A program made the translations under genes and the position numbers. 64,000 nt of DNA from Salinibacter pepae. Its GTDB lineage: Bacteria > Bacteroidota > Rhodothermia > Rhodothermales > Salinibacteraceae. Within the stretch, counting starts at the first letter, position 1. The number at the start of each line of letters is the position of its first letter. The notes beneath the pieces are model-generated. The model was given only the letters and a program-made list of their open reading frames with translations. It ran no database searches and was not told the DNA's origin. The DNA lies in assembly GCF_947077775.1 (NCBI RefSeq), contig NZ_CAMTTE010000001.1, forward strand, positions 3,128,501 to 3,192,500, in the 5' to 3' direction. Below are positions 1 to 64,000 of this stretch, piece by piece.

Positions 1-543
1 CCCGTACTCGAACGGTTTGAGGACAATCCGTTTCTGGAGCGCTTCTATGCGGACCGGGAGCGGTGGGCCTTCCAGACGCAGCTCGCCTTCCTGGCAAGCC
101 GGTTTCGGCAGCAGAAAGAGCTGTCCGAGCGCGACCTCTTCCGCGACTTTGCGGTCAGCGACTACACGTTCGACAAGGACCGCATCTTTGCCCGCCAGAC
201 GCTGAGCGGCGACGAACTCCAGCTCTACGAGTCGCTCTTTCGCCTCATGGAGCCGACCGTCCCGTCGCCCGACCTCGTGGTGTACCTGCGTTCCTCCCCC
301 GAGCGGCTTCTGCAAAACATTGAGAAGCGCGACCGGCCGTACGAGCGCGACATGGATCCAGGCTACATTGCGGACCTTCACGAGGCCTACGACCAGTACT
401 TTCGGCAGTACGAGCGCACCCCGCTCCTCGTGGTGAACGTCGCGGAGATGGACTTCGTCGAGCACCCGGCGGACTTTCGGGCACTGGTGCGGCACATCGT
501 CGCCCCGTCCGACGAGCGGTCCCGCTACGTCCACCCGTCGTAG
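1..543 (+). CDS. Deoxynucleoside kinase, 5'-truncated by the window edge
   Basis: The reading frame is open from the first base, so the start codon and the P-loop lie outside the window. The visible 180 residues match the C-terminal two thirds of the deoxyadenosine/deoxyguanosine kinase family, which phosphorylates deoxynucleosides for nucleotide salvage in the cytoplasm. Recognisable parts are the ENPFLERFY-like helix near the start, the segment FAVSDYTFDKDRIFA, the DLVVYLRSSPERLLQNIEKRDRPYE lid-type region carrying the arginines that contact ATP phosphates, and the terminal ADFRALVRHI helix. The ATG at 247 is internal and is not the start. Substrate preference cannot be told from this part. 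Confidence 0.85.
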   Translation, partial: PVLERFEDNPFLERFYADRERWAFQTQLAFLASRFRQQKELSERDLFRDFAVSDYTFDKDRIFARQTLSGDELQLYESLFRLMEPTVPSPDLVVYLRSSPERLLQNIEKRDRPYERDMDPGYIADLHEAYDQYFRQYERTPLLVVNVAEMDFVEHPADFRALVRHIVAPSDERSRYVHPS

Positions 544-588
544 CGGCGGGGCTTGTCCCGACAGCACGGCCCTTCGCAGACGCGCATC

Positions 589-858
589 ATGGAGTACCTC
601 GTTCTCGGCATCATTCTGTATTTTATCCTGCGGACGTCCGGGAACCTCGTCCGTCTGATGGGGGGCGAGGAGGGGACGTCTTCCCGGAAGGGCCCGACGC
701 ACGAGTCCCCATCCCGTCAAACCGAGTGGAAAGGCCCCTCGCCCCGGAAGCGAACGGGGACGGCGCGCGACGAACCGACGTTCTGGGGACAAGACGTGGA
801 GGACGCAAACTGGCGGGACGTCAACGGAGAGGCGAGCTCCCAGGGCTCGTCCCGCTGA
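589..858 (+). CDS. Small membrane-anchored protein, DUF4834-like
   Basis: This encodes 89 residues from the ATG at 589; a TTG 36 bases upstream is possible but would put a polar stretch before the membrane segment. Residues 2-14 (EYLVLGIILYFIL) form one hydrophobic helix. The rest is a hydrophilic, low-complexity tail ending in an acidic FWGQDVEDANWRDV patch. This layout resembles the short DUF4834 proteins of Bacteroidota, whose function is unknown. It follows the nucleoside kinase by 45 bases on the same strand and may be cotranscribed. It is convergent with the TonB-type gene, only 13 bases away. Family assignment is tentative. Confidence 0.55.
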   Translation: MEYLVLGIILYFILRTSGNLVRLMGGEEGTSSRKGPTHESPSRQTEWKGPSPRKRTGTARDEPTFWGQDVEDANWRDVNGEASSQGSSR

Positions 859-871
859 TGCCCGGTCGGCG

Positions 872-1555
872 TTACTCCGACGTGCCAAACTCGAAGGTGA
901 GAGTCGTCTGGCTGGCAACCGGCTGTCCGTTCTGCTGCGCGGGGCGGAAGCGCGACCGGCGGGCGGCAACGAGGGCGGCCGCCTCCAGGCCGTGGTCCAG
1001 GCGCGCGACGGTGCGGGCCCGCCCCTCGTCCGGGAGCCGCCACCGTTTGAGGACAGTTGCCCCCGTCACCCGTCCCGTCTCGGACACCTGTACGGCGACG
1101 CGAACCCGGGCCTGTACGCTCGCCTCGCGGGCAGCGGTCGGATAGTCGGGCTGTACGGCACGGAACAGGCGGGCGTTGGTGTCGGGCGTGCGGGCCGCAC
1201 GGGGCGTGTCGGTCGTGCCGTCCCGCAACTGATCGTCGTCCCCGGGGACGTCGACGGCCAGGGCGGACGTGCCGAACTCGATCTTGTCTTCGATCACGAC
1301 GTTGTTGGGGACGACCGTGGGGGGCGCCGGGGCCGGTGAGGGCGGCGTCTGCTCGCGGGCCTGTGCCGTCGGCTGCACCTCGTTCATGTGGATGCGGTCC
1401 GCACTCCGCTCCCCAAACGGACCCTCCGGGGCTCGTGGGGACGGCGCCGGCCACCAGCGCACGAGCGCAACGCCGAGCGCCAGCACGACGGCCAGCGCCC
1501 CGAGAAGGCGGCGTCGGTACGCGTGGTCGGACCTGGAGGCGGCAGCTCGGCGCAT
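872..1555 (-). CDS. TonB family (energy-transducing) protein
   Basis: This is a 227-residue protein. I start it at the ATG read from 1555 because the longer frame adds an N-terminus with no protein-like character. A basic N-terminus (MRRAAASRSDHAYRRR) precedes one transmembrane helix (LLGALAVVLALGVALV), then a proline-rich linker, then a C-terminal TonB-type domain: QPDYPTAAREASVQARVRV, a central GRVTGATVLK strand and the RFRPAQQNGQPV segment. Such proteins sit in the inner membrane and contact TonB-dependent receptors across the periplasm. No receptor or ExbB/ExbD gene is nearby, so the partner is unknown. It is divergent from carA. Confidence 0.8.
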   Translation of the reverse strand: MRRAAASRSDHAYRRRLLGALAVVLALGVALVRWWPAPSPRAPEGPFGERSADRIHMNEVQPTAQAREQTPPSPAPAPPTVVPNNVVIEDKIEFGTSALAVDVPGDDDQLRDGTTDTPRAARTPDTNARLFRAVQPDYPTAAREASVQARVRVAVQVSETGRVTGATVLKRWRLPDEGRARTVARLDHGLEAAALVAARRSRFRPAQQNGQPVASQTTLTFEFGTSE

Positions 1556-1913
1556 CGAACGGACGGGCGGTAGGGGACGACATCGTATCTTTAAGAACGG
1601 GGCCCAACATCTGTTTCTGAGGGGGGACGGCCCCGGTTTATGATGCAACCGCGAGGGGGCGTTTGAAAACCAGCGAAACGAGGCCCCAGTCAGGAAATCC
1701 GGTTGCGAAACTTTTCGGCCTGCTTGTACTTTGATCGGCAGGTTTTGTCAATGTCACCAATTTCGAGCGCCATGTCTCCCGACATTCCCCCCGAACCTGG
1801 GCCCTGCTCATTGGCACCGACCCCGTTGGATTAGTTCCTCTGCCCTCCCCATTTGGGGAGGTTTTTTTATGGCCCCCGGCGCCGCCGTTTGTCACTGACT
1901 CTCCTCCTGTCCC
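1556..1913 (+). promoter_or_regulatory. Divergent intergenic region and carA leader
   Basis: This non-coding stretch lies between the TonB-type gene and carA. A promoter-like pair reading toward carA is visible: TTG at 1703-1705 and TACTTTG at 1727-1733, 21 bases apart, loosely like the Bacteroidota TTTG / TAnnTTTG pattern but one base short in the second box. Downstream, AATGTC (1750-1755) and ATGTC (1772-1776) can each pair with GACATT (1781-1786), giving mutually exclusive hairpins. They are followed by the terminator at 1844-1868. This arrangement suggests attenuation of carA, which is an inference. Confidence 0.45.
1844..1868 (+). terminator. Intrinsic terminator-like hairpin in the carA leader
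   Basis: A perfect 7-bp stem (CCTCCCC 1844-1850 with GGGGAGG 1855-1861) with a 4-base ATTT loop is followed by seven T (1862-1868). The T-tract is only on the + strand side, so it would stop transcription heading into carA, whose ATG is 45 bases further on. No + strand gene ends nearby (the last ends at 858), which makes an attenuator more likely than a plain terminator. Confidence 0.75.
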
Positions 1914-3074
1914 ATGACCCACGCACCCTCCTCCCCGACCCGCGATCCCGCCAAGCTCGTTCTGTCCGACGGCACCGTCGCCCGAGGCGTAGCACTTGGC
2001 CAGCGAGGGCTGACCGGCGGGGAGCTGTGCTTCAACACGAGCATGACGGGGTACCAAGAAATCATGACGGATCCGTCGTACTACGGCCAGCTCATGATGA
2101 TGACTCAGCCCCACATCGGCAACTACGGCGCCTCGGCCGAAGACATGGAGGCCGATACGCCGATGGTCGCGGGCTTCATCGTCCGCGATTACCCGCGCCG
2201 CCACGCCAACACCCAGGCCGACGAGACGCTTGAGGCGTTCATGCGGCGCCACGACCTCGTGGGCATTGCGGGGGTGGACACCCGGGCCCTCGTGCGACAC
2301 GTGCGGGACAAGGGCGTCATGAATGCCGTCATCTCGTCCGAGGCCCTGGAGGAGGAGACGCTCCTGCAGAAGGCGCGCGACTGGCCCAGCATGGCGGGCC
2401 GGAAGCTGGCCTCGGAGGTGAGCACCGATGGCCCGTACACCTTCTGCGAGGGCCCCGGGCCGCGGATTGCGGTGTACGACTTCGGGGTCAAGCAGAACAT
2501 CCTGCGCTCGTTTCGCCGGCGGGGGTGTACAGTGAGGGTGGTGCCGGGCGACACGGACCTGAGCGAGGTCCTTGCCTGGGACCCCGACGGGCTCTTCTTC
2601 TCGAACGGCCCCGGCGACCCGCGTCCCATGTCCGACGCGATCGACACGGTGGGCGCGGCCATCGACACGGGCCTCCCGATCTTCGGCATCTGCCTGGGGC
2701 ACCAGCTGATGTCGCTGGCGGAGGGGATTGGGGTCTACAAGATGCACGTCGGCCACCGCGGGGCCAACCATCCGGTGAAGAACCTCGACACCGGGCAGGT
2801 CGAGGTGACGACCCAGAACCACGGCTTCGCGGTCGATCCCGAGTCGATTGCGCCGGAAACCGCCCGCGTAACGCACGTCAACCTGAACGACGACACGATC
2901 GAGGGGCTCGAGTTCAAGACGTTCGCCGGCATGTCGCTGCAGTACCACCCGGAGGCCTCCCCCGGCCCGCACGACAGCCACTACCACTTCAACCGGTTCA
3001 TGGAGCTGGTGGCGGAGGAGCGGGACGTGACGCTGCCGGCGGCCGCCACCGAGCCGGCAGTCGCGACGGCGTAG
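1914..3074 (+). CDS. carA: Carbamoyl-phosphate synthase small (glutaminase) subunit
   Basis: CarA (386 residues, usual length) hydrolyses glutamine and channels ammonia to CarB to make carbamoyl phosphate for pyrimidine and arginine synthesis. The N-terminal CPSase small-chain domain is clear (LVLSDGTVARG, the FNTSMTGYQEIMTDPSYYGQ region, about residues 12-60). The C-terminal class I amidotransferase domain has the nucleophile Cys260 in GICLGHQL and the His345-Pro-Glu347 pair in YHPEASPGPHD. The ATG at 1914 gives the normal N-terminus. It lies 120 bases upstream of carB on the same strand, as a likely operon, and downstream of the leader hairpin at 1844-1868. Confidence 0.97.
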   Translation: MTHAPSSPTRDPAKLVLSDGTVARGVALGQRGLTGGELCFNTSMTGYQEIMTDPSYYGQLMMMTQPHIGNYGASAEDMEADTPMVAGFIVRDYPRRHANTQADETLEAFMRRHDLVGIAGVDTRALVRHVRDKGVMNAVISSEALEEETLLQKARDWPSMAGRKLASEVSTDGPYTFCEGPGPRIAVYDFGVKQNILRSFRRRGCTVRVVPGDTDLSEVLAWDPDGLFFSNGPGDPRPMSDAIDTVGAAIDTGLPIFGICLGHQLMSLAEGIGVYKMHVGHRGANHPVKNLDTGQVEVTTQNHGFAVDPESIAPETARVTHVNLNDDTIEGLEFKTFAGMSLQYHPEASPGPHDSHYHFNRFMELVAEERDVTLPAAATEPAVATA

Positions 3075-3194
3075 GCGTCCCGAAGGGAGCCGGCACCGGC
3101 GGCACGGCGACCGCAGGCCTCCGAGAATCATCGACGTCGGGGAGGGCCCCGATGTCGCTCACTCATCACGCACCACGCACCACACATCCCCCAA

Positions 3195-6023
3195 ATGCCC
3201 AAGCGCACCGACATCGAGACCATTCTCCTCATCGGGTCCGGCCCCATCGTGATCGGGCAGGCCTGCGAGTTTGACTACAGTGGCAGCCAGTCGGCCCGGG
3301 CCCTGATGGATGAGGGCTACCGGGTGGTTCTGGTGAACTCCAACCCGGCCACCATCATGACCGACCCGCTGATGGCCGACGAGGTGTACCTCCGACCGCT
3401 CACGCCGTCGTCCATTGCGCAGATTGCCCGCGAAGAGGAGCCGGACGCCGTGCTGCCCACGATGGGCGGCCAAACCGGCCTCAACGTGGCGCAGGACCTG
3501 AAGAAGGACGGGTTCTGGGACGAAGAGGGCATCGATGTCATCGGCGTCGACATCGACACGGTCCAGATCACCGAGGACCGCCAGGAATTCCGGACGCTGA
3601 TGGACGACATCGGGCTCGACCAGTCCCGCAGCGACACGGCCAAGAGCCTGCTGGAGGCCAAAGAAATCACCCAGGAGCTGGGGGGGCTGCCGGTGGTCAT
3701 CCGGCCGTCGTACACGCTTGGGGGCTCGGGCGGCGGCATCGTCTGGAAGGAGGACGAATTCGAGGAAATGGTCACCCGGGGCCTGGAGCTCTCCCCGGCC
3801 CACCAGGTGCTCATTGACGAGTGCCTGTTCGGGTGGAAGGAGTACGAGCTGGAGCTGCTCCGCGACCCCAACGACAACGTCATCATCATCGCCTCCATCG
3901 AGAACGTGACACCGATGGGCGTGCACACCGGCGACTCGGTGACCGTCGCGCCGCAGCAGACGCTGACGGACAAGCAGTTCCAGCGGATGCGCGACGCGGC
4001 GATCAAGGCGATGAACTCGATTGGCACCTTTGCGGGCGGATGCAACATCCAGTTTGCCTTCGAGCCGGGCACCGGGCGCATGATCGTGATCGAGATCAAC
4101 CCGCGGGTGAGCCGGTCCTCGGCCCTCGCCTCGAAGGCGACCGGCTACCCCATCGCGAAGGTGGCCTCGAAGCTGGCGATCGGCTACACCCTCGACGAGC
4201 TGCCGAACGAGGTGACCGGCGATACGAGCGCCTGCTTCGAGCCGTCGCTCGACTACGTGGTCACCAAGATTCCGCGCTTCAACTTCGACAAGTTCGAAGG
4301 GGTCGACGAAGAGCTGACCACACAGATGAAAGCGGTCGGCGAGGTCATGTCGATCGGGCGCACGTTCAACGAAAGCCTGCAGAAGGCCTGGCAGAGCCTC
4401 GAAATCGGGTACGCGGGCCTCGGGGCCGACCGCCCGGACGCCGACCGCGAGACGGTGCGCGAGCGGCTGACGGCCCCGCGCTGGGACAACCTGCTGCACG
4501 TCCGCCACGCCTTCCGGTACGGGGCGAGCGTGGAGGAGGTACACGACATCACTCAGATCGACAAGTGGTTCCTCTACCAGATCAAGGACCTCGTCGCCCT
4601 CGAAGAAGAGATCCGCGCGACGCCGCTCCGCGAGATGGACGCCCGCTTCCTCCGAGAGGCCAAGCGTGCGGGCTTTTCCGACGAGCAGATTGCCTTCCTC
4701 GTCCCCGAGGACGTGACCGACCGTGAGGTGCGCGCCCGCCGGACGGACGAGGACGTGACCCCGGCCTACCAGCTCGTCGACACCTGTGCGGGCGAGTTCC
4801 CGGCGGAGACGCCCTACTACTACTCCAGCTACGAGACCGTCAACGAGAGCACGGTCACGGACCAGCCAAAGGTGCTAATTCTCGGCTCTGGCCCCAACCG
4901 CATCGGGCAGGGCATCGAGTTTGACTACTGCTGCGTCCACGGCGTGAAGGCCGCCCAGGAGATGGGCTACGAGGCCCTCATGCTCAACTGCAACCCGGAG
5001 ACGGTGTCCACCGACTTCGACGTGGCGGACAAGCTCTACTTCGAGCCGGTCTTCTGGGAGCGGGTGCAGGACGTCATCGACCTGGAGCAGCCGGAGGGCG
5101 TGATCCTCCAGCTCGGCGGGCAGACGGCCATCAAGCTCGGCGAACGGTTCGAGGAAGACGGCATCCAGGTCCTGGGAACCTCGTACTCGAAAATGGACCT
5201 TGTGGAGGACCGGGGCAAGTTCACGTCCATTCTGCAGAAGCTGGACATTCCGTTCCCCCCCTACGGCGTGGCCCATTCGGTGGAGGAGGCCCTCGAGACC
5301 GCCGGCCGTCTCGGGTCCCCGACCCTCATCCGGCCCAGCTATGTGCTGGGGGGGGAGGGCATGCGCATCGCCATCAACGAGGACGAGGTGGCCGAGTACG
5401 TGGGCAACGTGCTGGAGACATATCCGGACAACGAAATCCTGCTCGACCGCTTTCTCGAAGACGCCGTGGAGTTGGACGTGGACGCCATCTGCGACGGCGA
5501 CGAGGTGTGGATTGCGGGCATGATGCAGCACATCGAGCCGGCGGGGGTCCACTCCGGCGACTCGACCGCCGTCCTGCCGCCGTTTAGCCTCTCCGATGAG
5601 GTGCTCGATACCATTCGGGAGTACGTGCGGGCCCTCGCCTTCGAGCTGGACGTCCTCGGCCTCGTAAACGTGCAGCTCATCGTCAAGGACGGAACGGTGT
5701 ACGTCATTGAGGCCAATCCGCGGGCCTCGCGCACAATTCCCTTCATCGCCAAGGCGGCGGGCATTCCCATTCCCGCCATCGCCACGAAGGTCATGCTGGG
5801 CGAGACGCTCGAGACCTTCCGCGAGCGGGGCGACCTGGAGTCGGACCTGGAGGAGTACGCAATCAAGGAGCCGGTCTTCTCGTGGGACAAGTTCCCGGAG
5901 GTGCCGAAGGAACTCGGGCCGGAGATGAAGTCGACCGGGGAGTCGATCGCGTTCGTCGAGTCGCTGGACGCCGACCAGTTTGAGCAGCCCTACGAAATGA
6001 AGGACCTGTATTTGTCTCGGTAA
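3195..6023 (+). CDS. carB: Carbamoyl-phosphate synthase large subunit, lacking the allosteric domain
   Basis: CarB makes carbamoyl phosphate from bicarbonate, ammonia and two ATP. Both tandem synthetase halves are present: an N-terminal carboxyphosphate half beginning TDIETILLIGSGPIVIGQA, an oligomerisation region (about 400-550), and a second half beginning PKVLILGSGPNRIGQGIEFDY, each with an ATP-grasp domain and the NPR motif in VIEINPRVSRSS and VIEANPRASRTI. At 942 residues it stops just after GPEMKSTGESIAFVESL. The roughly 130-residue methylglyoxal-synthase-like domain that binds UMP, IMP and ornithine in the 1,073-residue E. coli enzyme is missing. The reading frame is clean, so this looks natural rather than a frameshift; I recall similar short CarB in some other Bacteroidota. 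Confidence 0.97.
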   Translation: MPKRTDIETILLIGSGPIVIGQACEFDYSGSQSARALMDEGYRVVLVNSNPATIMTDPLMADEVYLRPLTPSSIAQIAREEEPDAVLPTMGGQTGLNVAQDLKKDGFWDEEGIDVIGVDIDTVQITEDRQEFRTLMDDIGLDQSRSDTAKSLLEAKEITQELGGLPVVIRPSYTLGGSGGGIVWKEDEFEEMVTRGLELSPAHQVLIDECLFGWKEYELELLRDPNDNVIIIASIENVTPMGVHTGDSVTVAPQQTLTDKQFQRMRDAAIKAMNSIGTFAGGCNIQFAFEPGTGRMIVIEINPRVSRSSALASKATGYPIAKVASKLAIGYTLDELPNEVTGDTSACFEPSLDYVVTKIPRFNFDKFEGVDEELTTQMKAVGEVMSIGRTFNESLQKAWQSLEIGYAGLGADRPDADRETVRERLTAPRWDNLLHVRHAFRYGASVEEVHDITQIDKWFLYQIKDLVALEEEIRATPLREMDARFLREAKRAGFSDEQIAFLVPEDVTDREVRARRTDEDVTPAYQLVDTCAGEFPAETPYYYSSYETVNESTVTDQPKVLILGSGPNRIGQGIEFDYCCVHGVKAAQEMGYEALMLNCNPETVSTDFDVADKLYFEPVFWERVQDVIDLEQPEGVILQLGGQTAIKLGERFEEDGIQVLGTSYSKMDLVEDRGKFTSILQKLDIPFPPYGVAHSVEEALETAGRLGSPTLIRPSYVLGGEGMRIAINEDEVAEYVGNVLETYPDNEILLDRFLEDAVELDVDAICDGDEVWIAGMMQHIEPAGVHSGDSTAVLPPFSLSDEVLDTIREYVRALAFELDVLGLVNVQLIVKDGTVYVIEANPRASRTIPFIAKAAGIPIPAIATKVMLGETLETFRERGDLESDLEEYAIKEPVFSWDKFPEVPKELGPEMKSTGESIAFVESLDADQFEQPYEMKDLYLSR

Positions 6024-6432
6024 GCACAGGCGTTCTCGCTAGCGCTGTCGGTGGAAGGAGCGAGGCTTTCTGGAATTCACGGAGCGAAGCGGAGTACATG
6101 AAAGACCGCCATTTGTCCCGGTAGGCGGGCCCTACAGGAAGGTCGCCTAAACGGCCAGCTTCGCAGAATCCTGTTGCGGCTGGGCGGGGACGCCGGCATA
6201 GGAAATTGCACGGTCGTCGACCGGCAGCGCTCAGAGGGCGTGTTTTCTGGGGGCGCTCGCCCGCCGTGGTGCACGTGCCGATCCTCACGGCGAGCCTCTG
6301 AGGCAATTGTCGTTTCCGGATAACGTTCATGGAGACGGGTGAACTTCTCCGTACCCGGAAGGTAAATCGGGGTGTTGTGGACCATGCTGCCTTCCAATCT
6401 GAGAGCCTTTTTCCCCGAACGCTCACCTGTTC
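6024..6432. other. Intergenic region carB-psd with a copy of the carB tail
   Basis: No gene was recognised in these 409 bases. At 6098-6124 there is a near-copy of the last nine codons of carB (5997-6023), including a stop codon, read in the same direction. The remainder shows no convincing ORF, tRNA or terminator. Confidence 0.6.
6098..6124 (+). repeat. Partial duplicate of the carB 3' end
   Basis: The bases encode MKDRHLSR followed by TAG, compared with MKDLYLSR and TAA at 5997-6023, 101 bases upstream. 20 of 27 bases match by eye, and a few preceding codons (E-x-E-Y against Q-P-Y-E) are also similar. It looks like the relic of a short tandem duplication; chance similarity is not excluded. 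Confidence 0.5.
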
Positions 6433-7170
6433 GTGATTGCACGCGAAGGATACACCATTATCGCCGTCGTGGCGGGCCTGGCGCTCATGCTGACCATGGG
6501 GGCGCTCTGGGTGGACGGGTGGCTGTGGCGGGGGCCGATGCTCGCCGTTGCGATCGGGGGCCTCGCGTTTACCCTCTACTTCTTCCGGGATCCGGAGCGC
6601 ACGCCGCCGGCGGACGCCCTGGAAGCGGGCATCGTGGCCCCGGCCGACGGCCGGGTCGTGGAGATTGCGGAGGAGCAGGATCCGCTGTACCTGGAGGGCC
6701 CAGCCCGGCGCATTTCCATCTTTCTCTCGCCGCTCGACGTGCACGTGAACCGGGTGCCGGCGCGGGGGGTCATCGAGCATGCCGAGTACCGCCCGGGCGA
6801 TTACCTCGTGGCCTGGCACCCGAAGGCCAGCGAGAAGAACGAACGGTCGGAGTTTGGCCTGCGCCACCCCACCGGCACGAAGCTCCTGTTTAAGCAAATC
6901 GCAGGGGCGGTGGCGCGCCGCATCGAATACGACCTCCGTGAGGGGGACACCGTGGAAACCGGGGCGCGCTTCGGAATCGTCAAGTTTGGGTCCCGAATGG
7001 ACCTGCTCGTGCCGCCGTCGGTTGAGCTTCACGCGGAGGAGGGGCAGGTCGTGCGGGCGGGCACGACGGTTCTGGGGCGCATCCCGACGCCCGAGTCCGG
7101 CCGGTCCTCGTCCGCCGAGGCAACCGCCGCACCGGCCGCCTCGTCCGCACGCCGCTCGTCTGCTTCTTAA
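6433..7170 (+). CDS. psd: Phosphatidylserine decarboxylase, short (archaeal-type) form
   Basis: The enzyme decarboxylates phosphatidylserine to phosphatidylethanolamine at the inner membrane. The protein has 245 residues with hydrophobic N-terminal helices (about 8-50), the FFRDPERTPP motif typical of the short class, the ISIFLSPLDVHVNRVPA core, and the self-cleavage site GIVKFGSRMD, where Gly186-Ser187 would give the pyruvoyl group. The C-terminal 30 residues are low-complexity Ser/Ala. The start is a GTG at 6433 giving the usual MIAREGY N-terminus; no in-frame ATG fits better. It lies 16 bases upstream of pssA, which makes its substrate, so the two probably form an operon. Confidence 0.93.
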   Translation: MIAREGYTIIAVVAGLALMLTMGALWVDGWLWRGPMLAVAIGGLAFTLYFFRDPERTPPADALEAGIVAPADGRVVEIAEEQDPLYLEGPARRISIFLSPLDVHVNRVPARGVIEHAEYRPGDYLVAWHPKASEKNERSEFGLRHPTGTKLLFKQIAGAVARRIEYDLREGDTVETGARFGIVKFGSRMDLLVPPSVELHAEEGQVVRAGTTVLGRIPTPESGRSSSAEATAAPAASSARRSSAS

Positions 7171-7186
7171 TTGCTGACTGACTGGG

Positions 7187-8062
7187 ATGATCGACCTCTT
7201 CGGGGCCGACCGTGCGGGCAGTACGGCCCGGGCGGACGACCGCTCCGCCCGGCCGGCGAGCGTCCGACGCCGCCTCCGGGCCTACCGGAGCGCGCGCCGC
7301 GAGCAGCGGGGCGACCGGCCGCCGCCCCGCGTGGCGGTGCCCTCCTTCTTCACGCTGATGAACCTGCTGTGCGGGTTTATGGCCCTCACGCAGGTGGCGG
7401 ACGCTGCGTTCGTCCTGGCCTGCTGGCTCATTGTGCTGGCCGGCTTCTTCGACCTGCTCGACGGGGTGATGGCGCGCCTCACGGGGGCCGACAGCCCCTT
7501 CGGCGTCCAACTCGACTCCCTCAGCGACATTGTGTCGTTTGGGGTGGCGCCGTCTTTCCTGCTGTACGGCTACGTGCTGGACACCTTCAATCCACTCGGG
7601 ATGATCGTTGCCGCCCTCCCGGCGCTCTGCGGGGCGGTGCGGCTGGCCCGCTACAACATGACCGCCGACGAGAGCGACAAAGAGGGCTTCGAGGGGCTTC
7701 CCATTCCGGGGCAGGCCATTGCCGTCGTGGCGCTCATCCTGGCCGCCGAGAATTCAGCCTGGGACGGTCGCTTCGCCCTCGACAGCCTCCGCGTCGTGCT
7801 GCCCGTCGTCATTGTGCTCTCCGGGCTGATGGTGTCGAACATCCGGTTTGACGCAATTCCCATGCCCTCCCTGGAGGCGGTGCGCACGCACCCCTCAAAG
7901 ATCGCCGCGTACGGACTCGCGGGACTGCTGATCGTGGGGCTCCAGGAGCGAGGGCTTCTGATCGTCCTGACCGCGTACCTGTTGCACGGCGTGGGACGGG
8001 CCCTCTACAAGCTCGTGCGGGCGCTCGTCGCCCCGGTGCCGGACGAGCGGTTGGGCTCCTGA
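7187..8062 (+). CDS. pssA: CDP-diacylglycerol-serine O-phosphatidyltransferase
   Basis: PssA joins CDP-diacylglycerol and serine to form phosphatidylserine. The CDP-alcohol phosphotransferase signature is complete: D89, D92-G93, A96-R97, G106, D110 and D114 in FDLLDGVMARLTGADSPF and GVQLDSLSD. Several membrane helices follow (VVLPVVIVLSGLMVSNI, IAAYGLAGLLIVGL and others). The first 50 residues are a charged Arg-rich extension longer than in most relatives. The later ATG codons lie too close to the catalytic domain, so 7187 is preferred. It directly follows psd, completing the phosphatidylethanolamine pathway. Confidence 0.93.
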   Translation: MIDLFGADRAGSTARADDRSARPASVRRRLRAYRSARREQRGDRPPPRVAVPSFFTLMNLLCGFMALTQVADAAFVLACWLIVLAGFFDLLDGVMARLTGADSPFGVQLDSLSDIVSFGVAPSFLLYGYVLDTFNPLGMIVAALPALCGAVRLARYNMTADESDKEGFEGLPIPGQAIAVVALILAAENSAWDGRFALDSLRVVLPVVIVLSGLMVSNIRFDAIPMPSLEAVRTHPSKIAAYGLAGLLIVGLQERGLLIVLTAYLLHGVGRALYKLVRALVAPVPDERLGS

Positions 8063-8118
8063 GAACACCGCCGGCCCCCTCGACACTCTCTGCCGTTATC
8101 CGCATCCAACGTTCCCCC

Positions 8119-8397
8119 ATGTACAAAGCTACGATCTCGATCACCCTCCGGCCGTCCATCCTCGACCCCGAAGGCAAAACCATCCAGCACGCCCTGACCA
8201 ACCTCGGGTACGACGCGGTGGATCAGGTGCGCATGGGCAAGCAGGCCGAGGTATGGATCGACGCGGCGAGCGAGGCGGAGGCCCGCGAGGTGGCCACGGA
8301 GGCCTGCGAAAAGCTGCTCGCAAACCCTGTCACCGAAAACTTCGAGATCCAGATCGAATCTGCGTCCCGCGAGGCGGTCGGGGAGGGAACGGCCTGA
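8119..8397 (+). CDS. purS: Phosphoribosylformylglycinamidine synthase subunit PurS
   Basis: This 92-residue protein has the PurS pattern: YKATISITLRPSILDPEGKTI, then ALTNLGYDAVDQVRMGK and the C-terminal ENFEIQIES strand. PurS bridges PurL and the PurQ glutaminase in the three-subunit FGAM synthase of purine synthesis. purQ and purL are not adjacent; the neighbours are pssA (56 bases upstream) and clpS. The length is normal (about 80-90 residues). Confidence 0.92.
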   Translation: MYKATISITLRPSILDPEGKTIQHALTNLGYDAVDQVRMGKQAEVWIDAASEAEAREVATEACEKLLANPVTENFEIQIESASREAVGEGTA

Positions 8398-8480
8398 CGG
8401 CGCAGCCGTCCTCACCCCATTGGGCATTCGATGCGTTTGCCTGCGACGGTCCGTTCACGAATTCGACTCGTTTGCTTGTC

Positions 8481-8819
8481 ATGACTGAGGGTTTTCCGCG
8501 ACGCGCGCTTGGGGCACCGGCTGAGCCGGACGTTCAGCCGGCCCCGCCGGAGGTGGAAGAAGCCGGCCGGGAGGAAGAGGACGAGGGGACCGACGAGCCC
8601 TGGTTTGTCATCCTCTTCAATGACGAAGTCCACACCTTCGAGGAGGTCATTGGGCAGTTGGTGAAGGCCACGGGGTGCAGCCGCAGTGAGGCCGAGGACA
8701 TGGCCTGGACGGTCCACAATGAGGGCAAGGCAACCGTCTACGAAGGCACGTTTGAGGAGTGCTTCGAGGTGCAGAGCGTGCTGAAGGAGATTCAACTCGT
8801 GACGGAAATTCAGGGGTAG
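8481..8819 (+). CDS. clpS: ATP-dependent Clp protease adaptor ClpS
   Basis: ClpS delivers N-degron substrates to ClpA/ClpC-ClpP. The 112-residue protein has a flexible acidic N-terminal tail (about 35 residues) and then the ClpS fold: WFVILFNDEVHTFEEVIGQL, a central HNEGKATVYEGTFEEC segment and a final EIQLVTEI strand. The frame is open for some distance upstream through purS, but the ATG at 8481 gives the normal length. It is convergent with the propeller lipoprotein, 16 bases away. Confidence 0.92.
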   Translation: MTEGFPRRALGAPAEPDVQPAPPEVEEAGREEEDEGTDEPWFVILFNDEVHTFEEVIGQLVKATGCSRSEAEDMAWTVHNEGKATVYEGTFEECFEVQSVLKEIQLVTEIQG

Positions 8820-8835
8820 GCCGTCCCGGTGGGGC

Positions 8836-10038
8836 CTACGAGGCGGGGCGGCGCCACACGTGAAGGAGGGTTTGAGGGGTGGGACGGGCGTAGCGGGTCG
8901 TTCCGTTCAGGGCCTTCACCCGCACGGAATCCGGGCCCGGCACCACCACCGAGCGATCGTCGAGCCAGCCCCACACCGCCCCGTCGACCCGGCCGAGGCG
9001 TCGGGTCTGCCCCTGTACCCGCACGGCGGCCTGCGAGGACGCGTCACCCCGGAGGGTAAAGGCGATGCGGTTGCCCGACGGCGACCACCGGGGATGCACC
9101 TGGTCGGCCCCAGTTTGGTCGGGAGGGACGAGGAAAGTGGGGCGCGAGCCGTCGTAGACCACCACCTGACGGTGGCCGGACGCCTCGACCCGTACATCGA
9201 GGGCCACCTCGTTCGTCTTTGGGGCCCACCGGTGGTGGCGAGCGTGGCGCTCGTTGCCAAACAGCGTTTCGGGATTGGTGCCGTCGGGGCCACTCAGGGC
9301 GAACGACGAGTCGGGCACGTACTCGCCGCGGTCCCGGTCGTACTCGAGCTCCCGGTGGATGTAGGCCATCTGTTGGCCGGTGGGTGCGTAGCGGAGGTGG
9401 TGCATGCGGCGTATGTCGAGCGAGGCCCGGGTGGCACAGTCGCCCGCGTCCACCACGTACAGGTTGTCGTCGGTTCGGGCGGCGAGCGCACCGTCCGGAA
9501 GCCAGTGGAGGACCTCGCGGACGCTGCTGCATCCCACGTCCCGAGTCGTGCCGTCGGGCGTCACCACCCGGAGCCCGCCGGGCCCACGCCCGCCGTCGTC
9601 GGTGGGGCGGTAGTACCCGACGGCGAGGCGCTCCTGGTTGGGATGCCAGGCCAGAGAGTAGGTGACCGCCGTCCCGGCCGCAGCGTGCACGCGGTGCGTC
9701 TGTTGTGTCGTCAGGTCCAGCAGCGTGAGGTGGGACGAGTCCGCCGTGGCGTAGCTGAAGGCAAGGTGCCGGCCGGACGGCGACACCGCCCGGGCCGGCT
9801 TGGCCGTGGCGCCCGCGACGAGGGTCCGGCTTTCATCGGTCCGTGCATCGTGCAACACCAGGCCGTCGGTCGGGGTTGTGTGCAGCAAAAAGAGGGACGG
9901 CCCCGAGGACACCGCTGGTCCGTTCGTCTCGGTCGTGGAGCCGGGCGGCTGTGAGGACGAACAGGCGACCCCGAGCCCCAAGACCCCGATCAATGCGCAC
10001 AGAACGAAGCCACGGGGCGCCGACGAGGGAAAATGCAT
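8836..10038 (-). CDS. Lipoprotein with a WD40/TolB-like beta-propeller
   Basis: The 400-residue protein begins with a lipoprotein signal (FVLCALIGVLGLGVAC, lipobox LGVAC at about 22-26), so it should be lipid-anchored in the periplasm or outer membrane. The mature part shows repeated propeller-blade features of the PD40 type: AVSPSGRHLAFSY, SLAWHPNQERLAVGYY, LRYAPTGQQMAYI and PRWSPSGNRIAFTL. TolB-type propellers mediate protein contacts, but this has no TolB N-terminal domain, and its job is unknown. It stands alone on its strand between clpS and the cold-shock gene. Confidence 0.75.
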   Translation of the reverse strand: MHFPSSAPRGFVLCALIGVLGLGVACSSSQPPGSTTETNGPAVSSGPSLFLLHTTPTDGLVLHDARTDESRTLVAGATAKPARAVSPSGRHLAFSYATADSSHLTLLDLTTQQTHRVHAAAGTAVTYSLAWHPNQERLAVGYYRPTDDGGRGPGGLRVVTPDGTTRDVGCSSVREVLHWLPDGALAARTDDNLYVVDAGDCATRASLDIRRMHHLRYAPTGQQMAYIHRELEYDRDRGEYVPDSSFALSGPDGTNPETLFGNERHARHHRWAPKTNEVALDVRVEASGHRQVVVYDGSRPTFLVPPDQTGADQVHPRWSPSGNRIAFTLRGDASSQAAVRVQGQTRRLGRVDGAVWGWLDDRSVVVPGPDSVRVKALNGTTRYARPTPQTLLHVWRRPAS

Positions 10039-10321
10039 AAATCGAAATGGACCGATGGAGCGCGGAACGGGCGGAAGGCCGGCACAAACCTAGCAGGACG
10101 AGCCGTGAAGGTCAGACGAAGCCTCCAGGCGGCCTCATTCCGCTCAGGTCAACGCCGAAATCGGGACGGAGGGCGTTCCAAAAGCGTTCCACATGGCCGC
10201 AGAACAAGTGCGAAGAGGTCGCATAAAAGACCGGTGTAAATAAAATTCCGGGTCCTTTTCCCCTGTGGAGAGGGAGTCGGAGGTCCGCTGATCGCGAACA
10301 TGAGAAGATCTTAACTGAGTT

Positions 10322-10531
10322 ATGGAGACAGGAACCGTCAAGTGGTTTAGCCCTGCCGAAGGATATGGATTCGTTGAGCCCGACAACGGGGAGGACGATG
10401 TTTTCCTCCACCACAGTGAGGTGCCCGACGAAGACCTGGAAGAAGGCGACCGTCTCGAGTTCGAAATCGAAGAGACGGAGAAGGGGCTGAACGCCGTCAA
10501 CATTGAGGCCCTTACCGAGCCCGAGTGGTAA
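10322..10531 (+). CDS. Cold-shock-domain protein, very acidic
   Basis: A single cold-shock domain of 69 residues with the normal start (TGTVKWFSPAEGYGF), RNP1-like EGYGFVEP and RNP2-like VFLHHS. Such proteins bind single-stranded RNA/DNA and act as RNA chaperones. It is strikingly acidic: 22 Asp/Glu against 3 Lys/Arg. The lysine that normally precedes the RNP1 glycine (KGYGF or KGFGF) is replaced by glutamate. This fits salt-in adaptation. A 283-base gap to the divergent gene upstream leaves room for a long 5' leader, and a strong terminator follows 20 bases after the stop. Confidence 0.93.
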   Translation: METGTVKWFSPAEGYGFVEPDNGEDDVFLHHSEVPDEDLEEGDRLEFEIEETEKGLNAVNIEALTEPEW

Positions 10532-10551
10532 GCTCGGCCCGGTCCACCCGA

Positions 10552-10586
10552 ATGCCCCTGAGCGTCCTGCTCAGGGGCATTTTTTT
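10552..10586 (+). terminator. Intrinsic terminator after the cold-shock gene
   Basis: A perfect 12-bp stem (10552-10563 with 10569-10580, ATGCCCCTGAGC and its complement) with a five-base loop runs into a seven-T tract (10580-10586). It is a textbook rho-independent terminator and one of the few clear ones in the window. Confidence 0.93.
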
Positions 10587-11439
10587 GTTTGGGGGCTTTG
10601 TGAGGTGCGGCTCGACCAGGGGCCCTGGAGCATCCAGGAGTCTTCTCTGAACCCCTGGGACCTGCGCCCCCTCCGTCAGGAAAGGGGACCCGTATCCCCC
10701 GATCTCGTGGCGTCAAGGTCCCGAGGGGCGCTGGGGCGTGGCTCCTGACTGTTCTCGGTTTCGGTCCCGGGACGAGTGCGCCTCGCCCACACAACGCAGA
10801 AGCGCCTCGATGCATGCCGATCCGGCCTCCCCAGACGTACGTGGCCGCGACGCATCCCACAGACTGTGTCCCGAATGTCCCCGCACGCCGATTGGCGTAG
10901 GGTGGGGCAGCCGCCGTGTGCGCGTGCCCGGCAGTCTCCGCCGATCAATCAGTCTAGCGCCTCCGCCCCGCCCTGCGCAGCGAGCCGTCCGGCTGCGCAC
11001 GAGCCCGAGCCCTGGACGTCCGTCCGCGGCTGCGATTCTACTTCCGAACCCGCGTCGTGGGCGACCGGGGGGAGGAGGGGGACCGCACGTCCCGGAACCG
11101 GCGACTCAGAAAATCAAAGTTCCGCCCGATCGACGCGCCGAGGGCGGCCTCTAGGTCGCGCACGTGGTGCGTGTGGACGGGCGGGTTGGAGCGCTGAGTC
11201 TCCGTGTCGCGCCGGAAGGGGGATCGGAAGAGCGAAGAAGAGCTTTTCATAAAGAGTGCCTATCGGTGTCGTATTGACGTATCCTGTGTCCGTTCGCACA
11301 ATAATTTATCCGATAGGCTTATTCATGTTCCTCATCGGACTTTGAAATCCCCAGCGCCATACTCGTGACTGAATTGAAACACACAAAACTCAAATGACTT
11401 TAGGATTCGCGTTTTGAGTGCAAAATCGCTCACCCTGAT
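10587..11439. other. Long non-coding stretch ending in an AT-rich patch
   Basis: I recognise no gene in these about 850 bases. The ORFs present are Arg/Pro-rich and unlike the acidic proteins of this genome. The last 190 bases (about 11250-11439) are clearly richer in A/T than the surroundings and hold inverted repeats in front of the small gene at 11440. No tRNA, transposase or ncRNA signature was seen. Confidence 0.6.
11388..11429 (+). promoter_or_regulatory. Overlapping inverted repeats before the small HTH-like gene
   Basis: Two dyads are visible within 60 bases of the ATG at 11440. ACTCAAA (11388-11394) pairs with TTTGAGT (11413-11419), and GCGTTTT (11409-11415) pairs with AAAATCGC (11422-11429, one extra T). 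They could be operators for the following protein acting on its own gene; this is inference. Confidence 0.35.
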
Positions 11440-11640
11440 ATGACCATCAACGAGCTGCAGTCTCTGAAGCCGTACCTGAAGATCTCGGCGCTGGCCGACG
11501 AGATTGAGGGCATCAACAAGCACACGTTGCTCTCGAAGGTGCGGCGGGGCACCGAGCTCACGATCGTGGAAAGCGACAAGCTCGAGGCAAAGCTGGGTGA
11601 GGTGATGACCCACGCCGGGTTTTCGCTTGCGCGCGAGTGA
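11440..11640 (+). CDS. Small helix-turn-helix-like protein of unknown function
   Basis: A 66-residue protein, MTINELQSLKPYLKISALAD at the start. The segment ISALADEIEGINKHTLLSKVRRG has the spacing of a helix-turn-helix, with a turn around GINKHT and a basic second helix, followed by a charged helix VESDKLEAKLGEVM. It could be a small DNA-binding regulator or an antitoxin/phage-type repressor. There is no partner gene next to it: dapD is convergent. It sits at the edge of an AT-rich patch, which hints at acquired DNA. Confidence 0.55.
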   Translation: MTINELQSLKPYLKISALADEIEGINKHTLLSKVRRGTELTIVESDKLEAKLGEVMTHAGFSLARE

Positions 11641-11647
11641 CTCCCGG

Positions 11648-11669
11648 GGAGCGGGTGCGCACCCGCTCC
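11648..11669. terminator. Perfect 22-base palindrome between convergent genes
   Basis: GGAGCGGGTG at 11648-11657 is mirrored exactly at 11660-11669 around a central CG. It lies 7 bases after the stop of the small gene at 11440 and 124 bases beyond the dapD stop on the other strand. No T-tract follows on either side, so it may be a bidirectional terminator of the weak kind or simply an RNA-stabilising hairpin. Confidence 0.5.
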
Positions 11670-11793
11670 GTACGGTGGGGGGCAGGCAAAAGGCGGATGC
11701 CCTTGATCGGTGAGCGTGCCCGCCGAGCGAAGGCCCTTCGGCCAAGCCCGGAGGCACAGTCGACGCTCGGGAAAAGGGGAAAGCTCTCCGGGG

Positions 11794-12636
11794 CTACCGG
11801 AGCGCGTCCTCCAGAACCGTGGCGGCGTCGGTGTCGGCGTCCCGATACTTCACGATGACGGGGGTCGAGAGGGAGAGGCCGTGCTCCTCTCCGAACGCCG
11901 AGTCGACGGACCGGGAGCCCGGCACGACCACGGCATTCTCGGGCACGACCAGCGGCTCGTCGTCGGAGGCGGTGTGTACCGTCTCCTCCGCGAGGTCGTA
12001 CAGTCGGGTGGAGGAGGTGAGGGTGACGCCTGCGGCCAGCACGGCCCCGGCCCGCACGATGCAGCCCTCGTAGAGGCCCGCGTTGCCCCCAACGAAGACA
12101 TCGTCCTCCACGATCACCGGGGTGGCGTGTACGGGCTCCAGTACCCCCCCAACCTGGGCGGAGGCGGACAGGTGCACCCGCTTGCCGATCTGGGCACAGC
12201 TTCCCACCAGGGCGTGGGAGTCGATCATGGTCTCTGCGTCGACGTACGCCCCCACGTTGACGTACATCGGGGGCATGCAGACCACCCCGGGCGCCACGTA
12301 CGCCCCGGTCCGGATCGCCGAGCCGCCGGGCACGAGCCGCACGTTGTCGGCCTTGCGGAGCGGCTTGACCGGGAACGTGTTCTTGTCGTAGAACGGGAAC
12401 CGGTCGCCCGAGTAGTCGACGGTGCGGCCGATCCGGAAGCCCAGAAGGATGCCTTCCTTCACCCATTCGTTGGCGTGCCAGGTGCCGTCGTCGGCGGGGG
12501 CGGCGGCACGCACCTCGCCGGCGTTAAGGGCCTGTACGAGATCGGCCACGGCGTCGCCGGCGGCCCCCCGGTCCACGCCCGAGGGCTCTTTGGACTGTGC
12601 CACCAGCGATTCGATGCGGTCTTGTAGGTCGGTCAT
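11794..12636 (-). CDS. dapD: 2,3,4,5-tetrahydropyridine-2,6-dicarboxylate N-succinyltransferase
   Basis: DapD transfers succinyl from succinyl-CoA to tetrahydrodipicolinate in lysine/diaminopimelate synthesis. The 280-residue protein has the N-terminal helical region (MTDLQDRIESLVAQS), then the left-handed beta-helix of hexapeptide repeats (GAYVAPGVVCMPPMYVNVGA, VGSCAQIGKRVHLSASAQ, VIVEDDVFVGGNAGLYEG). The ATG read from 12636 gives the usual N-terminus; the frame runs 29 codons further upstream but that part is unlike the family. It is divergent from the small lipoprotein gene. Confidence 0.95.
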   Translation of the reverse strand: MTDLQDRIESLVAQSKEPSGVDRGAAGDAVADLVQALNAGEVRAAAPADDGTWHANEWVKEGILLGFRIGRTVDYSGDRFPFYDKNTFPVKPLRKADNVRLVPGGSAIRTGAYVAPGVVCMPPMYVNVGAYVDAETMIDSHALVGSCAQIGKRVHLSASAQVGGVLEPVHATPVIVEDDVFVGGNAGLYEGCIVRAGAVLAAGVTLTSSTRLYDLAEETVHTASDDEPLVVPENAVVVPGSRSVDSAFGEEHGLSLSTPVIVKYRDADTDAATVLEDALR

Positions 12637-12759
12637 GCGTCGGAAACCAGTGTGTGGACAGACGATGAGGGCAAATCGTCCTCGTTGCGCGCATTCACCA
12701 TGAAGCTCCGAAGCGATAGACACATTGTAAACCCGTACCCCGTAGCATTTTTTGTGCAG

Positions 12760-12791
12760 AACGCCTTTTGGCCCCTGGTGACAGGGGCGTT
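12760..12791 (+). promoter_or_regulatory. Alternative hairpins in the leader of the small lipoprotein gene
   Basis: GCCCCT (12771-12776) can pair with AGGGGC (12783-12788), while AACGCC (12760-12765) can instead pair with GGCGTT (12786-12791). The two structures exclude each other and lie 35 bases before the ATG at 12826. A regulatory role is only a possibility. Confidence 0.3.
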
Positions 12792-12825
12792 ATGCGCTCG
12801 CGTCTCACCAAGTTCACCGTCGTCC

Positions 12826-12984
12826 ATGAAACGATCGCTCGTATTTGCGGCCCTTCTTCTCTGTGCCAGCCTCACCTCGTGCCAGTGTGCCGACCAGCCC
12901 GACGTGGGGCCGGTGGAGGGCGAGGATGAGCAGGCCCATCGGATTCAGACCGAGACCGCGGCAGACCGGGGCCGGATCGCGTAG
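12826..12984 (+). CDS. Small lipoprotein
   Basis: The ATG at 12826 opens a 52-residue protein with a clear lipoprotein signal: MKRS, hydrophobic LVFAALLLCASL, then the lipobox LTSC with Cys at residue 19. The mature part is only about 34 residues, acidic (VGPVEGEDEQ), and has no recognisable domain. It lies 67 bases before dnaG on the same strand. The function is unknown; the signal is the only evidence that it is a gene. Confidence 0.55.
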   Translation: MKRSLVFAALLLCASLTSCQCADQPDVGPVEGEDEQAHRIQTETAADRGRIA

Positions 12985-13051
12985 AAAAGCCCCCCGGCCA
13001 CGCTTCTAATCCACATGTGTGCCGTGTCTCCTGCAAGGTGCTTCCCCAGTC

Positions 13052-15019
13052 ATGGCCATCCCGGACGAAAAAATTGAAGAGGTCCGCACCGCGGTCGACC
13101 TCGTGGAGGTGGCGGAGGACTACGTTCAACTGAAGCAGAGCGGGTCGCGGTACATGGGGCTTTGCCCGTTCCACAACGAGGACACCCCCTCCTTCAGTGT
13201 CGACCCGGACCAGAACCTCTACTACTGCTTCGGCTGCCAGAATGGAGGGGATGCCTTCAAGTTTGTTCAGGAGATCGAGGGGGTCGGGTTTTTGGAAAGC
13301 GTGCGGATGCTGGCCGACCGGTACGGCGTTCCGCTGCCGGAGGAGGAGACCGACCCCGACGCGGCCAACGAGCGCGAGGCCGTTCTGCACGCCCTGCGCT
13401 TCGCGGCCCGCTTCTTCTATCGCCAGCTCACACAGTCCGACCGGGGGCGGCCCGCGCTCGACTACCTCCGTCGGCGCGGCTTCACCCCGCAGACCATCAA
13501 GCAGTTTGGGCTCGGCTACGCCCCCGACGAGTGGGACGCCCTGTTGACGGTCGCGGAGGAGGAGCAGATCGACCGGGAGACGCTCGAAAAGGCGGGGCTC
13601 ATTATCGAGCGCAACGACGGGAGCGGGTACTACGACCGGTATCGGGGGCGGATCATCTTTCCCATTTTCTCTCACATCGGCAAGGTGCTGGCCTTCGCCG
13701 GGCGCATCCTCGATCCCGACGACGAGCGCGACCAGCCGAAGTACATCAACTCGCCGGAGACGGAGGTTTACCACAAGAAGGAGGTGCTGTACGGCCTGCA
13801 CCAGGCCAAGCAGGCCATCCGCAAGACCGACGAGGTGCTGCTCGTGGAGGGGTACACGGACGTGATTAGTCTGTCGCAGGCCGGGGTGGGAAACGTCGTC
13901 GCCTCCAGCGGCACGGCCCTCACCGAGCAGCAGGTCGGCACGCTCGACCGGTACGCCAAGCGGGCGGTGATGCTCTACGACGCCGACGAGGCAGGGGAGC
14001 GGGCGGCCCTGCGGGGAATGGAGCGTGTTCTGGAGGCGGGACTGGGGGCCTACGCCGTAGAACTTCCCGCGGGCAACGACCCGGACGAGTACGTGCAGGA
14101 GCACGGGGGCGACGCCTTTTCCGACTACGTTCAGGAGCACCGGCAGGACCTTCCGTCGTTCGCCTACCAGCGGGCCCGCCGCAACGGGGTCCTAGAGACC
14201 CCAGAGGATCGGGTGGAGGTTCAGCGCGAGATTATCGAGTCGGTCGCCCGGATTCCGGACCCGAATCTCCGGCGCGAGTACGTGGCCCACACGAGTGACG
14301 TGACGGGCGTGCCGGACTCGGACCTGTTCCGCATGCTGGAGGCGGAACGGGAGCAGATGGAGCGCCGGGCCCAGCGGCGACGAAAGCGAGAGCAAAAGCG
14401 TCAGCAGAGACAGGCGGAGGAGGGCGCGTCGCCATCGGGGGAGCAGGCCGCCCCGCCCGACCGGAACGGCGCGTCGCCCCCGCCTCCCAGCTCCACGACC
14501 GGAAAGACGGCGTCCGGCCCCGTGCTGCTCCCGGAAGAGCAGGTGCTGTTTCGCCTCATGTTGGAGAACGGGCGTCGCATGGTGAGTCTCGTGCTGGGGC
14601 ACATGGCACTGGACGAGTTTTCGGAGGGGGCGCCCCGTGCCCTCGCAAAAGCCTTTACCGAGATGTACGAGGACGGCACGGTGCGGCCCCAGCAGATTCT
14701 CAATGGCAAGCACGGAGAGAGGCTTCAGCAACTCGGCGCGTCGGTCATGATGGACGAGCACGAGGCCTCCGAGCACTGGGCCCAGAAGGAGGACATCTCG
14801 GTGCCCCACCTCAACGACCGCCCCTACGAGGCGGCCCGGAGCGCGATGAAGTTTTTGAAGATGGACCGTGTCGACGAGGCCATCGAGACGGTCCGCGAGC
14901 GGATGTATCAGGCGAGCCAGCAGGGAGCGGACGAGGAGGTCCAGCGCCTACAGCAAAAGATGATGTCGCTGCAGGAACTCCGGAAGGGCATCAAGCGCGG
15001 TGAGTTTCTTGAGGACTGA
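13052..15019 (+). CDS. dnaG: DNA primase
   Basis: DnaG makes the RNA primers for replication. In 655 residues the N-terminal CHC2 zinc ribbon is complete (Cys38, His41, Cys59, Cys62 in CPFHNEDTPSF and YYCFGCQNGGDAF). The primase core follows (YYDRYRGRIIFPIFSHIGKV), then the TOPRIM domain with VLLVEGYTDVISL, ASSGTAL and the metal-binding YDADEAGERAA. A Gln/Arg-rich charged linker and a Ser/Pro-rich stretch (about 440-500) separate it from the C-terminal DnaB-interaction region. The ATG at 13052 gives the standard MAIPDEKIEEVR start; the frame extends 11 codons upstream without support. Confidence 0.97.
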   Translation: MAIPDEKIEEVRTAVDLVEVAEDYVQLKQSGSRYMGLCPFHNEDTPSFSVDPDQNLYYCFGCQNGGDAFKFVQEIEGVGFLESVRMLADRYGVPLPEEETDPDAANEREAVLHALRFAARFFYRQLTQSDRGRPALDYLRRRGFTPQTIKQFGLGYAPDEWDALLTVAEEEQIDRETLEKAGLIIERNDGSGYYDRYRGRIIFPIFSHIGKVLAFAGRILDPDDERDQPKYINSPETEVYHKKEVLYGLHQAKQAIRKTDEVLLVEGYTDVISLSQAGVGNVVASSGTALTEQQVGTLDRYAKRAVMLYDADEAGERAALRGMERVLEAGLGAYAVELPAGNDPDEYVQEHGGDAFSDYVQEHRQDLPSFAYQRARRNGVLETPEDRVEVQREIIESVARIPDPNLRREYVAHTSDVTGVPDSDLFRMLEAEREQMERRAQRRRKREQKRQQRQAEEGASPSGEQAAPPDRNGASPPPPSSTTGKTASGPVLLPEEQVLFRLMLENGRRMVSLVLGHMALDEFSEGAPRALAKAFTEMYEDGTVRPQQILNGKHGERLQQLGASVMMDEHEASEHWAQKEDISVPHLNDRPYEAARSAMKFLKMDRVDEAIETVRERMYQASQQGADEEVQRLQQKMMSLQELRKGIKRGEFLED

Positions 15020-15052
15020 GAGGCCGCCGTGCGACGCTTTCGCGCCGCGAGA

Positions 15053-16894
15053 CTATGGCCGCCGCCGGAGCGTATCGGGAACCGTGGGGACCGTGAACGA
15101 AAGGTCCGGGGGACGGCCCTCAAGCTTCATGCGGCCCGTGGCGCGGGTCGTCGCGTCGGCCAGGTCCTGCCAGGGACTGGACATCCAAAGCCGTCGGTGC
15201 GTGCCGATAATGCGAAGCTGGCGGCGGCGGTACCGGGTCGGGCGCTGTTCGGCCAGGGTCTCGAAGCGGTCGTGGAGTTGAAGCAGGCGCTCGCGGTTGC
15301 CCTCTGTGAAGCCGAAGTGGGCGATGTCGTCGACCAGGGCCTCGTACTGCCGGTCCCACCGGGTCACCTGGCCCGGGCGGGGCCCCGCGTAGGTGGAGGC
15401 GTCATAGCGGAAGGTGGCCGACGAGTTGAGGGACCGAATCCCCGCGGCGCGGAGCACATCGGGGGCTCCCAGCGGGAGGAAGAAGCGCACGGCCTTGCCG
15501 TCGACGGCGGAAACGAACCGCACGTTGCCGGCCTCCGGAATGGACCTGCGAGGGGAGGCCGGCAGGTCGATGTGGGGGTTCAGCGCGCGGAAGCGGTCGT
15601 ATGTCGTCCGGGCGGTGTCGGCGGCCGGCCCCCAATCGAACGACCGGGCCGTGGTGTCGAGGGGGGCGAGAAGATCGCGCAGCGCCACTGAGGTGCCCGG
15701 GTCCACCTGCAACCGGACGGCCTGGAGTGGGGGGGATTGGTCCACCGGGCGGTCGTCGCGGGCCGTGAGGGCGCCGTACGCGGCGGGGACGTAGCCGCGG
15801 GAGTCGCCGCCGAAGGTGGATCCGTCGCGCACCGTGTCGAAGCCCTCCGTCACCGCCCAGGCGTAGGCGTCCGCCACGGTCGAGGAGGCGGTAAAGTGAT
15901 CCGAGGTGTAAAACGCGCGGTACAGCTTAAAGATGTTGCCGGGCCCGGCGTGGTAGGCCGACAGGCCGGGTAGCTCGTGCCCCACGGCGTTGGCGTAGCC
16001 GCGTAGCAACAGGAAGGCGGGCTCCAACACGAGGAGGGGATTGCGCTCCTCCCGGACCCGCACCCAGGCGCCGGCCTCGGTCGGAAGCGTGTACTCGGTC
16101 ACGCCGCCCCGGCGCAGGATCCAGGGCAGCATCTGGTAGCGGCTCACGGCCCCCGCCGTCGACACGAGGTGATCCTGGTTGAACGTCTCAACGGTCCCAA
16201 TCTCCGTCGCGAGCAGGCTCAGTCCCAGGTGCTCGGCGAGTCGGCGCTCGTAGGCCCGGTAGGCCCGATCGCGCTCGTGGGCGGTTTCGACCTGATTGGC
16301 CCGTCCCCAGCGGACGATGATGTCGTCGAGGGGAACGCCGCGCCGCTCGTACTTGTCCACGAGCCGGTCCATCTCCTCGCGGCGCCGCTCATCGACCGTG
16401 TTCCAGTCTACGGGGGCGCCGTTTTCGTACGCGGCCCGGAGGTCCGTGAGCGCAAACAGCTCCAGCACCTCGTCCGTCCGGCGGTCGATGACCCGGATCG
16501 TGAAGTTGTCGTCGCGGGCCTGCCGGTGGACGTACTGGTCCAGCAGGTCGTGAAACTGCCGGAGGACATCCGGGGTGCGGGTCGCCGCGAGGGAGGCAGA
16601 CGGGGTGAAGTAGGGGGCGAGCTTCGTCGACGGATGCGAGGACCGGTCCGCCAGGGCCGGGGCCGTGCTCGCCTCCGACGAGGACGGGCCCTGAAGCAGG
16701 GCAGGAGGGAGGAATGAAAGGTCGGGGAGGACCTGGGACTGTCCGGGAGAAAACGGGGCGAGCGCACTCAGGACGACGAGCAGCGTCACGCCGCTGAGCA
16801 TGACGGCCGAGAGACGACGAATAAGCTGCGCGGCCCCGGGGGAGGACGCGTCGACGCCGTCGTCGGATTGGTCGGACCAGAAGGGAGGGCGCAT
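15053..16894 (-). CDS. Lytic-transglycosylase-like envelope protein
   Basis: A 613-residue protein with one N-terminal membrane helix (VMLSGVTLLVVLSALAPF, about 31-48) and an extracytoplasmic remainder. The middle contains an SLT/MltD-like core: an IGTVETFNQDHLVSTAGAV stretch, where the Glu would be catalytic, then SRYQMLPWILRR and SAYHAGPGNIFKLYRAF, matching the usual GAxGxxQ and AYNxGxG motifs in diverged form. Such enzymes cleave peptidoglycan glycan strands. The large C-terminal half matches nothing I know and has no LysM repeat. It is convergent with dnaG (33 bases) and starts 45 bases after the amidotransferase stop, so those two may be cotranscribed. Confidence 0.6.
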   Translation of the reverse strand: MRPPFWSDQSDDGVDASSPGAAQLIRRLSAVMLSGVTLLVVLSALAPFSPGQSQVLPDLSFLPPALLQGPSSSEASTAPALADRSSHPSTKLAPYFTPSASLAATRTPDVLRQFHDLLDQYVHRQARDDNFTIRVIDRRTDEVLELFALTDLRAAYENGAPVDWNTVDERRREEMDRLVDKYERRGVPLDDIIVRWGRANQVETAHERDRAYRAYERRLAEHLGLSLLATEIGTVETFNQDHLVSTAGAVSRYQMLPWILRRGGVTEYTLPTEAGAWVRVREERNPLLVLEPAFLLLRGYANAVGHELPGLSAYHAGPGNIFKLYRAFYTSDHFTASSTVADAYAWAVTEGFDTVRDGSTFGGDSRGYVPAAYGALTARDDRPVDQSPPLQAVRLQVDPGTSVALRDLLAPLDTTARSFDWGPAADTARTTYDRFRALNPHIDLPASPRRSIPEAGNVRFVSAVDGKAVRFFLPLGAPDVLRAAGIRSLNSSATFRYDASTYAGPRPGQVTRWDRQYEALVDDIAHFGFTEGNRERLLQLHDRFETLAEQRPTRYRRRQLRIIGTHRRLWMSSPWQDLADATTRATGRMKLEGRPPDLSFTVPTVPDTLRRRP

Positions 16895-16939
16895 AACAGT
16901 GCAGTCGTGAACATCGACGAGAAGCGAGGGCGCGGGACG

Positions 16940-17638
16940 TCAGGCTGAGGAAGAGACAGAGGCCGTCCGGGCGTGCCCCAGAAACGCCCGAAAGAGCGGT
17001 CGGGTGACGTCGCCCATGCGTTCGGGATGAAACTGAACGCCGAACAGGCGTCCGCTCTCGTGTTCGATCGCCTCGATCACCCCGTCCGGGGCCGTGGCCG
17101 CCACCGAAAATGCGTCCCCGACCGTCGCGATGGCCTGGAGGTGGCGCGTGTTGACGGTCAGGGCCTCGGCGTCCAGCCACCGGCGGAGACGAGAGGAAGG
17201 CCGCAGGGTGACCGGATGGGTCGTGCCCCCGCGTTTCTGGCTGTGCGTCTGCGCCCCCTCGTGCTCGGCCTCCACATCCCCGTAGATCGTGCCGCCCGCC
17301 AGGGCGTTGAGGCGCTGCATGCCGTAGCAAATGCCCAGAATGGGCCGCCCGGCCTGCCAGCAGGCCTCAATCCAGCGGCGGTCCGACGCGGCCCGCCGCG
17401 GGCTGAGGGGGGCGAGCGCGTCGGGGAGCGGGCCGGTGAGGCCTTCGGAGACGGCCGGTCCCCCCGGCACCACCAGCCCGTCAATGCGGCCCAGCGTCTC
17501 CTCGACCGTCCGGTCGGACTCGGTGATGGGGAGCACCACGGGAACCCCACCGGCGTTCTCGATGGCCGCCGTGTACCGGCGGTCCAGGCGCTGCGTCCCG
17601 TCCGTGTGGGCGGTCGTAATGCCAATGTGAGCGGGCAT
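16940..17638 (-). CDS. Class I glutamine amidotransferase-like hydrolase (peptidase C26 type)
   Basis: A 232-residue single-domain protein of the gamma-glutamyl-GABA hydrolase (PuuD) type. The nucleophile is Cys104 in GICYGMQRLN, the oxyanion-side GLVVPGGPAV loop is present, and the catalytic His-x-Glu pair is in GVQFHPERMG. The ATG read from 17638 gives MPAHIGITTAHTDG, normal for the family; 35 upstream codons are not protein-like. The substrate is not known: gamma-glutamyl polyamine, GABA or another glutamyl amide are all possible. Confidence 0.8.
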   Translation of the reverse strand: MPAHIGITTAHTDGTQRLDRRYTAAIENAGGVPVVLPITESDRTVEETLGRIDGLVVPGGPAVSEGLTGPLPDALAPLSPRRAASDRRWIEACWQAGRPILGICYGMQRLNALAGGTIYGDVEAEHEGAQTHSQKRGGTTHPVTLRPSSRLRRWLDAEALTVNTRHLQAIATVGDAFSVAATAPDGVIEAIEHESGRLFGVQFHPERMGDVTRPLFRAFLGHARTASVSSSA

Positions 17639-17739
17639 AGGCCACGGAGAAGAGCGGTGCAGGAAGACGGGGGGGGAGGGTAAGCCCAAATTATGTGCCA
17701 TCCCACCGGGAGACGGCAGGCGGGTCCAGTTGAGGGGGC

Positions 17740-18069
17740 TCAAGGCCGCACGTCGCGCAGCGTGATGGGGGTTGGGTCGGAGGAGGCCGTCAGGTCGAGG
17801 GCCAGGGTGAGGGTGTCGCGGGAGCGGATGATGTTCGTCGCGTGGGAGCCGAGGGATCCACGATCGAGTTGATCGTGCAGGGCGCTCTTGATGGTACGGC
17901 GCTGGCCCTGCGTGGTGGAGGAGCCGTGGATCACTTTCAACTGGCTCCGCCCGCGGCTCTCGGCGAGACGAAGCGTGGTGTAGGTCACGTCGAGGGCCTC
18001 GTCGACCGACAGGCCGTGCAGGTCGAGGGTCACCGTGGAACCGTCGTCGTCAAGCGTAGGCGTCGCCAT
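17740..18069 (-). CDS. Small Smr-domain protein
   Basis: This is 109 residues made up almost entirely of a Smr domain: VTLDLHGLSVDEALDVTYTT with the LDLHG motif, then LKVIHGSSTTQGQ in place of the usual HGxGxGxL. Smr domains are nucleic-acid binding and often endonucleolytic. Stand-alone forms are uncharacterised. The ATG read from 18069 is preferred over a frame that continues 75 codons upstream through non-coding sequence. The start of the amidotransferase gene lies 101 bases downstream on the same strand. Confidence 0.75.
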   Translation of the reverse strand: MATPTLDDDGSTVTLDLHGLSVDEALDVTYTTLRLAESRGRSQLKVIHGSSTTQGQRRTIKSALHDQLDRGSLGSHATNIIRSRDTLTLALDLTASSDPTPITLRDVRP

Positions 18070-18524
18070 GGGCCTCGGGGTGGGGCGTAGAAACAGTGCG
18101 TGTGTGGTACCTTCCCGGCCGAGAAGAGATTCGGGAGGGAGCCCGGCCCGAAACTGTCCCCGTGGAGGGGCAGTGCTGTGCACGGGGCACTGGAAGGGGC
18201 CCCGCAACAGCCATCGGGAAGCGTGTGAAAGTTTCGCCGCGTCCGCCCGGATGAGGCGTCGGTCGTTAGGGCACGATGGTAAGGCGGCGCCCACGGTGCG
18301 TTTCTACGCGGGCGAACGGCAGAACGGTTGGTATGAATCGGAGTCGGGAGTGCCGCGCCGGCGCGGGGCGGCGGAGGCGGCAGGGCGGCCGTGCCCGCGG
18401 AGAAAGGGCACCCCATCACGCCGCCCAGGCCGGCAGACGCGAGGTTGAGTCGATGGGGGCGCCCGCCTCGGCACCGGTCAACGGCCCTGCACCCGGGCGT
18501 CGCACGGAGGGCACGGAAACGGGC
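18070..18524. other. Intergenic region, nothing recognised
   Basis: These 455 bases lie between two minus-strand genes. Open frames exist on both strands but are Arg/Gly-rich GC artefacts. No hairpin with a T-tract and no RNA gene were seen. Confidence 0.5.
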
Positions 18525-18986
18525 CTACGCAGTGCCGTCGGACGGATCGGACTCTCCAGCTAGACGGGCCCGCTCCCGTTCGATCTGGTCCACGAGACGG
18601 GGGGCGTGCTCCACGAGCCGCTCGATGAGGGTGGTCAACTGGTCCCGATCCATGCCCGCCAGAAGATCGGCGACCGCGGCAGGATCCGACTTGGGCACCT
18701 CGTCGCTGTCGAGCACCTTCAGTACAGTGGCGACGACGTGCTTGCACCAGGAGCCCTCGTAGTACGGACACGTGCACTCAACAGCCGCGACGTGGTCGGC
18801 CTCGAACTGAACGGTCACCACGTACGGGTGCACGTTGCTTCCCTGCACCTTCGCCTTCAAGGTGTGATCGTCGGTTCGCTCCACGGACTGCACAGCCCCG
18901 TCGTGGAAGTATTGCCGGCCGCGCTCGAAGGACCCGCCCGCGGTGTGCTCCCGGAGTTGGTCCCTGGTGACGGGAAGAGTGGTCAT
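18525..18986 (-). CDS. SWIM zinc-finger protein
   Basis: A 153-residue protein with a SWIM finger: CTCPYYEGSWCKHVVA fits C-x-C-x(n)-C-x-H. The N-terminal part (LREHTAGGSFERGRQYFHDGAVQS) is the usual lead-in. The C-terminal third is a charged helix. SWIM domains bind DNA or protein. In Bacteroidota and other bacteria such stand-alone proteins are of unknown role, sometimes beside SWI/SNF helicases, but no helicase is present here. It starts 22 bases after the stop of the next amidotransferase gene on the same strand. Confidence 0.8.
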   Translation of the reverse strand: MTTLPVTRDQLREHTAGGSFERGRQYFHDGAVQSVERTDDHTLKAKVQGSNVHPYVVTVQFEADHVAAVECTCPYYEGSWCKHVVATVLKVLDSDEVPKSDPAAVADLLAGMDRDQLTTLIERLVEHAPRLVDQIERERARLAGESDPSDGTA

Positions 18987-19008
18987 AATGGCTGAAGGGG
19001 AACCAGAA

Positions 19009-19746
19009 TTATGCGTTCAGGGGAGAAGAGGATGTCTTGGGGGCGGAGGCCACGTGGGCGAGGAAATTCTCAAAAACGCGGGTGGCGGTCCCGGCCGCCT
19101 CCACGTTGTCGTCCGTACAGGTGTCGAGGGCGCGCTGGATCGTGCGGCCGGACAGGTCCTTCGAGTGAATCATGGCCTCGGCGGTCTTTAGGTCGTACTC
19201 GGGGTGGAACTGCACGCCGTACACCTGCTCGTAGCGGAGCGCCTGTACGCCCGTCTCGTTGGAGGCCAGCAGGCGGGCGTCGGGCGGCATCTTCACCACG
19301 TGATCGGAATGGGTAGCGAAGACGGTAAAGGGATCCGGAAGCCCGTCCCAGATCGGATCGTCCGCCTCCTGCTGAACCTCAATGTAGCCCAGCTCATAGT
19401 TGCCCCCGCGAACGGTCCCCCCTAGGATCTGGGCGAGAAGCTGGTGGCCCCAGCACACGCCAAGAAGGGGCAGGCCGTCGGAGATGGCCCCCTCCACCCA
19501 GCGGCTCAGCTCCTGTATCCAGGCCCGGTGGCTGTCATAGACGGAGGACTGTGAGCCGCTGATGATGGCGCCGTCGAACGACGGAGGCGCCTCGCCGTCC
19601 GTCTGAACGGGAGCGGGCTCACCGATGGGTGGGGGCATCTCTCCCTCGTTCGCGTTGTAGACGGTGAGGGACGCATCGACTTCCCGCTCGAAGTTGCGCT
19701 GGGCGTGAGGGGTGCCGAGCGATGCGTCGATGAGGGCAAGATGCAT
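19009..19746 (-). CDS. Class I glutamine amidotransferase domain protein
   Basis: A 245-residue stand-alone GATase1 protein: FDGAIISGSQSSVYD, nucleophile Cys98 in LLGVCWGHQLLAQ, and the His/Glu pair in YGVQFHPEYDLKTAEAM. It resembles the GMP-synthase-like amidotransferases with no synthetase partner. The C-terminal tail is longer than the core needs. It is divergent from the outer-membrane protein operon. The second amidotransferase (16940-17638) is a different subfamily, so the two are not a recent duplication. Confidence 0.8.
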   Translation of the reverse strand: MHLALIDASLGTPHAQRNFEREVDASLTVYNANEGEMPPPIGEPAPVQTDGEAPPSFDGAIISGSQSSVYDSHRAWIQELSRWVEGAISDGLPLLGVCWGHQLLAQILGGTVRGGNYELGYIEVQQEADDPIWDGLPDPFTVFATHSDHVVKMPPDARLLASNETGVQALRYEQVYGVQFHPEYDLKTAEAMIHSKDLSGRTIQRALDTCTDDNVEAAGTATRVFENFLAHVASAPKTSSSPLNA

Positions 19747-20098
19747 CTCGCAAGGTGCGTTCGGTTCAACAGATTCTCACGTAGATCACCGCCGAGAACG
19801 AAGTGCGTTCCGGCCCTTGGACGAGGACAAGCGATGCGCCAAACCCGGAAGGCCCTTGACTGAAAGCCGGCTCGTCCGTAGCGTCTATACCACGGAGGTC
19901 CTAAAAGTCGTCCCCCGAGCGGGCGCAGACGAACAAGGCATTCTCCGACCCCGCGGAAAACAGGGGGCGGAGTGAGTGACGGCCCGCCCATTCGGCGCTC
20001 CGCCCCGGGGAGCTGTGAAAAATTTCTATAGGGCCCCTCGTGTCAGTGTTCGCAATCCCGACGCCGCTGCGTTCACGATTCCCATTGTCTCCGCCCAA
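19747..20098. other. Divergent intergenic region with a long inverted repeat
   Basis: No gene was seen in these 352 bases. A 9-bp inverted repeat (GGGGCGGAG at 19964-19972, complement at 19998-20006, 25-base loop) lies about 95 bases before the outer-membrane protein start. An A/T-rich run around 20017-20032 may belong to its promoter. Confidence 0.4.
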
Positions 20099-21496
20099 AT
20101 GACTGGTCCCAGCCCCGGGCCCATTCGTCGCGTCACCGTCCTCGGGATCGCGCTCGTGACCACCCTGATCCTTGGGGCACGGGCAACACCGAGAACAGTA
20201 CGGGCGCAGCCGACATCGCCCCCGGACCGGTCGAGGACAGTCCCCGACTCCTCCTGGAACCGGGCGGGCGTACGCGATACCAGTCGGGCGGCCCGGTGGC
20301 GCCGCGTGCGTCGCCAGAAGGCCCAGTCGATGGAGGAGCACAAGCCGTCCTTCGTGGAGCGGGCCGTGTCGTTTGTGAGTAGCTTCGGTGGCGCCGTCGT
20401 GCCCCACCGCCTGATTCTCGATGTGCCCCGGGTGGAGATTGCCGACTTCCACCCGGTCTTTGGGGGGCTTGAGGGCAACGCCGGAACGACGGCAGGGGTG
20501 CTCTACGCCCCGACGTTCTGGGCGGGGGAGCAGCGCCTCGCTGAGGCGGAGCTTCTTGGGAGCCTCCGTGGATATTATGGAACAGGGGCGCGCTTCGGGG
20601 GCGTCTTCGGGCCCTACGTGGGGTATGCGTATGCCCGGTATCAGCACCGCCCCCGCGAGAGCTTCTACGGGGTCGGCCCCAACAGTCAAGTGGACACGGA
20701 AGCCGGCTTCCGGTTGGACCAGGGGGTTGTGGGGGGGCTCCTGGGGTGGTCGCCCCGGCCCAGTGCACTCCTCGGGGGACACGTCTCGTACCAGGCGAAC
20801 CGGTACGAGACCGGGCAGGGCGGCCGGCCGACGGTCGCGGATCAGTTCGGGGCGACGCTCCCCGGCATAGGGGACGATGTGGACTACCTCATGCTCGGGG
20901 CTTTCTTCGAGCTTGACGCCCGCGACACGCCGTACACCCGCGCCTTCGGACACCGATTTGCCCCGACGGAGCCCCGACTGCGCGGGGTGTCGCTCGATGC
21001 ATCGCGCGGGTTCTACCTGGCCTCTGAGGTGACACACAATTTGAGCATGCGGGGACAAGACGTCGACTTTACCCGCTTCACGCTCGATGTTCGAGAGTTC
21101 GTGCCGATTGGAAAAGAGCTGCTCCACGGCTTCTCCTTTCGCCAGTTTGCGTCGGTCACCCACTCGGGGGGCGGGCGTGTGCCGTTCTATCGATTGCAAT
21201 CCATCGGGGGAGCCCGATCCCTCCGGGGGTGCCCGACGGGGCGGTTCCGCGACCGAAACGTGTTGCTGGCGAACGGAGAGGTACGGTGCCAGATCTGGCA
21301 CTGGATCGACATGGCGGTCTTCGCCGACGTGGGGCACGTGTTTCGCGACGTTCGCGACGTCGATGCTGCGGATCCGCGCGTCGGGTACGGCCTTGGGTTT
21401 CGGGTCAAGAACGATGGGAAAACGCTGGGGCGCGTCGACGTGGCCCGAGGACGAGAGGGATGGGAGCTGCACCTTGACCTAGGCTCTCTCTTCTGA
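20099..21496 (+). CDS. Omp85-superfamily outer-membrane barrel without POTRA domains
   Basis: 465 residues from the ATG at 20099. An N-terminal hydrophobic signal (VTVLGIALVTTLILGA, ending near VRAQ) is followed by about 80 polar residues, and the rest is beta-barrel with alternating aromatic strands. Near the C-terminus IGGARSLRGCPTGRFRDRN and the EVRCQIWHW strand match the bacterial surface antigen (D15/BamA) barrel, with SLRGC in place of the usual RGF/RGY of loop L6. It ends LHLDLGSLF, with the terminal Phe typical of outer-membrane barrels. No POTRA repeats fit in the short N-terminus, so it is not BamA or TamA itself. The next gene starts 5 bases after its stop. Confidence 0.75.
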   Translation: MTGPSPGPIRRVTVLGIALVTTLILGARATPRTVRAQPTSPPDRSRTVPDSSWNRAGVRDTSRAARWRRVRRQKAQSMEEHKPSFVERAVSFVSSFGGAVVPHRLILDVPRVEIADFHPVFGGLEGNAGTTAGVLYAPTFWAGEQRLAEAELLGSLRGYYGTGARFGGVFGPYVGYAYARYQHRPRESFYGVGPNSQVDTEAGFRLDQGVVGGLLGWSPRPSALLGGHVSYQANRYETGQGGRPTVADQFGATLPGIGDDVDYLMLGAFFELDARDTPYTRAFGHRFAPTEPRLRGVSLDASRGFYLASEVTHNLSMRGQDVDFTRFTLDVREFVPIGKELLHGFSFRQFASVTHSGGGRVPFYRLQSIGGARSLRGCPTGRFRDRNVLLANGEVRCQIWHWIDMAVFADVGHVFRDVRDVDAADPRVGYGLGFRVKNDGKTLGRVDVARGREGWELHLDLGSLF

Positions 21497-21501
21497 TCAC
21501 C

Positions 21502-23175
21502 ATGTGCGCCGCGTTTTTCGGTTCAACTCGTGGGCTGCGGGTCCGGTATGCTGGAGGGCTGCTGTGCCTGTTGGCGCTTCTCGGCGGGAGCCCCTCGTCC
21601 GCAGCCGCGCAGCGATTTCTCTCCGATGACCCGCTGTGGCACGACCCCGATCGCATGGACATGCCCTTCCCGGAGCCGACCCCGTCGGACCGTGGGATCG
21701 GGCCCCTGGAGTTTTTTGAACGGAGCTTTGGGGTGCCAGGGGAGTACGCCGTCCCGGCGAAGAATGTCAACACGGTGGGGGGCGTGCCCAACTCGTCCTG
21801 GTACACCAATCGGCACTACCGGGCCCCCATGTCGCCGGCCGCCCTCCGACGGGGGCCCAATCAAGAGCCGGGGCCGTCGGCGCGATCACCGTGGCGCGTG
21901 GTCGAGCTGGGGGGAACCGGAGAGCTTCCTCGTGCGACCATCCGGGACACCACGGGACGAACCTTTCGGGTTCTCCTCAACGCGCCCGCGCACCCGGAGA
22001 TGGCGACGGGCGCCGCCATGATTAGCAGTCGCCTGCTGCACGCGCTCGGCTACAACGTGCCGCAGCACTGGCTGCGTCGCGTTCGGGCGGGGCGGCTGGT
22101 GCCGGAGCCGGACAGCGGCGTCACGCGGTCCCGTGTGGACAGCCTTCTGGCGTCGGCCGCCCAGCGTCCGGACGGCACGTACCGGGCGCTCGTCACGCGG
22201 ATCCCGGGTGTTGAGCACCGCATCGGACCGTTTCAATTTAAGGGTACCCGTGCGGACGACGGGAACGACGTGTTTCCCCACGAAGACCGGCGCGAGTTGC
22301 GCGGCCTCCGGGTGGTCGCGGCGTGGATTCACCACAGCAAGATTCGGCCCCGGCATACCCTTGATGTGGGGGTGCGGGTGGAGGGACGCCGGTTTGTGCG
22401 ACACTACCTGACGGACCTACACCTCACGCTTGGCAGTGCAGGCGCGACGCCGAAGTCGGAGTGGTCGGGGCACGAGCACGTGCTCGAATTGGGCCGCATC
22501 GTCGAGCGCATCGGAACGCTCGGGCTCAGCGGGGCGGACTGGGCGGAGGTTGAGCCGCCCGACGACCCGGCCCTCGGTCGCTTCGGCATCGGCGGGTTCG
22601 ATCCGCAGGCGTGGCGTCCCGAGTGGCCCAACCTCGCGTTTCAGCGCACCACCCCCGCCGATGCGTTCTGGGCCGCGAAGAAGATCCGGAATTTCTCCCG
22701 TGAGGACCTGCGTGTCATCGTCTCCACGGCCAACTACTCGTCGGCGGAGGTGGCCGACTACATGGTCCGCACCCTTCTCGCCCGACGGGACGCCATCGGG
22801 CAGGCGTTTTTGGACTGGGGAGGGGGCCTGGATCGATTTGCGGTCCGGTCCGGACGGCTCACCTTCGAGGACCTGCGCGCCGCCTACGGACAAGCGCCCG
22901 ACACCCTCCGGCGCACGGTCACGTGGCGGGCCTATGACAACCGCGCGGACGCGGTGAGTCCCGTTTTGACTCGCATGCCCTCAAGCCGGGAGGCGGTGCC
23001 GCTTCCCGACTATTCCCCGTCCTACCTTCGCGCCTCCCTGGTGACGCCCCGAGCGGGAACCACCCGTGTCTATGTGCGCCAGACCGAGCAGGGGCAGGCG
23101 TCGCCGGGGGGACGGTTGCGTCGGCGAGTGGTCGGGGTTGAGCGCACGGCCGCCCCCACGGCACAGAGGCCCTGA
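21502..23175 (+). CDS. Secreted protein of unknown function, paired with the Omp85-like barrel
   Basis: A 557-residue protein with a cleavable signal (LLCLLALLGGSPSSAAAQ). The mature protein has no domain I can name with confidence. Conserved-looking blocks are TGAAMISSRLLHALGYNVP, FKGTRADDGNDVFPHEDRR, ELRGLRVVAAWIHHSKIRPR and DAFWAAKKIRNFSREDLR. They remind me of uncharacterised secreted proteins of Acidobacteriota-type genomes and faintly of kinase-like (HipA/Fam20-type) folds; this is memory-based and weak. Only 5 bases separate it from the barrel gene, so the two are probably translated together and may act together at the outer membrane. Confidence 0.65.
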   Translation: MCAAFFGSTRGLRVRYAGGLLCLLALLGGSPSSAAAQRFLSDDPLWHDPDRMDMPFPEPTPSDRGIGPLEFFERSFGVPGEYAVPAKNVNTVGGVPNSSWYTNRHYRAPMSPAALRRGPNQEPGPSARSPWRVVELGGTGELPRATIRDTTGRTFRVLLNAPAHPEMATGAAMISSRLLHALGYNVPQHWLRRVRAGRLVPEPDSGVTRSRVDSLLASAAQRPDGTYRALVTRIPGVEHRIGPFQFKGTRADDGNDVFPHEDRRELRGLRVVAAWIHHSKIRPRHTLDVGVRVEGRRFVRHYLTDLHLTLGSAGATPKSEWSGHEHVLELGRIVERIGTLGLSGADWAEVEPPDDPALGRFGIGGFDPQAWRPEWPNLAFQRTTPADAFWAAKKIRNFSREDLRVIVSTANYSSAEVADYMVRTLLARRDAIGQAFLDWGGGLDRFAVRSGRLTFEDLRAAYGQAPDTLRRTVTWRAYDNRADAVSPVLTRMPSSREAVPLPDYSPSYLRASLVTPRAGTTRVYVRQTEQGQASPGGRLRRRVVGVERTAAPTAQRP

Positions 23176-23288
23176 CCGGGCCTGCGAACCACAGGGTTGA
23201 GCGAGAAAGCCTCCGAGAGGGACGTGAACATTGCATTTCTCCTTACGTCGGGCCATACTGAAATGGTAGTTTTCCTCTCCAAGCAAAA

Positions 23289-23612
23289 ATGCCCAATGTT
23301 ATGTCACTCTCGAAGGTCTGGATTGTGATCGTCCTGCTTGTCGTCGCAGGCTGTGAACGTGCGGAAGAATCGCCGACGGACACCAAGGCCTACAACGGAA
23401 CGATTGCCATGGTTGACGCCGAAGCGCGAGAGGTTCACGTGGAAGTCCCGGACGAAGGAACCATGGAGCTCGCCTTCACAGACACGACGCAGGTCCTGAA
23501 AAATTTTCTGGAGGTTCCTTTTGACTCTCTGAACACCGACCGAAAGGTCCGGGTCGAGGTCGTAGAGACCGGAAATCAGCCCACCCCGACGACCGTCACA
23601 TTGCTTGAGTAG
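23289..23612 (+). CDS. Small lipoprotein of unknown function
   Basis: 107 residues with a clear lipoprotein signal (VWIVIVLLVVAGC, Cys at about residue 22). The mature part has short beta-strand-like segments (GTIAMVDAEAREVHVEV, MELAFTDTTQVL, RKVRVEVVE), like a small OB-fold or copper-tolerance-type domain, but I cannot assign it. Start at ATG 23289; an ATG four codons later is equally possible. It lies 113 bases after the secreted protein gene and is convergent with dnaE. Confidence 0.65.
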   Translation: MPNVMSLSKVWIVIVLLVVAGCERAEESPTDTKAYNGTIAMVDAEAREVHVEVPDEGTMELAFTDTTQVLKNFLEVPFDSLNTDRKVRVEVVETGNQPTPTTVTLLE

Positions 23613-23846
23613 CCCTCCGTGCCGCGGCGGCGAATGGCAGGGCTGCCCGCAGTCGAGAGGCTCGAACGCCGGGCCGTGCTCCGTCCAATCCGGCGGTCCA
23701 CGCCACCGCCGGGGATCCGTGCGCCCCCCGTTACGCGGTCCGGGTACCGGGGGATGTCCAGGACACAGGACCGGTACGGCGGAGGGGGGCTGTCCCACCG
23801 ACCGGCCGACGCCCCGGACGAACGCCGTAGGAAGAAGAGACGGCGC

Positions 23847-26800
23847 TCAGTTCCCCTTCAGGGCGATGTTATCGGGCCCGAAGATGCGCTGGGCCCCCCG
23901 CATGAACTCGGCGGTCGGCTCCACGACGTAGGCCCGGCTGCGGAGGCGCTCCTGGCCCCGAAGCTCAGGGGCGTCCACGTCGAAGTAGAGCGTGCAGTTG
24001 CCCTCCGTCCGTTCGCAGAGCTGTCGGAAGGTCTGGAGCTCGTCGGGCATCACCTGGTCGAGGTCCACCGTCAGGATCACCTCGCTCACCATCTGCTCGC
24101 GCACCTTCCACATCGGAGTGAGGTCTTTGGCGAGCACCTTCACGGTGCCGCCGCGGACCTCCACGTTGCCTTTCGCGAGGACGACGTTGTCGACTTCCAG
24201 GTAGGGCTGCACCCGGTCGAGGATGCTGGAGAAGATGACCATCTCGCCCTGGCCGGTGAAGTCCTCGATCGTGGCGAACGCGATCGGCTTGCCGGACTTC
24301 GTGGTGTTTCGGTCCACCTCGGTAATGATCCCGCAGAAGGTGCGGACGGGCCCCCGGTTGCGGCCGTCGCCCCCGGCGGCCTGTTCGATGACCTGTTCGA
24401 GCTGGTCCGGCTCGCCGAAATGGGCGGTGGCGAAGGCGTCGGCCTCGGCGCGGTACTCGTCGAGCGGGTGGCCGGAGACGTAGAAGCCCAGCACCTCGTG
24501 CTCTTCCTTCAGGCGCTGCGACTTGGCCCAGGTCTCCACGTCCGGCAGGCCCGGCTGCATCGCCTCGGTGCCCGCGTCGCCGTTGCCGAAGAGCGAGTTT
24601 TGGCCGGCCATGCGGTCGTGCTGCACCTTCTGGCCGTAGCGCACGGCCTTGTCCATGATCTCCATCAGCTGCGCGCGGTGGCCCTCCAGGTCGTCGAGCG
24701 CCCCGGCTTGGGCGAGCGCCTCCAGCGTGCGCTTGTTGACCGTGCCGAGGTCCACGTTTTTCGTGAGGTCGAAGATGGAGTCGAACGGGCCGTGCTCCTC
24801 CCGGGCGTCGATCAGAGCGTTGATTGCCTTTTCGCCCGCGTTCTTGATCGCCGCGAGGCCGAAGCGGACGCGGTACGCCCCGTCCGGGCCCTGTTCCACC
24901 GTGAAGCGCGACTGGCTCCGGTTAATGGAGGGCGGGAGCACCTCCAGGCCCATGCTCCGGGCCTCCTCCAGCACCTTCGACAGCTTGTCGGTGTTGTCCA
25001 TCTCGTTGGTCATCGCCGCCGCCATAAATTCCGGCGGGTAGTGGGCCTTCAGGTAGGCCGTGCGGTAGGCGACCAGCGAGTAGGCGGCTGAGTGAGATTT
25101 GTTGAAGCCGTACCCGGCGAACTCGTTGATGATGTCGAAGAGCTCGTCCGCCTCGTCTTCCGGGATGCCATTCTCCGCCTCGCACCCCTTGATGAACTTC
25201 TCCCGCTGCTTGCGCATGAGCTTTTCCTTCTTCTTGCCCATCGCGCGGCGCAGGATGTCCGCCTCGCCGAGGGAGAAGCCGGCCAGCTCGCGGGCCATCT
25301 GCATCACCTGCTCCTGAAACACAGCGATGCCGTACGTCGGCTCCAGGATGTCCTCCAGCAGCGGATGGGGGTACTCCACCTCCTCCCGCCCGTGCTTGCG
25401 GGCCACGTAGGTGGGAATGTTCTCCATCGGGCCCGGCCGGTAGAGCGCGTTCATGGCGATCAGGTCGCCGATCTCCGTCGGCTTCAGCTTGCGGAGGTGC
25501 TCCCGCATGCCGGTCGACTCGAACTGAAAGATCGAGACCGTATCCCCGCGCTGGAAGAGCTCGAACGTGGCCTCGTCGTCGAGCGGGATGTCGTCGATGT
25601 TGAGGTCCACGTCGCGGGTGTCCTCGACGAGCTCGACGGCGTCCTCGATGAGCGTGAGCGTCTTGAGGCCGAGGAAGTCCATCTTCAGCAGCCCGAACTC
25701 CTCCACCCAGTCGCCGTCGTACTGGGTGGTGACGACCTCCTCGCCCTTGCTCTTGGCGACGGAGACGGGCACGTAGTCGCTGATCTCACCGGGGGCGATG
25801 ATGACGCCGGCGGCGTGGACCCCGGTATGCCGCACCGACCCCTCCAGCACCTCTGCGTACTGCATCATCTTGCTGACCTCCGGGTTGTTGGCGTCCTTCA
25901 GCGCGCGGAAGTCGGGGTTCTCGTCGAAGGCCTGTTCGAGGTCCACGCCCGGCCCGTCGGGGATCATCTTGGCGATTTCGTCGGCGCGGTCCAGCGGGAT
26001 GTCCAGTACGCGCGACACGTCGCGCACCGCGGTCTTCGCGCCCATGGTGCCGAATGTGACGATCTGGCAGACATTCTCCTGCCCGTATTTCTCCACCACG
26101 TAGTCGATCACCTTTTCGCGGCCCCGGTCGTCGAAGTCGATGTCGATGTCGGGCATCGACACGCGCTCCGGGTTGAGGAAGCGCTCGAAGAGAAGGTCGT
26201 ATTCGAGCGGGTCCACGTTGGTGATGCCGAGGCAGTAGCTCACGCAGCTGCCGGCGGCGGAGCCGCGCCCCGGGCCCACGCGCACGTCGAGTTCGCGGGC
26301 CGCGTCCGTGAAGTCCTGGACGATGAGGAAGTAGCCGGAGTAGCCCTCGTCGGCGATAATGCCGAGCTCGTGGTTGAGCCGGTTCACGACCGTCTGAGGC
26401 AGCGGGTCGCCGTAGCGCTCCTTCGCCCGCTCGAAGGCGAGGTGGCGCAGGTACCCGTCCATGTCCTCGAACCCGTCCGGGATGGGGTAGTGAGGCATCA
26501 GGAGGTCCCCCATCGGGAGGTCGAACGCGCACTTGTCGGCCACCTTGTTGGTATTGACGAGCGCCTCGCGCTGAAACTCCTCCGGGATCCCCGTGAGGGC
26601 CTCCATCATGCCCCCCGAGTCCTTCAGGTAAAACTGGTCGTTGCTGAAGCGCATCCGGTTGGGATCGTTGTAGTCGTCCCCCGTCTGGAGGCAGAGCAGG
26701 ATGTCCTGTGCCTCGTGGTCCTGCTGGTTGACGTAGTGGACGTCGTTGGTGGCCAGCACCTCCACGTCGTACGCCCGGGCCCACTCCAGCAGCACCTCGT

Positions 26801-27347
26801 TGACGGTGTGCTGGTCGTCGATGTCGTGGTCCTGGATCTCGATGTAGTAGTCGTCCCCGAAGATGTCCAGGTACTCCTCAAACTTTTCCTGGGCCGCCGC
26901 TTCGCCCTGGTTCAAAATCATCTGCGGCACCTGGCCCTGCAGGCAGCAGGTGGTGGCCACGAGCCCCTCGTGGTGCTTGCGGAGGAGGTCAAGGTCGATG
27001 CGCGGCTTGTAGTAGAAGCCCTCCAGGAAGGAGGTGGAGGAGAGCTGCATCAGGTTCTCGTAGCCGGTCTGGTTTTTCGCCAGGAGAACCTGGTGATAGC
27101 GAGTCGGGTCGGACTGGTCTTGAATGCCGCTCGGCGTCAGGTAAAACTCGCACCCAATGATTGGCTGGACGTCGGACTTCTGGGCCGTGGTGTAGAACTC
27201 CGGGACGCCGTAGAGATTGCCGTGGTCGGTAATGGCGACGGCCGGAATGTCGCGGCGCTCGGCGCTCTCGATGAGTGGCTCAATGCCGGCGGCGCCGTCG
27301 AGGAGGGAGTACTGCGTGTGGCAGTGGAGGTGGGAAAAATTGGGCAT
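23847..27347 (-). CDS. dnaE: DNA polymerase III alpha subunit
   Basis: The 1,166-residue replicative polymerase. The N-terminal PHP domain opens with FSHLHCHTQYSLLDG (His6, His8, His10) and VAITDHGNLYGVPEFY. The palm carries the catalytic aspartates in MPDIDIDFDDRGREKV, preceded by VGPGRGSAAGS. The helix-hairpin-helix and C-terminal OB domain (GEMVIFSSILDRVQPYL) are complete. Length is normal. It is the last gene of a minus-strand run, 271 bases after xylA. The long open frame on the opposite strand is a codon-bias artefact. Confidence 0.98.
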   Translation of the reverse strand: MPNFSHLHCHTQYSLLDGAAGIEPLIESAERRDIPAVAITDHGNLYGVPEFYTTAQKSDVQPIIGCEFYLTPSGIQDQSDPTRYHQVLLAKNQTGYENLMQLSSTSFLEGFYYKPRIDLDLLRKHHEGLVATTCCLQGQVPQMILNQGEAAAQEKFEEYLDIFGDDYYIEIQDHDIDDQHTVNEVLLEWARAYDVEVLATNDVHYVNQQDHEAQDILLCLQTGDDYNDPNRMRFSNDQFYLKDSGGMMEALTGIPEEFQREALVNTNKVADKCAFDLPMGDLLMPHYPIPDGFEDMDGYLRHLAFERAKERYGDPLPQTVVNRLNHELGIIADEGYSGYFLIVQDFTDAARELDVRVGPGRGSAAGSCVSYCLGITNVDPLEYDLLFERFLNPERVSMPDIDIDFDDRGREKVIDYVVEKYGQENVCQIVTFGTMGAKTAVRDVSRVLDIPLDRADEIAKMIPDGPGVDLEQAFDENPDFRALKDANNPEVSKMMQYAEVLEGSVRHTGVHAAGVIIAPGEISDYVPVSVAKSKGEEVVTTQYDGDWVEEFGLLKMDFLGLKTLTLIEDAVELVEDTRDVDLNIDDIPLDDEATFELFQRGDTVSIFQFESTGMREHLRKLKPTEIGDLIAMNALYRPGPMENIPTYVARKHGREEVEYPHPLLEDILEPTYGIAVFQEQVMQMARELAGFSLGEADILRRAMGKKKEKLMRKQREKFIKGCEAENGIPEDEADELFDIINEFAGYGFNKSHSAAYSLVAYRTAYLKAHYPPEFMAAAMTNEMDNTDKLSKVLEEARSMGLEVLPPSINRSQSRFTVEQGPDGAYRVRFGLAAIKNAGEKAINALIDAREEHGPFDSIFDLTKNVDLGTVNKRTLEALAQAGALDDLEGHRAQLMEIMDKAVRYGQKVQHDRMAGQNSLFGNGDAGTEAMQPGLPDVETWAKSQRLKEEHEVLGFYVSGHPLDEYRAEADAFATAHFGEPDQLEQVIEQAAGGDGRNRGPVRTFCGIITEVDRNTTKSGKPIAFATIEDFTGQGEMVIFSSILDRVQPYLEVDNVVLAKGNVEVRGGTVKVLAKDLTPMWKVREQMVSEVILTVDLDQVMPDELQTFRQLCERTEGNCTLYFDVDAPELRGQERLRSRAYVVEPTAEFMRGAQRIFGPDNIALKGN

Positions 27348-27618
27348 ACGAGCGCGGGGCGTCAGGGAGGACGGTTCCGGGGCGGAGAGGCTTCAGGTCC
27401 AGTGCCCAACTAAAATGACGCCCGCTCGGGAATCAATGGATTCCCGGCGTCTTCCCATCAGGGCGCGTCGCCGGCCCCCTCCGTTTCGCGAGCCGGTGTG
27501 AGGGCACACTGTCCGTGGGGCCCGCCGACGCAGCGGTCCCCTGTGCGGCCGGGGCGCGGTCGTCTGCGGGAGAGGCCAGATCGGCATGCCGGGCGGGACC
27601 GTTCAGGAGCCCACTGGG

Positions 27619-28761
27619 CTACGCAATCGGCTCGAAGTGGTCGTCGAACCAGTGTTGGGCCGACACGACGGCCTCGCGCATCAGGTCTTCGGCCTGGGCC
27701 GTCTCCCGGCCGGCGAGGAAGTCGTGCAGCAGGTCGGCATCGAGCTTTCGGGCGGCGTGTTCGCAGGCCTCCCAGCTGAGAATGCTACGCACCGCGCGGC
27801 CCAGGGCCTGCTTGGTGTCGTCGTAGGGACGGGCCTGCACGTCGTGGCCCTTCCAACGGTCGAAGCCGGCGTCCTGCATGAGGCGGGCCATGGCGATGTT
27901 CAGTCCGTTGATGCGGGCGGCCTGGTCGATATCGAACCGCCCGGGGCCGCCCATCGAGATGCCGTCGTTGTAGCCCTGGCTGTTGAGGTGGGTGTGGTGC
28001 ATCATCCCGTTGTCGAGCTCCTCGATCGTGTCGTGCACCGGGTCGAGGCCCACCATCTCGGAGTGGCCGATCTCCTTGTTGATGCCCTTCCGGCCTAGGG
28101 ACACGTCGAACTCCTCCGCGATGCGGTACCACATGACGATGGCGCTCGCCACGGTGGGGAGGAGCAGGGCCGGGTGCCCTTCGTTGGGCTTCGGCTCCAG
28201 CGTCATGAAGAGGGCCCCGCCCTGCTCCGCCTCAAACTGGCACAGTGTCGCCAGGCTTGCCTTCAGGTTCTGGTACATCCGCCGCAGCTCGGGGGTGGCG
28301 AGGTCGTACCCGAAGGAGCCGTTCCACACGACGAGGGAGGGGGCCTTGGCCGGGTCGTCGTTCCAGCCGGGGCGGAGGGGGCCGTAGGCAAGCTCGACGC
28401 TGCGCCTGGAAAACGCCTCGGCCGCCTTGCGCTCGTCGGGGTCAAGCGACGCGATCCCGCCGTAGGCGTAGTGCAGATGGGCCCCCGGTGTCACCATTGC
28501 CAGGCTCAGGCCCGTCGCGTCCAGGGCGTCGGCGATGTCCGCCGCATTCTCCTCGTTATACTCGTTGTCGTAGTGCAGCTCCACGCCCAGCTCGACGTGC
28601 TCGGGCAGGCGCGGCGCAATCTCGTTCCGTACCAGACGGACGAAGTCGACGGTGTCGAACTGGTCGGGCCCCCAGGCTGGGCGGACGCCGCTCGGGACGA
28701 ATCGGCCCGTGCCCTCGTGGAAGGTCCAGCGGCAGAGGCTGTGGAGTGAAGGGTCGGACAT
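27619..28761 (-). CDS. xylA: Xylose-isomerase-like TIM-barrel protein with altered metal ligands
   Basis: 380 residues, resembling class I (actinobacterial-type) xylose isomerases, which convert D-xylose to D-xylulose. Retained features are Glu189 and Lys191 in EPKPNEG, Glu230 and His233 in NKEIGHSEMVG, and Asp307 in KGHDVQ. In the usual enzymes the next ligands come from HIDLN and YDQD motifs. Here they read HTHLN (256-260, Asp to His258) and YNDG (264-267), so three classical second-metal aspartates are missing or moved. The ATG read from 28761 sits two bases after the xylB stop, so it is coupled to xylB, which supports a pentose role. It could act on another sugar. Confidence 0.75.
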   Translation of the reverse strand: MSDPSLHSLCRWTFHEGTGRFVPSGVRPAWGPDQFDTVDFVRLVRNEIAPRLPEHVELGVELHYDNEYNEENAADIADALDATGLSLAMVTPGAHLHYAYGGIASLDPDERKAAEAFSRRSVELAYGPLRPGWNDDPAKAPSLVVWNGSFGYDLATPELRRMYQNLKASLATLCQFEAEQGGALFMTLEPKPNEGHPALLLPTVASAIVMWYRIAEEFDVSLGRKGINKEIGHSEMVGLDPVHDTIEELDNGMMHHTHLNSQGYNDGISMGGPGRFDIDQAARINGLNIAMARLMQDAGFDRWKGHDVQARPYDDTKQALGRAVRSILSWEACEHAARKLDADLLHDFLAGRETAQAEDLMREAVVSAQHWFDDHFEPIA

Positions 28762-28763
28762 GG

Positions 28764-30266
28764 TCAGGTCGGGCGGTTGAGTTGGTGAGCGAGCGTGTCG
28801 GTCCAGCGGGCGTACGCCTCCGCGTAGGCCGGGGCTTGTTTGGGGTTTGGGGGCACCGTCGTCACGGGCTCCAGGCCCCCGAAGGCATCGCTCGGGGCGG
28901 CATAGAGGCCGGCCCCCACCCCGGCCCCGCGGGCGGCCCCTTCGGCCCCGTCGGTACGAAGCAGCTCGACGGTCGTGTCCGTGAGGGTGGCGAAGGCGGT
29001 GGCGAAGAGCGGGCTGAGAAACATGTTGCCGTGGCCGGCCCGAATCGTCTCGGCGGAGAGGCCCATCTCCCGCATGATGTCGAGGCCGTAGCGCAGGGCG
29101 AAGACAATGCCCTCCTGTGCGGCGCGGAGCAGGTGGGGGCGGCCATGCACGTTGAAGTTGAGCCCGTGCACCGACGCCCCGAGGTCGCGGTTGCCCAAGG
29201 TGCGCTCCGCCCCGTTGCCGAAGGGGAGCACAGTGAGCCCCTCGGCCCCGATGGGGGCCTGGGCGGCCTCCGCGTTCATCTCCTGGTAGGAGGGGCCGTC
29301 GGCGCCGGCGAGGGTCCCGCGCAGCCACCGGTTGAGGATGCCGGTCCCGTTCACGCACATGAGGGTGCCGTAGCGGGGACGCGCCTCCGGCTCGTGATTC
29401 ACGTGGAGGAAAGTGTTGACGCGGGACGGCGGGTCGTAGGCCGGCGTGTCGCCGACGCCGTAGATGACGCCGGACGTGCCGGCCGTCGCGGCCAGCTCGC
29501 CGGGCTCCAGGACATTGAGCGAGAAGGCGTTGTTGGGCTGATCGCCCGCCCGGTAGGCCACGGGAATGCCCTCGGGAAGGCCCAGGGTCTCGGCGGCAGT
29601 GGGGATGAGGGCACCCTGTTCAGAAAACGTGGGCACCGGCTCGGGCCACAGGTCCGGATCGAGGCCGAAGTGGTCGAGCAGGTCGACCGCCAGGCCCTGG
29701 CGCTGCACGTCCCAGAGCGTGCCCTCGGAGAGGCCCGACGGGGTCGTGCGGACGGTGCCGGTCAGCTTTAGGGCGAGGTAATCGCCGGGCAGCATGGCCT
29801 TGTGGACTCGGTCGTACACGTCCGGCTCGTGGCGCTTCACCCAGGCCAGTTTGGCGGCGGTGAAGTTGCCGGGGCTGTTGAGGAGGTGGCGCAGGCACCA
29901 GTCCGTGCCGAGCGCCCCGAAGGCCTTCCTCCCAATCTCCACCGCCCGACTGTCGGCCCAGACGATGGCCGGACGGAGCGCCTCGTGATTCTCATCGACG
30001 AGCACGAGCCCGTGCATTTGGTAGGTGATCCCGATCGCCTGCACGGCCTGGAGGTCGGCGTTGGGCCTCGATCGGAGCGCGTCCGTGGCGGCCTGCACGT
30101 GGCGCCACCAGCGGGCGGGCGGCTGCTCGGCCCAGCCGGGGCGCGGGGCGTCCATGCTCATCTCGTGGTCCGACGGGACGCGGGTGGAGGCCACCGTGTT
30201 GCCGGTGTCCGGATCCAGCAGGGCCGCCTTGATCGCCGAGCTGCCAATGTCGTAGCCGAGAAGCAT
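28764..30266 (-). CDS. xylB: Xylulokinase (FGGY carbohydrate kinase)
   Basis: 500 residues of the FGGY kinase fold. It starts MLLGYDIGSSAIKAALLD, with the phosphate-1 loop, contains ITYQMHGLVLVDE and IVWADSRAVEIG in the substrate site, and VAYRAGDQPNNAFSLN and AGHGNMFLSPLFATAFA in the C-terminal domain, with a terminal glycine-rich GAARGAGVGAGLYAA segment. The reaction would be D-xylulose to xylulose 5-phosphate. It lies two bases before xylA and 109 bases after the DUF819 permease gene, on one strand. The ATG read from 30266 is chosen because the frame upstream is not protein-like. Confidence 0.9.
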   Translation of the reverse strand: MLLGYDIGSSAIKAALLDPDTGNTVASTRVPSDHEMSMDAPRPGWAEQPPARWWRHVQAATDALRSRPNADLQAVQAIGITYQMHGLVLVDENHEALRPAIVWADSRAVEIGRKAFGALGTDWCLRHLLNSPGNFTAAKLAWVKRHEPDVYDRVHKAMLPGDYLALKLTGTVRTTPSGLSEGTLWDVQRQGLAVDLLDHFGLDPDLWPEPVPTFSEQGALIPTAAETLGLPEGIPVAYRAGDQPNNAFSLNVLEPGELAATAGTSGVIYGVGDTPAYDPPSRVNTFLHVNHEPEARPRYGTLMCVNGTGILNRWLRGTLAGADGPSYQEMNAEAAQAPIGAEGLTVLPFGNGAERTLGNRDLGASVHGLNFNVHGRPHLLRAAQEGIVFALRYGLDIMREMGLSAETIRAGHGNMFLSPLFATAFATLTDTTVELLRTDGAEGAARGAGVGAGLYAAPSDAFGGLEPVTTVPPNPKQAPAYAEAYARWTDTLAHQLNRPT

Positions 30267-30375
30267 GGAAGGAAGACGGCGGGTGAACGAGGATGTGTGG
30301 TTCGGGGCCGTCCTGCCTTCGGTCTCACCACCGATGAGAGACCGGCGCACGGGGCACGGTCGTGCACGTCGCGGA

Positions 30376-31566
30376 TCATACCGCCACGAGCCCGATCAGC
30401 CAGCCGCAGCCGAGGGCGGCGTAGATGCCCAGAATGTAGCCGGCCACGCCCATCAGCAGGCCCACGGGCGCCATTGCCGGCAGATAGACGCCCGCCACGA
30501 TGGGGGCGCTGGCGGCCCCGCCCACGTTGGCCATGCTGCCGGTGGCGACGAAGAAGAGGGGAGCCTTCACCATCCGGGCGGCGGCTAGCAGGAAGGCGAT
30601 GTGGATCAGAATCCACAGCACCCCGGCCAGCAGGTACAGCGGGACATCCAGCACGGCAGCGAGGTCGGCCTTCGCGCCGATGGACGTGAGGAGCAGGTAC
30701 AGCGCGAAGTAGCCGAGCCGGGACGCCCCCGCGTTCTCCATCTCCTGGAGGGGCGTGAACGAGAGCAGAAGCCCGCCCGTCACCACGAGGAGAATCGCCC
30801 AGGTGTCCGTCGTGATGGCGGTGGGGTCGCCGAGCTCAGGAAGCGTGCCCGCAATGGCCTTGGCCCCGACGGTCGCGGCGAGGGCGAGGCCGATCATCAA
30901 CGCGAGGTCGCGCAGGGTGACGGGCCGCAACTGGTCCTCCATATTTTTCATCTTTTCGTTCAGGCGGTCCATCGCCGTCGTGTCCGCCTGCATCCAGTCG
31001 TCGAAGTGGGCCTGGTAGGCACTCAGAAAGATGAGCACGCCCATCCAGCCGTAGCCGGCCACCACGTCCACCACCAGGAGCGGCCCGAGCGTGCTGTCGG
31101 GGGTGCCGAAGCTCTGCTTCATCGCCACCATGTTGGCCGTGCCCCCGATCCAGCTGCCCGAGAGCGCGGCAAACCCTTTCCAGGCCACCGGGTCCTCGAA
31201 GAACGGGCCGAACAGCGCGAACACGACCGGTCCGCCCACGATGATGCCGAGCGTGCCCGCGCACATCATGAACAGCGCCATCGGCCCCAGGCGGAGGATG
31301 GCCTTCAGGTCGACCGTGATCATGAGCAGGAAGAGCGAGAAGGGCAGCAGGTAGGCCGACATCCAGTCGTACACCGGGCTCTCGGCCGGGGTCAGGCCGG
31401 CGGTGGTGCACAGCATGGGCACGAAGTAGGCCCAGATGACCGGCGGGAGGTACTTGAACGCGGGCTCGAAGGCCTCGAATGAGTCCAGCCAGAAGACGAC
31501 GCCGAGGATGGCACTGAAGAGCGCGATGATCGCCATCGGCTCGGAGACGAGGGGAGAGGTAAACAC
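30376..31566 (-). CDS. DUF819 family integral membrane protein
   Basis: 396 residues with about ten or more membrane helices (for example IIALFSAILGVVFWL, YLLPFSLFLLMITVDL, LGPMALFMMCAGTLGIIV and LLMGVAGYILGIYAALGCGWLIGL). The sequence follows the DUF819/YjcL family, including GSWIGGTANMVAMKQ and GSMANVGGAASAPIVAG, a repeated small-residue motif in each half. I place the start at a GTG read from 31566 (VFTSPLVSEPMAI), since family members begin with FTSPLI-type residues; an ATG 10 codons later is possible. It lies upstream of xylB-xylA on the same strand, which raises the possibility of a role in sugar uptake; no substrate is known for the family. Confidence 0.8.
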   Translation of the reverse strand: MFTSPLVSEPMAIIALFSAILGVVFWLDSFEAFEPAFKYLPPVIWAYFVPMLCTTAGLTPAESPVYDWMSAYLLPFSLFLLMITVDLKAILRLGPMALFMMCAGTLGIIVGGPVVFALFGPFFEDPVAWKGFAALSGSWIGGTANMVAMKQSFGTPDSTLGPLLVVDVVAGYGWMGVLIFLSAYQAHFDDWMQADTTAMDRLNEKMKNMEDQLRPVTLRDLALMIGLALAATVGAKAIAGTLPELGDPTAITTDTWAILLVVTGGLLLSFTPLQEMENAGASRLGYFALYLLLTSIGAKADLAAVLDVPLYLLAGVLWILIHIAFLLAAARMVKAPLFFVATGSMANVGGAASAPIVAGVYLPAMAPVGLLMGVAGYILGIYAALGCGWLIGLVAV

Positions 31567-32163
31567 AGGGCAGGAGGTTCGTGGAGGGACCGTGACGAAA
31601 CCGCACACAATCTGGCACAGCGTGAGGAGAGGGTCAACTGCAGAAGGGAGGCAGATCGTTTGGGACGAGCACGATGCGGAAGGGAGGGGGGCTCGTATTC
31701 CGCCGCGTGGCGGCCAGCCCGGAATGAGGCCGAACGGAATGTGCCGCCCCGAAACGAGACAGCCCCGTGTCCGATCTCGTCGGGCCCCTTCACGATGCGT
31801 GCGGCATCGGGATGGACGAGGAAAAATTAGCGACACCCCACAGGGAACCCCCTCTAAAAGATGAGCCGATCATTTGCGTTTGGGGTGGGGGGCGGAATTG
31901 CTTAATGCGTGGACGAAGCCGCAAAGGTTTGTGCGCAAGAAACAGTTCAGCTTGTCGAAATGCAGGGCGGCGGAGGAGGCCCCGGGAGCGTGGCCGTCGC
32001 TGCAGCGCACGCCCCAGTGAGCGCACGGGCTGAGTTCGGGCCGATCGGACGAAGGCACAGATTCCACGGTCGCAGATCTCGGCGGGCACGCCGATCCTGT
32101 ACTCCTCCTTCCATCATCTTCTTCCATCATTGAGTGACGGATGTCACCGGCACGCGCCCACCT
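31567..32163. other. Divergent intergenic region
   Basis: No gene was recognised in about 600 bases between the DUF819 gene and the secreted TPR-like gene. TTCCATCAT occurs twice (32109-32117 and 32122-32130) just before the TPR-like gene. The central part (about 31815-31910) is richer in A/T and probably holds promoters in both directions. Confidence 0.4.
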
Positions 32164-34197
32164 ATGATTGCCTACCACCGACTCTTCGGGGCATTTCTGA
32201 TCTGCATGACGGGAATCATTGGGGGGACCGGCCCCCTCCACGCCCAACCCGTTGAGCTCCTGTACGAGGAGAGCGGTGTGTTCGGCGACGCGCGGCGGGT
32301 GACCATCGGCCACGCCGACGAAGAGGGCACGGTCCCGCCAGATACGAGCGTCGTCCGGGCGTCAGATCGGGTCTATTTTGCAGTCCGGCCGGCTGGGGAC
32401 TGGACGTTCGACCCCGACGACAAACAAACCTTGCAGAATATCACTCCGGTGCAGGACACCTCGGCACTCGTCCCCGAGACCCTGACGCTGGTCGGAGGAG
32501 AGGAGGAGGGGGCGCGTGCTGCGGTCATGTCGATGCCCAAGTCACGGATTGATTGGTTCGCCCCGGTCACGTTCCGCCACACGATCGACACGACGAGGGG
32601 GCTTTCGCTGAGCGAGCAGTACGCCCCAGCGTACCCGTTCCTCCGGCGGGCTTATCAGGAGGGGCAGCGGCACCTGCACGTCGGCAGGCCCCTCCGCGCC
32701 ATTCGGGCCCTCCGCCCGTTCCACGGCCCCGCACCCCCGCCGTTTTCGTTCGTAGACGAGGCGAAGGCGCTTCTCGACACCGCCAGCACTCAGATTCTCG
32801 ACGAGGCCCGGTCGCGGTTTCGGACGCTACGGCGGGACCTTGTGTCCGAGCCCGACGCCGCGGGGCTCGCCCGCCTCGACTCGTTTCGCGTGCGCCTCGA
32901 TTCGATCCGGCCGGCTCTGGTCTCCTACGCCGAAGCGAGGGCGGAAACGGACCTGCCGGTCCAGAACCGAATCGAAACCCTCGTCCACTCCGCCGACCAA
33001 CTCCATTCCGACGTCCGCAGCACCTATCGCCGCGAAACCCTACGCATTTTCCTGCGCGGGACGTACGAGAACCCGAAGCTCCGTCTCTACCTCGCCGCCC
33101 TGACGCAGCTACTGGTGGCCCCGGATTCCGCCTTTTCTGTCTCAACCCTTCAGGTCAGTCCGCTCCGCCCGGCAGTGCTTCGCACGCCGCGCTACGCAGA
33201 GATTCAGCAGCGGCTTCAGTCGGAAGGATGGGAAAACGAGTTTCGGGAAATTATCGACTTGGTGAACGAAAACATTCACGAGCGACAACAGGTCTTTGGG
33301 GACGAGATCATGCAAAGCCTCCGTCTGCGACGACCGGCGGCGCCCCAGCCCTACTTCGAGGTCATTGCGGCGATGAACGCACGCCTCGCCGAGGACCAGA
33401 CGCGGTTCGCCGACGCGTGGGGCCGAGCGCTCGAAAAGGTGACCGACGTTTCCCTCCTACATGATTTGCAGCGATGGCGATTGGCCAGCCGGGTTGCCCC
33501 GGGCACTGTCCCGGAGCGGGCCTTGAGGCTTGCAGAGGAGGCCCGTTCCCACCAGCGGGCCGGCCGACTCGGCGCCGCAAACGCCCGCCTCCAGCTGGCT
33601 GCACGGCTGGCGGAGCCGTACGCCCCCCTGTATTACGAGCTGGGAGAGCTCAAGCAGGCGCAGGGGGACACGTTGAGGGCCCGGAAAGATTTCAGGCGGG
33701 CACGTGCCCTGGCCGACGCGTACGCCCCACCGGAGGTAAAAATGCTCCGTCAGTTGTTGGCGCAGCAGAAGTACGAGCGGGCCTTGATGCGGGCCGACTC
33801 GCTCTTGCAGGAGCAGTCGTACTGGCTGTTGTACCTGCCGAAGGCGCGGGCCCTGCTGGGAATGAATCGGCACGCCGAGGCGCGGCGGGTGCTTCGGGGG
33901 CGCTGCGAGCCCCTCAATGACGAGAGCCACGCCCTGTACGCGCTTCTTGCGGAGGCCTATGTCGGCATGGATGTCTGGGAGGGGGTCCGGTGGGCCGTGC
34001 AGCAGGCCGCCGCGCTACGGCCGCGCCGCTCAGCGTTTGTGGAGCGGGTGTCGGCGGTGCGTGCCACGGCCACCGAGCGGGGCCTCTCCCTCACCAAGGC
34101 GGCAGGGGACTCGATAAGTGCCGAGGAGCTCCGCCGGCGTGCCGACACGACGCGAGGGATTCGGACCCGAGACGGAAACCGACCACGGGACGACTGA
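32164..34197 (+). CDS. Secreted TPR-like repeat protein
   Basis: 677 residues from the ATG at 32164, with a signal peptide (LFGAFLICMTGIIGGTGPLHAQ). The first about 120 mature residues are beta-rich. The middle is helical and Arg/Asp-rich (IRALRPFHG, TLRRDLVSEPDAAGLARLDSFR). The C-terminal third has TPR-like helix pairs (AYAPLYYELGELKQAQGDTLRARKDF, YERALMRADSLLQ, YALLAEAYVGMDVWEG). TPR proteins act as assembly scaffolds, and the specific role here is unknown. It is convergent with lgt, 3 bases apart. Confidence 0.65.
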   Translation: MIAYHRLFGAFLICMTGIIGGTGPLHAQPVELLYEESGVFGDARRVTIGHADEEGTVPPDTSVVRASDRVYFAVRPAGDWTFDPDDKQTLQNITPVQDTSALVPETLTLVGGEEEGARAAVMSMPKSRIDWFAPVTFRHTIDTTRGLSLSEQYAPAYPFLRRAYQEGQRHLHVGRPLRAIRALRPFHGPAPPPFSFVDEAKALLDTASTQILDEARSRFRTLRRDLVSEPDAAGLARLDSFRVRLDSIRPALVSYAEARAETDLPVQNRIETLVHSADQLHSDVRSTYRRETLRIFLRGTYENPKLRLYLAALTQLLVAPDSAFSVSTLQVSPLRPAVLRTPRYAEIQQRLQSEGWENEFREIIDLVNENIHERQQVFGDEIMQSLRLRRPAAPQPYFEVIAAMNARLAEDQTRFADAWGRALEKVTDVSLLHDLQRWRLASRVAPGTVPERALRLAEEARSHQRAGRLGAANARLQLAARLAEPYAPLYYELGELKQAQGDTLRARKDFRRARALADAYAPPEVKMLRQLLAQQKYERALMRADSLLQEQSYWLLYLPKARALLGMNRHAEARRVLRGRCEPLNDESHALYALLAEAYVGMDVWEGVRWAVQQAAALRPRRSAFVERVSAVRATATERGLSLTKAAGDSISAEELRRRADTTRGIRTRDGNRPRDD

Positions 34198-34200
34198 GGC

Positions 34201-35028
34201 TCAGGCACGAGTGGGGGACGAGGAGGGAGTGGAGGCCCGCTGCCACAGCCACAGGCCCACCGCCACGGCGGGCACGCTAAGCAACTGGCCCATGCTAAGC
34301 CCCATCGGCAGTGCCGCCTCGAAGTGGATCTGCCGCATCTTAAAGAATTCCAGCACGATGCGGACGCCAAAGATCAGCGTGAAGAACAGCCCCACCAGCT
34401 GTCCCCGTGGGGTCTCCGCCCCCTGCTGCTGATAGAGGCGCCACAGGAGCCCGAAGATGAGGAAGTAGCAGATCGACTCGTAGAGCTGCACGGGATGGAG
34501 GGGGACCGCCTCGATGCCCCGCCGCACCCGGGCTGCGCGCTCGAAGACGACGCCCCAGGGAAGGTCCGTCGGGACGCCCAGGATTTCGGAGTTGAAGAAG
34601 TTGCCGAGGCGAATGAGGCTGCCGGTGAGGGCCACGGGCGCCGCCAGGCGGTCGAGCAACCACAGAAACGGCTGGTCCTCGCGGCGCCGGCAGTAAAGCC
34701 AAATGGCCAGCACGACGCCGATGAGCCCCCCGTGGCTGGCGAGCCCGCCCCGCTGGATCATGGGAATCTCGAGCGGATTGCTGAAGTAGTAGCCCGGTGC
34801 GTAAAACAGAATGTGTCCGAGGCGGGCCCCGAGGATCGTCCCCCCCAATAGATAAAACAGCAGGTAGTCGAGGTCCTCCTCCGGCTTGCCCTCCCGCTCA
34901 AAGACGCGCCGCATCAGGTAGAAGCCGATCAGGAAGCCCAGCGCAAACAGAAGGCCGTACCAGCGCGGGGCGAGAATGCCCCAACGAAAAATCGTCGGGT
35001 CGACGTCCCAGTGGATCTGCAGGAGCAT
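34201..35028 (-). CDS. lgt: Prolipoprotein diacylglyceryl transferase
   Basis: Lgt moves diacylglycerol from phosphatidylglycerol to the lipobox cysteine of prolipoproteins, in the inner membrane. The 275-residue protein has about seven membrane helices and the hallmark motifs: YGLLFALGFLIGFYLM at the start, GLASHGGLIGVVLAIWLY, and the essential-Arg signature SLIRLGNFFNSEILG, followed by HPVQLYESICYF. Several lipoprotein substrates are coded in this window. The divergent region upstream holds a 17-base palindrome. Confidence 0.96.
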   Translation of the reverse strand: MLLQIHWDVDPTIFRWGILAPRWYGLLFALGFLIGFYLMRRVFEREGKPEEDLDYLLFYLLGGTILGARLGHILFYAPGYYFSNPLEIPMIQRGGLASHGGLIGVVLAIWLYCRRREDQPFLWLLDRLAAPVALTGSLIRLGNFFNSEILGVPTDLPWGVVFERAARVRRGIEAVPLHPVQLYESICYFLIFGLLWRLYQQQGAETPRGQLVGLFFTLIFGVRIVLEFFKMRQIHFEAALPMGLSMGQLLSVPAVAVGLWLWQRASTPSSSPTRA

Positions 35029-35144
35029 GCGAGCGGTGGGGGAAGTGAAAAAATTGACACTGTACCAAGCGATTCCGCCCCGTCGCGTTCAGGGCTTCGC
35101 CTAACCTTTACACGCGCCAGCACTAGATTCAGAAACCTCGGCGA

Positions 35145-35161
35145 TTTAGATTCGATCTAAA
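35145..35161. promoter_or_regulatory. Perfect 17-base dyad between lgt and a divergent gene
   Basis: TTTAGAT (35145-35151) and ATCTAAA (35155-35161) are exact complements around TCG. It lies 39 bases before the ATG at 35200 and about 117 bases before lgt. Its A/T-rich symmetric form in GC-rich DNA is typical of an operator for a dimeric repressor; no binding factor is known. Confidence 0.55.
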
Positions 35162-35199
35162 TAGCCAGTTGCATCCCCAGGACCCTTGATCCGCCCCTC

Positions 35200-35547
35200 A
35201 TGGCTTCTTCCGTCCCGTCCGACACGTCCGTCCTTTTCGAGACCGACCACGGCTCCGTGGAGCGCACGACGCAGGATCGCGTCCGTCTGCGGTTTGGCAG
35301 CACGAGTTGGATTCTGGCGTCGTCGGACGTGCCGGGCCTGCGCGACACCACGCGATCGTTGGCGAGTGAGGTCTACCACTGCGAGCGCGACTGTCGGTGG
35401 CAGCTCCGGGTGGACGGGCACCCCACGGTCGTGCTGGACTCCGACGAGGTGCTCCGGCTCGACGCCCTGCTCGACGGGGCGGTGACGATGCTCGAGCTCG
35501 ACACCATTCTGGACGGGGCGTCCATTTCCCGACCGGTCGTAGCGTAG
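35200..35547 (+). CDS. Hypothetical protein
   Basis: A 115-residue acidic soluble protein with no signal peptide. It reads as short beta strands (FETDHGSVERTTQDRVRLRFG, STSWILAS, CRWQLRVDGHPTVVLD) followed by two helices (SDEVLRLDALLDGAV, LELDTILDG). Two cysteines (HCERDC) sit together in the middle. I do not recognise the family. Codon and amino acid use match the genome. It is divergent from lgt across the palindrome at 35145 and convergent with argS. Confidence 0.6.
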   Translation: MASSVPSDTSVLFETDHGSVERTTQDRVRLRFGSTSWILASSDVPGLRDTTRSLASEVYHCERDCRWQLRVDGHPTVVLDSDEVLRLDALLDGAVTMLELDTILDGASISRPVVA

Positions 35548-35607
35548 GAAGAACGTGCGGGGGACCGACAAGACCGATTCAGTTCTTTTCGCCGTCGTCC
35601 GGCGTTC

Positions 35608-37296
35608 TCACATCTGTCGGGGAGCGGAGATGCCGAGCACCGTGAGCCCGTTCTTGAGGACCGTCTTTGCGGCCAGTGCAAGCCGCATGCGGGCCGACGC
35701 CAGTTCTTGCTCTTCCCCAATAATGCGACAGTTGTCGTAGAACTGCGAGAAGGCGGTCGCCACGTCCCGCAGGTAGTTGGGGACGAAGTGCGGCGCCCGC
35801 GCGTCCGCGGCGTTCCGTAGTTCTCGCGGGAAGCGGAGCAGCTCCTTGATGAGGGCGATCTCGTCCTCGTGCGTCAGCAGGGACAGGTCGGCGTCCTCGT
35901 CGTGCGAGAAGCCCACCTCCTCGGCCTTGTCGAGCACCGAGCAGATGCGGGCGTGAGCGTACTGCAGGTAGAAGACAGGATTCTTCTCGCTCTCCTCCTC
36001 TGCCAGCTCCAGATCAAAGTTGAGGTGCGTATCGGGGGAGCGCATCAAGAAGAAAAAGCGCGTCACGTCCGCCCCCACCTGCTCGATGAGGTCGTCGAGC
36101 GTGACGTAGTTGGCGCGGCGGGTGCTCATCTTGACGGGCTCGTCGCCCCGCACGAGCGTGACGAACTGGTAGAGAATCACGTCGACCCGGTCCGTGTCGT
36201 AGCCGAGCACGTCCAGGGCGCTCAGCACGTCCGGGTAGGCGGCGTGGTGGTCGGCCCCAAAGACATCGACCATGAGGTCGAAGCCGCGCTCGAACTTGGC
36301 GGCGTGGTAGGCGATGTCGGGGGTGCGGTACGTGGGCTCGCCGGTCTGCTTCACGAGCACCGTGTCGTCCTCCGTGCCGAACGCGGTGGTTTTGAACCAG
36401 AGCGCGCCGTCCTCCTCGTAGGTGTAGCCGGCGTCGGCGAGGCCGTCGAGCACCGCGTCGACCCGCCCCTCGTCGTGCAGGGCCTGTTCGTTGGCGTAGC
36501 CGTCCATGTCGATGTTGAGGGCGCGGAGGGTGGACTCGATGTCCCCGAAAATGGCCGTCTCCGCGGCCGTCCGGAACGGCGCGAGGTCGTCGGTGGCGCG
36601 GAGGGCGTCCCCGTGCTCGTCGTAGAGGGCCTGGGCAATCTCCACGATGTACTGCCCGAGGTAGCCGTCTTCGGGGAAGGACTCGGGCACCTCCACGGTC
36701 GTGTCGTCGTCGAGCGTGAGGGTCGTGGTGGGGACGTTGCCCGCCAGCTCCTCGTAGCGGGCCCGGACCGACTGGGCGAGCACGCGCATCTGGCGCCCGG
36801 CGTCGTTGTAGTAGTATTCGCGCGTGACGTCGTAGCCGGTCCAGGCCAACAGGTTGGCGATCGTGTCGCCCAGGACCGCGTTGCGGCCGTGCCCCACGTT
36901 GAGGGGGCCGGTGGGGTTGGCGCTCACGTACTCGACCAGTGCGCGCTGCCCGCCCCCGGCGTCCGTCTGCCCGAACGTGTCGCCCTGCGCCAGGAGGTCG
37001 GCGAGCCCGTCGAAGAGGTAGTCCTGCGCGAAGCGGAAATTGACGAAGCCGGGCCCCGCCACCTCCACGCTCTTGATGCGAGCCGGGTCGACGCGCCCCC
37101 GCAGCCGCTCCGCCAGGGTGTCGGCGATGGCCCGCGGGTTGTCGCCGAGCACGCTGGCGAGGCGGAGGGCCGTGTTCGTGGCCAGGTCGCCGTGCTCCGG
37201 GCGGTCCGGTGCCTCAAGCTCGATCTCGAAGTCGTCCGGCACGTCGCCCAGGGCGTCGAGCACACGGCGGATCTGTGTTCGGAGGTAGTCTTTCAT
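35608..37296 (-). CDS. argS: Arginyl-tRNA synthetase
   Basis: 562 residues, class I synthetase charging tRNA-Arg. The N-terminal Add1-type domain (DFEIELEAPDRPEHGDLATNTAL) precedes the HIGH-type motif in SANPTGPLNVGHGRNAVLGD; the usual HIGH appears as NVGHG. The KMSKS-type motif is KMSTRRAN, as in many ArgRS that lack the classical second lysine. The DALR anticodon-binding domain ends the protein with RMRLALAAKTVLKNGLTVLGI. The ATG read from 37296 gives the normal start. Confidence 0.97.
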   Translation of the reverse strand: MKDYLRTQIRRVLDALGDVPDDFEIELEAPDRPEHGDLATNTALRLASVLGDNPRAIADTLAERLRGRVDPARIKSVEVAGPGFVNFRFAQDYLFDGLADLLAQGDTFGQTDAGGGQRALVEYVSANPTGPLNVGHGRNAVLGDTIANLLAWTGYDVTREYYYNDAGRQMRVLAQSVRARYEELAGNVPTTTLTLDDDTTVEVPESFPEDGYLGQYIVEIAQALYDEHGDALRATDDLAPFRTAAETAIFGDIESTLRALNIDMDGYANEQALHDEGRVDAVLDGLADAGYTYEEDGALWFKTTAFGTEDDTVLVKQTGEPTYRTPDIAYHAAKFERGFDLMVDVFGADHHAAYPDVLSALDVLGYDTDRVDVILYQFVTLVRGDEPVKMSTRRANYVTLDDLIEQVGADVTRFFFLMRSPDTHLNFDLELAEEESEKNPVFYLQYAHARICSVLDKAEEVGFSHDEDADLSLLTHEDEIALIKELLRFPRELRNAADARAPHFVPNYLRDVATAFSQFYDNCRIIGEEQELASARMRLALAAKTVLKNGLTVLGISAPRQM

Positions 37297-37995
37297 GGGG
37301 GCATGATGGATGAACAGTTTCGGTGATACAATCCCAACCTATAGAACCGGCGGATGCTCCGAAATGGCCGCCTCGCCGTTTCGATGGGTTTTTGTGGACG
37401 CAACGGATCGAGGCTGTCCGTTTGGAGGTGCGGAAAATTGCTTCGAGGCGTTTCTCGGGAAAGGTGCCCCTGTGCTCAGCACCGCTCTTCACGTGGAGAT
37501 AATAATTTGGGCGACGTGGTGGTTTTCATCGCAGAAGCAGGTCTTGCCCATTGCCCCTTGACTGCATCCGCATCCCGAATCGTTCAGCTCGCCGTTTTTT
37601 CGTTGGATTGGTGCTTATCGTGCTCGGCTGTGCGAAGGGGCTTCAGAGAAAATCCCCAACTGGGCCTCCCTCAGGGACCACGCAGGGGGCACATCACGCA
37701 ACTCGTCTTGAGGAGCCGGGCCGGATCCTCGTCGATTCGCTCCCGTCGAGCCCCGATTCCTCTCGCTGCTGCCAAAGGGGCCAGGATGAAGACATTCGAG
37801 GCGACTGATGTCGACCCGGGGAGGTTGCCGTACACGGAGCCGCCGCCGGGGACGAACACGCCCGTCTTCATCCCGCCGGACAATGTGGATCCTGAGATGA
37901 TCTGGCATCCAAGGCCGTGACGGAACGCAACGATTTGGGGCGCCGGGCGGTTGATACGGGGCACTGGACATCCGAGTCTCACACGCCGCCCCGGC
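37297..37995. other. Intergenic region with remnants of small ORFs
   Basis: In about 700 bases between argS and the cupin gene I see no well-supported gene. At 37551-37650 a frame starting with TTG gives a lipoprotein-like N-terminus (VGLVLIVLGC) that then runs into non-protein-like sequence. At 37786-37920 there is a 44-codon ORF described separately. The first part (37297-37600) is A/T-richer than average. Confidence 0.4.
37786..37920 (+). CDS. Possible small protein before the cupin gene
   Basis: The ATG at 37786 gives 44 residues, starting MKTFEATDVDPGRLPYTEP, rich in Pro/Asp and with composition like real proteins of this genome. It ends 75 bases before the cupin start. It has no domain and could be a short leader-type protein or the surviving fragment of a longer gene. 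Support is only compositional. Confidence 0.3.
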   Translation: MKTFEATDVDPGRLPYTEPPPGTNTPVFIPPDNVDPEMIWHPRP

Positions 37996-38316
37996 ATGCC
38001 CGTTCGTTCGCTCGACGCCCTTGACCGCTCCGAGAAGATGCCCGGGTACCTGGGCGCGTTTCTGCACGGCGAGAACATGACCGTCACGAGCTGGGAGGTG
38101 GAGGCCGGCGCATCGGTTCCCGAGCACAGCCACCCCCACGAGCAAATCTCGATCGTGGTGGCGGGGGAGTTCGAGCTTACGATCGACGGCACGACCGACA
38201 CCCTAACGCCGGGCCGCGTCGCCGTCATTCCGCCCGACACCCCCCACTCGGGCCGCGCCGTCACGGAGTGCGAGATCCTCGACGTGTTCAGCCCGGTCCG
38301 GGAGGACTACCAGTAG
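37996..38316 (+). CDS. Small cupin-domain protein
   Basis: 106 residues making a single cupin barrel. Motif 1 is ASVPEHSHPHEQISIVVAGE, with three His and a Glu as metal ligands; motif 2 is AVIPPDTPHSGRAV with the fourth His. Between them FELTIDGTTDTLTPGR is the usual turn. The start at ATG 37996 (MPVRSLDALDRSEKMPGY) is preferred over an in-frame extension of 15 codons. The substrate is unknown; such small cupins are often dioxygenase- or isomerase-like or bind a small ligand. rarA follows 82 bases later. Confidence 0.8.
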   Translation: MPVRSLDALDRSEKMPGYLGAFLHGENMTVTSWEVEAGASVPEHSHPHEQISIVVAGEFELTIDGTTDTLTPGRVAVIPPDTPHSGRAVTECEILDVFSPVREDYQ

Positions 38317-38398
38317 GCCGCCGGAAAACGCAGCCCGGCCCAGTGGGTTGGGCCTGCCCTCGCGTTGTTCGTGTCAGAATGCCCCCCGTTGATCGCCC

Positions 38399-39769
38399 AT
38401 GCCCGACCTCTTCGACGAACAGGCCGAGCAGGCCCGCCAGGAGCGCGCGCCCCTGGCCGACCGCATGCGCCCCCGTACGCTCGACGAATTCGTGGGGCAG
38501 GAGCATTTCATTGGGGAGGGGAAGCTGCTGCGCCGGGCCATCGAGGCGGATCGGGTGTCCTCCGTCCTCTTCTGCGGCCCGCCCGGCACGGGCAAGACGA
38601 CCCTCGCCCGCATCATCGCCCGGACGACCGAGGCGCACTTTGCCTCCCTCAACGCGGTCTTGAGTGGGGTCACCGACCTCCGGGAGGCGGTCCAGAAGGC
38701 GAAGAACCGCCTCCGGCACCACCAGACGCGGACCATCCTCTTCATCGATGAGGTGCACCGCTTCAATACGGCCCAGCAGGACGCGCTGCTGCCGCACGTG
38801 GAGGACGGCACCGTCACCTTCATCGGCGCCACGACCGAGAACCCCTACTTCGAGGTCAACGACGCGTTGGTGAGCCGCTCGCGCGTCTTTGAACTGGAGC
38901 CGCTTGAGGAGGAACACCTTCGTCAGGTGGCGGCCATGGCGCTGACCGACGCGGAGCGCGGCTACGGCGACCGCGATGTGGAGGTGACGGAGGCGGCCCT
39001 GGATCACCTGATCGGCACGGCCAACGGCGACGCGCGCTCGGTGCTCAACGCCCTGGAGCTGGCCATCGAGACCACCGCGCCGGACGCCGAAGGGACCGTC
39101 ACGATCGACCTGGACGTGGCGGAGGATTCGATTCAGCAGCGGGCCGTACTCTACGACAAGGAGGGCGATGCGCACTTCGACACCATCAGTGCGTTTATCA
39201 AAAGCCTGCGTGGGTCCGACCCCGACGCGGCGCTCTACTGGCTCGCCCGCATGCTCTACGCGGGGGAGGAGCCGCGCTTCATCCTGCGTCGGATGCTCAT
39301 CTTCGCCGCCGAGGACGTGGGGCTGGCCGACCCTCAGGCGCTCCAGGTGGCCCAGAGCGTCGCCAAAGGCTTCGAGTACGTGGGCATGCCGGAGGGGCAG
39401 TTCCTGATCGCCGAGTGCTGTCTCTACCTGGCCACGGCCCCGAAGAGCAACAGCACCTTTGCCTACTTCGACGCGCTCGACCACGTCCGCGAGGAGCAGA
39501 CCGACGACATCCCGCAGCACCTAAAGGACCCGAGCCGCGACCAGGAGGGGCTGGGCCACGGCGAGGGCTACAAGTACCCCCACGCCTACCGCGAGCACTA
39601 CACGCCGCAGCAGTACCTGCCCAACGAAATGCAGGGCACCTACTTCTACGATCCGAGCGGAGAGGGGTACGAGGAGCAGGTCGCCAACCGGCTGGCGCAG
39701 TGGCGGGAGCGCGACTTCGACGAGGACGTGGTGAAGCGGGCGCACCAGTACGCCGACGACGAAGCGTAA
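38399..39769 (+). CDS. rarA: Replication-associated recombination protein A (AAA+ ATPase)
   Basis: 456 residues of the RarA/MgsA/WRNIP1 family, which acts at stalled replication forks. It starts with a short acidic leader and PLADRMRPRTLDEFVGQEH, then Walker A GPPGTGKTT (60-68), Walker B ILFIDEVHRF (about 113-122), sensor 1 FIGATTENPYFEVN and the SRSRVFEL arginine-finger region. The C-terminal tetramerisation part has FIKSLRGSDPDAALYWLARM and YKYPHAYREHYTPQQYLP, both typical. Confidence 0.96.
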   Translation: MPDLFDEQAEQARQERAPLADRMRPRTLDEFVGQEHFIGEGKLLRRAIEADRVSSVLFCGPPGTGKTTLARIIARTTEAHFASLNAVLSGVTDLREAVQKAKNRLRHHQTRTILFIDEVHRFNTAQQDALLPHVEDGTVTFIGATTENPYFEVNDALVSRSRVFELEPLEEEHLRQVAAMALTDAERGYGDRDVEVTEAALDHLIGTANGDARSVLNALELAIETTAPDAEGTVTIDLDVAEDSIQQRAVLYDKEGDAHFDTISAFIKSLRGSDPDAALYWLARMLYAGEEPRFILRRMLIFAAEDVGLADPQALQVAQSVAKGFEYVGMPEGQFLIAECCLYLATAPKSNSTFAYFDALDHVREEQTDDIPQHLKDPSRDQEGLGHGEGYKYPHAYREHYTPQQYLPNEMQGTYFYDPSGEGYEEQVANRLAQWRERDFDEDVVKRAHQYADDEA

Positions 39770-40316
39770 CGTCTTCGTGGAGCCGACGGGGAGGCCGCGA
39801 GTGGACCGGCGGTGCCGGAACCCGTCGTATGAGTTTGAATTACGCATCTCGAAGTTACCCAGCAGTCGTTCGTAAAGACGGCACTGGTCGTCTTTTGAAT
39901 CATCCGCGTTCATGCAATGCGTCACACCGACGTGCGCAGTTCTCACCTCTTGTCCACTGCCTGGACCCTCACTGCGCCGGTGTGTCTCTGTTCGTGTCTG
40001 TGTGGCATGAGTGCGTCCTGTCGCGGATAACGTCGGCTCCCGGAGCCTTTTCCGGCCCTGATGCGGGCGTTTCGCACCGGGCATCTTCTTCCTGGTGGGA
40101 CAAGACTGTATCCCGCGTGGATTGACCGGTGGGGCTGAAGCAGGAGAGAGCACAGCGCTCCTGCCTCCCATCTGGACAGAAAGGGTGTCTGTGGCGTCCC
40201 CTGCGGGCGTCTCCTCGTGAACGAAGGGCCCTGTGTGTCTCCGTCCTCCCCGCGCTCATCCCGACTGCCGAACCCCCCTTTGTTTTCGTTCAACAACCCA
40301 ACACCATCCTTCAACC
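39770..40316. other. Intergenic region rarA-rhodanese
   Basis: I recognised no gene here. Two short hairpins are visible: CCGGC-GGT-GCCGG at 39806-39818 after rarA without a T-tract, and GGCTC-CCG-GAGCC at 40035-40047 followed by four T (40048-40051). The second resembles a weak terminator in front of the rhodanese gene. No riboswitch was recognised. Confidence 0.4.
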
Positions 40317-41177
40317 ATGAGTACCTACGCGAATCCCGATGTTCTCGTCTCCACCGACTGGGCCGCCGATCGCCTCGATGACCCCGAGGTGCGGTTTGTC
40401 GAGGTGGACGTCGACACCTCCGCCTACGAGGAGGGCCACGTGCCCGGCGCCGTGGGCTGGGACTGGGAAACACAGCTGGCCGACACGCAGACCCGTGACC
40501 TGGCGTCGAAAGAAGACTTCCAGTCGCTGCTGCGCAGCTCGGGCATCGACGACGACACGACGATCGTCCTCTATGGCGACAACGACAATTGGTTTGCCGC
40601 CTGGGCCTTCTGGCAGCTTGCGTACTACGGCCACGAGGACACGAAAGTCCTGGACGGCGGCCGCAAGAAGTGGCTCGCCGAGGACTACCCCCTGAGCACC
40701 GAGACGCCGGACTACGAGGCGGGCACCTGGTCGGCCTCGGCCCCCGACAATTCCATCCGCGCCTTCTCCGGGTACGTCCAGCAGACGCTCGACCGCGACG
40801 ACGTGGAGCTGGTCGACGTGCGCTCCCCGGAAGAGTTTAGCGGTGAGAAGCTGGGGCCGGACGGCCTGAACGAGGGCGCGCAGCGCGGCGGCCACATTCC
40901 CGGCGCCCACAACATCAACTGGAGCGAGGCCGTGAACGAGGACGGCACCTTCAAGAGCGCCGAGGAGCTGAAAGAGATCTACGAGGAGCGCGGCATCACG
41001 CCCGACAAAGAGACCATTGCCTACTGCCGCATCGGCGAGCGGTCGAGCCACAGCTGGTTCGTCCTCTCGCAGCTGCTCGGCCACCCGCGCGTCCGCAACT
41101 ACGACGGCTCGTGGACCGAGTGGGGCAACCTCGTGGGCGTACCCATCGAGACCGGGGCCGACCCTGTGGCCGCCTAG
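40317..41177 (+). CDS. sseA: Thiosulfate/3-mercaptopyruvate sulfurtransferase (rhodanese)
   Basis: 286 residues with two rhodanese domains. The N-terminal inactive one holds VRFVEVDVDTSAYEEGHVPG. The C-terminal active one holds VELVDVRSPEEFSGE and the catalytic Cys237 in AYCRIGERSSHSW. The C-R-x-G-x-R loop is closer to thiosulfate sulfurtransferases than to the CGSGVTA loop of mercaptopyruvate enzymes. The reaction moves a sulfane sulfur to cyanide or a thiol acceptor. The protein is acidic and without a signal peptide, so cytoplasmic. A long stem-loop follows the stop. Confidence 0.92.
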   Translation: MSTYANPDVLVSTDWAADRLDDPEVRFVEVDVDTSAYEEGHVPGAVGWDWETQLADTQTRDLASKEDFQSLLRSSGIDDDTTIVLYGDNDNWFAAWAFWQLAYYGHEDTKVLDGGRKKWLAEDYPLSTETPDYEAGTWSASAPDNSIRAFSGYVQQTLDRDDVELVDVRSPEEFSGEKLGPDGLNEGAQRGGHIPGAHNINWSEAVNEDGTFKSAEELKEIYEERGITPDKETIAYCRIGERSSHSWFVLSQLLGHPRVRNYDGSWTEWGNLVGVPIETGADPVAA

Positions 41178-41207
41178 GGCGCGGGGTCCCCCGTTCCGAG
41201 AACCGTC

Positions 41208-41245
41208 AAGGGCCGCTTCGATCCGCCACGGATCGGGGCGGCCTT
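41208..41245 (+). terminator. Long stem-loop after the rhodanese gene
   Basis: A 16-bp stem with one bulged G and two G-T pairs (41208-41224 with 41230-41245, five-base loop GCCAC) lies 30 bases after the stop. Only a weak T-rich tail (CTGTT) follows. It is probably a terminator, separating sseA from the TRAP genes. Confidence 0.6.
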
Positions 41246-41361
41246 CTGTTATGGGGGGGGATTGGGGACAGAAATGGGCCCGTTCGCTTGCGGATGCGGC
41301 CGCCAACCGGTACCCTTGCCGTGTCCCACGCACTCCGCGAACGACCAACGCCACCCGGCAC

Positions 41362-41925
41362 ATGGACCGCTGGCTTCGGTGGGCCCGCCGCATCGACCGC
41401 CTGAACGACCGGATCGGCCGCCTGCTCTACTGGCTGACCCTCGCGATGGTGGGGGTCGGTGCGTTCAACGCCCTGGCCCGCTACCTCGACAAGTATACGG
41501 GCCTTGGGCTGAGCTCCAACATGTGGATCGAGATGCAGTGGTACCTCTTTAGCCTCGTCTTTCTGCTGGGGGCGGCCTACACGCTGGAGTACGACGACCA
41601 CGTGCGGGTGGACGTGCTGTACAGTCGGCTCTCACGCCGGGGCCGGGCGTGGGTCGACATCCTGGGCACGCTGTGCTTTCTCCTGCCGTTCTGCGGGCTG
41701 GTGCTGTGGATGTCGATTCCGTTCGTGAGCAATTCGTGGGCCATCCTGGAGGGGTCGCCCGACCCCGGCGGCCTGCCCCGCTACCCCATCAAGACCGTCA
41801 TCCCGCTGGCGCTCCTGCTGGTGATGGCGCAGGGCGTGGCCCTCATTGTTCGGAAGGTGGCGGTGCTCCGCGGCCACGAGGTGACGGACCCGGTGGATCG
41901 CGAGTCCCGGCCCCGCGCAGGGTGA
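41362..41925 (+). CDS. TRAP transporter small permease (DctQ type)
   Basis: 187 residues with four membrane helices: LLYWLTLAMVGVGAFNALAR, MQWYLFSLVFLLGAAYTL, ILGTLCFLLPFCGLVLWM and VIPLALLLVMAQGVALIV. The conserved Trp/Glu-rich loop (MWIEMQWYLF) and the DDHVRVDVLYSRLSRRGRAW motif identify the DctQ family. It partners the large permease encoded 166 bases downstream. The ATG at 41362 gives the usual short cytoplasmic N-terminus. Confidence 0.9.
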   Translation: MDRWLRWARRIDRLNDRIGRLLYWLTLAMVGVGAFNALARYLDKYTGLGLSSNMWIEMQWYLFSLVFLLGAAYTLEYDDHVRVDVLYSRLSRRGRAWVDILGTLCFLLPFCGLVLWMSIPFVSNSWAILEGSPDPGGLPRYPIKTVIPLALLLVMAQGVALIVRKVAVLRGHEVTDPVDRESRPRAG

Positions 41926-42091
41926 GGACGCGTTCCGCCGCTGCCAGAGCCCGTGCTTGAAGCCGGACCCTGGCTGCGACTGCGACCTCTGAGAAAGTGA
42001 CCCGCGACGCGTGATGCGTGAAGAGGGAGGAGGGGGCATTGCGAGTGGGGCCTGAGCCACGAGTCACGCCTCATGCGGCACACTGACGCAG

Positions 42092-43465
42092 ATGTTCGAG
42101 ATAACGACGCAAGTTCTCATGGGTGCCGATCTTCTCGCGCCGCTGATGTTTGCGGGGGCCCTTCTGCTGATCTTTTCCGGGTACCCCGTCGCGTTTTCCC
42201 TCGGCGGGACGGCGCTCGCATTTATGTTTATTGGCGAGCAGGCGGGGCTGCTCAACTGGGGCCTTCTGCGGGCGATGCCGTCCCGCATCTTCGGGGTGAT
42301 GTCGAACTTCATCCTCCTCGCGGTGCCCTTCTTCATCTTCATGGGCACCATGCTGGAGAAGTCGCGCCTGGCAGAGGACCTGCTTACGACGATCGGGCAG
42401 CTGTTCGGGGTGGTGCGCGGGGGGCTCGCGATCGCCGTCGTGTTCGTGGGGGCGCTGCTGGCCGCGGCGACGGGCGTCGTGGGGGCATCGGTCGTAGCGA
42501 TGGGGCTCATTTCGATGCCCGTGATGCTGCGCTACGGCTACTCCGAAGAGCTGTCCTCCGGCGTCATTACGGCGGCGGGCACCCTCGGGCAAATCATCCC
42601 GCCGAGCATTGTGCTGATCGTGCTGGCCGACCAGCTCGGCATCAGTGTGGGGGACCTCTTCATCGGGGCGCTCGTGCCGGGTGTGGCCCTGGCGAGCCTC
42701 TACGCCCTGTACGCGGGCGGGGTGGCGCTCCTCTGGCCCGACGTGGCGCCGGCCCTGCCCGCCGACACCCGTGACATTTCGCCGGGGCGGCTCGCCCAAC
42801 GCGTGCTTCTCGTGATGCTGCCGCCGCTCGTGCTCATTCTGCTCGTGCTGGGCAGCATCTTCGCCGGGGTGGCCACCCCCACCGAGGCCGGGGCGCTCGG
42901 GGCCGTGGGGGCCATGGCCCTCGCCGCGGCCAACGGGCGCCTGTCGATGGATGCCCTCCACGAGACGATGGACGAGACGATGCGGCTCACCTCCATGGTC
43001 ATGTTCTTGCTCGTGGGCTCCACGGCCTTCTCGCTCGTGTTTCGGGGGTTGGGGGGCGACTTCTGGGTGGAGGGGCTCCTGACGAACCTTCCGGGCGGGG
43101 TGATCGGCTTTCTCATCGTGGCCAACCTCGTGATCTTTCTGCTCGGGTTCTTCATCGACTTCTTCGAGATCGCGTTCATCATCATTCCGCTGCTGCAGGC
43201 GCCGGCCGCCCGGCTGCTGCCGCCGGAGTTCGGGGCGACGGCCGACGCGGCCCTCGTCTGGTTCGGGGTGATGGTGGGGATGAACCTGCAGACCTCGTTT
43301 CTGACGCCGCCTTTCGGGTTCGCGCTCTTCTACCTCCGTGGGGTGGCGCCCGGCGAGGTGGCCACCACCCAGATCTACCGGGGCGCGGTCCCGTTCATCG
43401 TGATTCAGGTGCTTGGGCTGCTGGCATTGACGCTCTACCCCGAAATGGTCACCTGGGCGCTGTGA
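42092..43465 (+). CDS. TRAP transporter large permease (DctM type)
   Basis: 457 residues with about twelve membrane helices. Family features include FSGYPVAFSLGGTALAFMFI, VPFFIFMGTMLEKSRLAEDL, ATGVVGASVVAMGLISMPVML, the GTLGQIIPPSIVLIVL motif and TPTEAGALGAVGA. It forms the Na+-coupled channel with the small subunit. No DctP substrate-binding protein gene is present on either side, so the substrate is open. It is longer in the loop around FWVEGLLTNLPGG than short DctM forms, which suggests the mannitol/chloroaromatic-type subgroup; that is a weak inference. Confidence 0.92.
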   Translation: MFEITTQVLMGADLLAPLMFAGALLLIFSGYPVAFSLGGTALAFMFIGEQAGLLNWGLLRAMPSRIFGVMSNFILLAVPFFIFMGTMLEKSRLAEDLLTTIGQLFGVVRGGLAIAVVFVGALLAAATGVVGASVVAMGLISMPVMLRYGYSEELSSGVITAAGTLGQIIPPSIVLIVLADQLGISVGDLFIGALVPGVALASLYALYAGGVALLWPDVAPALPADTRDISPGRLAQRVLLVMLPPLVLILLVLGSIFAGVATPTEAGALGAVGAMALAAANGRLSMDALHETMDETMRLTSMVMFLLVGSTAFSLVFRGLGGDFWVEGLLTNLPGGVIGFLIVANLVIFLLGFFIDFFEIAFIIIPLLQAPAARLLPPEFGATADAALVWFGVMVGMNLQTSFLTPPFGFALFYLRGVAPGEVATTQIYRGAVPFIVIQVLGLLALTLYPEMVTWAL

Positions 43466-43484
43466 TCGGTCCCTGGTCGAGGCG

Positions 43485-45182
43485 CTAGGTATAGACGGCA
43501 AGGCGCCAGAGAACGGAGAGCGACACGCCGTACCGCGCCGCGACGAGCAGGGACGCGCCCACAAGAACGAGCGGACTCAGGGCGACGAAGGGCAGGAGCG
43601 TCCAGGCGGGGGCGTCGGTTACCCGCCAGTAGTCGAAGAGCACGCGGAGGGTCACCGAGAGCAGGACCAGGGTGCCGCCCCCGAGTAGAACGAGGGCGAA
43701 GAGCGACGGCGACAGTGGGGCGCCGGGACCGGTGGCGAGTGCGATTGGCGGGGCCAGTAGGACGGGCCAGCAGGGCCATGTCACGAGCATGAGTCCCTGC
43801 GCCATCGAGAATCGCGTCCCGAGACGAGCCATCGTTACCCCCGCCCCCGTCCAGAGCAGGAGCAGGACGAGCGTCCCCCCGCCGACGGCGACCCCAGCCA
43901 GCGTCGGGTGCTCGAGGCCCGGCCCCAGCGCCGTTCCAACGACCTGGGGCAGGGCGGCGAGCACACGTTCGGTCTCGGGCTGGGCCGCCGCCAACTGGGC
44001 CATGCGGGCGGCTGTTACGCCCAGGCTGCCCCCTACGAGGCCCAGAAGCAGGCTGTTGGCCCCGAACGACACCTCCCGCCCGTCCCGAAGCGCGTCCCGA
44101 TAGAAGCCTGGGGTCGTAAAGTACCGAACCGCCGTCTCCCGCACGAACAGGCTCCTGGCGTACAGCAGCCCAAGGACGGCCACGAGGCCCCAGCCCACGA
44201 GGACGAGGCCGTACGTGCCCGGCGGGGCCGATCCGTCGGGGAACGCGAAGGTGCGCTGGGTGCCCGAATAGAGTCCCCGAACCACCGTTGCCGCGGGGCG
44301 GGGCGTCCCGGCGGCGTCGTGCAGGCCGTAGCGCCGAGAGGGGAGGAGCGACGCGTCCTCGTCCTGCCAGCGGGCAACGAACACGACGGGCGGGGCGGCA
44401 CGGGTGGAGTCGAGAAGCCGAGACAGGGCGGTTTCCAGGTAGCGGGCCTGGCGTTCCGCGGAGTGGGGCACCCGGAGCCCTGATGCGGCGTCCGGGTCGA
44501 CCCACGTGCCGAGGGCCCCGATCCCCACCGAGTCCGTCTGGGTCTGCCATCGCTCCCAGCGATCCAAAGGGTTCGGGTGGCTACGGAGGTCGACCAGGGG
44601 CTGATCGACGGCGTCGGCGCACCGATCGGCGGCAGGGGCGAATGGCGTCACGTAGTAGGTGTGGAGGGAGGCGGACGCGTCGTGGATCCGCTCCGTCCAG
44701 CGACGCAGCCGGTCACAGCGTCGGGCCCCGGTCGTACTGGCGCCCCGCGCGAGGCCGACGTGCGTAATGGAGGCGTGGCGATTGGCGAGCGAACGCAGTC
44801 GATCCAGCGACGCGTCGGCCTGGGGCCGTGCCTCGTCGGGCCGGGGCGCCGACCCGTCCGCCATCGGCAGGTCGACGTACAGGCGGAGGCCGAGCGAGTC
44901 GGCCTGGGTCGCTATCGCAGCTGCTGCCGCATCGGCGGGGAGGTGCGTCAGCCGGACGGCCGTGGCGCCGGTGGCTGCGATGCGGTTGAGGGCGGCGAGG
45001 GCCGAGTCGGGGGCTGTAGAAGGAGTCCACACAACGCCGAGATCGGGGGCACCTGAGGAAGCCTTAGAGGGGACATCCTGCGCGCTGGCGAGCTGCCGAG
45101 GGAGAATGTTAGGCAGGAAGAGATTCACCAGTAGGGCGAGAAAAAAGCACCGTACGGTATAGGGGCACTGTAGATTGTTCAT
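43485..45182 (-). CDS. Glycoside-hydrolase-like domain fused to a multi-helix membrane domain
   Basis: 565 residues from the ATG read from 45182 (a TTG two codons earlier is possible). A signal peptide (CFFLALLVNLFLPNILPRQLASAQ) leads into about 270 residues that look like a TIM-barrel glycoside hydrolase: LGVVWTPS, AATGATAVRLTHLP, GLRLYVDLPMADG, THVGLARGAS, VFVARWQDED. The rest has six or seven membrane helices (YGLVLVGWGLVAVLGLLYAR, LLLGLVGGSLGVTAARM, LVLLLLWTGAGVTMARL, LLPFVALSPLVLVGASLLVAA), reminiscent of Yip1-like domains. The barrel would lie in the periplasm. I know no characterised protein with this layout. Confidence 0.65.
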   Translation of the reverse strand: MNNLQCPYTVRCFFLALLVNLFLPNILPRQLASAQDVPSKASSGAPDLGVVWTPSTAPDSALAALNRIAATGATAVRLTHLPADAAAAAIATQADSLGLRLYVDLPMADGSAPRPDEARPQADASLDRLRSLANRHASITHVGLARGASTTGARRCDRLRRWTERIHDASASLHTYYVTPFAPAADRCADAVDQPLVDLRSHPNPLDRWERWQTQTDSVGIGALGTWVDPDAASGLRVPHSAERQARYLETALSRLLDSTRAAPPVVFVARWQDEDASLLPSRRYGLHDAAGTPRPAATVVRGLYSGTQRTFAFPDGSAPPGTYGLVLVGWGLVAVLGLLYARSLFVRETAVRYFTTPGFYRDALRDGREVSFGANSLLLGLVGGSLGVTAARMAQLAAAQPETERVLAALPQVVGTALGPGLEHPTLAGVAVGGGTLVLLLLWTGAGVTMARLGTRFSMAQGLMLVTWPCWPVLLAPPIALATGPGAPLSPSLFALVLLGGGTLVLLSVTLRVLFDYWRVTDAPAWTLLPFVALSPLVLVGASLLVAARYGVSLSVLWRLAVYT

Positions 45183-45798
45183 GCGCAAGCCTGACGAGAA
45201 ATAGAGTGGCGAGAGAGACTCCTACTGCCAGCATGATAGTGCTGACAGCACGATGGACTTTCGAAAAGAGATTCGTGCCGCAAGACGGTTGTCTCTGGTA
45301 AGAGAATGGGGATCGTTGGGTCAGTGGGGTCTTCCCCACCGCTCCCACTCGTCAATAGACCTGTGCGACGACACGTCTCAAGAAAAAACGAGATAAAAAA
45401 GTTATTCCGCTGGAGACGTCAACAAGGCGGCCGAGAACGGCACGTAGAGCAAAACAAAATGCCCATGCCTTTTGAGCCGGCGAATCGATTCTAGGGCATT
45501 GAGTGGCGTTGGGGGGTTGGACCAGAAGCATTGGAAGAGCCTGGTCTAAATCTGTGTGCTCACTCTATGGTAGATTATCTGTTGAAGGATTGCCCCCAAC
45601 ACTCCACTTCTACCCGGGTTGAGCTACCTTGAAGAAGCCCCCATGTGAACTATTCAACTACGACATCTTGTCTAGCTTTGTAATTTACTTTGATTGATCA
45701 ATTAGCTGAATTAATGAGTTGCTGAAGAAAAGTCAATCGATTGGTTCGAAGGATCCTATCAACCTCGTAGTTACACACAAAATGTTTCCACACGAACG
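45183..45798. promoter_or_regulatory. AT-rich intergenic region with two palindromes and a promoter-like box
   Basis: These about 615 bases carry no gene. The last 250 bases are far richer in A/T than the genome. TACTTTG at 45686-45692 repeats the box seen before carA. ATTGATCAAT (45693-45702) and CAATCGATTG (45734-45743) are perfect 10-base palindromes. They lie upstream of the outer-membrane protein start at 45799 and could be its control region. Confidence 0.45.
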
Positions 45799-46665
45799 AT
45801 GAAGCAGCGACATCACGAGGCCGCGACTTTGCGGGTTCTTTTCGGGGGGCTTCTCGCCGGTCTAATTCTCATTGCGGCGCCTCCATCGGCGGTCGCTCAG
45901 CGTCCGGACGCGAACGAGGACGACGATGATGGACCAACGGCGCTATCTGTCGGCAATTTGTCATCGGACTTTACCTTCGGTGGGTCGGGGGGATACAACT
46001 ATGACGGGGGGGCCCGGGCCCTCATGGTCTCCGGGCCAAACGGTTCGTTGATGGTCGACTATGCCTCTGGGTTGGGAACGGGGCAGTTTGACCGGGACAC
46101 GCGGCGGACCATCGGCGCGGAGGCGCTCTTCGGCGGAAATGCAACGCTCTTCGATGAATTTCTCCGCCTGCCGATCAGCGTGTACATCCCGATTCGGATC
46201 AACCTCGACTACCGCTACCTCCAGCCCCGGAATCCGGATCAGTCGAACCTGCATCGCGGCGGCGCGGGGCTCGGGGCCGGTGGCGGCGCTCAACTCCAGC
46301 TTCCCGTCGGCCCGGACTTCATTAAAGACAATTTGTACGTCCGGGGATCGGCCCTTCTCGTTCCGGCGGTGGCCACGACCCTGAATAGCGGTGACGACGA
46401 GACCGCCCGAACCATTGGGGATGACGCGCCCATCAGCGCGTCGCGAACACGGATGCGCCGGACCCTCGACCTTAATCTGGAGGCCCACTTCACCGAACTG
46501 ATCGGGGAGGACACAGGGATCATGGCCGGATACACGTTTCGAGCGTACGGCCGGTCCCGGGAAGAGCCGTCGAGTGTCGGGGACGTGATCGACGCCGCGA
46601 CCCTGAGCGGAAGCTACGTCCAGACGAACGTTCAGCACATGATCCGAGTGGGGCTCACGTGGTAG
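45799..46665 (+). CDS. Outer-membrane beta-barrel protein of unknown function
   Basis: 288 residues with a signal peptide (VLFGGLLAGLILIAAPPSAVAQ) and a very acidic linker (ANEDDDDG). The rest alternates polar and apolar residues in strands (MVDYASGLGTGQF, RINLDYRYLQPR, LDLNLEAHFTEL, GIMAGYTFRAYGR) and ends VQHMIRVGLTW with a C-terminal aromatic, as barrels do. No specific family was recognised. The preceding AT-rich region suggests it is transcribed from its own regulated promoter. Confidence 0.7.
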   Translation: MKQRHHEAATLRVLFGGLLAGLILIAAPPSAVAQRPDANEDDDDGPTALSVGNLSSDFTFGGSGGYNYDGGARALMVSGPNGSLMVDYASGLGTGQFDRDTRRTIGAEALFGGNATLFDEFLRLPISVYIPIRINLDYRYLQPRNPDQSNLHRGGAGLGAGGGAQLQLPVGPDFIKDNLYVRGSALLVPAVATTLNSGDDETARTIGDDAPISASRTRMRRTLDLNLEAHFTELIGEDTGIMAGYTFRAYGRSREEPSSVGDVIDAATLSGSYVQTNVQHMIRVGLTW

Positions 46666-46933
46666 AAAACAGCTCTCTTCGGTTCTGGGTCGAAGGATGA
46701 TGGAATGGCCTGCGCAGGCTGGGCGGTCACTGACGGTCCTGTAGGACTCCCCGAAATTGTGACGGGGTCGACGCCGTGGCAAATGAGCGGCCATGGTGGG
46801 CGGGCCAGGCCGAACCGGAGTGCGAGTCCGTCCCACCACGGTATGCCGGGGGTGCAACAATCTCCGGGGAGCCTGAATACCGTGTACGGCGAACGTCGTA
46901 CTCTCCGTTTCTCCACCCCTCCCCAGTCCCAAA

Positions 46934-47578
46934 ATGACTGTTGCAGTCATCGGTGCCCACGGCGGCATCGGCCGCCGCCTCCTTCCGCGCCTTAACGAGG
47001 CGGGCCACGATCCCATCGGTGTCGTTCGCTCTGAGGACCAATTTGCGGCGATCCGGGGCCGTGGGGCCGAGCCGCGGCTTGGGGATCTGGAGGCGGCGTT
47101 TGCGTCGGCCCTCGACGGGGTGGATGCGGTCGTCTTTGCGGCGGGGGCCGGGGGAAGCACAGGGTGGGACAAGACGATCCTGGTCGACCTCTGGGGGGCC
47201 GAGCGGGCGGTCCGCGCGTGTGAAGAAAAGGAGATCGGCCGGTTCGTCATGATCAGCTCGCGCGGCGCCGGCGATCCGGAGTCGCGACAGGGGCCGATCA
47301 AGCCCTACATCGTGGCCAAGCACGTCGCCGACCGCACGCTCCAGCGCTCGTCGCTCGACGAGACGATCCTGCGGCCCACGCGTCTTACGGATGCGGAGGG
47401 CACCGGTCGCGTCGCGGCCTACGTCGACACGGATCCCGATGCGGGCGATCCCATTCCCCGGGCCGACGTGGCACAGGTCGTGGTCGAGTGTCTGGATCGG
47501 GACATCACGATTGGGCACGCCATCACGCTGTACGGCGGCGACACACCGATTGCGGAGGCGTTAGCCCCGCCTTCCTGA
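46934..47578 (+). CDS. NAD(P)-binding atypical SDR protein
   Basis: 214 residues with an NAD(P)-binding Rossmann fold of the SDR_a5 / NAD(P)H-binding type. The N-terminal dinucleotide loop is VAVIGAHGGIGRRLLPRL, followed by DLEAAFASALDGVDAVVFAAGAGG and the FVMISSRGAGDP strand; the later KPYIVAKHVADRTLQRS has the YxxxK spacing. Enzymes or redox sensors of this group handle NAD(P)H, flavin or quinone substrates, or have no known activity. It stands alone between the barrel gene and the sulfotransferase region. Confidence 0.8.
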   Translation: MTVAVIGAHGGIGRRLLPRLNEAGHDPIGVVRSEDQFAAIRGRGAEPRLGDLEAAFASALDGVDAVVFAAGAGGSTGWDKTILVDLWGAERAVRACEEKEIGRFVMISSRGAGDPESRQGPIKPYIVAKHVADRTLQRSSLDETILRPTRLTDAEGTGRVAAYVDTDPDAGDPIPRADVAQVVVECLDRDITIGHAITLYGGDTPIAEALAPPS

Positions 47579-47685
47579 CACGGCGGGGGGCGAGGGGCCC
47601 GTTTGAGAAGAGGGAGATTGTCGTTTATCCTCCCCATTTGCCTTCTAGAAACCGTGTCTGCACCGATTAATCTGTCTATGACGAG

Positions 47686-48540
47686 ATGACAACGGACGCT
47701 GTATACGATGCGCTGAGGAAGGCCGCGAAAAATTCCATTCCCGGCGGCGCCCTCATGCTACTGAACGAAGGTGTCGTTCAGTTCAATCGGTTGATTGCCG
47801 AAAGCCCGTTCGGGGAGGAGGGGCCGGCCCTGCTCGTGCACTGCTGTCACCACCGGAGCGGCACCGTCTGGTTTACCCGGGTGCTGTCGACGGTGGCCCG
47901 GCAGTACGGCCTTCACTTTCAGGGGGCCGGGCAGGATGCCCTGAAGCCGTCCACGGAGGTGTTTTTGCAGGACCACAGCCGCATCGACCGGTCGGCCCTT
48001 CCGCCGTACCGCGGCTCCCACATGATCCGGGACCCCCGAGACATGGTCGTATCCGGGTACCACTACCACCTCTGGACGGAGGAGGAGTGGGCCCACCACC
48101 CCCGTGAGCAGTACGACGGACAGAGCTTTCGGGAGGCCCTGAACAGCGTGGGGAAGAAGCGAGGGATGATTCTGGAAATGGAGCGCTTCTGCGGAGAAGA
48201 CCTTCAGGATATGCTCCGCTGGGAATATGACGACCCGGCCTTCTTGGAGCTGAAGTACGAAGACGTGATCGCCGACGAGGCCTCTCATTTTGAGGCTCTG
48301 TTCGAGCACTACGGTTTTCACGAGGAGGCGGTGGAGGTCGGGCTGGACGTCGCCCGGTACTACAGCTTTCAAAACCTGTCCGGGCGCAATTTTGGCGAGG
48401 TCGAAGAAGAGTCGCACCTTCGATCGGGGCGGACGAGTCAGTGGGAGGAGCACTTCGACGACGAACTAAAGGCTCGTTTCAAGGAGTTGGCCGGCGATGC
48501 GGTCGTGCAACTCGGCTACGAGGAGAACAACGACTGGTGA
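47686..48540 (+). CDS. Sulfotransferase domain protein 1
   Basis: 284 residues, cytosolic. The PAPS 5'-phosphosulfate loop is HHRSGTVWF (55-63), and the 3'-phosphate site is RDPRDMVVSGYHYH, with Arg115 and Ser123. FLELKYEDVIADE, which closes the fold, is typical of sulfotransferases. These enzymes move sulfate from PAPS to a hydroxyl or amine of a carbohydrate, lipid or protein. It is the first of six such genes in 13.6 kb, all too divergent from each other to be recent copies. It is convergent with sulfotransferase 2. Confidence 0.85.
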   Translation: MTTDAVYDALRKAAKNSIPGGALMLLNEGVVQFNRLIAESPFGEEGPALLVHCCHHRSGTVWFTRVLSTVARQYGLHFQGAGQDALKPSTEVFLQDHSRIDRSALPPYRGSHMIRDPRDMVVSGYHYHLWTEEEWAHHPREQYDGQSFREALNSVGKKRGMILEMERFCGEDLQDMLRWEYDDPAFLELKYEDVIADEASHFEALFEHYGFHEEAVEVGLDVARYYSFQNLSGRNFGEVEEESHLRSGRTSQWEEHFDDELKARFKELAGDAVVQLGYEENNDW

Positions 48541-48584
48541 CGAGACGCCCTGTCTTCTTCCGAACGGGGCTCAGCGGACTGGGG

Positions 48585-49454
48585 CTACCTGTCGGAGGGG
48601 GCTTCGAGAGCCTCGGCGTACACCTCGAACCCGAGGTCGCGTAGATAGGCATAGGTTGGGGCAAACTCTTTCTGCAGCCGCGCCTCCATCTCGGGGGAGA
48701 GGGCTTCGCTTTTGGCCCCCGCCTTCCCCAGAAGACGAAGGAGTGCCAGCTTGGCCTGTCGGGCCGCGGTGCTTCCGAGCAGCCAGCGATAGGCCTGCGG
48801 AAAGTGGCGGCGCAGGGGCCGAACGGTAGAGCGATACACGGCCCGAAAGGCTGGACTGCCCGTCGGATTCTCGGGCTGATCGTTTTCCTCTGGGCGAGGG
48901 GCACGCGGCAGGGCAAGGAAGTCCAGAAGCTCTTCCCAGAACGCCCCCGGATCTGCGTGTCCCGCCTCCAGGCTCACGACCTTGAACCGATCCGCCCCGA
49001 ACCGATCGGTGTACGCCGGAAGGGTCTCTTCGTAGTGACTGGTGTCGATGAGGTACCTCCGATCAGGGAGCGCCTCCGACAGGGAGGTGGCCTCGTCGAT
49101 AAGGCCGAGCTGCTTGTTGTACTGAAACTGGGACAGCAGGCGCTGGATCGGATCGCGGACGATCGCCAGCAGCTTGGCGTCCGGGTTGTAGGCCCGGATT
49201 TCGTCGGCCGTCGCCGCGCTTTTGTAGTACATCACCGTGGCGTCGCCGAAGTACCGATAGTCCTGGTCGAAGGGAAAGTGGCGGTGATACGCCTTGAGGG
49301 TTTTTGGGCCCTCTTCCTCGGGGCCCGCCTCGCCGAAATAGTACAGCTCCTTGGCGTCCGCCATGAACACGTCGGGGTGGTGGTCGAGCAGGTAGTAGAG
49401 CCAGCTCGTACCGGCCTTGTTCACGCCGATAACAAAGAGGTTGACCCGGTTCAT
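48585..49454 (-). CDS. Sulfotransferase domain protein 2
   Basis: 289 residues from the ATG read from 49454; the frame allows eight more residues. The PAPS loop is VNKAGTSWLYYLL (11-23). The 3'-phosphate site is IVRDPIQRLLSQFQ, with Arg100 and Ser108. The ELYYF segment after the loop and RFKVVSLEAGHADPGAFWEELLDFL near the end resemble the heparan-sulfate/NDST-like bacterial group. The C-terminal 80 residues are Arg/Leu-rich. It starts 48 bases after the methyltransferase stop on the same strand, so they are likely cotranscribed. Confidence 0.85.
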   Translation of the reverse strand: MNRVNLFVIGVNKAGTSWLYYLLDHHPDVFMADAKELYYFGEAGPEEEGPKTLKAYHRHFPFDQDYRYFGDATVMYYKSAATADEIRAYNPDAKLLAIVRDPIQRLLSQFQYNKQLGLIDEATSLSEALPDRRYLIDTSHYEETLPAYTDRFGADRFKVVSLEAGHADPGAFWEELLDFLALPRAPRPEENDQPENPTGSPAFRAVYRSTVRPLRRHFPQAYRWLLGSTAARQAKLALLRLLGKAGAKSEALSPEMEARLQKEFAPTYAYLRDLGFEVYAEALEAPSDR

Positions 49455-49502
49455 GGAATCGAAAGGCGAGATGGGCAATGACGACGCGCCGGAGCGGTGA
49501 GG

Positions 49503-50396
49503 TTAGCGGGGCGACTCGCCCCGGATGAGGTATAGCTGCGCGGAGGAGTGGTGTCCGTAGGCGGCGTTCCAGAGGACAGAGAGCGCGGCCACGACGGGCG
49601 CTCGGAGAAGCCACCCGTCCCGGGACTGCTCGCTAAGCAGCGACACGTAAAACGCGTCGAGCCGCATGGGGCGAACGTCGGTTGCGGTCATGCCGTGGCG
49701 GTTGAACAGGCGGCGGATGTCGGGCGGGCGGAAGTGGTACAGGTGGCGGGGCACGTCGTACGCGGCCCAGTCTGCGCCGTAGTACTGGGCGTCGAGGGAC
49801 GCGCAGTTGGGGACGGCCACGACCAGGGTGCCGGTGGGCGCGAGGGTGCGCCGCAGCTCCGCGATTGTGTCGGACAGTTTCGGGACGTGCTCCAGCACGT
49901 GCCAGAGCGTGATTACGTCGAAGTGGTCGGACGGCAGGTCGTGGATGTGTTCGGGGGGCTCCACGGTCAGTCCGTGCGTCGCGGCCGCCACCTCCTGCGC
50001 TTTCTCGTCGGGCTCAAGCCCGCAGGCCGTCCACCCGTGCGAGCGGCAGTGCGCCAGGAACTCCCCCGTTCCGCACCCGAAGTCGAGCAGGCGGCCGGGC
50101 GGGCTGTCGACGAGGCTGGCGACAAGCCGGCGTTTCGAGCGCAGGGTGTAGAGGCGCACCCACCGGTAGAGGGTGTCGATGACGTTCTGACTAGTATCCT
50201 GGTGGGGGGTGTAGCCTTCACTGTCGTAGTACCGTCCAATCTCATCACTGCTGGGCCGCGGGTTGGTGAAGCGGAACCCACAGGCGGTGCACTCCACAAG
50301 GTCAAACGACCTCCCCGAAACGGTGTGGTCCCGGCACGTCGTGAAGGGCCGATGGTGCGTGCCATGGCAGAGGGGGCAGTGGTCGAGATCGTCCAC
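49503..50396 (-). CDS. SAM-dependent methyltransferase with N-terminal zinc ribbon
   Basis: 297 residues. The N-terminus has two CxxC pairs (Cys7/Cys10 and Cys36/Cys39) forming a zinc ribbon, then a class I methyltransferase domain with motif I RLLDFGCGTGEF (102-113), FDVITLWHVLEHVP and LAPTGTLVVAVPN. This combination is common in glycan and sugar methyltransferases of polysaccharide clusters. The start is a GTG read from 50396. It precedes sulfotransferase 2 by 48 bases. The product could O-methylate the same glycan that the sulfotransferases modify; that is inference. Confidence 0.85.
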   Translation of the reverse strand: MDDLDHCPLCHGTHHRPFTTCRDHTVSGRSFDLVECTACGFRFTNPRPSSDEIGRYYDSEGYTPHQDTSQNVIDTLYRWVRLYTLRSKRRLVASLVDSPPGRLLDFGCGTGEFLAHCRSHGWTACGLEPDEKAQEVAAATHGLTVEPPEHIHDLPSDHFDVITLWHVLEHVPKLSDTIAELRRTLAPTGTLVVAVPNCASLDAQYYGADWAAYDVPRHLYHFRPPDIRRLFNRHGMTATDVRPMRLDAFYVSLLSEQSRDGWLLRAPVVAALSVLWNAAYGHHSSAQLYLIRGESPR

Positions 50397-50630
50397 TGAG
50401 AGCGCGGAGACGGGTGTGGGGAAGGGCCGGAGGCTGAGACATTAGCAGATTGCGGCTGATCTGGTTCCGGTACGGGGGCGTAGCGCCGCGACATGTCGAC
50501 AGTCTTGTTCCTCTAGTGGCCGCCTTCCGCCGGAACAGCGAAATAGACCGACCGTTTTGAGACGGCTTGTCAAATTAAGCGGGTTCTCCGGCCCGCGGTC
50601 TCGCCTCGACTGCGTCAGTGCCCAGCTCAC

Positions 50631-53168
50631 ATGGCTTCCTCCGCCCAGACGCCCACCCCGCGCACCGCACAGGCCGATACGTTCTGGACGCGGCTCTCCC
50701 CGACGACACGACATGCGGGCTGCCTCGGAATCGTGCTGGTGGTGGCCCTTGCCTTCTACGCCCCCGCCGTCTTCGAGGGAAAAAACATCCAGGGCACCGA
50801 CAGTATCACCTTTCGGGCCAACGCACAGGTGACGGTAGAGCATCACCAAGAGACGGGGGAGTGGGCCCGCTGGGCCCCGAACGTATTTGGCGGGATGCCC
50901 TACATCAACGAGCAGATCTCCGTCCTACAGCTCGACGATGTGGTAAACCTGGTCCGTGGTGCTGCGTGGCCGGTATCCCTCCTGTTTGTGCTTATGGCGG
51001 GCGTCTACCTGCTCGTCTTCTACCTGACGCGGAATCATCTCTCGGGGCTTTTGTCGGGGCTTGCCTTCGGGTTTACGACGTACATTCCCATCATCATCGG
51101 GGTGGGGCACGGGACCAAGTTCGTGGCGCTGGCCTACGCGCCGTACGTCGTCCTGGCCTTCGTGTATACCCTTCGGAATCCGTCCCTTTTAGGAGGCCTC
51201 CTGTTCGCCGGGGCGCTGGCCCTTCAGCTGCGGGCCAATCACCCGCAGATTGTGTTCTACACGGGCATGCTGCTCCTCCTGTGGTGGATTGTGGAGGCCA
51301 TTGGGGCCTGGCGGGAGGAGCGCGTGCCGGAGCTGGCCACGTCCACCGGCTGGCTCGCGCTGGGGACCGTGTTGAGCCTCGCCATGGCCGCGGAGCCGTA
51401 CCTGGCCCGGTACCAGTACAAGCAGTACTCGGTGCGGGGGGCCGCGGCGGCCGTAAGCGGCGGCGGAGGCGGCGGTGGGGGCATGGGCTGGACGGCGGCC
51501 ATGCGGTGGAGTCACGGGCCGGGGGAGCTGTTCACGTTCGTCGTCGCGGATGCATTTGGCGGCGGCGGGCAAACGTACTGGGGGCCCAAGACCTTTACGG
51601 AGGGGCCGCACTACATGGGCGGGGTTGTCATGGCCCTGGCCGGCCTGGCGGTGTGGCGCGTGCGCACCTGGTTGGTTTGGGGGCTCGGGCTCAGCGTGCT
51701 CGGGACGGCGCTCTTTGCCCTGGGCAAGTACGCCGCCTGGGTCAACGGGCCGATGTTTCAGTACTTCCCGTTTTTCGATGCTTTTCGGGGGCCGGAAATG
51801 TGGCTGAGCGTCACGGCCCTCGCCCTCGCCATCCTGGCCGGCATTGGCCTGGACTACGCGCTGCGACGCGGAGAGCGACAGGGGCGACGAGCGCAGTCCA
51901 CCGATCCTCGGCAGCGCCCCCTTCTCATTGCATTCGGGGCCGTGTTCGGAATTGTGGCGCTGGTCTGGCTTGCCCCCAATACGTTCTTCGACTTCGAGAA
52001 GCCCAACGAGCAGCAACGCATCCGGCAGGCCCTGCTTCGTCAGAACCCGAACGTCTCGCCCCAGAACCCGCGTGTGCAAAAGGCGGTGCAGCAGCAGATG
52101 CAGAAGCTCAAAACGCAGCGGCGCTCCGCCCTCACGACCGACACGCAGCGGACGATGCTCTTCCTCGTTCTGGCCGCAGGGGTGCTCGTGCTGTACCGCC
52201 GCGAGACCCTCCCGGCATGGGGGGCGGGCCTGGCGGTCGTGGCGATCGTGGGCATCGACCTCTGGGGCGTCGATTCGCGGTACATGGGAGCCGACCGCTA
52301 CTCGTCCCAAGAGGTGGAGCAGTCCATCCCGACGTACCCGTTTGACCAGTTCATCAAGAAAAAGCAGCAGGCGGCCGGGGGGCTGGGTCGCTTTCGCGTT
52401 CTCTCGCTGGTCGAGGGAGACCCGACGAGCAGGGCACGCCCCTCCTACCACTACGAAAACGTAGGGGGGTACCATGGGGCCAAGCTGCAGCGCTATCAAG
52501 ACTATCTTGATCACATCCTGCAGGTGACTGGCTCGGGCCCGCCGAACGAGAACGCCCTCGACCTGATGAACACGCGCTACATCGCGGCCCGTCAGCAGTT
52601 GCCGGGGACCGAGGTGGCCTACCGCAGTCAGGAGTCGGGCGTACTGGTGCTGGAGAACCAAGACGCCCTGCCGCGCGGCTTTCTCGTGGGGCAGACGGAG
52701 GTTGTTGACGCCCCGAAACAGACCTGGTCGCGGCTGCGCTCCTCGACGTTCAACCCGCGGCAGACCGCCCTTCTTCCAGCACCCCTCGACCAGCCGGTCG
52801 TGCCCCTCGACAGCAATAGCACGGCCGAGGTGACCCTGGAGCACTACGAGCCGGAAGAGATCCGGTGGACCGTAGAGACGGATGCGCCCCGCTTGTTCGT
52901 GGCGAGTGAGGTGTATTACCCGGCCGGCTGGAACGCGTACCTGGACGGAGAGCAGGTGCCCATCCACCGCACCAACTACCTGCTGCGCGGCGTGCATGTG
53001 CCGGCGGGAGAGCACACGGTGGAGATGCGCTTCGAGCCGGCGGCCGACCGCTACGGCACCTGGATCGCGTGGGCGAGCACGATCCTTGTCTACGGGGGCG
53101 TCGTAGCACTCGTTGGCATGCGGGTGCGCCGGCAGAGAGGCGCGGGCGCCGGCGACGATGACGCGTAG
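50631..53168 (+). CDS. YfhO-family multi-spanning membrane protein
   Basis: 845 residues with about twelve membrane helices in the first two thirds (GIVLVVALAFYAPAVF, LLFVLMAGVYLLVFYL, LLLLWWIVEAIGAW and more) and a C-terminal soluble domain ending EHTVEMRFEPAADRYG plus one last helix. It matches the YfhO family, GT-C-type membrane proteins that in Firmicutes add sugars to lipoteichoic acid. The N-terminal DSITFRANAQ loop may carry the catalytic Asp. An eight-Gly run at 51459-51482 is unusual. It is flanked by genes on the other strand and would act on the outer face of the inner membrane. Confidence 0.8.
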   Translation: MASSAQTPTPRTAQADTFWTRLSPTTRHAGCLGIVLVVALAFYAPAVFEGKNIQGTDSITFRANAQVTVEHHQETGEWARWAPNVFGGMPYINEQISVLQLDDVVNLVRGAAWPVSLLFVLMAGVYLLVFYLTRNHLSGLLSGLAFGFTTYIPIIIGVGHGTKFVALAYAPYVVLAFVYTLRNPSLLGGLLFAGALALQLRANHPQIVFYTGMLLLLWWIVEAIGAWREERVPELATSTGWLALGTVLSLAMAAEPYLARYQYKQYSVRGAAAAVSGGGGGGGGMGWTAAMRWSHGPGELFTFVVADAFGGGGQTYWGPKTFTEGPHYMGGVVMALAGLAVWRVRTWLVWGLGLSVLGTALFALGKYAAWVNGPMFQYFPFFDAFRGPEMWLSVTALALAILAGIGLDYALRRGERQGRRAQSTDPRQRPLLIAFGAVFGIVALVWLAPNTFFDFEKPNEQQRIRQALLRQNPNVSPQNPRVQKAVQQQMQKLKTQRRSALTTDTQRTMLFLVLAAGVLVLYRRETLPAWGAGLAVVAIVGIDLWGVDSRYMGADRYSSQEVEQSIPTYPFDQFIKKKQQAAGGLGRFRVLSLVEGDPTSRARPSYHYENVGGYHGAKLQRYQDYLDHILQVTGSGPPNENALDLMNTRYIAARQQLPGTEVAYRSQESGVLVLENQDALPRGFLVGQTEVVDAPKQTWSRLRSSTFNPRQTALLPAPLDQPVVPLDSNSTAEVTLEHYEPEEIRWTVETDAPRLFVASEVYYPAGWNAYLDGEQVPIHRTNYLLRGVHVPAGEHTVEMRFEPAADRYGTWIAWASTILVYGGVVALVGMRVRRQRGAGAGDDDA

Positions 53169-53183
53169 GGGCAGAAAGGATTG

Positions 53184-54113
53184 CTAGCTCGGCGGTGCGG
53201 GCTTGTCGTAGCCGTATTCCTGTAGCGTCGGCGCGATCGCCTCTTCGAGACGCTCAATCTGCTCCGCCTGGAGCCGCATCCGCCACGTGGTCCGGGGCGG
53301 GCGCACCTTGTCTAGGTGTCTGTGGTTCTCCCTCGTGAAGAACTCCTCAGGGGAGAGCGAGGCGGTGGAGAACACGCGACGGAGCACCCGGCCTGGGGCG
53401 TTAAGAAGAGACTCGTAGTGAACCTCCAGGCAGTGGTCCTCGGGAAAGCGGCCGAGGTCGGCTCGAATTTGGCTAATGCATTGCTTCCAGGTCCATGCAG
53501 CCTGTTCAACAGGAGTAGCCGACTGGACGGACTGCCAGCCCGGAGGGCGCACGCCCCACCATTGGTGGAGCCCGCCGCTCGCCCGGCGGCGTTTGAGAAT
53601 GGACGCCGCAACGGCCCGGCCGTCCCGAATCAGGTGAATGATGTGGGCTTGTGGGAACAGGGCCTGGAGAAACGGGAGCCGAAAGGCGTTTTTGGGGGTT
53701 TTCCAAACGAGCCGAGGGCGGTCGTGATACCTTCGATGCCAGCGCACGACGTCGTGGAGGTACTCGCGAGTGGCGGAGGTTACGTTCTCCGCCGTCGCCC
53801 GGTGGTCCTCGGCAGGCGGGAGCGCCCGGTCCCAGATGGCGTGCCCTTCGTGGGTCTCAAAGGTTGAAGGTAGTCCAAGGGAGCCGTCGTACGGGCCGCG
53901 CAGGAGCGGGGGCAAAGTAGCATTGGGGAGGCGATGCAGGACCCATTCGATAGACCATGCAGCAGAGGGCGGGACGTGTCGAAACCACGGCTTGCCGCAC
54001 ACCCCGTTGCTGAAGGGCGTGATCCAGGCCACCTGGGGGTGAAGCCGGACCAGCTGTTGCAGTATTCCTGTCCCTGATCGCGGACAGCCGACAATGAAGA
54101 TGGGACGATCCAT
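53184..54113 (-). CDS. Sulfotransferase domain protein 3
   Basis: 309 residues from the ATG read from 54113, giving MDRPIFIVGCPRSGTGIL with the PAPS loop at 10-15. The 3'-phosphate site is LIRDGRAVAASILKRRR. WKTPKNAFRLPFLQALFPQAHI is the characteristic sulfotransferase_3-type lysine block. The C-terminal part has helix-rich DNA-free sequence (RLQAEQIERLEEAI). It is convergent with the YfhO gene (15 bases) and divergent from the propeller gene. Confidence 0.85.
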   Translation of the reverse strand: MDRPIFIVGCPRSGTGILQQLVRLHPQVAWITPFSNGVCGKPWFRHVPPSAAWSIEWVLHRLPNATLPPLLRGPYDGSLGLPSTFETHEGHAIWDRALPPAEDHRATAENVTSATREYLHDVVRWHRRYHDRPRLVWKTPKNAFRLPFLQALFPQAHIIHLIRDGRAVAASILKRRRASGGLHQWWGVRPPGWQSVQSATPVEQAAWTWKQCISQIRADLGRFPEDHCLEVHYESLLNAPGRVLRRVFSTASLSPEEFFTRENHRHLDKVRPPRTTWRMRLQAEQIERLEEAIAPTLQEYGYDKPAPPS

Positions 54114-54278
54114 GAAATCACGCGGTGGGACTGCAGGACAAAGCTCAGGGGGGCGACAGTGGGAACTGGCTTGCGCTATCGAAACAGGGCCCACGGCGGA
54201 CCGGTTCGGGACGTCGTTTACGTGGGGACTCCTGCATCTTCCGTTCAATCGTCTCATCCACGGCCGATTCTCTGCCGA

Positions 54279-55409
54279 ATGACCGATCCCGATGTTTTCC
54301 GTGAGGCCCTGAACGACTTTTCCTTGATGTCCGAGGGGGAGGCGATGACTGGGAAGCCCTCGGTACAACCCTCAACGCTGGCGTTCGGAACCGTGGTCCG
54401 GGCGGCCCCGATTGCGGAGGGGGGCGAACTGGTGCTCCTCGACTGGGATTCAAAGACGGTGGAGGCGACCGTGCCCATTCGCCCGCGCAATCCCACCATC
54501 GAAGAGGACCCAAACCCACGCGGGAACGGGCGGGGGTGTCGGGGCGTCCGGCAGGTCAATGGGCGTCTGGTCGCGTCTACGTACCACACGCTCGAACTGT
54601 ACGACGATCACCTGAACCAGATGGGCGCGATCAGTGGGGGACTGATGGCGGGGCTCCACGAGATTGCGCTGACGGACCGCGGGACGGTGTGGGTGACATC
54701 CACGGCGATCGATGCGACAGTGGAGTACAATTTGGAAACCGGGGATCGGATTCGTGCATACTGGCCCCGAGAGATGGATGGGCTCCAGGCGGCCCTCGGC
54801 CTGCGTCCCCTGGACATCGACAAAAGTGCCGATAATCGGCTCCGGTTTCTTGACCCAGCCGCCACGGATGCCGAGAGTCACCTGCACCTCAACGCCGTCG
54901 AGGTCCACAATGGGGCCCTCTACGCGCTGTTCAACGCGTACGGCGTGGTGGCCAACCTGACGACCGAGGAGGTGGTACTGGAGCATGAGCATCTCCGAGG
55001 CGGGCACAATCTGGTCATTGGGAACGACGGGATCGCCATCGTCAACGACTCATTCGGCAAGGCCGTGCGGTTCTACGATCTGGATGCCGGGCAGCTTCAG
55101 CGAACGATCGATCTCACAGAATTCGAGTGGGTTCGGGACCTCATCCGCTGGGAAGTGCCCATGTACTGGGGCAAGGAGGCCCTGCGGAAGTTTGGGGGCA
55201 TCGAGGGATCGGTCGCAAAGCCGCTCTTCGTGCGGGGGCTCGCCCGTCGGGAAGACACGCTGTTCATCGGCGTCTCGCCTGCGGCCATCCTGCAAGTCGA
55301 CGTCGCAACGGAGGCGCTGGTGGACGCATACCAGTACTCATCGAACGTCCACGCCTGCATTCACGGCCTCGCGGTTCTAGATGACACTGCGTTTCAGGCG
55401 GGGGCGTGA
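54279..55409 (+). CDS. Beta-propeller-like protein of a sulfotransferase-linked family
   Basis: 376 residues without a signal peptide. Repeating strand units are visible: GELVLLDWDSKTVEATVPI, GRLVASTYHTLELYDDHLNQ, LHEIALTDRGTVWVTSTA, VHNGALYALFNAYGVVAN and DTLFIGVSPAAILQVDV. A conserved-looking GLHEI turn recalls DLHG/GLHD motifs of propellers found next to sulfotransferase genes. It could bind a glycan or nucleotide or be an enzyme. Its last 16 bases overlap the end of the convergent sulfotransferase 4 gene. Confidence 0.65.
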   Translation: MTDPDVFREALNDFSLMSEGEAMTGKPSVQPSTLAFGTVVRAAPIAEGGELVLLDWDSKTVEATVPIRPRNPTIEEDPNPRGNGRGCRGVRQVNGRLVASTYHTLELYDDHLNQMGAISGGLMAGLHEIALTDRGTVWVTSTAIDATVEYNLETGDRIRAYWPREMDGLQAALGLRPLDIDKSADNRLRFLDPAATDAESHLHLNAVEVHNGALYALFNAYGVVANLTTEEVVLEHEHLRGGHNLVIGNDGIAIVNDSFGKAVRFYDLDAGQLQRTIDLTEFEWVRDLIRWEVPMYWGKEALRKFGGIEGSVAKPLFVRGLARREDTLFIGVSPAAILQVDVATEALVDAYQYSSNVHACIHGLAVLDDTAFQAGA

Positions 55410-56221
55410 CCCGATCCGTTGTCTTCGTCGAGATACTTGGCGTACGGGGTGCCGTCGAGTCGCCGCGCGAGTTCCTCGTAGTTGGTCACACGGTTCCGGA
55501 TGGAGGAGGGGGCGACCTTGCGGTAGCTGCTTTCGACCGGTCCCGACGTGATCCCGAGAACATCACAGATCCGATCGACCGTCGTCTGGTGGTCGTCCGC
55601 GTGGCGGATGTGTTCTTCGTAGGTCAGTGAGAGGTGGGGGACGTCGGTAAGCAGCGTCTCCTCGTACCGTCGAAGGGCCTGGCTACTTCGCATCCATTCC
55701 ATCACCCGGTCGGGGTCTACATGCAGGGCCGTCGGCTTGCCGGTCGGGTCGGACCGCTTCCGGTGAAATGTCTCGCGTCGCGCCCGGATGTTGGAGAGTG
55801 CATGGCGCACCAGGTTCTCCCGACGAAGGTACAGGACCTGGAAGCCGTGGTCGTGGTGAAGGGTGCGGAGAAAGTTTTCACGCCGTCCGGGGGGGCGCTG
55901 CACGTCTTTAATCTGATAGCTGAGAACCTTGCAGCCGTACGCCTCTGCCGAGCAGCCGGCGGCGCGGCCCAGGATGTGCCGGTAGGGGAAGGGCACGTAG
56001 TTGTGGAGCACCTCCCCCGCGCATCGCAGCCCCGGCACATCGTTGAGCATGCTCACGAGTGCCGTGGTCCCTGAGCGTCCTCGCCCGAACAAGACGAATC
56101 GGGTCTCGGGGAGCGGTCGGCCGGAAAGATAGCTCACCCCAGCCTGCAGGTGGCGAACTTGCTGGCGGGCGAACAGATACCGTTGTTTCAGACCAGTTTG
56201 CGCTGCATCAAGGATCGACAT
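55394..56221 (-). CDS. Sulfotransferase domain protein 4 (Stf0/NodH-like)
   Basis: 275 residues from the ATG read from 56221. The PAPS loop is FGRGRSGTTALVSML, followed by the AGEVLH segment typical of Stf0 and NodH sulfotransferases, which sulfate trehalose or Nod factors. The 3'-phosphate site is YLRRENLVRHALSNI, also of the NodH kind. SLTYEEHIRHADDHQTTVDRI and the conserved Tyr/Arg pair near the end (SSIRNRVTNYEEL) complete the fold. It starts 67 bases after the flippase stop on the same strand, so the two may be cotranscribed. Confidence 0.87.
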   Translation of the reverse strand: MSILDAAQTGLKQRYLFARQQVRHLQAGVSYLSGRPLPETRFVLFGRGRSGTTALVSMLNDVPGLRCAGEVLHNYVPFPYRHILGRAAGCSAEAYGCKVLSYQIKDVQRPPGRRENFLRTLHHDHGFQVLYLRRENLVRHALSNIRARRETFHRKRSDPTGKPTALHVDPDRVMEWMRSSQALRRYEETLLTDVPHLSLTYEEHIRHADDHQTTVDRICDVLGITSGPVESSYRKVAPSSIRNRVTNYEELARRLDGTPYAKYLDEDNGSGHAPA

Positions 56222-56288
56222 GGAAAAGAAGCGCTCGGAAGAAGCCGCGTTGTGCCTTGGCGGGCCTGAGGCCCACGGCGGACAGGGC

Positions 56289-57845
56289 CTACGCACCCAG
56301 CCGTGTCCGCAGTTCCGCCCACAAGTCGTCCGCAATGGCCTGGTCGCGGGGGGAAAGACCCAGGGCGAGCAGGACGCCGCCGTAGACGAGCAGGGCCACG
56401 GGGATGCCAACCAGCCAACGGCTCAGAGAGGCGAGCTGAGCGAAGAGCACCCACGCCACGGCTCCCGATGCTCCCGCTGCGGCGAGGGGCTTCCACAGGT
56501 TCCACCGGAACGGCTGGATGTGGGTAAAGTGATAAAGCCCCCACAGCTGAAAGACATTGCCCAGAACGTGAGCCGCGCCCGTCGCAAGGGCCGCGCCCAC
56601 GACCCCGTACCACTGAATGAGGATCCAGTTGAGCCCTACGTTCAACACGGCCATGCTGGCGTTCACCCAAAAAGCAAAGTCCTGATGGTCCGACATCTGC
56701 AGCATGTGGCCCACCGACCCGGACCCGGCGACGACAATGTAGGCACCCGCCAGCACCCGAAGCAGAAGAGCACCCTCCCGAAACTCCGTCCCGAAGAGGG
56801 CCATGATGTCCGGGGCGAACACGATCAAGACCACCGCCAGTGGAAGGGTGCCCAGGGCGATCCACCGAACGGTATCGGCGTACAGTTGAGCCAGCTCGTC
56901 GGTCCGGCCGCTGTGGTACAGTTCGGAGATGACGGGGGAGAACGCGGCTGTGAGCGCGAACAGGACAAACCGGAGCTGGACCGACATCTTAGACGCGGCG
57001 GTGTAGAGCCCCACGGCCTCTTCCCCGGCGAGGGGACCCAGCATGATCCGATCGGCCCGGGCGAGGCCTATGCTGGCGAGGCTTACCCCCACGATGGGGA
57101 GGGAAAAGCGCAGGAGGGTCCGAAGGTCGACCGTCGGGGCCAAGGATGAAAAGAGCGGAGGAAACAGCCGGTAGGCCGCGTACACCGACGCCCCGGCGGC
57201 CAGCACAGTGGAGGCCAGAAAGGCGTATAGGGCCATCGTGAACCCCTGTCCCAGTAGCAGAATGATGCCCGTAAGTAGCAGAAAGAGGGCCGGCTGAAGA
57301 ATCGAGTCGAGAAGCACGTCCACCCGCATTTGGCCAAGGGCGCGGGCCATGCGGGAGCCGAGATAGGTGAAGACGTAAAAGGGCAGCGCGGTCCCAAAGA
57401 GCTGAAAGACGAGCGGATCGTTCGTACTCCTGAGGGCGACCTCGGACAGCCAGGGGGCGGCCAGGTAGAGCGCCCCGCCCATGAGAACACCGGCTCCGGT
57501 CCCGAGTCCGCCAACGGCCAGGAACGTCCCTTTCAGCGCCGCCTCGTTTCCGTCTTCTCTGTGCTCGGCCCCGAACCGGACCACGCCGTTCTGAAGGCCG
57601 AGCGTACTCAGTTCGCGGACAATCCGAAGAACAGAAAGCCCGTAGCTGTAGAGGCCGTAAAGGGTTTTGCCGAACCCCCGGCCGAGAACGACCTGCAGGG
57701 CAAACCCGACAGCCTTCGCAATGAGGGAGCCGGAAAAGACCGAGCCTCCTCCCTTCAGAATGCGGTCGGCATAGTCAGGCGCCTCGTCCCCCTCATCCGT
57801 ACGGGCGTGGGAAGACGGGGCGTCGTGCTCCGACGAATGGCTCAT
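56289..57845 (-). CDS. Polysaccharide flippase (Wzx/MOP family)
   Basis: 518 residues with 12-14 membrane helices. A charged N-terminal leader (about 28 residues) precedes ILKGGGSVFSGSLIAKAVGFALQ, the usual first helix. YGLYSYGLSVLRIVREL, SLPIVGVSLASIGLARADRIMLG and GLYTAASKMS are standard for MOP flippases, which carry undecaprenyl-linked oligosaccharides across the inner membrane. It suggests that a lipid-linked glycan is exported by this locus; no polymerase (Wzy) gene is evident. The divergent region upstream holds a 16-base palindrome. Confidence 0.9.
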   Translation of the reverse strand: MSHSSEHDAPSSHARTDEGDEAPDYADRILKGGGSVFSGSLIAKAVGFALQVVLGRGFGKTLYGLYSYGLSVLRIVRELSTLGLQNGVVRFGAEHREDGNEAALKGTFLAVGGLGTGAGVLMGGALYLAAPWLSEVALRSTNDPLVFQLFGTALPFYVFTYLGSRMARALGQMRVDVLLDSILQPALFLLLTGIILLLGQGFTMALYAFLASTVLAAGASVYAAYRLFPPLFSSLAPTVDLRTLLRFSLPIVGVSLASIGLARADRIMLGPLAGEEAVGLYTAASKMSVQLRFVLFALTAAFSPVISELYHSGRTDELAQLYADTVRWIALGTLPLAVVLIVFAPDIMALFGTEFREGALLLRVLAGAYIVVAGSGSVGHMLQMSDHQDFAFWVNASMAVLNVGLNWILIQWYGVVGAALATGAAHVLGNVFQLWGLYHFTHIQPFRWNLWKPLAAAGASGAVAWVLFAQLASLSRWLVGIPVALLVYGGVLLALGLSPRDQAIADDLWAELRTRLGA

Positions 57846-58316
57846 GTGGAAACGTAGAAAACAAAGGCGTCAACGCATTGGGGACGGCCGCCGAATTTGT
57901 CGCTGTTGGGCAGGAGACCCCCTCAAGAAATCAGTGAATGCTGACTGTATCGAGGGACGGGGCAGGTTTTGGTCGAGGATTGACGCAGGACACCGAGGTG
58001 CCCCCGGTCGTACCGTTCGCGGGGCCTGAAGTCCCAATCCGTCTTCAATGAAGGCCACGCGGGGATCATCTGATCCCTCCCAAAGTTGCTTACCACGCTT
58101 TTGCTTTCTGGGGCATAAAAGAGTGGACAATGAGCGTGGCGTCGTGTCTTCCGGGGGCCCCATTGCATCCTCAGCACGTCGCAAACTGATCTCAGACCCC
58201 AGGCCGAAGACCCTCTGTCTCGAAAGGCCCCTGCCCCCTGGCCCCGGGACGTAACGCAGAAGAAACCCATGCGCGCTGAACCACGCACTTGCCCTTCGCA
58301 ATTCGGGGACGTACCC
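57846..58316. other. Divergent intergenic region with a palindrome
   Basis: About 470 bases between the flippase and sulfotransferase 5 genes hold no supported gene. A perfect dyad GGGATCA-TC-TGATCCC lies at 58062-58077. The region likely contains promoters for both directions. Confidence 0.5.
58062..58077. promoter_or_regulatory. Perfect 16-base dyad between two glycan operons
   Basis: GGGATCA (58062-58068) and TGATCCC (58071-58077) are exact complements around TC. It lies midway between the divergent flippase and sulfotransferase 5 starts. It could be an operator or a small hairpin. Confidence 0.45.
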
Positions 58317-59258
58317 ATGGCGGCGATGCCGAACACATTCGTCATTGGGGCGGCCAAGTCGGGGACGACCTCGCTGTACGACTACCTACGGCAACACCCG
58401 GATGTGTTCATGAGTCCGGTGAAGGAGCCGTGCTACTTTGCGTACAGGGAGAACCCCCCCGAGATGGCCGGGCCAGGAGACCGAGAGGCGAACCGAGAGT
58501 CCGGGGTTGTCTACACGATGAACGAGTACGAGGCCCTGTTTTCAGGCGCGAGGGGGGAGGCCATTGTGGGGGAAGCCTCGCCCGTGTACCTCTACGACCA
58601 GGATGCGCCGCGCCTCCTGCACGAGCAGTGTCCGGGCGCCTCGCTCATCGCGATCCTCCGCAACCCCATCGTGCGGGCCCACTCCCACTACCTCCAGTTG
58701 GTCCAGAGCGGCCGCGAACCGCTGGACCGCTTCGAGGCCGCCCTCGACGCGGAGGATGAGCGGGTGGCTGCAGGATGGGAATGGTCGTGGCACTACCGGC
58801 GCATGGGGCTCTACGGCCGGCAACTGGCGCGGTATCTGGACTACTTCGACCGTGACCAACTGCACATTTACCGCTTTGACGAGCTCACGACGAATCCTGC
58901 GGGCTTCGCCAAGACCGTGTACCGGATGCTCGGCGTAGACCCGTCCTTTACGCCCGACACCGGGGTTCGGCGCCGCGCCACGGGGGTGCCTCAGTTCGAC
59001 TGGCTGCACCGGTTTATCGGGACCCCGGACCACTTCCTGCGGCGGTGGTCGCGCCTCGTGCTTCCGGAGGCCGTGCGCGACCGGATCCTCATGGCGGTGC
59101 GGAACGCGAACCTGCAAAAGCCGCCCCTGCCGGACGCCGCCCGGGCTCGCCTGGTGGACGCGTACCGCGACGACGTGCGCCGGCTAGAGGCGCTGCTTGA
59201 CCGTTCCTTTTCTGACTGGCTAACTACGGACGACGACCGAATCGCTGATGACGGATGA
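58317..59258 (+). CDS. Sulfotransferase domain protein 5
   Basis: 313 residues from the ATG at 58317; the frame continues 16 codons upstream to another ATG. The PAPS loop is VIGAAKSGTTSLYDYL, followed by KEPCYF. The 3'-phosphate site is AILRNPIVRAHSHYLQL, where the usual RDP reads RNP, as in several heparan-type bacterial enzymes. HYRRMGLYGRQLARYLDYF and QLHIYRFDELTTNP follow the typical order. It overlaps the start of the glycosyltransferase gene by 11 bases, indicating coupling. Confidence 0.87.
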   Translation: MAAMPNTFVIGAAKSGTTSLYDYLRQHPDVFMSPVKEPCYFAYRENPPEMAGPGDREANRESGVVYTMNEYEALFSGARGEAIVGEASPVYLYDQDAPRLLHEQCPGASLIAILRNPIVRAHSHYLQLVQSGREPLDRFEAALDAEDERVAAGWEWSWHYRRMGLYGRQLARYLDYFDRDQLHIYRFDELTTNPAGFAKTVYRMLGVDPSFTPDTGVRRRATGVPQFDWLHRFIGTPDHFLRRWSRLVLPEAVRDRILMAVRNANLQKPPLPDAARARLVDAYRDDVRRLEALLDRSFSDWLTTDDDRIADDG

Positions 59259-60348
59259 TCGACCGGAAGGAGGCAACGGCACCGGGCCCGGCCGACCGCT
59301 GAGGGTGCTCGGCTGGCCGGGATTCTCGAGCGAGAACGGCAACCCGTATACCCGCCTGCTCTATGAGGCGATGGAGACGGAGGCACGAGTGGACGTGGAT
59401 GGGTTCTCGATGTTTGAACCCCTCCAGCGCCGCTACGACATCTGGCACGTGCACTGGCCGGAAGACTTTCTGAGCTACCGGTCGCCAGGGGCGGCCTACT
59501 TCTACGTCGCGGCGGAGTTGCTTCTCTTTGCGTGGGCCCGGCTCTGGGGCACCCGGCTCGTGTGGACGGTCCACGACCTCGGTCCGCACGAGTCGTACCA
59601 CCCGCAGCTGGAGCGTCTCTTCTGGCCGCTCTTTCTCCCGATGGTGGACGGCATCATCAGCCTCAGTGAGACAGCCCGGGAGGCGGCCTACGACCGCTTC
59701 CCTGTGCTCCGGTCCGTCCCGAGCGCGATCGTGCCGCACGGCCACTACCGCACGGCCTATCCGGAACCCGTCGCCAAAGCGGAGGCTCGGCGCCAGTCTG
59801 ACCTCGACCCGGCGGCCCCGGTGATGCTGTTCGTGGGGCGCATTCGGCCGTACAAAAACGTCGTGTCCCTGATTCAAACCTTCCGGCAGTGGAAACGGTC
59901 GGCGGCGCGTCTCGTGGTCGCCGGGAATCCCGTTTCCGACGATCTGGGCGGGCGCGTCCAGGCGGCGGCCGAGGCGGACGCCCGTGTCCGCACGGCCCTC
60001 CGGTTCATCGAAGAAGACGAGATGCCGGCCCTTATCGCAGGCGCCGATCTCGTCGTCCTCCCCTACGAGTCCATCATGCACTCGGGCTCGGCACTGCTTG
60101 CCTTGTCGTACGACCGACCGATCCTTGTTCCAGACCGCGGTGCCATGACGGAACTGCGAGCGCGGGTGGGGCGGGACTGGGTCCGGACCTACACGGGCGA
60201 GCTCACCCCATCGGCGCTGGCTGAGAGCATGGCGTGGGCCCGGACGACCGAGCGGGCGGCACGAGCGCCCGTGGACGACCTCGACTGGCCCCGGCTGTCC
60301 CGCCAGACCGTCGCGCTCTATCGTCGCGTCCTGGAGGCCCATGACTGA
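59248..60348 (+). CDS. GT-B fold glycosyltransferase
   Basis: 366 residues with no signal peptide. The N-terminal half has RPLRVLGWPGFSSENGNPYTR and DIWHVHWPEDF; the nucleotide-sugar half has VMLFVGRIRPYKNVVSLIQTF, IEEDEMPALIAGADLVVLPY and SGSALLALSYDRPILVPDRG. These are the features of GT4-type or related retaining/inverting GT-B enzymes, such as those that build exopolysaccharide repeat units. Donor and acceptor cannot be told. It overlaps the genes on either side (11 and 8 bases), making a tight sulfotransferase-glycosyltransferase-sulfotransferase unit. Confidence 0.87.
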   Translation: MTDDRPEGGNGTGPGRPLRVLGWPGFSSENGNPYTRLLYEAMETEARVDVDGFSMFEPLQRRYDIWHVHWPEDFLSYRSPGAAYFYVAAELLLFAWARLWGTRLVWTVHDLGPHESYHPQLERLFWPLFLPMVDGIISLSETAREAAYDRFPVLRSVPSAIVPHGHYRTAYPEPVAKAEARRQSDLDPAAPVMLFVGRIRPYKNVVSLIQTFRQWKRSAARLVVAGNPVSDDLGGRVQAAAEADARVRTALRFIEEDEMPALIAGADLVVLPYESIMHSGSALLALSYDRPILVPDRGAMTELRARVGRDWVRTYTGELTPSALAESMAWARTTERAARAPVDDLDWPRLSRQTVALYRRVLEAHD

Positions 60349-61330
60349 GTCGCGCGCTCCCCGGCATCCGGTGTTCGTGGTCGGCATGCCGCGCTCGGGC
60401 ACCACGCTGCTCAGCAGCCTGCTCGACGCGCATCCCGACCTCGTGATCGCTCCGGAGACGCACTACTTCGCGCGGTGCTGGTCCGGAGGGGAAATCGACG
60501 GCTGGGCCGACGTGGAGCGGATGCTTGCCCGACTCAACCAGCAGCCGGGCGTGCACGACATGGCACTCGCCGATGACGAGTGGGCTGCCATTCGCAGCCG
60601 GCTCCGCGCCCTGGAGGCCCCCACTCACGGGGACATTCTCCGTGCCCTGATTGAGACGTACACTGCGCGCTCAGAGGCCCCGGCATGGGGGGAGAAGACC
60701 CCGGACCATCTCCGGCACGTCCCCGAAATGGCGCGCCAGTTTCCCAATGCCGTCTTCCTGGCCATCATTCGCGACCCCCGGGACGTGGTGCTTTCACTGC
60801 GGAATCTGCCGTGGAGCCGACGCACGGCGCCGGAGCAGGCGTGGACGTGGCGCACCTACGCGGCCCTCGTGGACCGTTATCGGACCCACCGCAAGGGCCG
60901 ATTTTTTGCGCTTCGGTACGAAGACCTGATCGTACATCCCGAGGCTTGCCTCCGAGACGTGTGCGCCTTCTTAGAAACCCCGTTCCACGAGGCGATGCTC
61001 CAACCCCGTCAGCAAGAAGACCAGCACTTTGATCCCGACCGGGAGCCTTGGAAGCAAAAAAGTGCTCGCGAGATTGATGCCTCCAACCGAGAAAAATGGC
61101 GTGCGCAAATGCCGGAGGCGGAGCGGGTGGTCGTGGAGGTCATTGCGGGGCGGTGGCTCTCCGCTTACGACTACTCCCGGCCCCGCGTCAGATGGCGGCC
61201 CGCCCTGATTGGACGGATCTTGCAGCGCCTTGGCAGGGCGGCGCTCCAGCGAGGCCGGCGCGCCCTCCGCAAGATCCGCTCAGGCCGGGTGTTCAGCAAC
61301 GACGCAGCGCCGCGGTGGACGAAAGAGTAG
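60341..61330 (+). CDS. Sulfotransferase domain protein 6
   Basis: 329 residues. The PAPS loop is VVGMPRSGTTLLSSLL (12-27), followed by APETHYF. The 3'-phosphate site is AIIRDPRDVVLSLRN, and GEKTPDHLRHVPEMARQFPNAVF is the strong sulfotransferase_3-type lysine block. The C-terminal about 60 residues are very Arg-rich and unlike the acidic proteome, perhaps a membrane- or polyanion-binding tail. Its ATG overlaps the glycosyltransferase stop by 8 bases. It is the last gene of that unit, 280 bases before nrnA. Confidence 0.87.
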   Translation: MTESRAPRHPVFVVGMPRSGTTLLSSLLDAHPDLVIAPETHYFARCWSGGEIDGWADVERMLARLNQQPGVHDMALADDEWAAIRSRLRALEAPTHGDILRALIETYTARSEAPAWGEKTPDHLRHVPEMARQFPNAVFLAIIRDPRDVVLSLRNLPWSRRTAPEQAWTWRTYAALVDRYRTHRKGRFFALRYEDLIVHPEACLRDVCAFLETPFHEAMLQPRQQEDQHFDPDREPWKQKSAREIDASNREKWRAQMPEAERVVVEVIAGRWLSAYDYSRPRVRWRPALIGRILQRLGRAALQRGRRALRKIRSGRVFSNDAAPRWTKE

Positions 61331-61610
61331 ACCGGGTCCACCACACACATGAGGAGCCCCGCCGGCCAGTCCCCCACTGCCTTCTAAAGAGCGTCTTGGT
61401 TGCCTTCCATTTTCGAAAATCCCTACTACGTCTGGTCAATACAGGGACGCTGTGGGGCTTCATTCACTTTCTAAAACCGGTCCCCCGCCGCACTCCTCGT
61501 CGCGGACGCAAACGAGAACGTCCCCATGTGGGCTGAACCCTTCGTGGGGGCCCTCCGTTAGGTGTAGGCTATTTACGCCATCTCGCCCACGGGAGCCCTG
61601 GAGGCGCCGC

Positions 61611-62684
61611 ATGCTCGACGACGTACTTGCGCTGATCCGAGAGCACGATCGGTTTTTCATTACCACTCATCTTGGTCCGGACGGGGACGCCGTTGGGTCC
61701 CAGCTGGCCCTCGGGCGCTTTCTGGAGAAAATGGGAAAGTCCGTCGCGATGGTCAATGCCGACGAGGTGGACTACAACCTCGACTGGATGCCCGGCGCCG
61801 GGGACATCGCCGTCTTCGATGGATCGTTGGGGCAGCACGAGGCGCTGGCGGAGGCGGAGGTGGCCTTCGTGCTCGATACCAACGACGAAGAGCGCATCGG
61901 CAAGGTCGGGTCCCTCGTGCGGGACGCCACCGCGATGACGGTCCTCGTCGATCATCACCTGGAGCCGGAGCACTGGTTCGACGTGTTCTTCGTTCGGGAG
62001 GAGGCCGCCGCCACCGGCGAACTGGTCTACGAAATCATCGACGGCCTCGCGCCGGACCTGATCGACGAGGGAATTGCCACGGCCCTCTACACGGCCATCA
62101 TGACGGACACCGGCTCCTTCCGCTACAGCAGCGTGACGCCGGCGCTGCACCGGAGCGTGGCGGACATTCTGGAGCGGGGGGGCATCGGCCCCGCGCCGAT
62201 CCACGAAACCATCTACGACCGAAAATCGATGCCGGGCCTTCGCCTGCTCGGGCGCATGCTGAACCGCATCCGCCTCCGCTACAACGGCCAGCTTGGCTAC
62301 TCGGTAGTCACGCAGCGAATGGTCGAGGACACGGGGGCGAGCTGGGACGACAAGCAGGGCTTCGTCAACTACGTCCTGTCGATCGAGGACGTGAAAACCG
62401 CACTGCTCTTCTCGGAAACGGACGATGGGGCCAAGATTAGCTTCCGATCGGAAGCCGACGTGCGCGTCGACCAGTGGGCCCGTCACTTCGGCGGGGGCGG
62501 GCACCGCAATGCGGCCGGGGCGTACGTCAAACGCCCGACCTTCGAGAAAACCATTGAGACCGTCATCGACGCGGCGTCGGACTACATTGCCTTCGACGCC
62601 CGCTATGCCCCAGACGACGACCTCTCCCCGGAGGACCAGTCCTATCTGGAAACCCTCCTGGACGACCCCTCCGACGCGACGTGA
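61611..62684 (+). CDS. nrnA: Bifunctional oligoribonuclease / PAP phosphatase, DHH family
   Basis: 357 residues of the NrnA type. DHH motifs are complete: HLGPDGDAVGSQLAL (20-34; His20, Asp24, Asp26), LDTNDEE (Asp89), VDHHLEP (114-120), and DHHA1 motif GGGGHRNAAG (294-303). NrnA hydrolyses short RNA oligomers and also converts PAP (3'-phosphoadenosine 5'-phosphate) to AMP. PAP is the inhibitory product of PAPS-dependent sulfotransferases, so its position just after the sulfotransferase cluster is suggestive. The ATG at 61611 is preferred; the frame upstream is Pro/Arg-rich noise. An ATG-like start farther upstream is not supported. Confidence 0.93.
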   Translation: MLDDVLALIREHDRFFITTHLGPDGDAVGSQLALGRFLEKMGKSVAMVNADEVDYNLDWMPGAGDIAVFDGSLGQHEALAEAEVAFVLDTNDEERIGKVGSLVRDATAMTVLVDHHLEPEHWFDVFFVREEAAATGELVYEIIDGLAPDLIDEGIATALYTAIMTDTGSFRYSSVTPALHRSVADILERGGIGPAPIHETIYDRKSMPGLRLLGRMLNRIRLRYNGQLGYSVVTQRMVEDTGASWDDKQGFVNYVLSIEDVKTALLFSETDDGAKISFRSEADVRVDQWARHFGGGGHRNAAGAYVKRPTFEKTIETVIDAASDYIAFDARYAPDDDLSPEDQSYLETLLDDPSDAT

Positions 62685-62895
62685 CGCGTCGGGGCCGTTG
62701 GCGCTGTGAATCGCACCGAAACCCTGTGCCCCGACGGGTGACGTTGGCCGTGCGTGGCGATTAACGTATTGGCGGACGGCCGCCGCATGGCCCGGCGCCC
62801 GTCGACGAAGACCGAGACCGCGGGCCCCCCGCTCCGGCTCGGCCTCCGCTCGCTGCTGTCTTCAACGTGTCCTTTCGAACCGACCCGACGCCCCG

Positions 62896-63966
62896 ATGCA
62901 CATTCAGCGCCCCACCTTTCAACGCCCCGAACCGCCGGCGCCGAACGGCGCCCCCACGCGCCTCGCCATCACCCTGGGCGACCCGAACGGAATCGGGCCC
63001 GAGGTGGTGCTGAAGAGCCTGCACGACCCCAGCCTGATGCCGTCCATGACCCCGGTCCTGATTGGGTCGGCGCACGTGCTGCGGGTGCACGCCGACGTGC
63101 TCGGCTTCTCGGACCTCGACATTCACATCGTGGACGAGGTGCCGGAGGCGGTGCCCCACGGAGACGTGGCGGTGCTCGACGTGGCCGAGGACCCGGAGCC
63201 CCCCGTCATGTTCGGCTCCAGCACGGCAGAGGGGGGGCGCCTGGCGATGCGGGCGGTAGAACGGGCCGTGGAGGCCTGCCAGGCCGGCACCGTCGACGCG
63301 ATGGTGACCGCGCCCATTTCCAAGGACGCAGTGCGACAGGGCGGGTACGACGTGCCGGGCCACACCGAGTTTTTGGCGGCCAGGACGAACAGCCCGCAGC
63401 CGACGATGATGATGGTGGCCGGGGGGCTGCGGGTGGGGCTCGTAACGAGTCACACTGCCCTGTCGGAGGTGCCGTCGGCCGTCACCGAGGGGGCCATCCT
63501 CGAAAAGCTGCGTGTCATCGACGCGTCCCTGCGCGACGACTTTGCGATCGAGCAGCCCAAGATTGCGGTCTTCGGGCTGAATCCGCACGCGGGAGAGGCC
63601 GGCGCCTTCGGCCAAGAAGAGGAAGAGGTCATCGCCCCCGCCCTGCGGGCCGCGCGGCAGGAAGGGTTTCGGGTCGAGGGGCCCATGGCGGCGGATGGGT
63701 TCTTTGGGACGCAGCTCGACGCCGACCACGACGCGGCGCTGGCGATGTACCACGACCAGGGCCTCGTGCCCTTCAAGGCCCTTGCGTTCGATCACGGCGT
63801 CAACTACACGGCGGGGCTGCCCATCGTGCGAACCTCCCCGGATCACGGAACGGCCTACGGCATCGCGGGCAAGGGAATGGCCCTGCCGGGCAGCATGCGA
63901 AACGCCATGGAGCTGGCCGTGGCCATTGCCCGTCATCGTCACCAGCAGGCCACGCCCACGACGTAG
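62896..63966 (+). CDS. pdxA: 4-hydroxythreonine-4-phosphate dehydrogenase
   Basis: 356 residues of PdxA, which oxidises 4-hydroxythreonine 4-phosphate in pyridoxal phosphate synthesis. The start of the fold reads RLAITLGDPNGIGPEVVLKSL; the active-site TAPISKDAVRQGGYDVPGHTEFLA, NPHAGEAGAFGQEEEEVI and AMYHDQGLVPFKALAFDHGVNYTAGLP motifs (metal-binding His and substrate Lys) are complete. It has a 20-residue Pro-rich N-terminal extension. It follows nrnA by 211 bases on the same strand. Confidence 0.96.
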   Translation: MHIQRPTFQRPEPPAPNGAPTRLAITLGDPNGIGPEVVLKSLHDPSLMPSMTPVLIGSAHVLRVHADVLGFSDLDIHIVDEVPEAVPHGDVAVLDVAEDPEPPVMFGSSTAEGGRLAMRAVERAVEACQAGTVDAMVTAPISKDAVRQGGYDVPGHTEFLAARTNSPQPTMMMVAGGLRVGLVTSHTALSEVPSAVTEGAILEKLRVIDASLRDDFAIEQPKIAVFGLNPHAGEAGAFGQEEEEVIAPALRAARQEGFRVEGPMAADGFFGTQLDADHDAALAMYHDQGLVPFKALAFDHGVNYTAGLPIVRTSPDHGTAYGIAGKGMALPGSMRNAMELAVAIARHRHQQATPTT

Positions 63967-63985
63967 CCCCAGGCCTGTGGGGGCT
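63965..63985 (+). terminator. Hairpin after pdxA
   Basis: AGCCCC (63965-63970) and GGGGCT (63980-63985) form a 6-bp stem with a nine-base loop overlapping the pdxA stop codon. The following CCCTT is only weakly T-rich, so it may be a terminator of modest strength; the window ends 15 bases further on. Confidence 0.4.
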
Positions 63986-64000
63986 CCCTTGCGGTGGTGC

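What the first reader, a model, noticed from the sequence alone, without database searches (positions are those of the whole stretch)
47686..61330. Six different sulfotransferase genes interleaved with glycan genes: a likely sulfated-surface-glycan locus
Seen directly: six proteins with PAPS loops (47686, 48585, 53184, 55394, 58317, 60341) within 13.6 kb. They are mixed with a methyltransferase, a YfhO-type protein, a flippase, a GT-B glycosyltransferase and a beta-propeller-like protein, on both strands. Pairing into small units (methyltransferase + ST2, flippase + ST4, ST5-GT-ST6 with overlapping ends) suggests functional modules. Inference: the locus makes and decorates a sulfated exopolysaccharide or glycolipid, plausible as a salt-adapted acidic surface. 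I know of no described system with this content, but cannot search.
Basis: partly seen in the sequence, partly recalled or inferred. Interest (0 to 1): 0.78.

Follow-up and report, generated by a model that had tools for sequence, protein, structure and literature searches.

The report
Salinibacter surface-sugar island with six sulfotransferases
A salt-loving bacterium carries a swappable block of genes that most likely builds a sugar chain for the cell surface and adds sulfate groups to it with six different enzymes; related blocks are already known, so it is a striking variant rather than a new kind of system.

Summary
All six proteins are PAPS-type sulfotransferases by profile and motifs (ST4 only just), mutually divergent (best full-length pair 26% identical). 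They are six of at least 11 in this Salinibacter genome, within 13.6 kb, beside a methyltransferase, a YfhO-type membrane glycosyltransferase, a Wzx-like flippase and one GT4 glycosyltransferase. The "beta-propeller" could not be confirmed. Seven of 13 genus genomes (own included) hold the block, whole or rearranged, under purifying selection. In the sister genome, S. ruber DSM 13855, the flanks are 92-97.5% identical in DNA, but inside only 4.5 kb align (72-77%); the rest is other sulfotransferases, other glycosyltransferases and an ABC transporter instead of the flippase. That is how exchangeable surface-antigen loci behave. Best reading: a lipid-linked oligosaccharide is built and sulfated in the cytoplasm, flipped, finished by YfhO and displayed. 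No product was shown. Sulfotransferase- and glycosyltransferase-rich variable islands are already in print for S. ruber, though the island coordinates I read exclude this site, and a one-sulfotransferase cluster with YfhO and methyltransferase is published for Pontiella. New variant of a known kind.

The parts
46934..47578 (+). NAD(P)-binding SDR-like protein; conserved left flank of the island
   Evidence: PF13460 148.3 bits; 92% aa identity to DSM 13855; DNA match to DSM 13855 ends at 47560
47686..48540 (+). ST1, PAPS sulfotransferase (SULT-like, weak); group found in 3 of 22 loci examined (G000, G004, G007)
   Evidence: PF00685 48 bits; PDB hits only at E 0.002, one of them SULT2A8
48585..49454 (-). 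ST2, PAPS sulfotransferase related to heparan sulfate 3-O-sulfotransferases; genus-wide neighbour of YfhO
   Evidence: PF13469 48.3 bits; PDB 3rnl, 3uan; group in 12 of 22 loci examined; K35-E36 invariant in 7 of 7
49503..50396 (-). SAM-dependent methyltransferase (Methyltransf_23)
   Evidence: 103.2 bits; in pieces in G004
50631..53168 (+). YfhO-type membrane protein (probable GT-C glycosyltransferase; fold class recalled), anchor of the locus
   Evidence: PF09586 35.4 bits; one match in 24 of 27 family genomes, own included
53184..54113 (-). ST3, PAPS sulfotransferase
   Evidence: PF13469 99.5 bits; distant to tyrosylprotein sulfotransferases
54279..55409 (+). orphan protein of unknown fold ('propeller-like' unproven); full length in 4 of 13 genus genomes, in pieces or a remnant in 2
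   Evidence: no Pfam/NCBIfam match; dN/dS 0.17 to G005
55394..56221 (-). ST4, divergent PAPS sulfotransferase
   Evidence: PF13469 27.4 bits with this start; profile match to ST6 orthologues 93.5% probability, to ST5 orthologues 13%, GT control 0.1%
56289..57845 (-). Wzx-like (MOP superfamily) oligosaccharide flippase
   Evidence: PF01943 76.8 bits
58326..59258 (+). ST5, PAPS sulfotransferase related to heparan sulfate 3-O-/N-sulfotransferases; alternative start 58269
   Evidence: PF13469 57.5 bits with the longer ORF; PDB 3rnl E 1.9e-60, 1t8t E 3.4e-14; K33-E34 invariant in 7 of 7
59248..60348 (+). GT4-type glycosyltransferase (GT4b)
   Evidence: PF13692 42.7 bits
60341..61330 (+). ST6, PAPS sulfotransferase; its group also lies beside a GT4 in G016, G018 and G022, outside the genus
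   Evidence: PF13469 129.3 bits; group in 10 of 22 loci examined
61611..62684 (+). DHH-DHHA1 phosphoesterase (NrnA-like); conserved right flank, core gene, probably not part of the island
   Evidence: PF01368/PF02272; NrnA model 103.5 bits, below its cut-off of 350; one match in 37 of 41 genomes, own included

Best explanation
The island (about 47560-61486) encodes an exchangeable sulfated surface-glycan pathway. Inferred steps: (1) a short oligosaccharide is built on a polyprenyl carrier in the cytoplasm, with GT4b and with glycosyltransferases encoded elsewhere. (2) Cytoplasmic sulfotransferases ST1-ST6 each add sulfate from PAPS to a different position, and the methyltransferase adds a methyl group. 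(3) The Wzx-like flippase turns the lipid-linked unit to the periplasm. (4) YfhO, a GT-C type enzyme, adds or transfers a sugar there. (5) The unit is passed to an outer-surface polymer, lipid or protein. Shown here: family membership, motifs, purifying selection, linkage to YfhO, and cassette replacement between near-identical flanks, including a switch of transporter class. Not shown: any product, acceptor, sulfate position or export. The cassette turnover suggests selection on surface identity (phages); an acidic coat useful in brine is compatible but untested.
For: Six sulfotransferases. Flippase, GT4, YfhO and methyltransferase. ST2 and ST5 are nearest, among solved structures, to 3rnl and then to heparan sulfate 3-O-/N-sulfotransferases, which act on sugars; the Glu of a KE motif aligns with a Glu of those enzymes and is invariant in 7 of 7 orthologues each. 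An APS kinase exists in the genome. Purifying selection: dN/dS 0.08-0.25 for the six against orthologues with at least 61% identity, except ST6 against G006 at 0.30; more distant pairs up to 0.41. Same order in G004, G007, G005 and G006 (ST1 missing from G005 and G006, orphan gene missing from G006 and broken in G004 and G007), rearranged in G001 and G012. DSM 13855 (G003, named by its plasmid): flanking nrnA dS 0.07 but ST2/MT/YfhO dS 0.90-1.01, and the right part replaced, with an ABC transporter in the locus and no flippase; an ABC transporter also in G009 by a local profile. NrnA tree: G000 and G003 together (94/83, just under the starred level), G004 and G007 next.
Against: No NDP-sugar gene among the island proteins scanned and no Wzy_C polymerase/ligase in the locus; Wzy_C matches lie elsewhere (contig C2 and C1:2717119). 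Only one cytoplasmic glycosyltransferase is left here: a second GT4, in the locus of 8 of 13 genus genomes, has no match at E<=1e-40 in this genome, so the pathway must borrow enzymes. The one APS kinase match is about 0.5 Mb away, unlike the PAPS genes inside Vibrio and Cobetia sulfated-capsule clusters. The initiating transferase was not searched for. ST4 is the weakest call (13% against the ST5 profile; no significant solved relative). No structure model was usable.
Confidence: 0.72

Rival explanations
1. The sulfotransferases make a sulfated glycolipid or other small secreted metabolite, not a polymer or protein-bound glycan; YfhO and the flippase handle a mono- or oligosaccharide lipid.
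For: Only one cytoplasmic glycosyltransferase and no polymerase or ligase found in the block. A passage of PMC3669384 reports that two S. ruber strains differ in sulfonated and glycosylated metabolites, mainly extracellular.
Against: Flippase and GT4 content with cassette exchange is typical of O-antigen/capsule-type loci (general knowledge); ST2/ST5 are related to heparan sulfate sulfotransferases.
Confidence: 0.17
2. Bacterial counterpart of the haloarchaeal route: the sulfated, methylated lipid-linked oligosaccharide is transferred to surface proteins.
For: Same logical parts as described for Halobacterium salinarum (lipid-bound tetrasaccharide, two sulfotransferases, methylation, flippase; passages of PMC11980604); an ABC transporter is found instead of the flippase in DSM 13855, as in some bacterial protein-glycosylation loci (recalled).
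Against: No oligosaccharyltransferase identified among the island proteins; YfhO is known for teichoic-acid glycosylation in Gram-positives (passages of PMC7389260), not for protein transfer.
Confidence: 0.08
3. Chance or decaying assemblage: sulfotransferase genes gathered by transfer with no common pathway.
For: Genes lie on both strands; the orphan gene is broken in G004 and G007, the methyltransferase in G004, and one GT4 has no match in G000, G004 and G007.
Against: Purifying selection on all six sulfotransferases and on YfhO, flippase and GT; synteny in four other species-level genomes; 0 of 2,000,000 random draws reach five of 11 in this space.
Confidence: 0.03

Closest known systems
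Sulfotransferase/glycosyltransferase-enriched hypervariable (flexible) islands of Salinibacter ruber (PMC3669384 passage; PMC6060240 passages and one whole section; PMC2800850 passages; Pena 2010 only as cited there)
   Same: Same genus, same enrichment, variable content, tied there to O-antigen and phage recognition
   Different: Islands listed for M31 (taken to be DSM 13855, recalled) lie at 224-358 kb, 775-863 kb and 1.360-1.404 Mb at 55.8-62.1% GC; the homologous locus lies at 1.270-1.285 Mb of G003:C1 (assuming the same numbering), and the window block averages about 65% GC
Putative sulfated glycosaminoglycan cluster of Pontiella sulfatireligans F21 (PMC7356697, passages and figure legend)
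   Same: GT4 and GT2 enzymes, tuaB (flippase homologue, recalled), methyltransferase, sulfotransferase and yfhO in one cluster; sulfated exopolymer measured
   Different: One sulfotransferase is named in that cluster, not six; different phylum; homology of individual genes not tested here
Halobacterium salinarum sulfated N-glycan pathway (PMC11980604, passages)
   Same: Lipid-linked oligosaccharide, sulfated by two enzymes, methylated and flipped, in a brine organism
   Different: Archaeal; its sulfotransferase genes had been annotated as alkaline-phosphatase-domain proteins (sequence relation to PF00685/PF13469 not tested here); a dedicated oligosaccharyltransferase (AglB) is known
Sulfated capsule clusters of Vibrio sp. 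KMM 8419 and Cobetia marina KMM 1449 (PMC11641403, PMC11766843, passages)
   Same: Sulfotransferases within surface-polysaccharide loci
   Different: Those carry PAPS synthesis genes, nucleotide-sugar genes and ABC capsule export in clusters of about 70-80 genes; three sulfotransferases are named for the Vibrio cluster, the number for Cobetia was not seen

Membership tests
PAPS-dependent sulfotransferase superfamily | Match to a sulfotransferase profile above the curated score | tested here: met
   6 of 6, ST4 only just (27.4 against 27) and only with the shorter start
PAPS-dependent sulfotransferase superfamily | 5' phosphosulfate loop and 3' phosphate-binding element | tested here: met
   6 of 6; motif definitions recalled
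PAPS-dependent sulfotransferase superfamily | Sulfate transfer activity from PAPS | not testable with these tools
   no assay
Heparan-sulfate-type glucosaminyl sulfotransferases (ST2, ST5) | Sequence relation and conserved catalytic Glu | tested here: met
   KE invariant in 7 of 7 for each; catalytic role of the Glu recalled
Heparan-sulfate-type glucosaminyl sulfotransferases (ST2, ST5) | Acts on glucosamine of a glycosaminoglycan | not testable with these tools
   acceptor unknown; best hit 3rnl is listed only as 'Sulfotransferase'
Wzx/Wzy-type O-antigen or capsule locus | Wzx-type flippase | tested here: met
   PF01943 76.8 bits
Wzx/Wzy-type O-antigen or capsule locus | Wzy polymerase in the locus | tested here: not met
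   Wzy_C only elsewhere in the genome; a divergent Wzy would be missed
Wzx/Wzy-type O-antigen or capsule locus | Several glycosyltransferases and nucleotide-sugar genes | tested here: not met
   one GT4 plus YfhO, no sugar-nucleotide gene among the island proteins scanned
Wzx/Wzy-type O-antigen or capsule locus | Initiating sugar-phosphate transferase | not tested
   no search made
Published S. ruber variable islands | Position inside the mapped islands of DSM 13855 | tested here: not met
   homologous locus at 1.270-1.285 Mb of G003:C1 against coordinates; assumes the same numbering
Published S. ruber variable islands | Variable content between conserved flanks | tested here: met
   between species-level genomes only, not within one species
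NrnA (61611-62684) | NCBIfam NrnA equivalog score | tested here: not met
   103.5 bits against cut-off 350

The most novel reading that the evidence does not exclude
Salinibacter keeps a dedicated, exchangeable 'sulfation-pattern' locus. It is a YfhO-anchored pathway whose set of highly divergent sulfotransferases (and whose transporter class) is swapped as a cassette, so that species and possibly strains display differently sulfated but otherwise similar lipid-linked glycans. It would be a bacterial parallel to the sulfated glycans of the haloarchaea with which it shares brine.
Probability: 0.25. Interest if true: 0.72.

Novelty: new variant of a known kind. Interest (0 to 1): 0.47.

Why it matters
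If right, one compact locus would link two open topics in hypersaline biology: what the surface of a dominant brine bacterium is made of, and how it varies against phages. It also offers six natural sulfotransferases, two of them related to heparan-sulfate enzymes, in a salt-loving bacterium, with a natural cassette swap that predicts different sulfation patterns and can be tested chemically.

Tried and rejected
NrnA-like neighbour as a dedicated PAP-recycling partner of the sulfotransferases: rejected as part of the island. It has one match in 37 of 41 genomes, own included, and in the nrnA loci of G001, G005, G006, G008, G009, G010, G011 and G012 it lies with pdxA and no hit to the island's proteins, although its position here could still be convenient.

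Beta-propeller claim: searched in Pfam, NCBIfam, PDB sequences and phages without a credible match; the single-sequence model had mean pLDDT 34.8. ST4 model from three rows: mean pLDDT 35.5. Neither was used and no fold search was made.

Sulfonolipid synthesis as the purpose: rejected from general knowledge (PAPS enzymes make sulfate esters, sulfonolipids carry C-S bonds); not tested.

Gain of sulfotransferases as a polarised 'accretion': the presence/absence pattern on the NrnA tree needs 3 changes, but key forks are open and the chosen outgroup does not form one side of a branch, so gain and loss cannot be told apart. G013's locus is cut at a contig end; G041 and G023 (partial YfhO matches) were not examined. 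G002 and G011 of the genus gave no YfhO match (62% and 83% complete). In one search my ST3 query was out of frame; its ST3 rows are not used, and searches used the corrected frame.

Literature: Pena 2010 did not come up in the searches; it is known here only as cited in PMC3669384 and PMC6060240. Absence of this locus from print rests on searches of open-access papers only.
Full report
WHAT IS THERE. ST1, ST2, ST3, ST5 and ST6 pass Pfam gathering scores. ST4 passes by a hair with the likelier start 55394-56221 (27.4 against 27 bits), and 8 of 8 orthologue rows match the same family at E<=0.01, two rows being the same gene. A profile comparison of the ST4 orthologues with the ST6 orthologues gives 93.5% probability, against 0.1% for a GT4 control, but only 13% against the ST5 profile. 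Each of the six has a 5' P-loop and a 3' R...S element. They are not recent duplicates: the best full-length pair (ST2/ST5) is 26% identical. Between them lie a methyltransferase, a YfhO-family membrane protein, a Wzx-like flippase and one GT4 glycosyltransferase, plus an orphan protein (54279-55409) for which 'beta-propeller' remains unproven. No tRNA was found in the window, and no Rfam family at gathering score.

HOW UNUSUAL. The genome (3.63 Mb, three contigs) has at least 11 distinct sulfotransferase genes: 10 by my count of the rows, five of them here, plus ST4, which those two searches did not list; other genes as divergent as ST4 would be missed too. With 11 genes placed at random, five or more within 13.6 kb never occurred in 2,000,000 draws. 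The lineage as a whole is rich in such genes: 37 of 41 genomes (own included) match Sulfotransfer_3, against 2 of 14 control genomes. One APS kinase match, which could supply PAPS, is present elsewhere (C1:2671842).

WHICH ORGANISM. 

CONSERVATION AND TURNOVER. The block keeps its order in G004, G007, G005 and G006 and is rearranged in G001 and G012: 7 of 13 genus genomes, own included. ST1 is missing from G005 and G006 and the orphan gene from G006. G003, G008, G009 and G010 keep an ST2-group gene, YfhO and a GT4 but otherwise other genes, apart from the methyltransferase that G003 also keeps; G002 and G011, both incomplete, gave no YfhO match. Grouped at 35% identity by single linkage, the ST5, ST2, ST6, ST4, ST3 and ST1 groups occur in 9, 12, 10, 7, 6 and 3 of the 22 genomes whose YfhO neighbourhood was examined. 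Pairwise dN/dS of the six sulfotransferases is 0.08-0.25 against orthologues at 61% identity or more, except ST6 against G006 at 0.30; more distant pairs give up to 0.41, and one non-orthologous comparison (ST5 to a G003 gene, 34% identity) gives 0.70. Parts do decay: the orphan gene is in pieces in G004 and a remnant in G007, the methyltransferase is in pieces in G004, and a second GT4 with a match in 8 of 13 genus genomes has none at E<=1e-40 in this genome, G004 and G007.

CASSETTE REPLACEMENT. This is the strongest new result. Against DSM 13855 the left flank is 92-94% and the right flank 97.5% identical in DNA. Inside, 48617-50387 and 50528-53102 are 72% and 77% identical, and 47561-48616 and 53103-61485 have no match at this blastn setting. 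Synonymous divergence is 0.07 for nrnA, 0.06 for pdxA (158 codons only) and 0.22 for the SDR gene, but 0.90-1.01 for ST2, MT and YfhO; against G004 it is 0.29-0.79 across block and flanks alike, the broken methyltransferase left out. On the NrnA tree G000 and G003 stand together (94/83, just under the starred level), so the DSM 13855 block, not the window's, looks like the exchanged one. The right part of the DSM 13855 locus encodes other sulfotransferases (three by local profile), two GT4, one GT2 and an ABC transporter with membrane domain, and no flippase by the same local profile. Two unrelated transporter classes in one locus fits a lipid-linked glycan that must cross the membrane (inference).

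DEEPER RELATIVES. YfhO has one match in 24 of 27 family genomes, own included. Of 22 neighbourhoods examined, all 11 Salinibacter ones hold sulfotransferases (3-6 within 15 kb; the loci of G005 and G006 were fetched in two pieces and hold six each when both are read). Among the other genera, G013, G016, G017, G018 and G022 hold 1-4, and G014, G015, G020, G021, G024 and G042 hold none (several of these loci are cut by contig ends). YfhO with a GT4 is the most widely shared part: a GT4 lies in 21 of the 22 neighbourhoods (not in G024, whose contig ends soon after YfhO; in G000, G004 and G007 only GT4b). The sulfotransferases are the variable addition; gain and loss cannot be told apart with this tree.

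WHAT THE ENZYMES RESEMBLE. ST5 and ST2 are nearest among solved structures to 3rnl (listed as 'Sulfotransferase') and then to heparan sulfate 3-O- and N-sulfotransferases. The Glu of a KE motif aligns with a Glu of those enzymes, and the motif is invariant in 7 of 7 orthologues each; that this Glu is catalytic is recalled. ST6 and ST3 are nearest to tyrosylprotein sulfotransferases, ST1 weakly to SULT, ST4 to nothing significant. This does not fix acceptors.

MECHANISM. Best reading: a lipid-linked oligosaccharide is built and sulfated in the cytoplasm, flipped, finished by YfhO and displayed. YfhO proteins of Gram-positives are thought to add sugars from a C55-P donor to teichoic acid outside the membrane (passages of PMC7389260). 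Not found in the block: nucleotide-sugar genes, a polymerase or ligase (Wzy_C matches over the cut-off at C1:2717119, about 0.46 Mb away, and on contig C2) and an APS kinase. The block must therefore rely on the rest of the genome, as a tailoring and export module would.

WHAT IS KNOWN. A passage of PMC3669384 and PMC6060240 (passages, whole island section) say S. ruber variable regions are enriched in sulfotransferases and glycosyltransferases, linked in the latter to O-antigen and phage recognition. The island coordinates given for M31 there and for DSM 13855 in PMC2800850 (passages) exclude 1.270-1.285 Mb, where the homologous locus lies on G003:C1; this assumes that G003:C1 is numbered as in those papers. 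Passages and a legend of PMC7356697 describe a Pontiella cluster with GT4, GT2, tuaB, methyltransferase, sulfotransferase and yfhO, from an organism with measured sulfated exopolymer. Passages of PMC11980604 describe two sulfotransferases, a flippase and methylation in the Halobacterium pathway; deletion there had only small motility effects and the charge contribution of the sulfates was called minor, which is a caution against the salt-adaptation argument. Passages of PMC11641403 and PMC11766843 describe sulfated-capsule clusters that do carry PAPS genes. I found no paper describing this locus in searches.

VERDICT. Novelty lies in six divergent sulfotransferases, the YfhO anchor and the cassette swap with change of transporter class: a new variant of a known kind.

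Noticed in passing
L036 (G000:C1:1630000-1649900), 10419-13822: Two sulfotransferase genes in tandem lie head to head with a flagellin gene. The start of a flagellin gene is also seen beside them in G002 and G003, i.e. 3 of the 5 genus genomes that have these genes (13 searched); in the other two, G004 and G007, the fetched loci begin at the contig start just before the genes. Possible sulfation of flagellin or its glycan.
   Followed up: partly
L037 and L038 (G000:C1:2696000-2733900): A second surface-polysaccharide region with two sulfotransferases, NeuB, a CBS-domain nucleotidyltransferase, a heparinase II/III-like protein and a Wzy_C match at C1:2717119; it may supply enzymes missing from the window block.
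   Followed up: partly
G000:C2:15905-16303: The best Wzy_C match of the whole genome is on the second contig (39,810 bases), which resembles Salinibacter plasmids in part.
   Followed up: no
L017 5423-6439 and equivalents: A YbbR-domain protein sits beside ST6 or the flippase in several relatives but was not found at that place in the window; its role in a glycan locus is unclear.
   Followed up: no
window 57846-58268: A 423-base gap between flippase and the longer ST5 ORF, where G005 and G006 carry the second GT4; tblastn of that GT4 family against the window found no remnant at E<=1e-3.
   Followed up: yes
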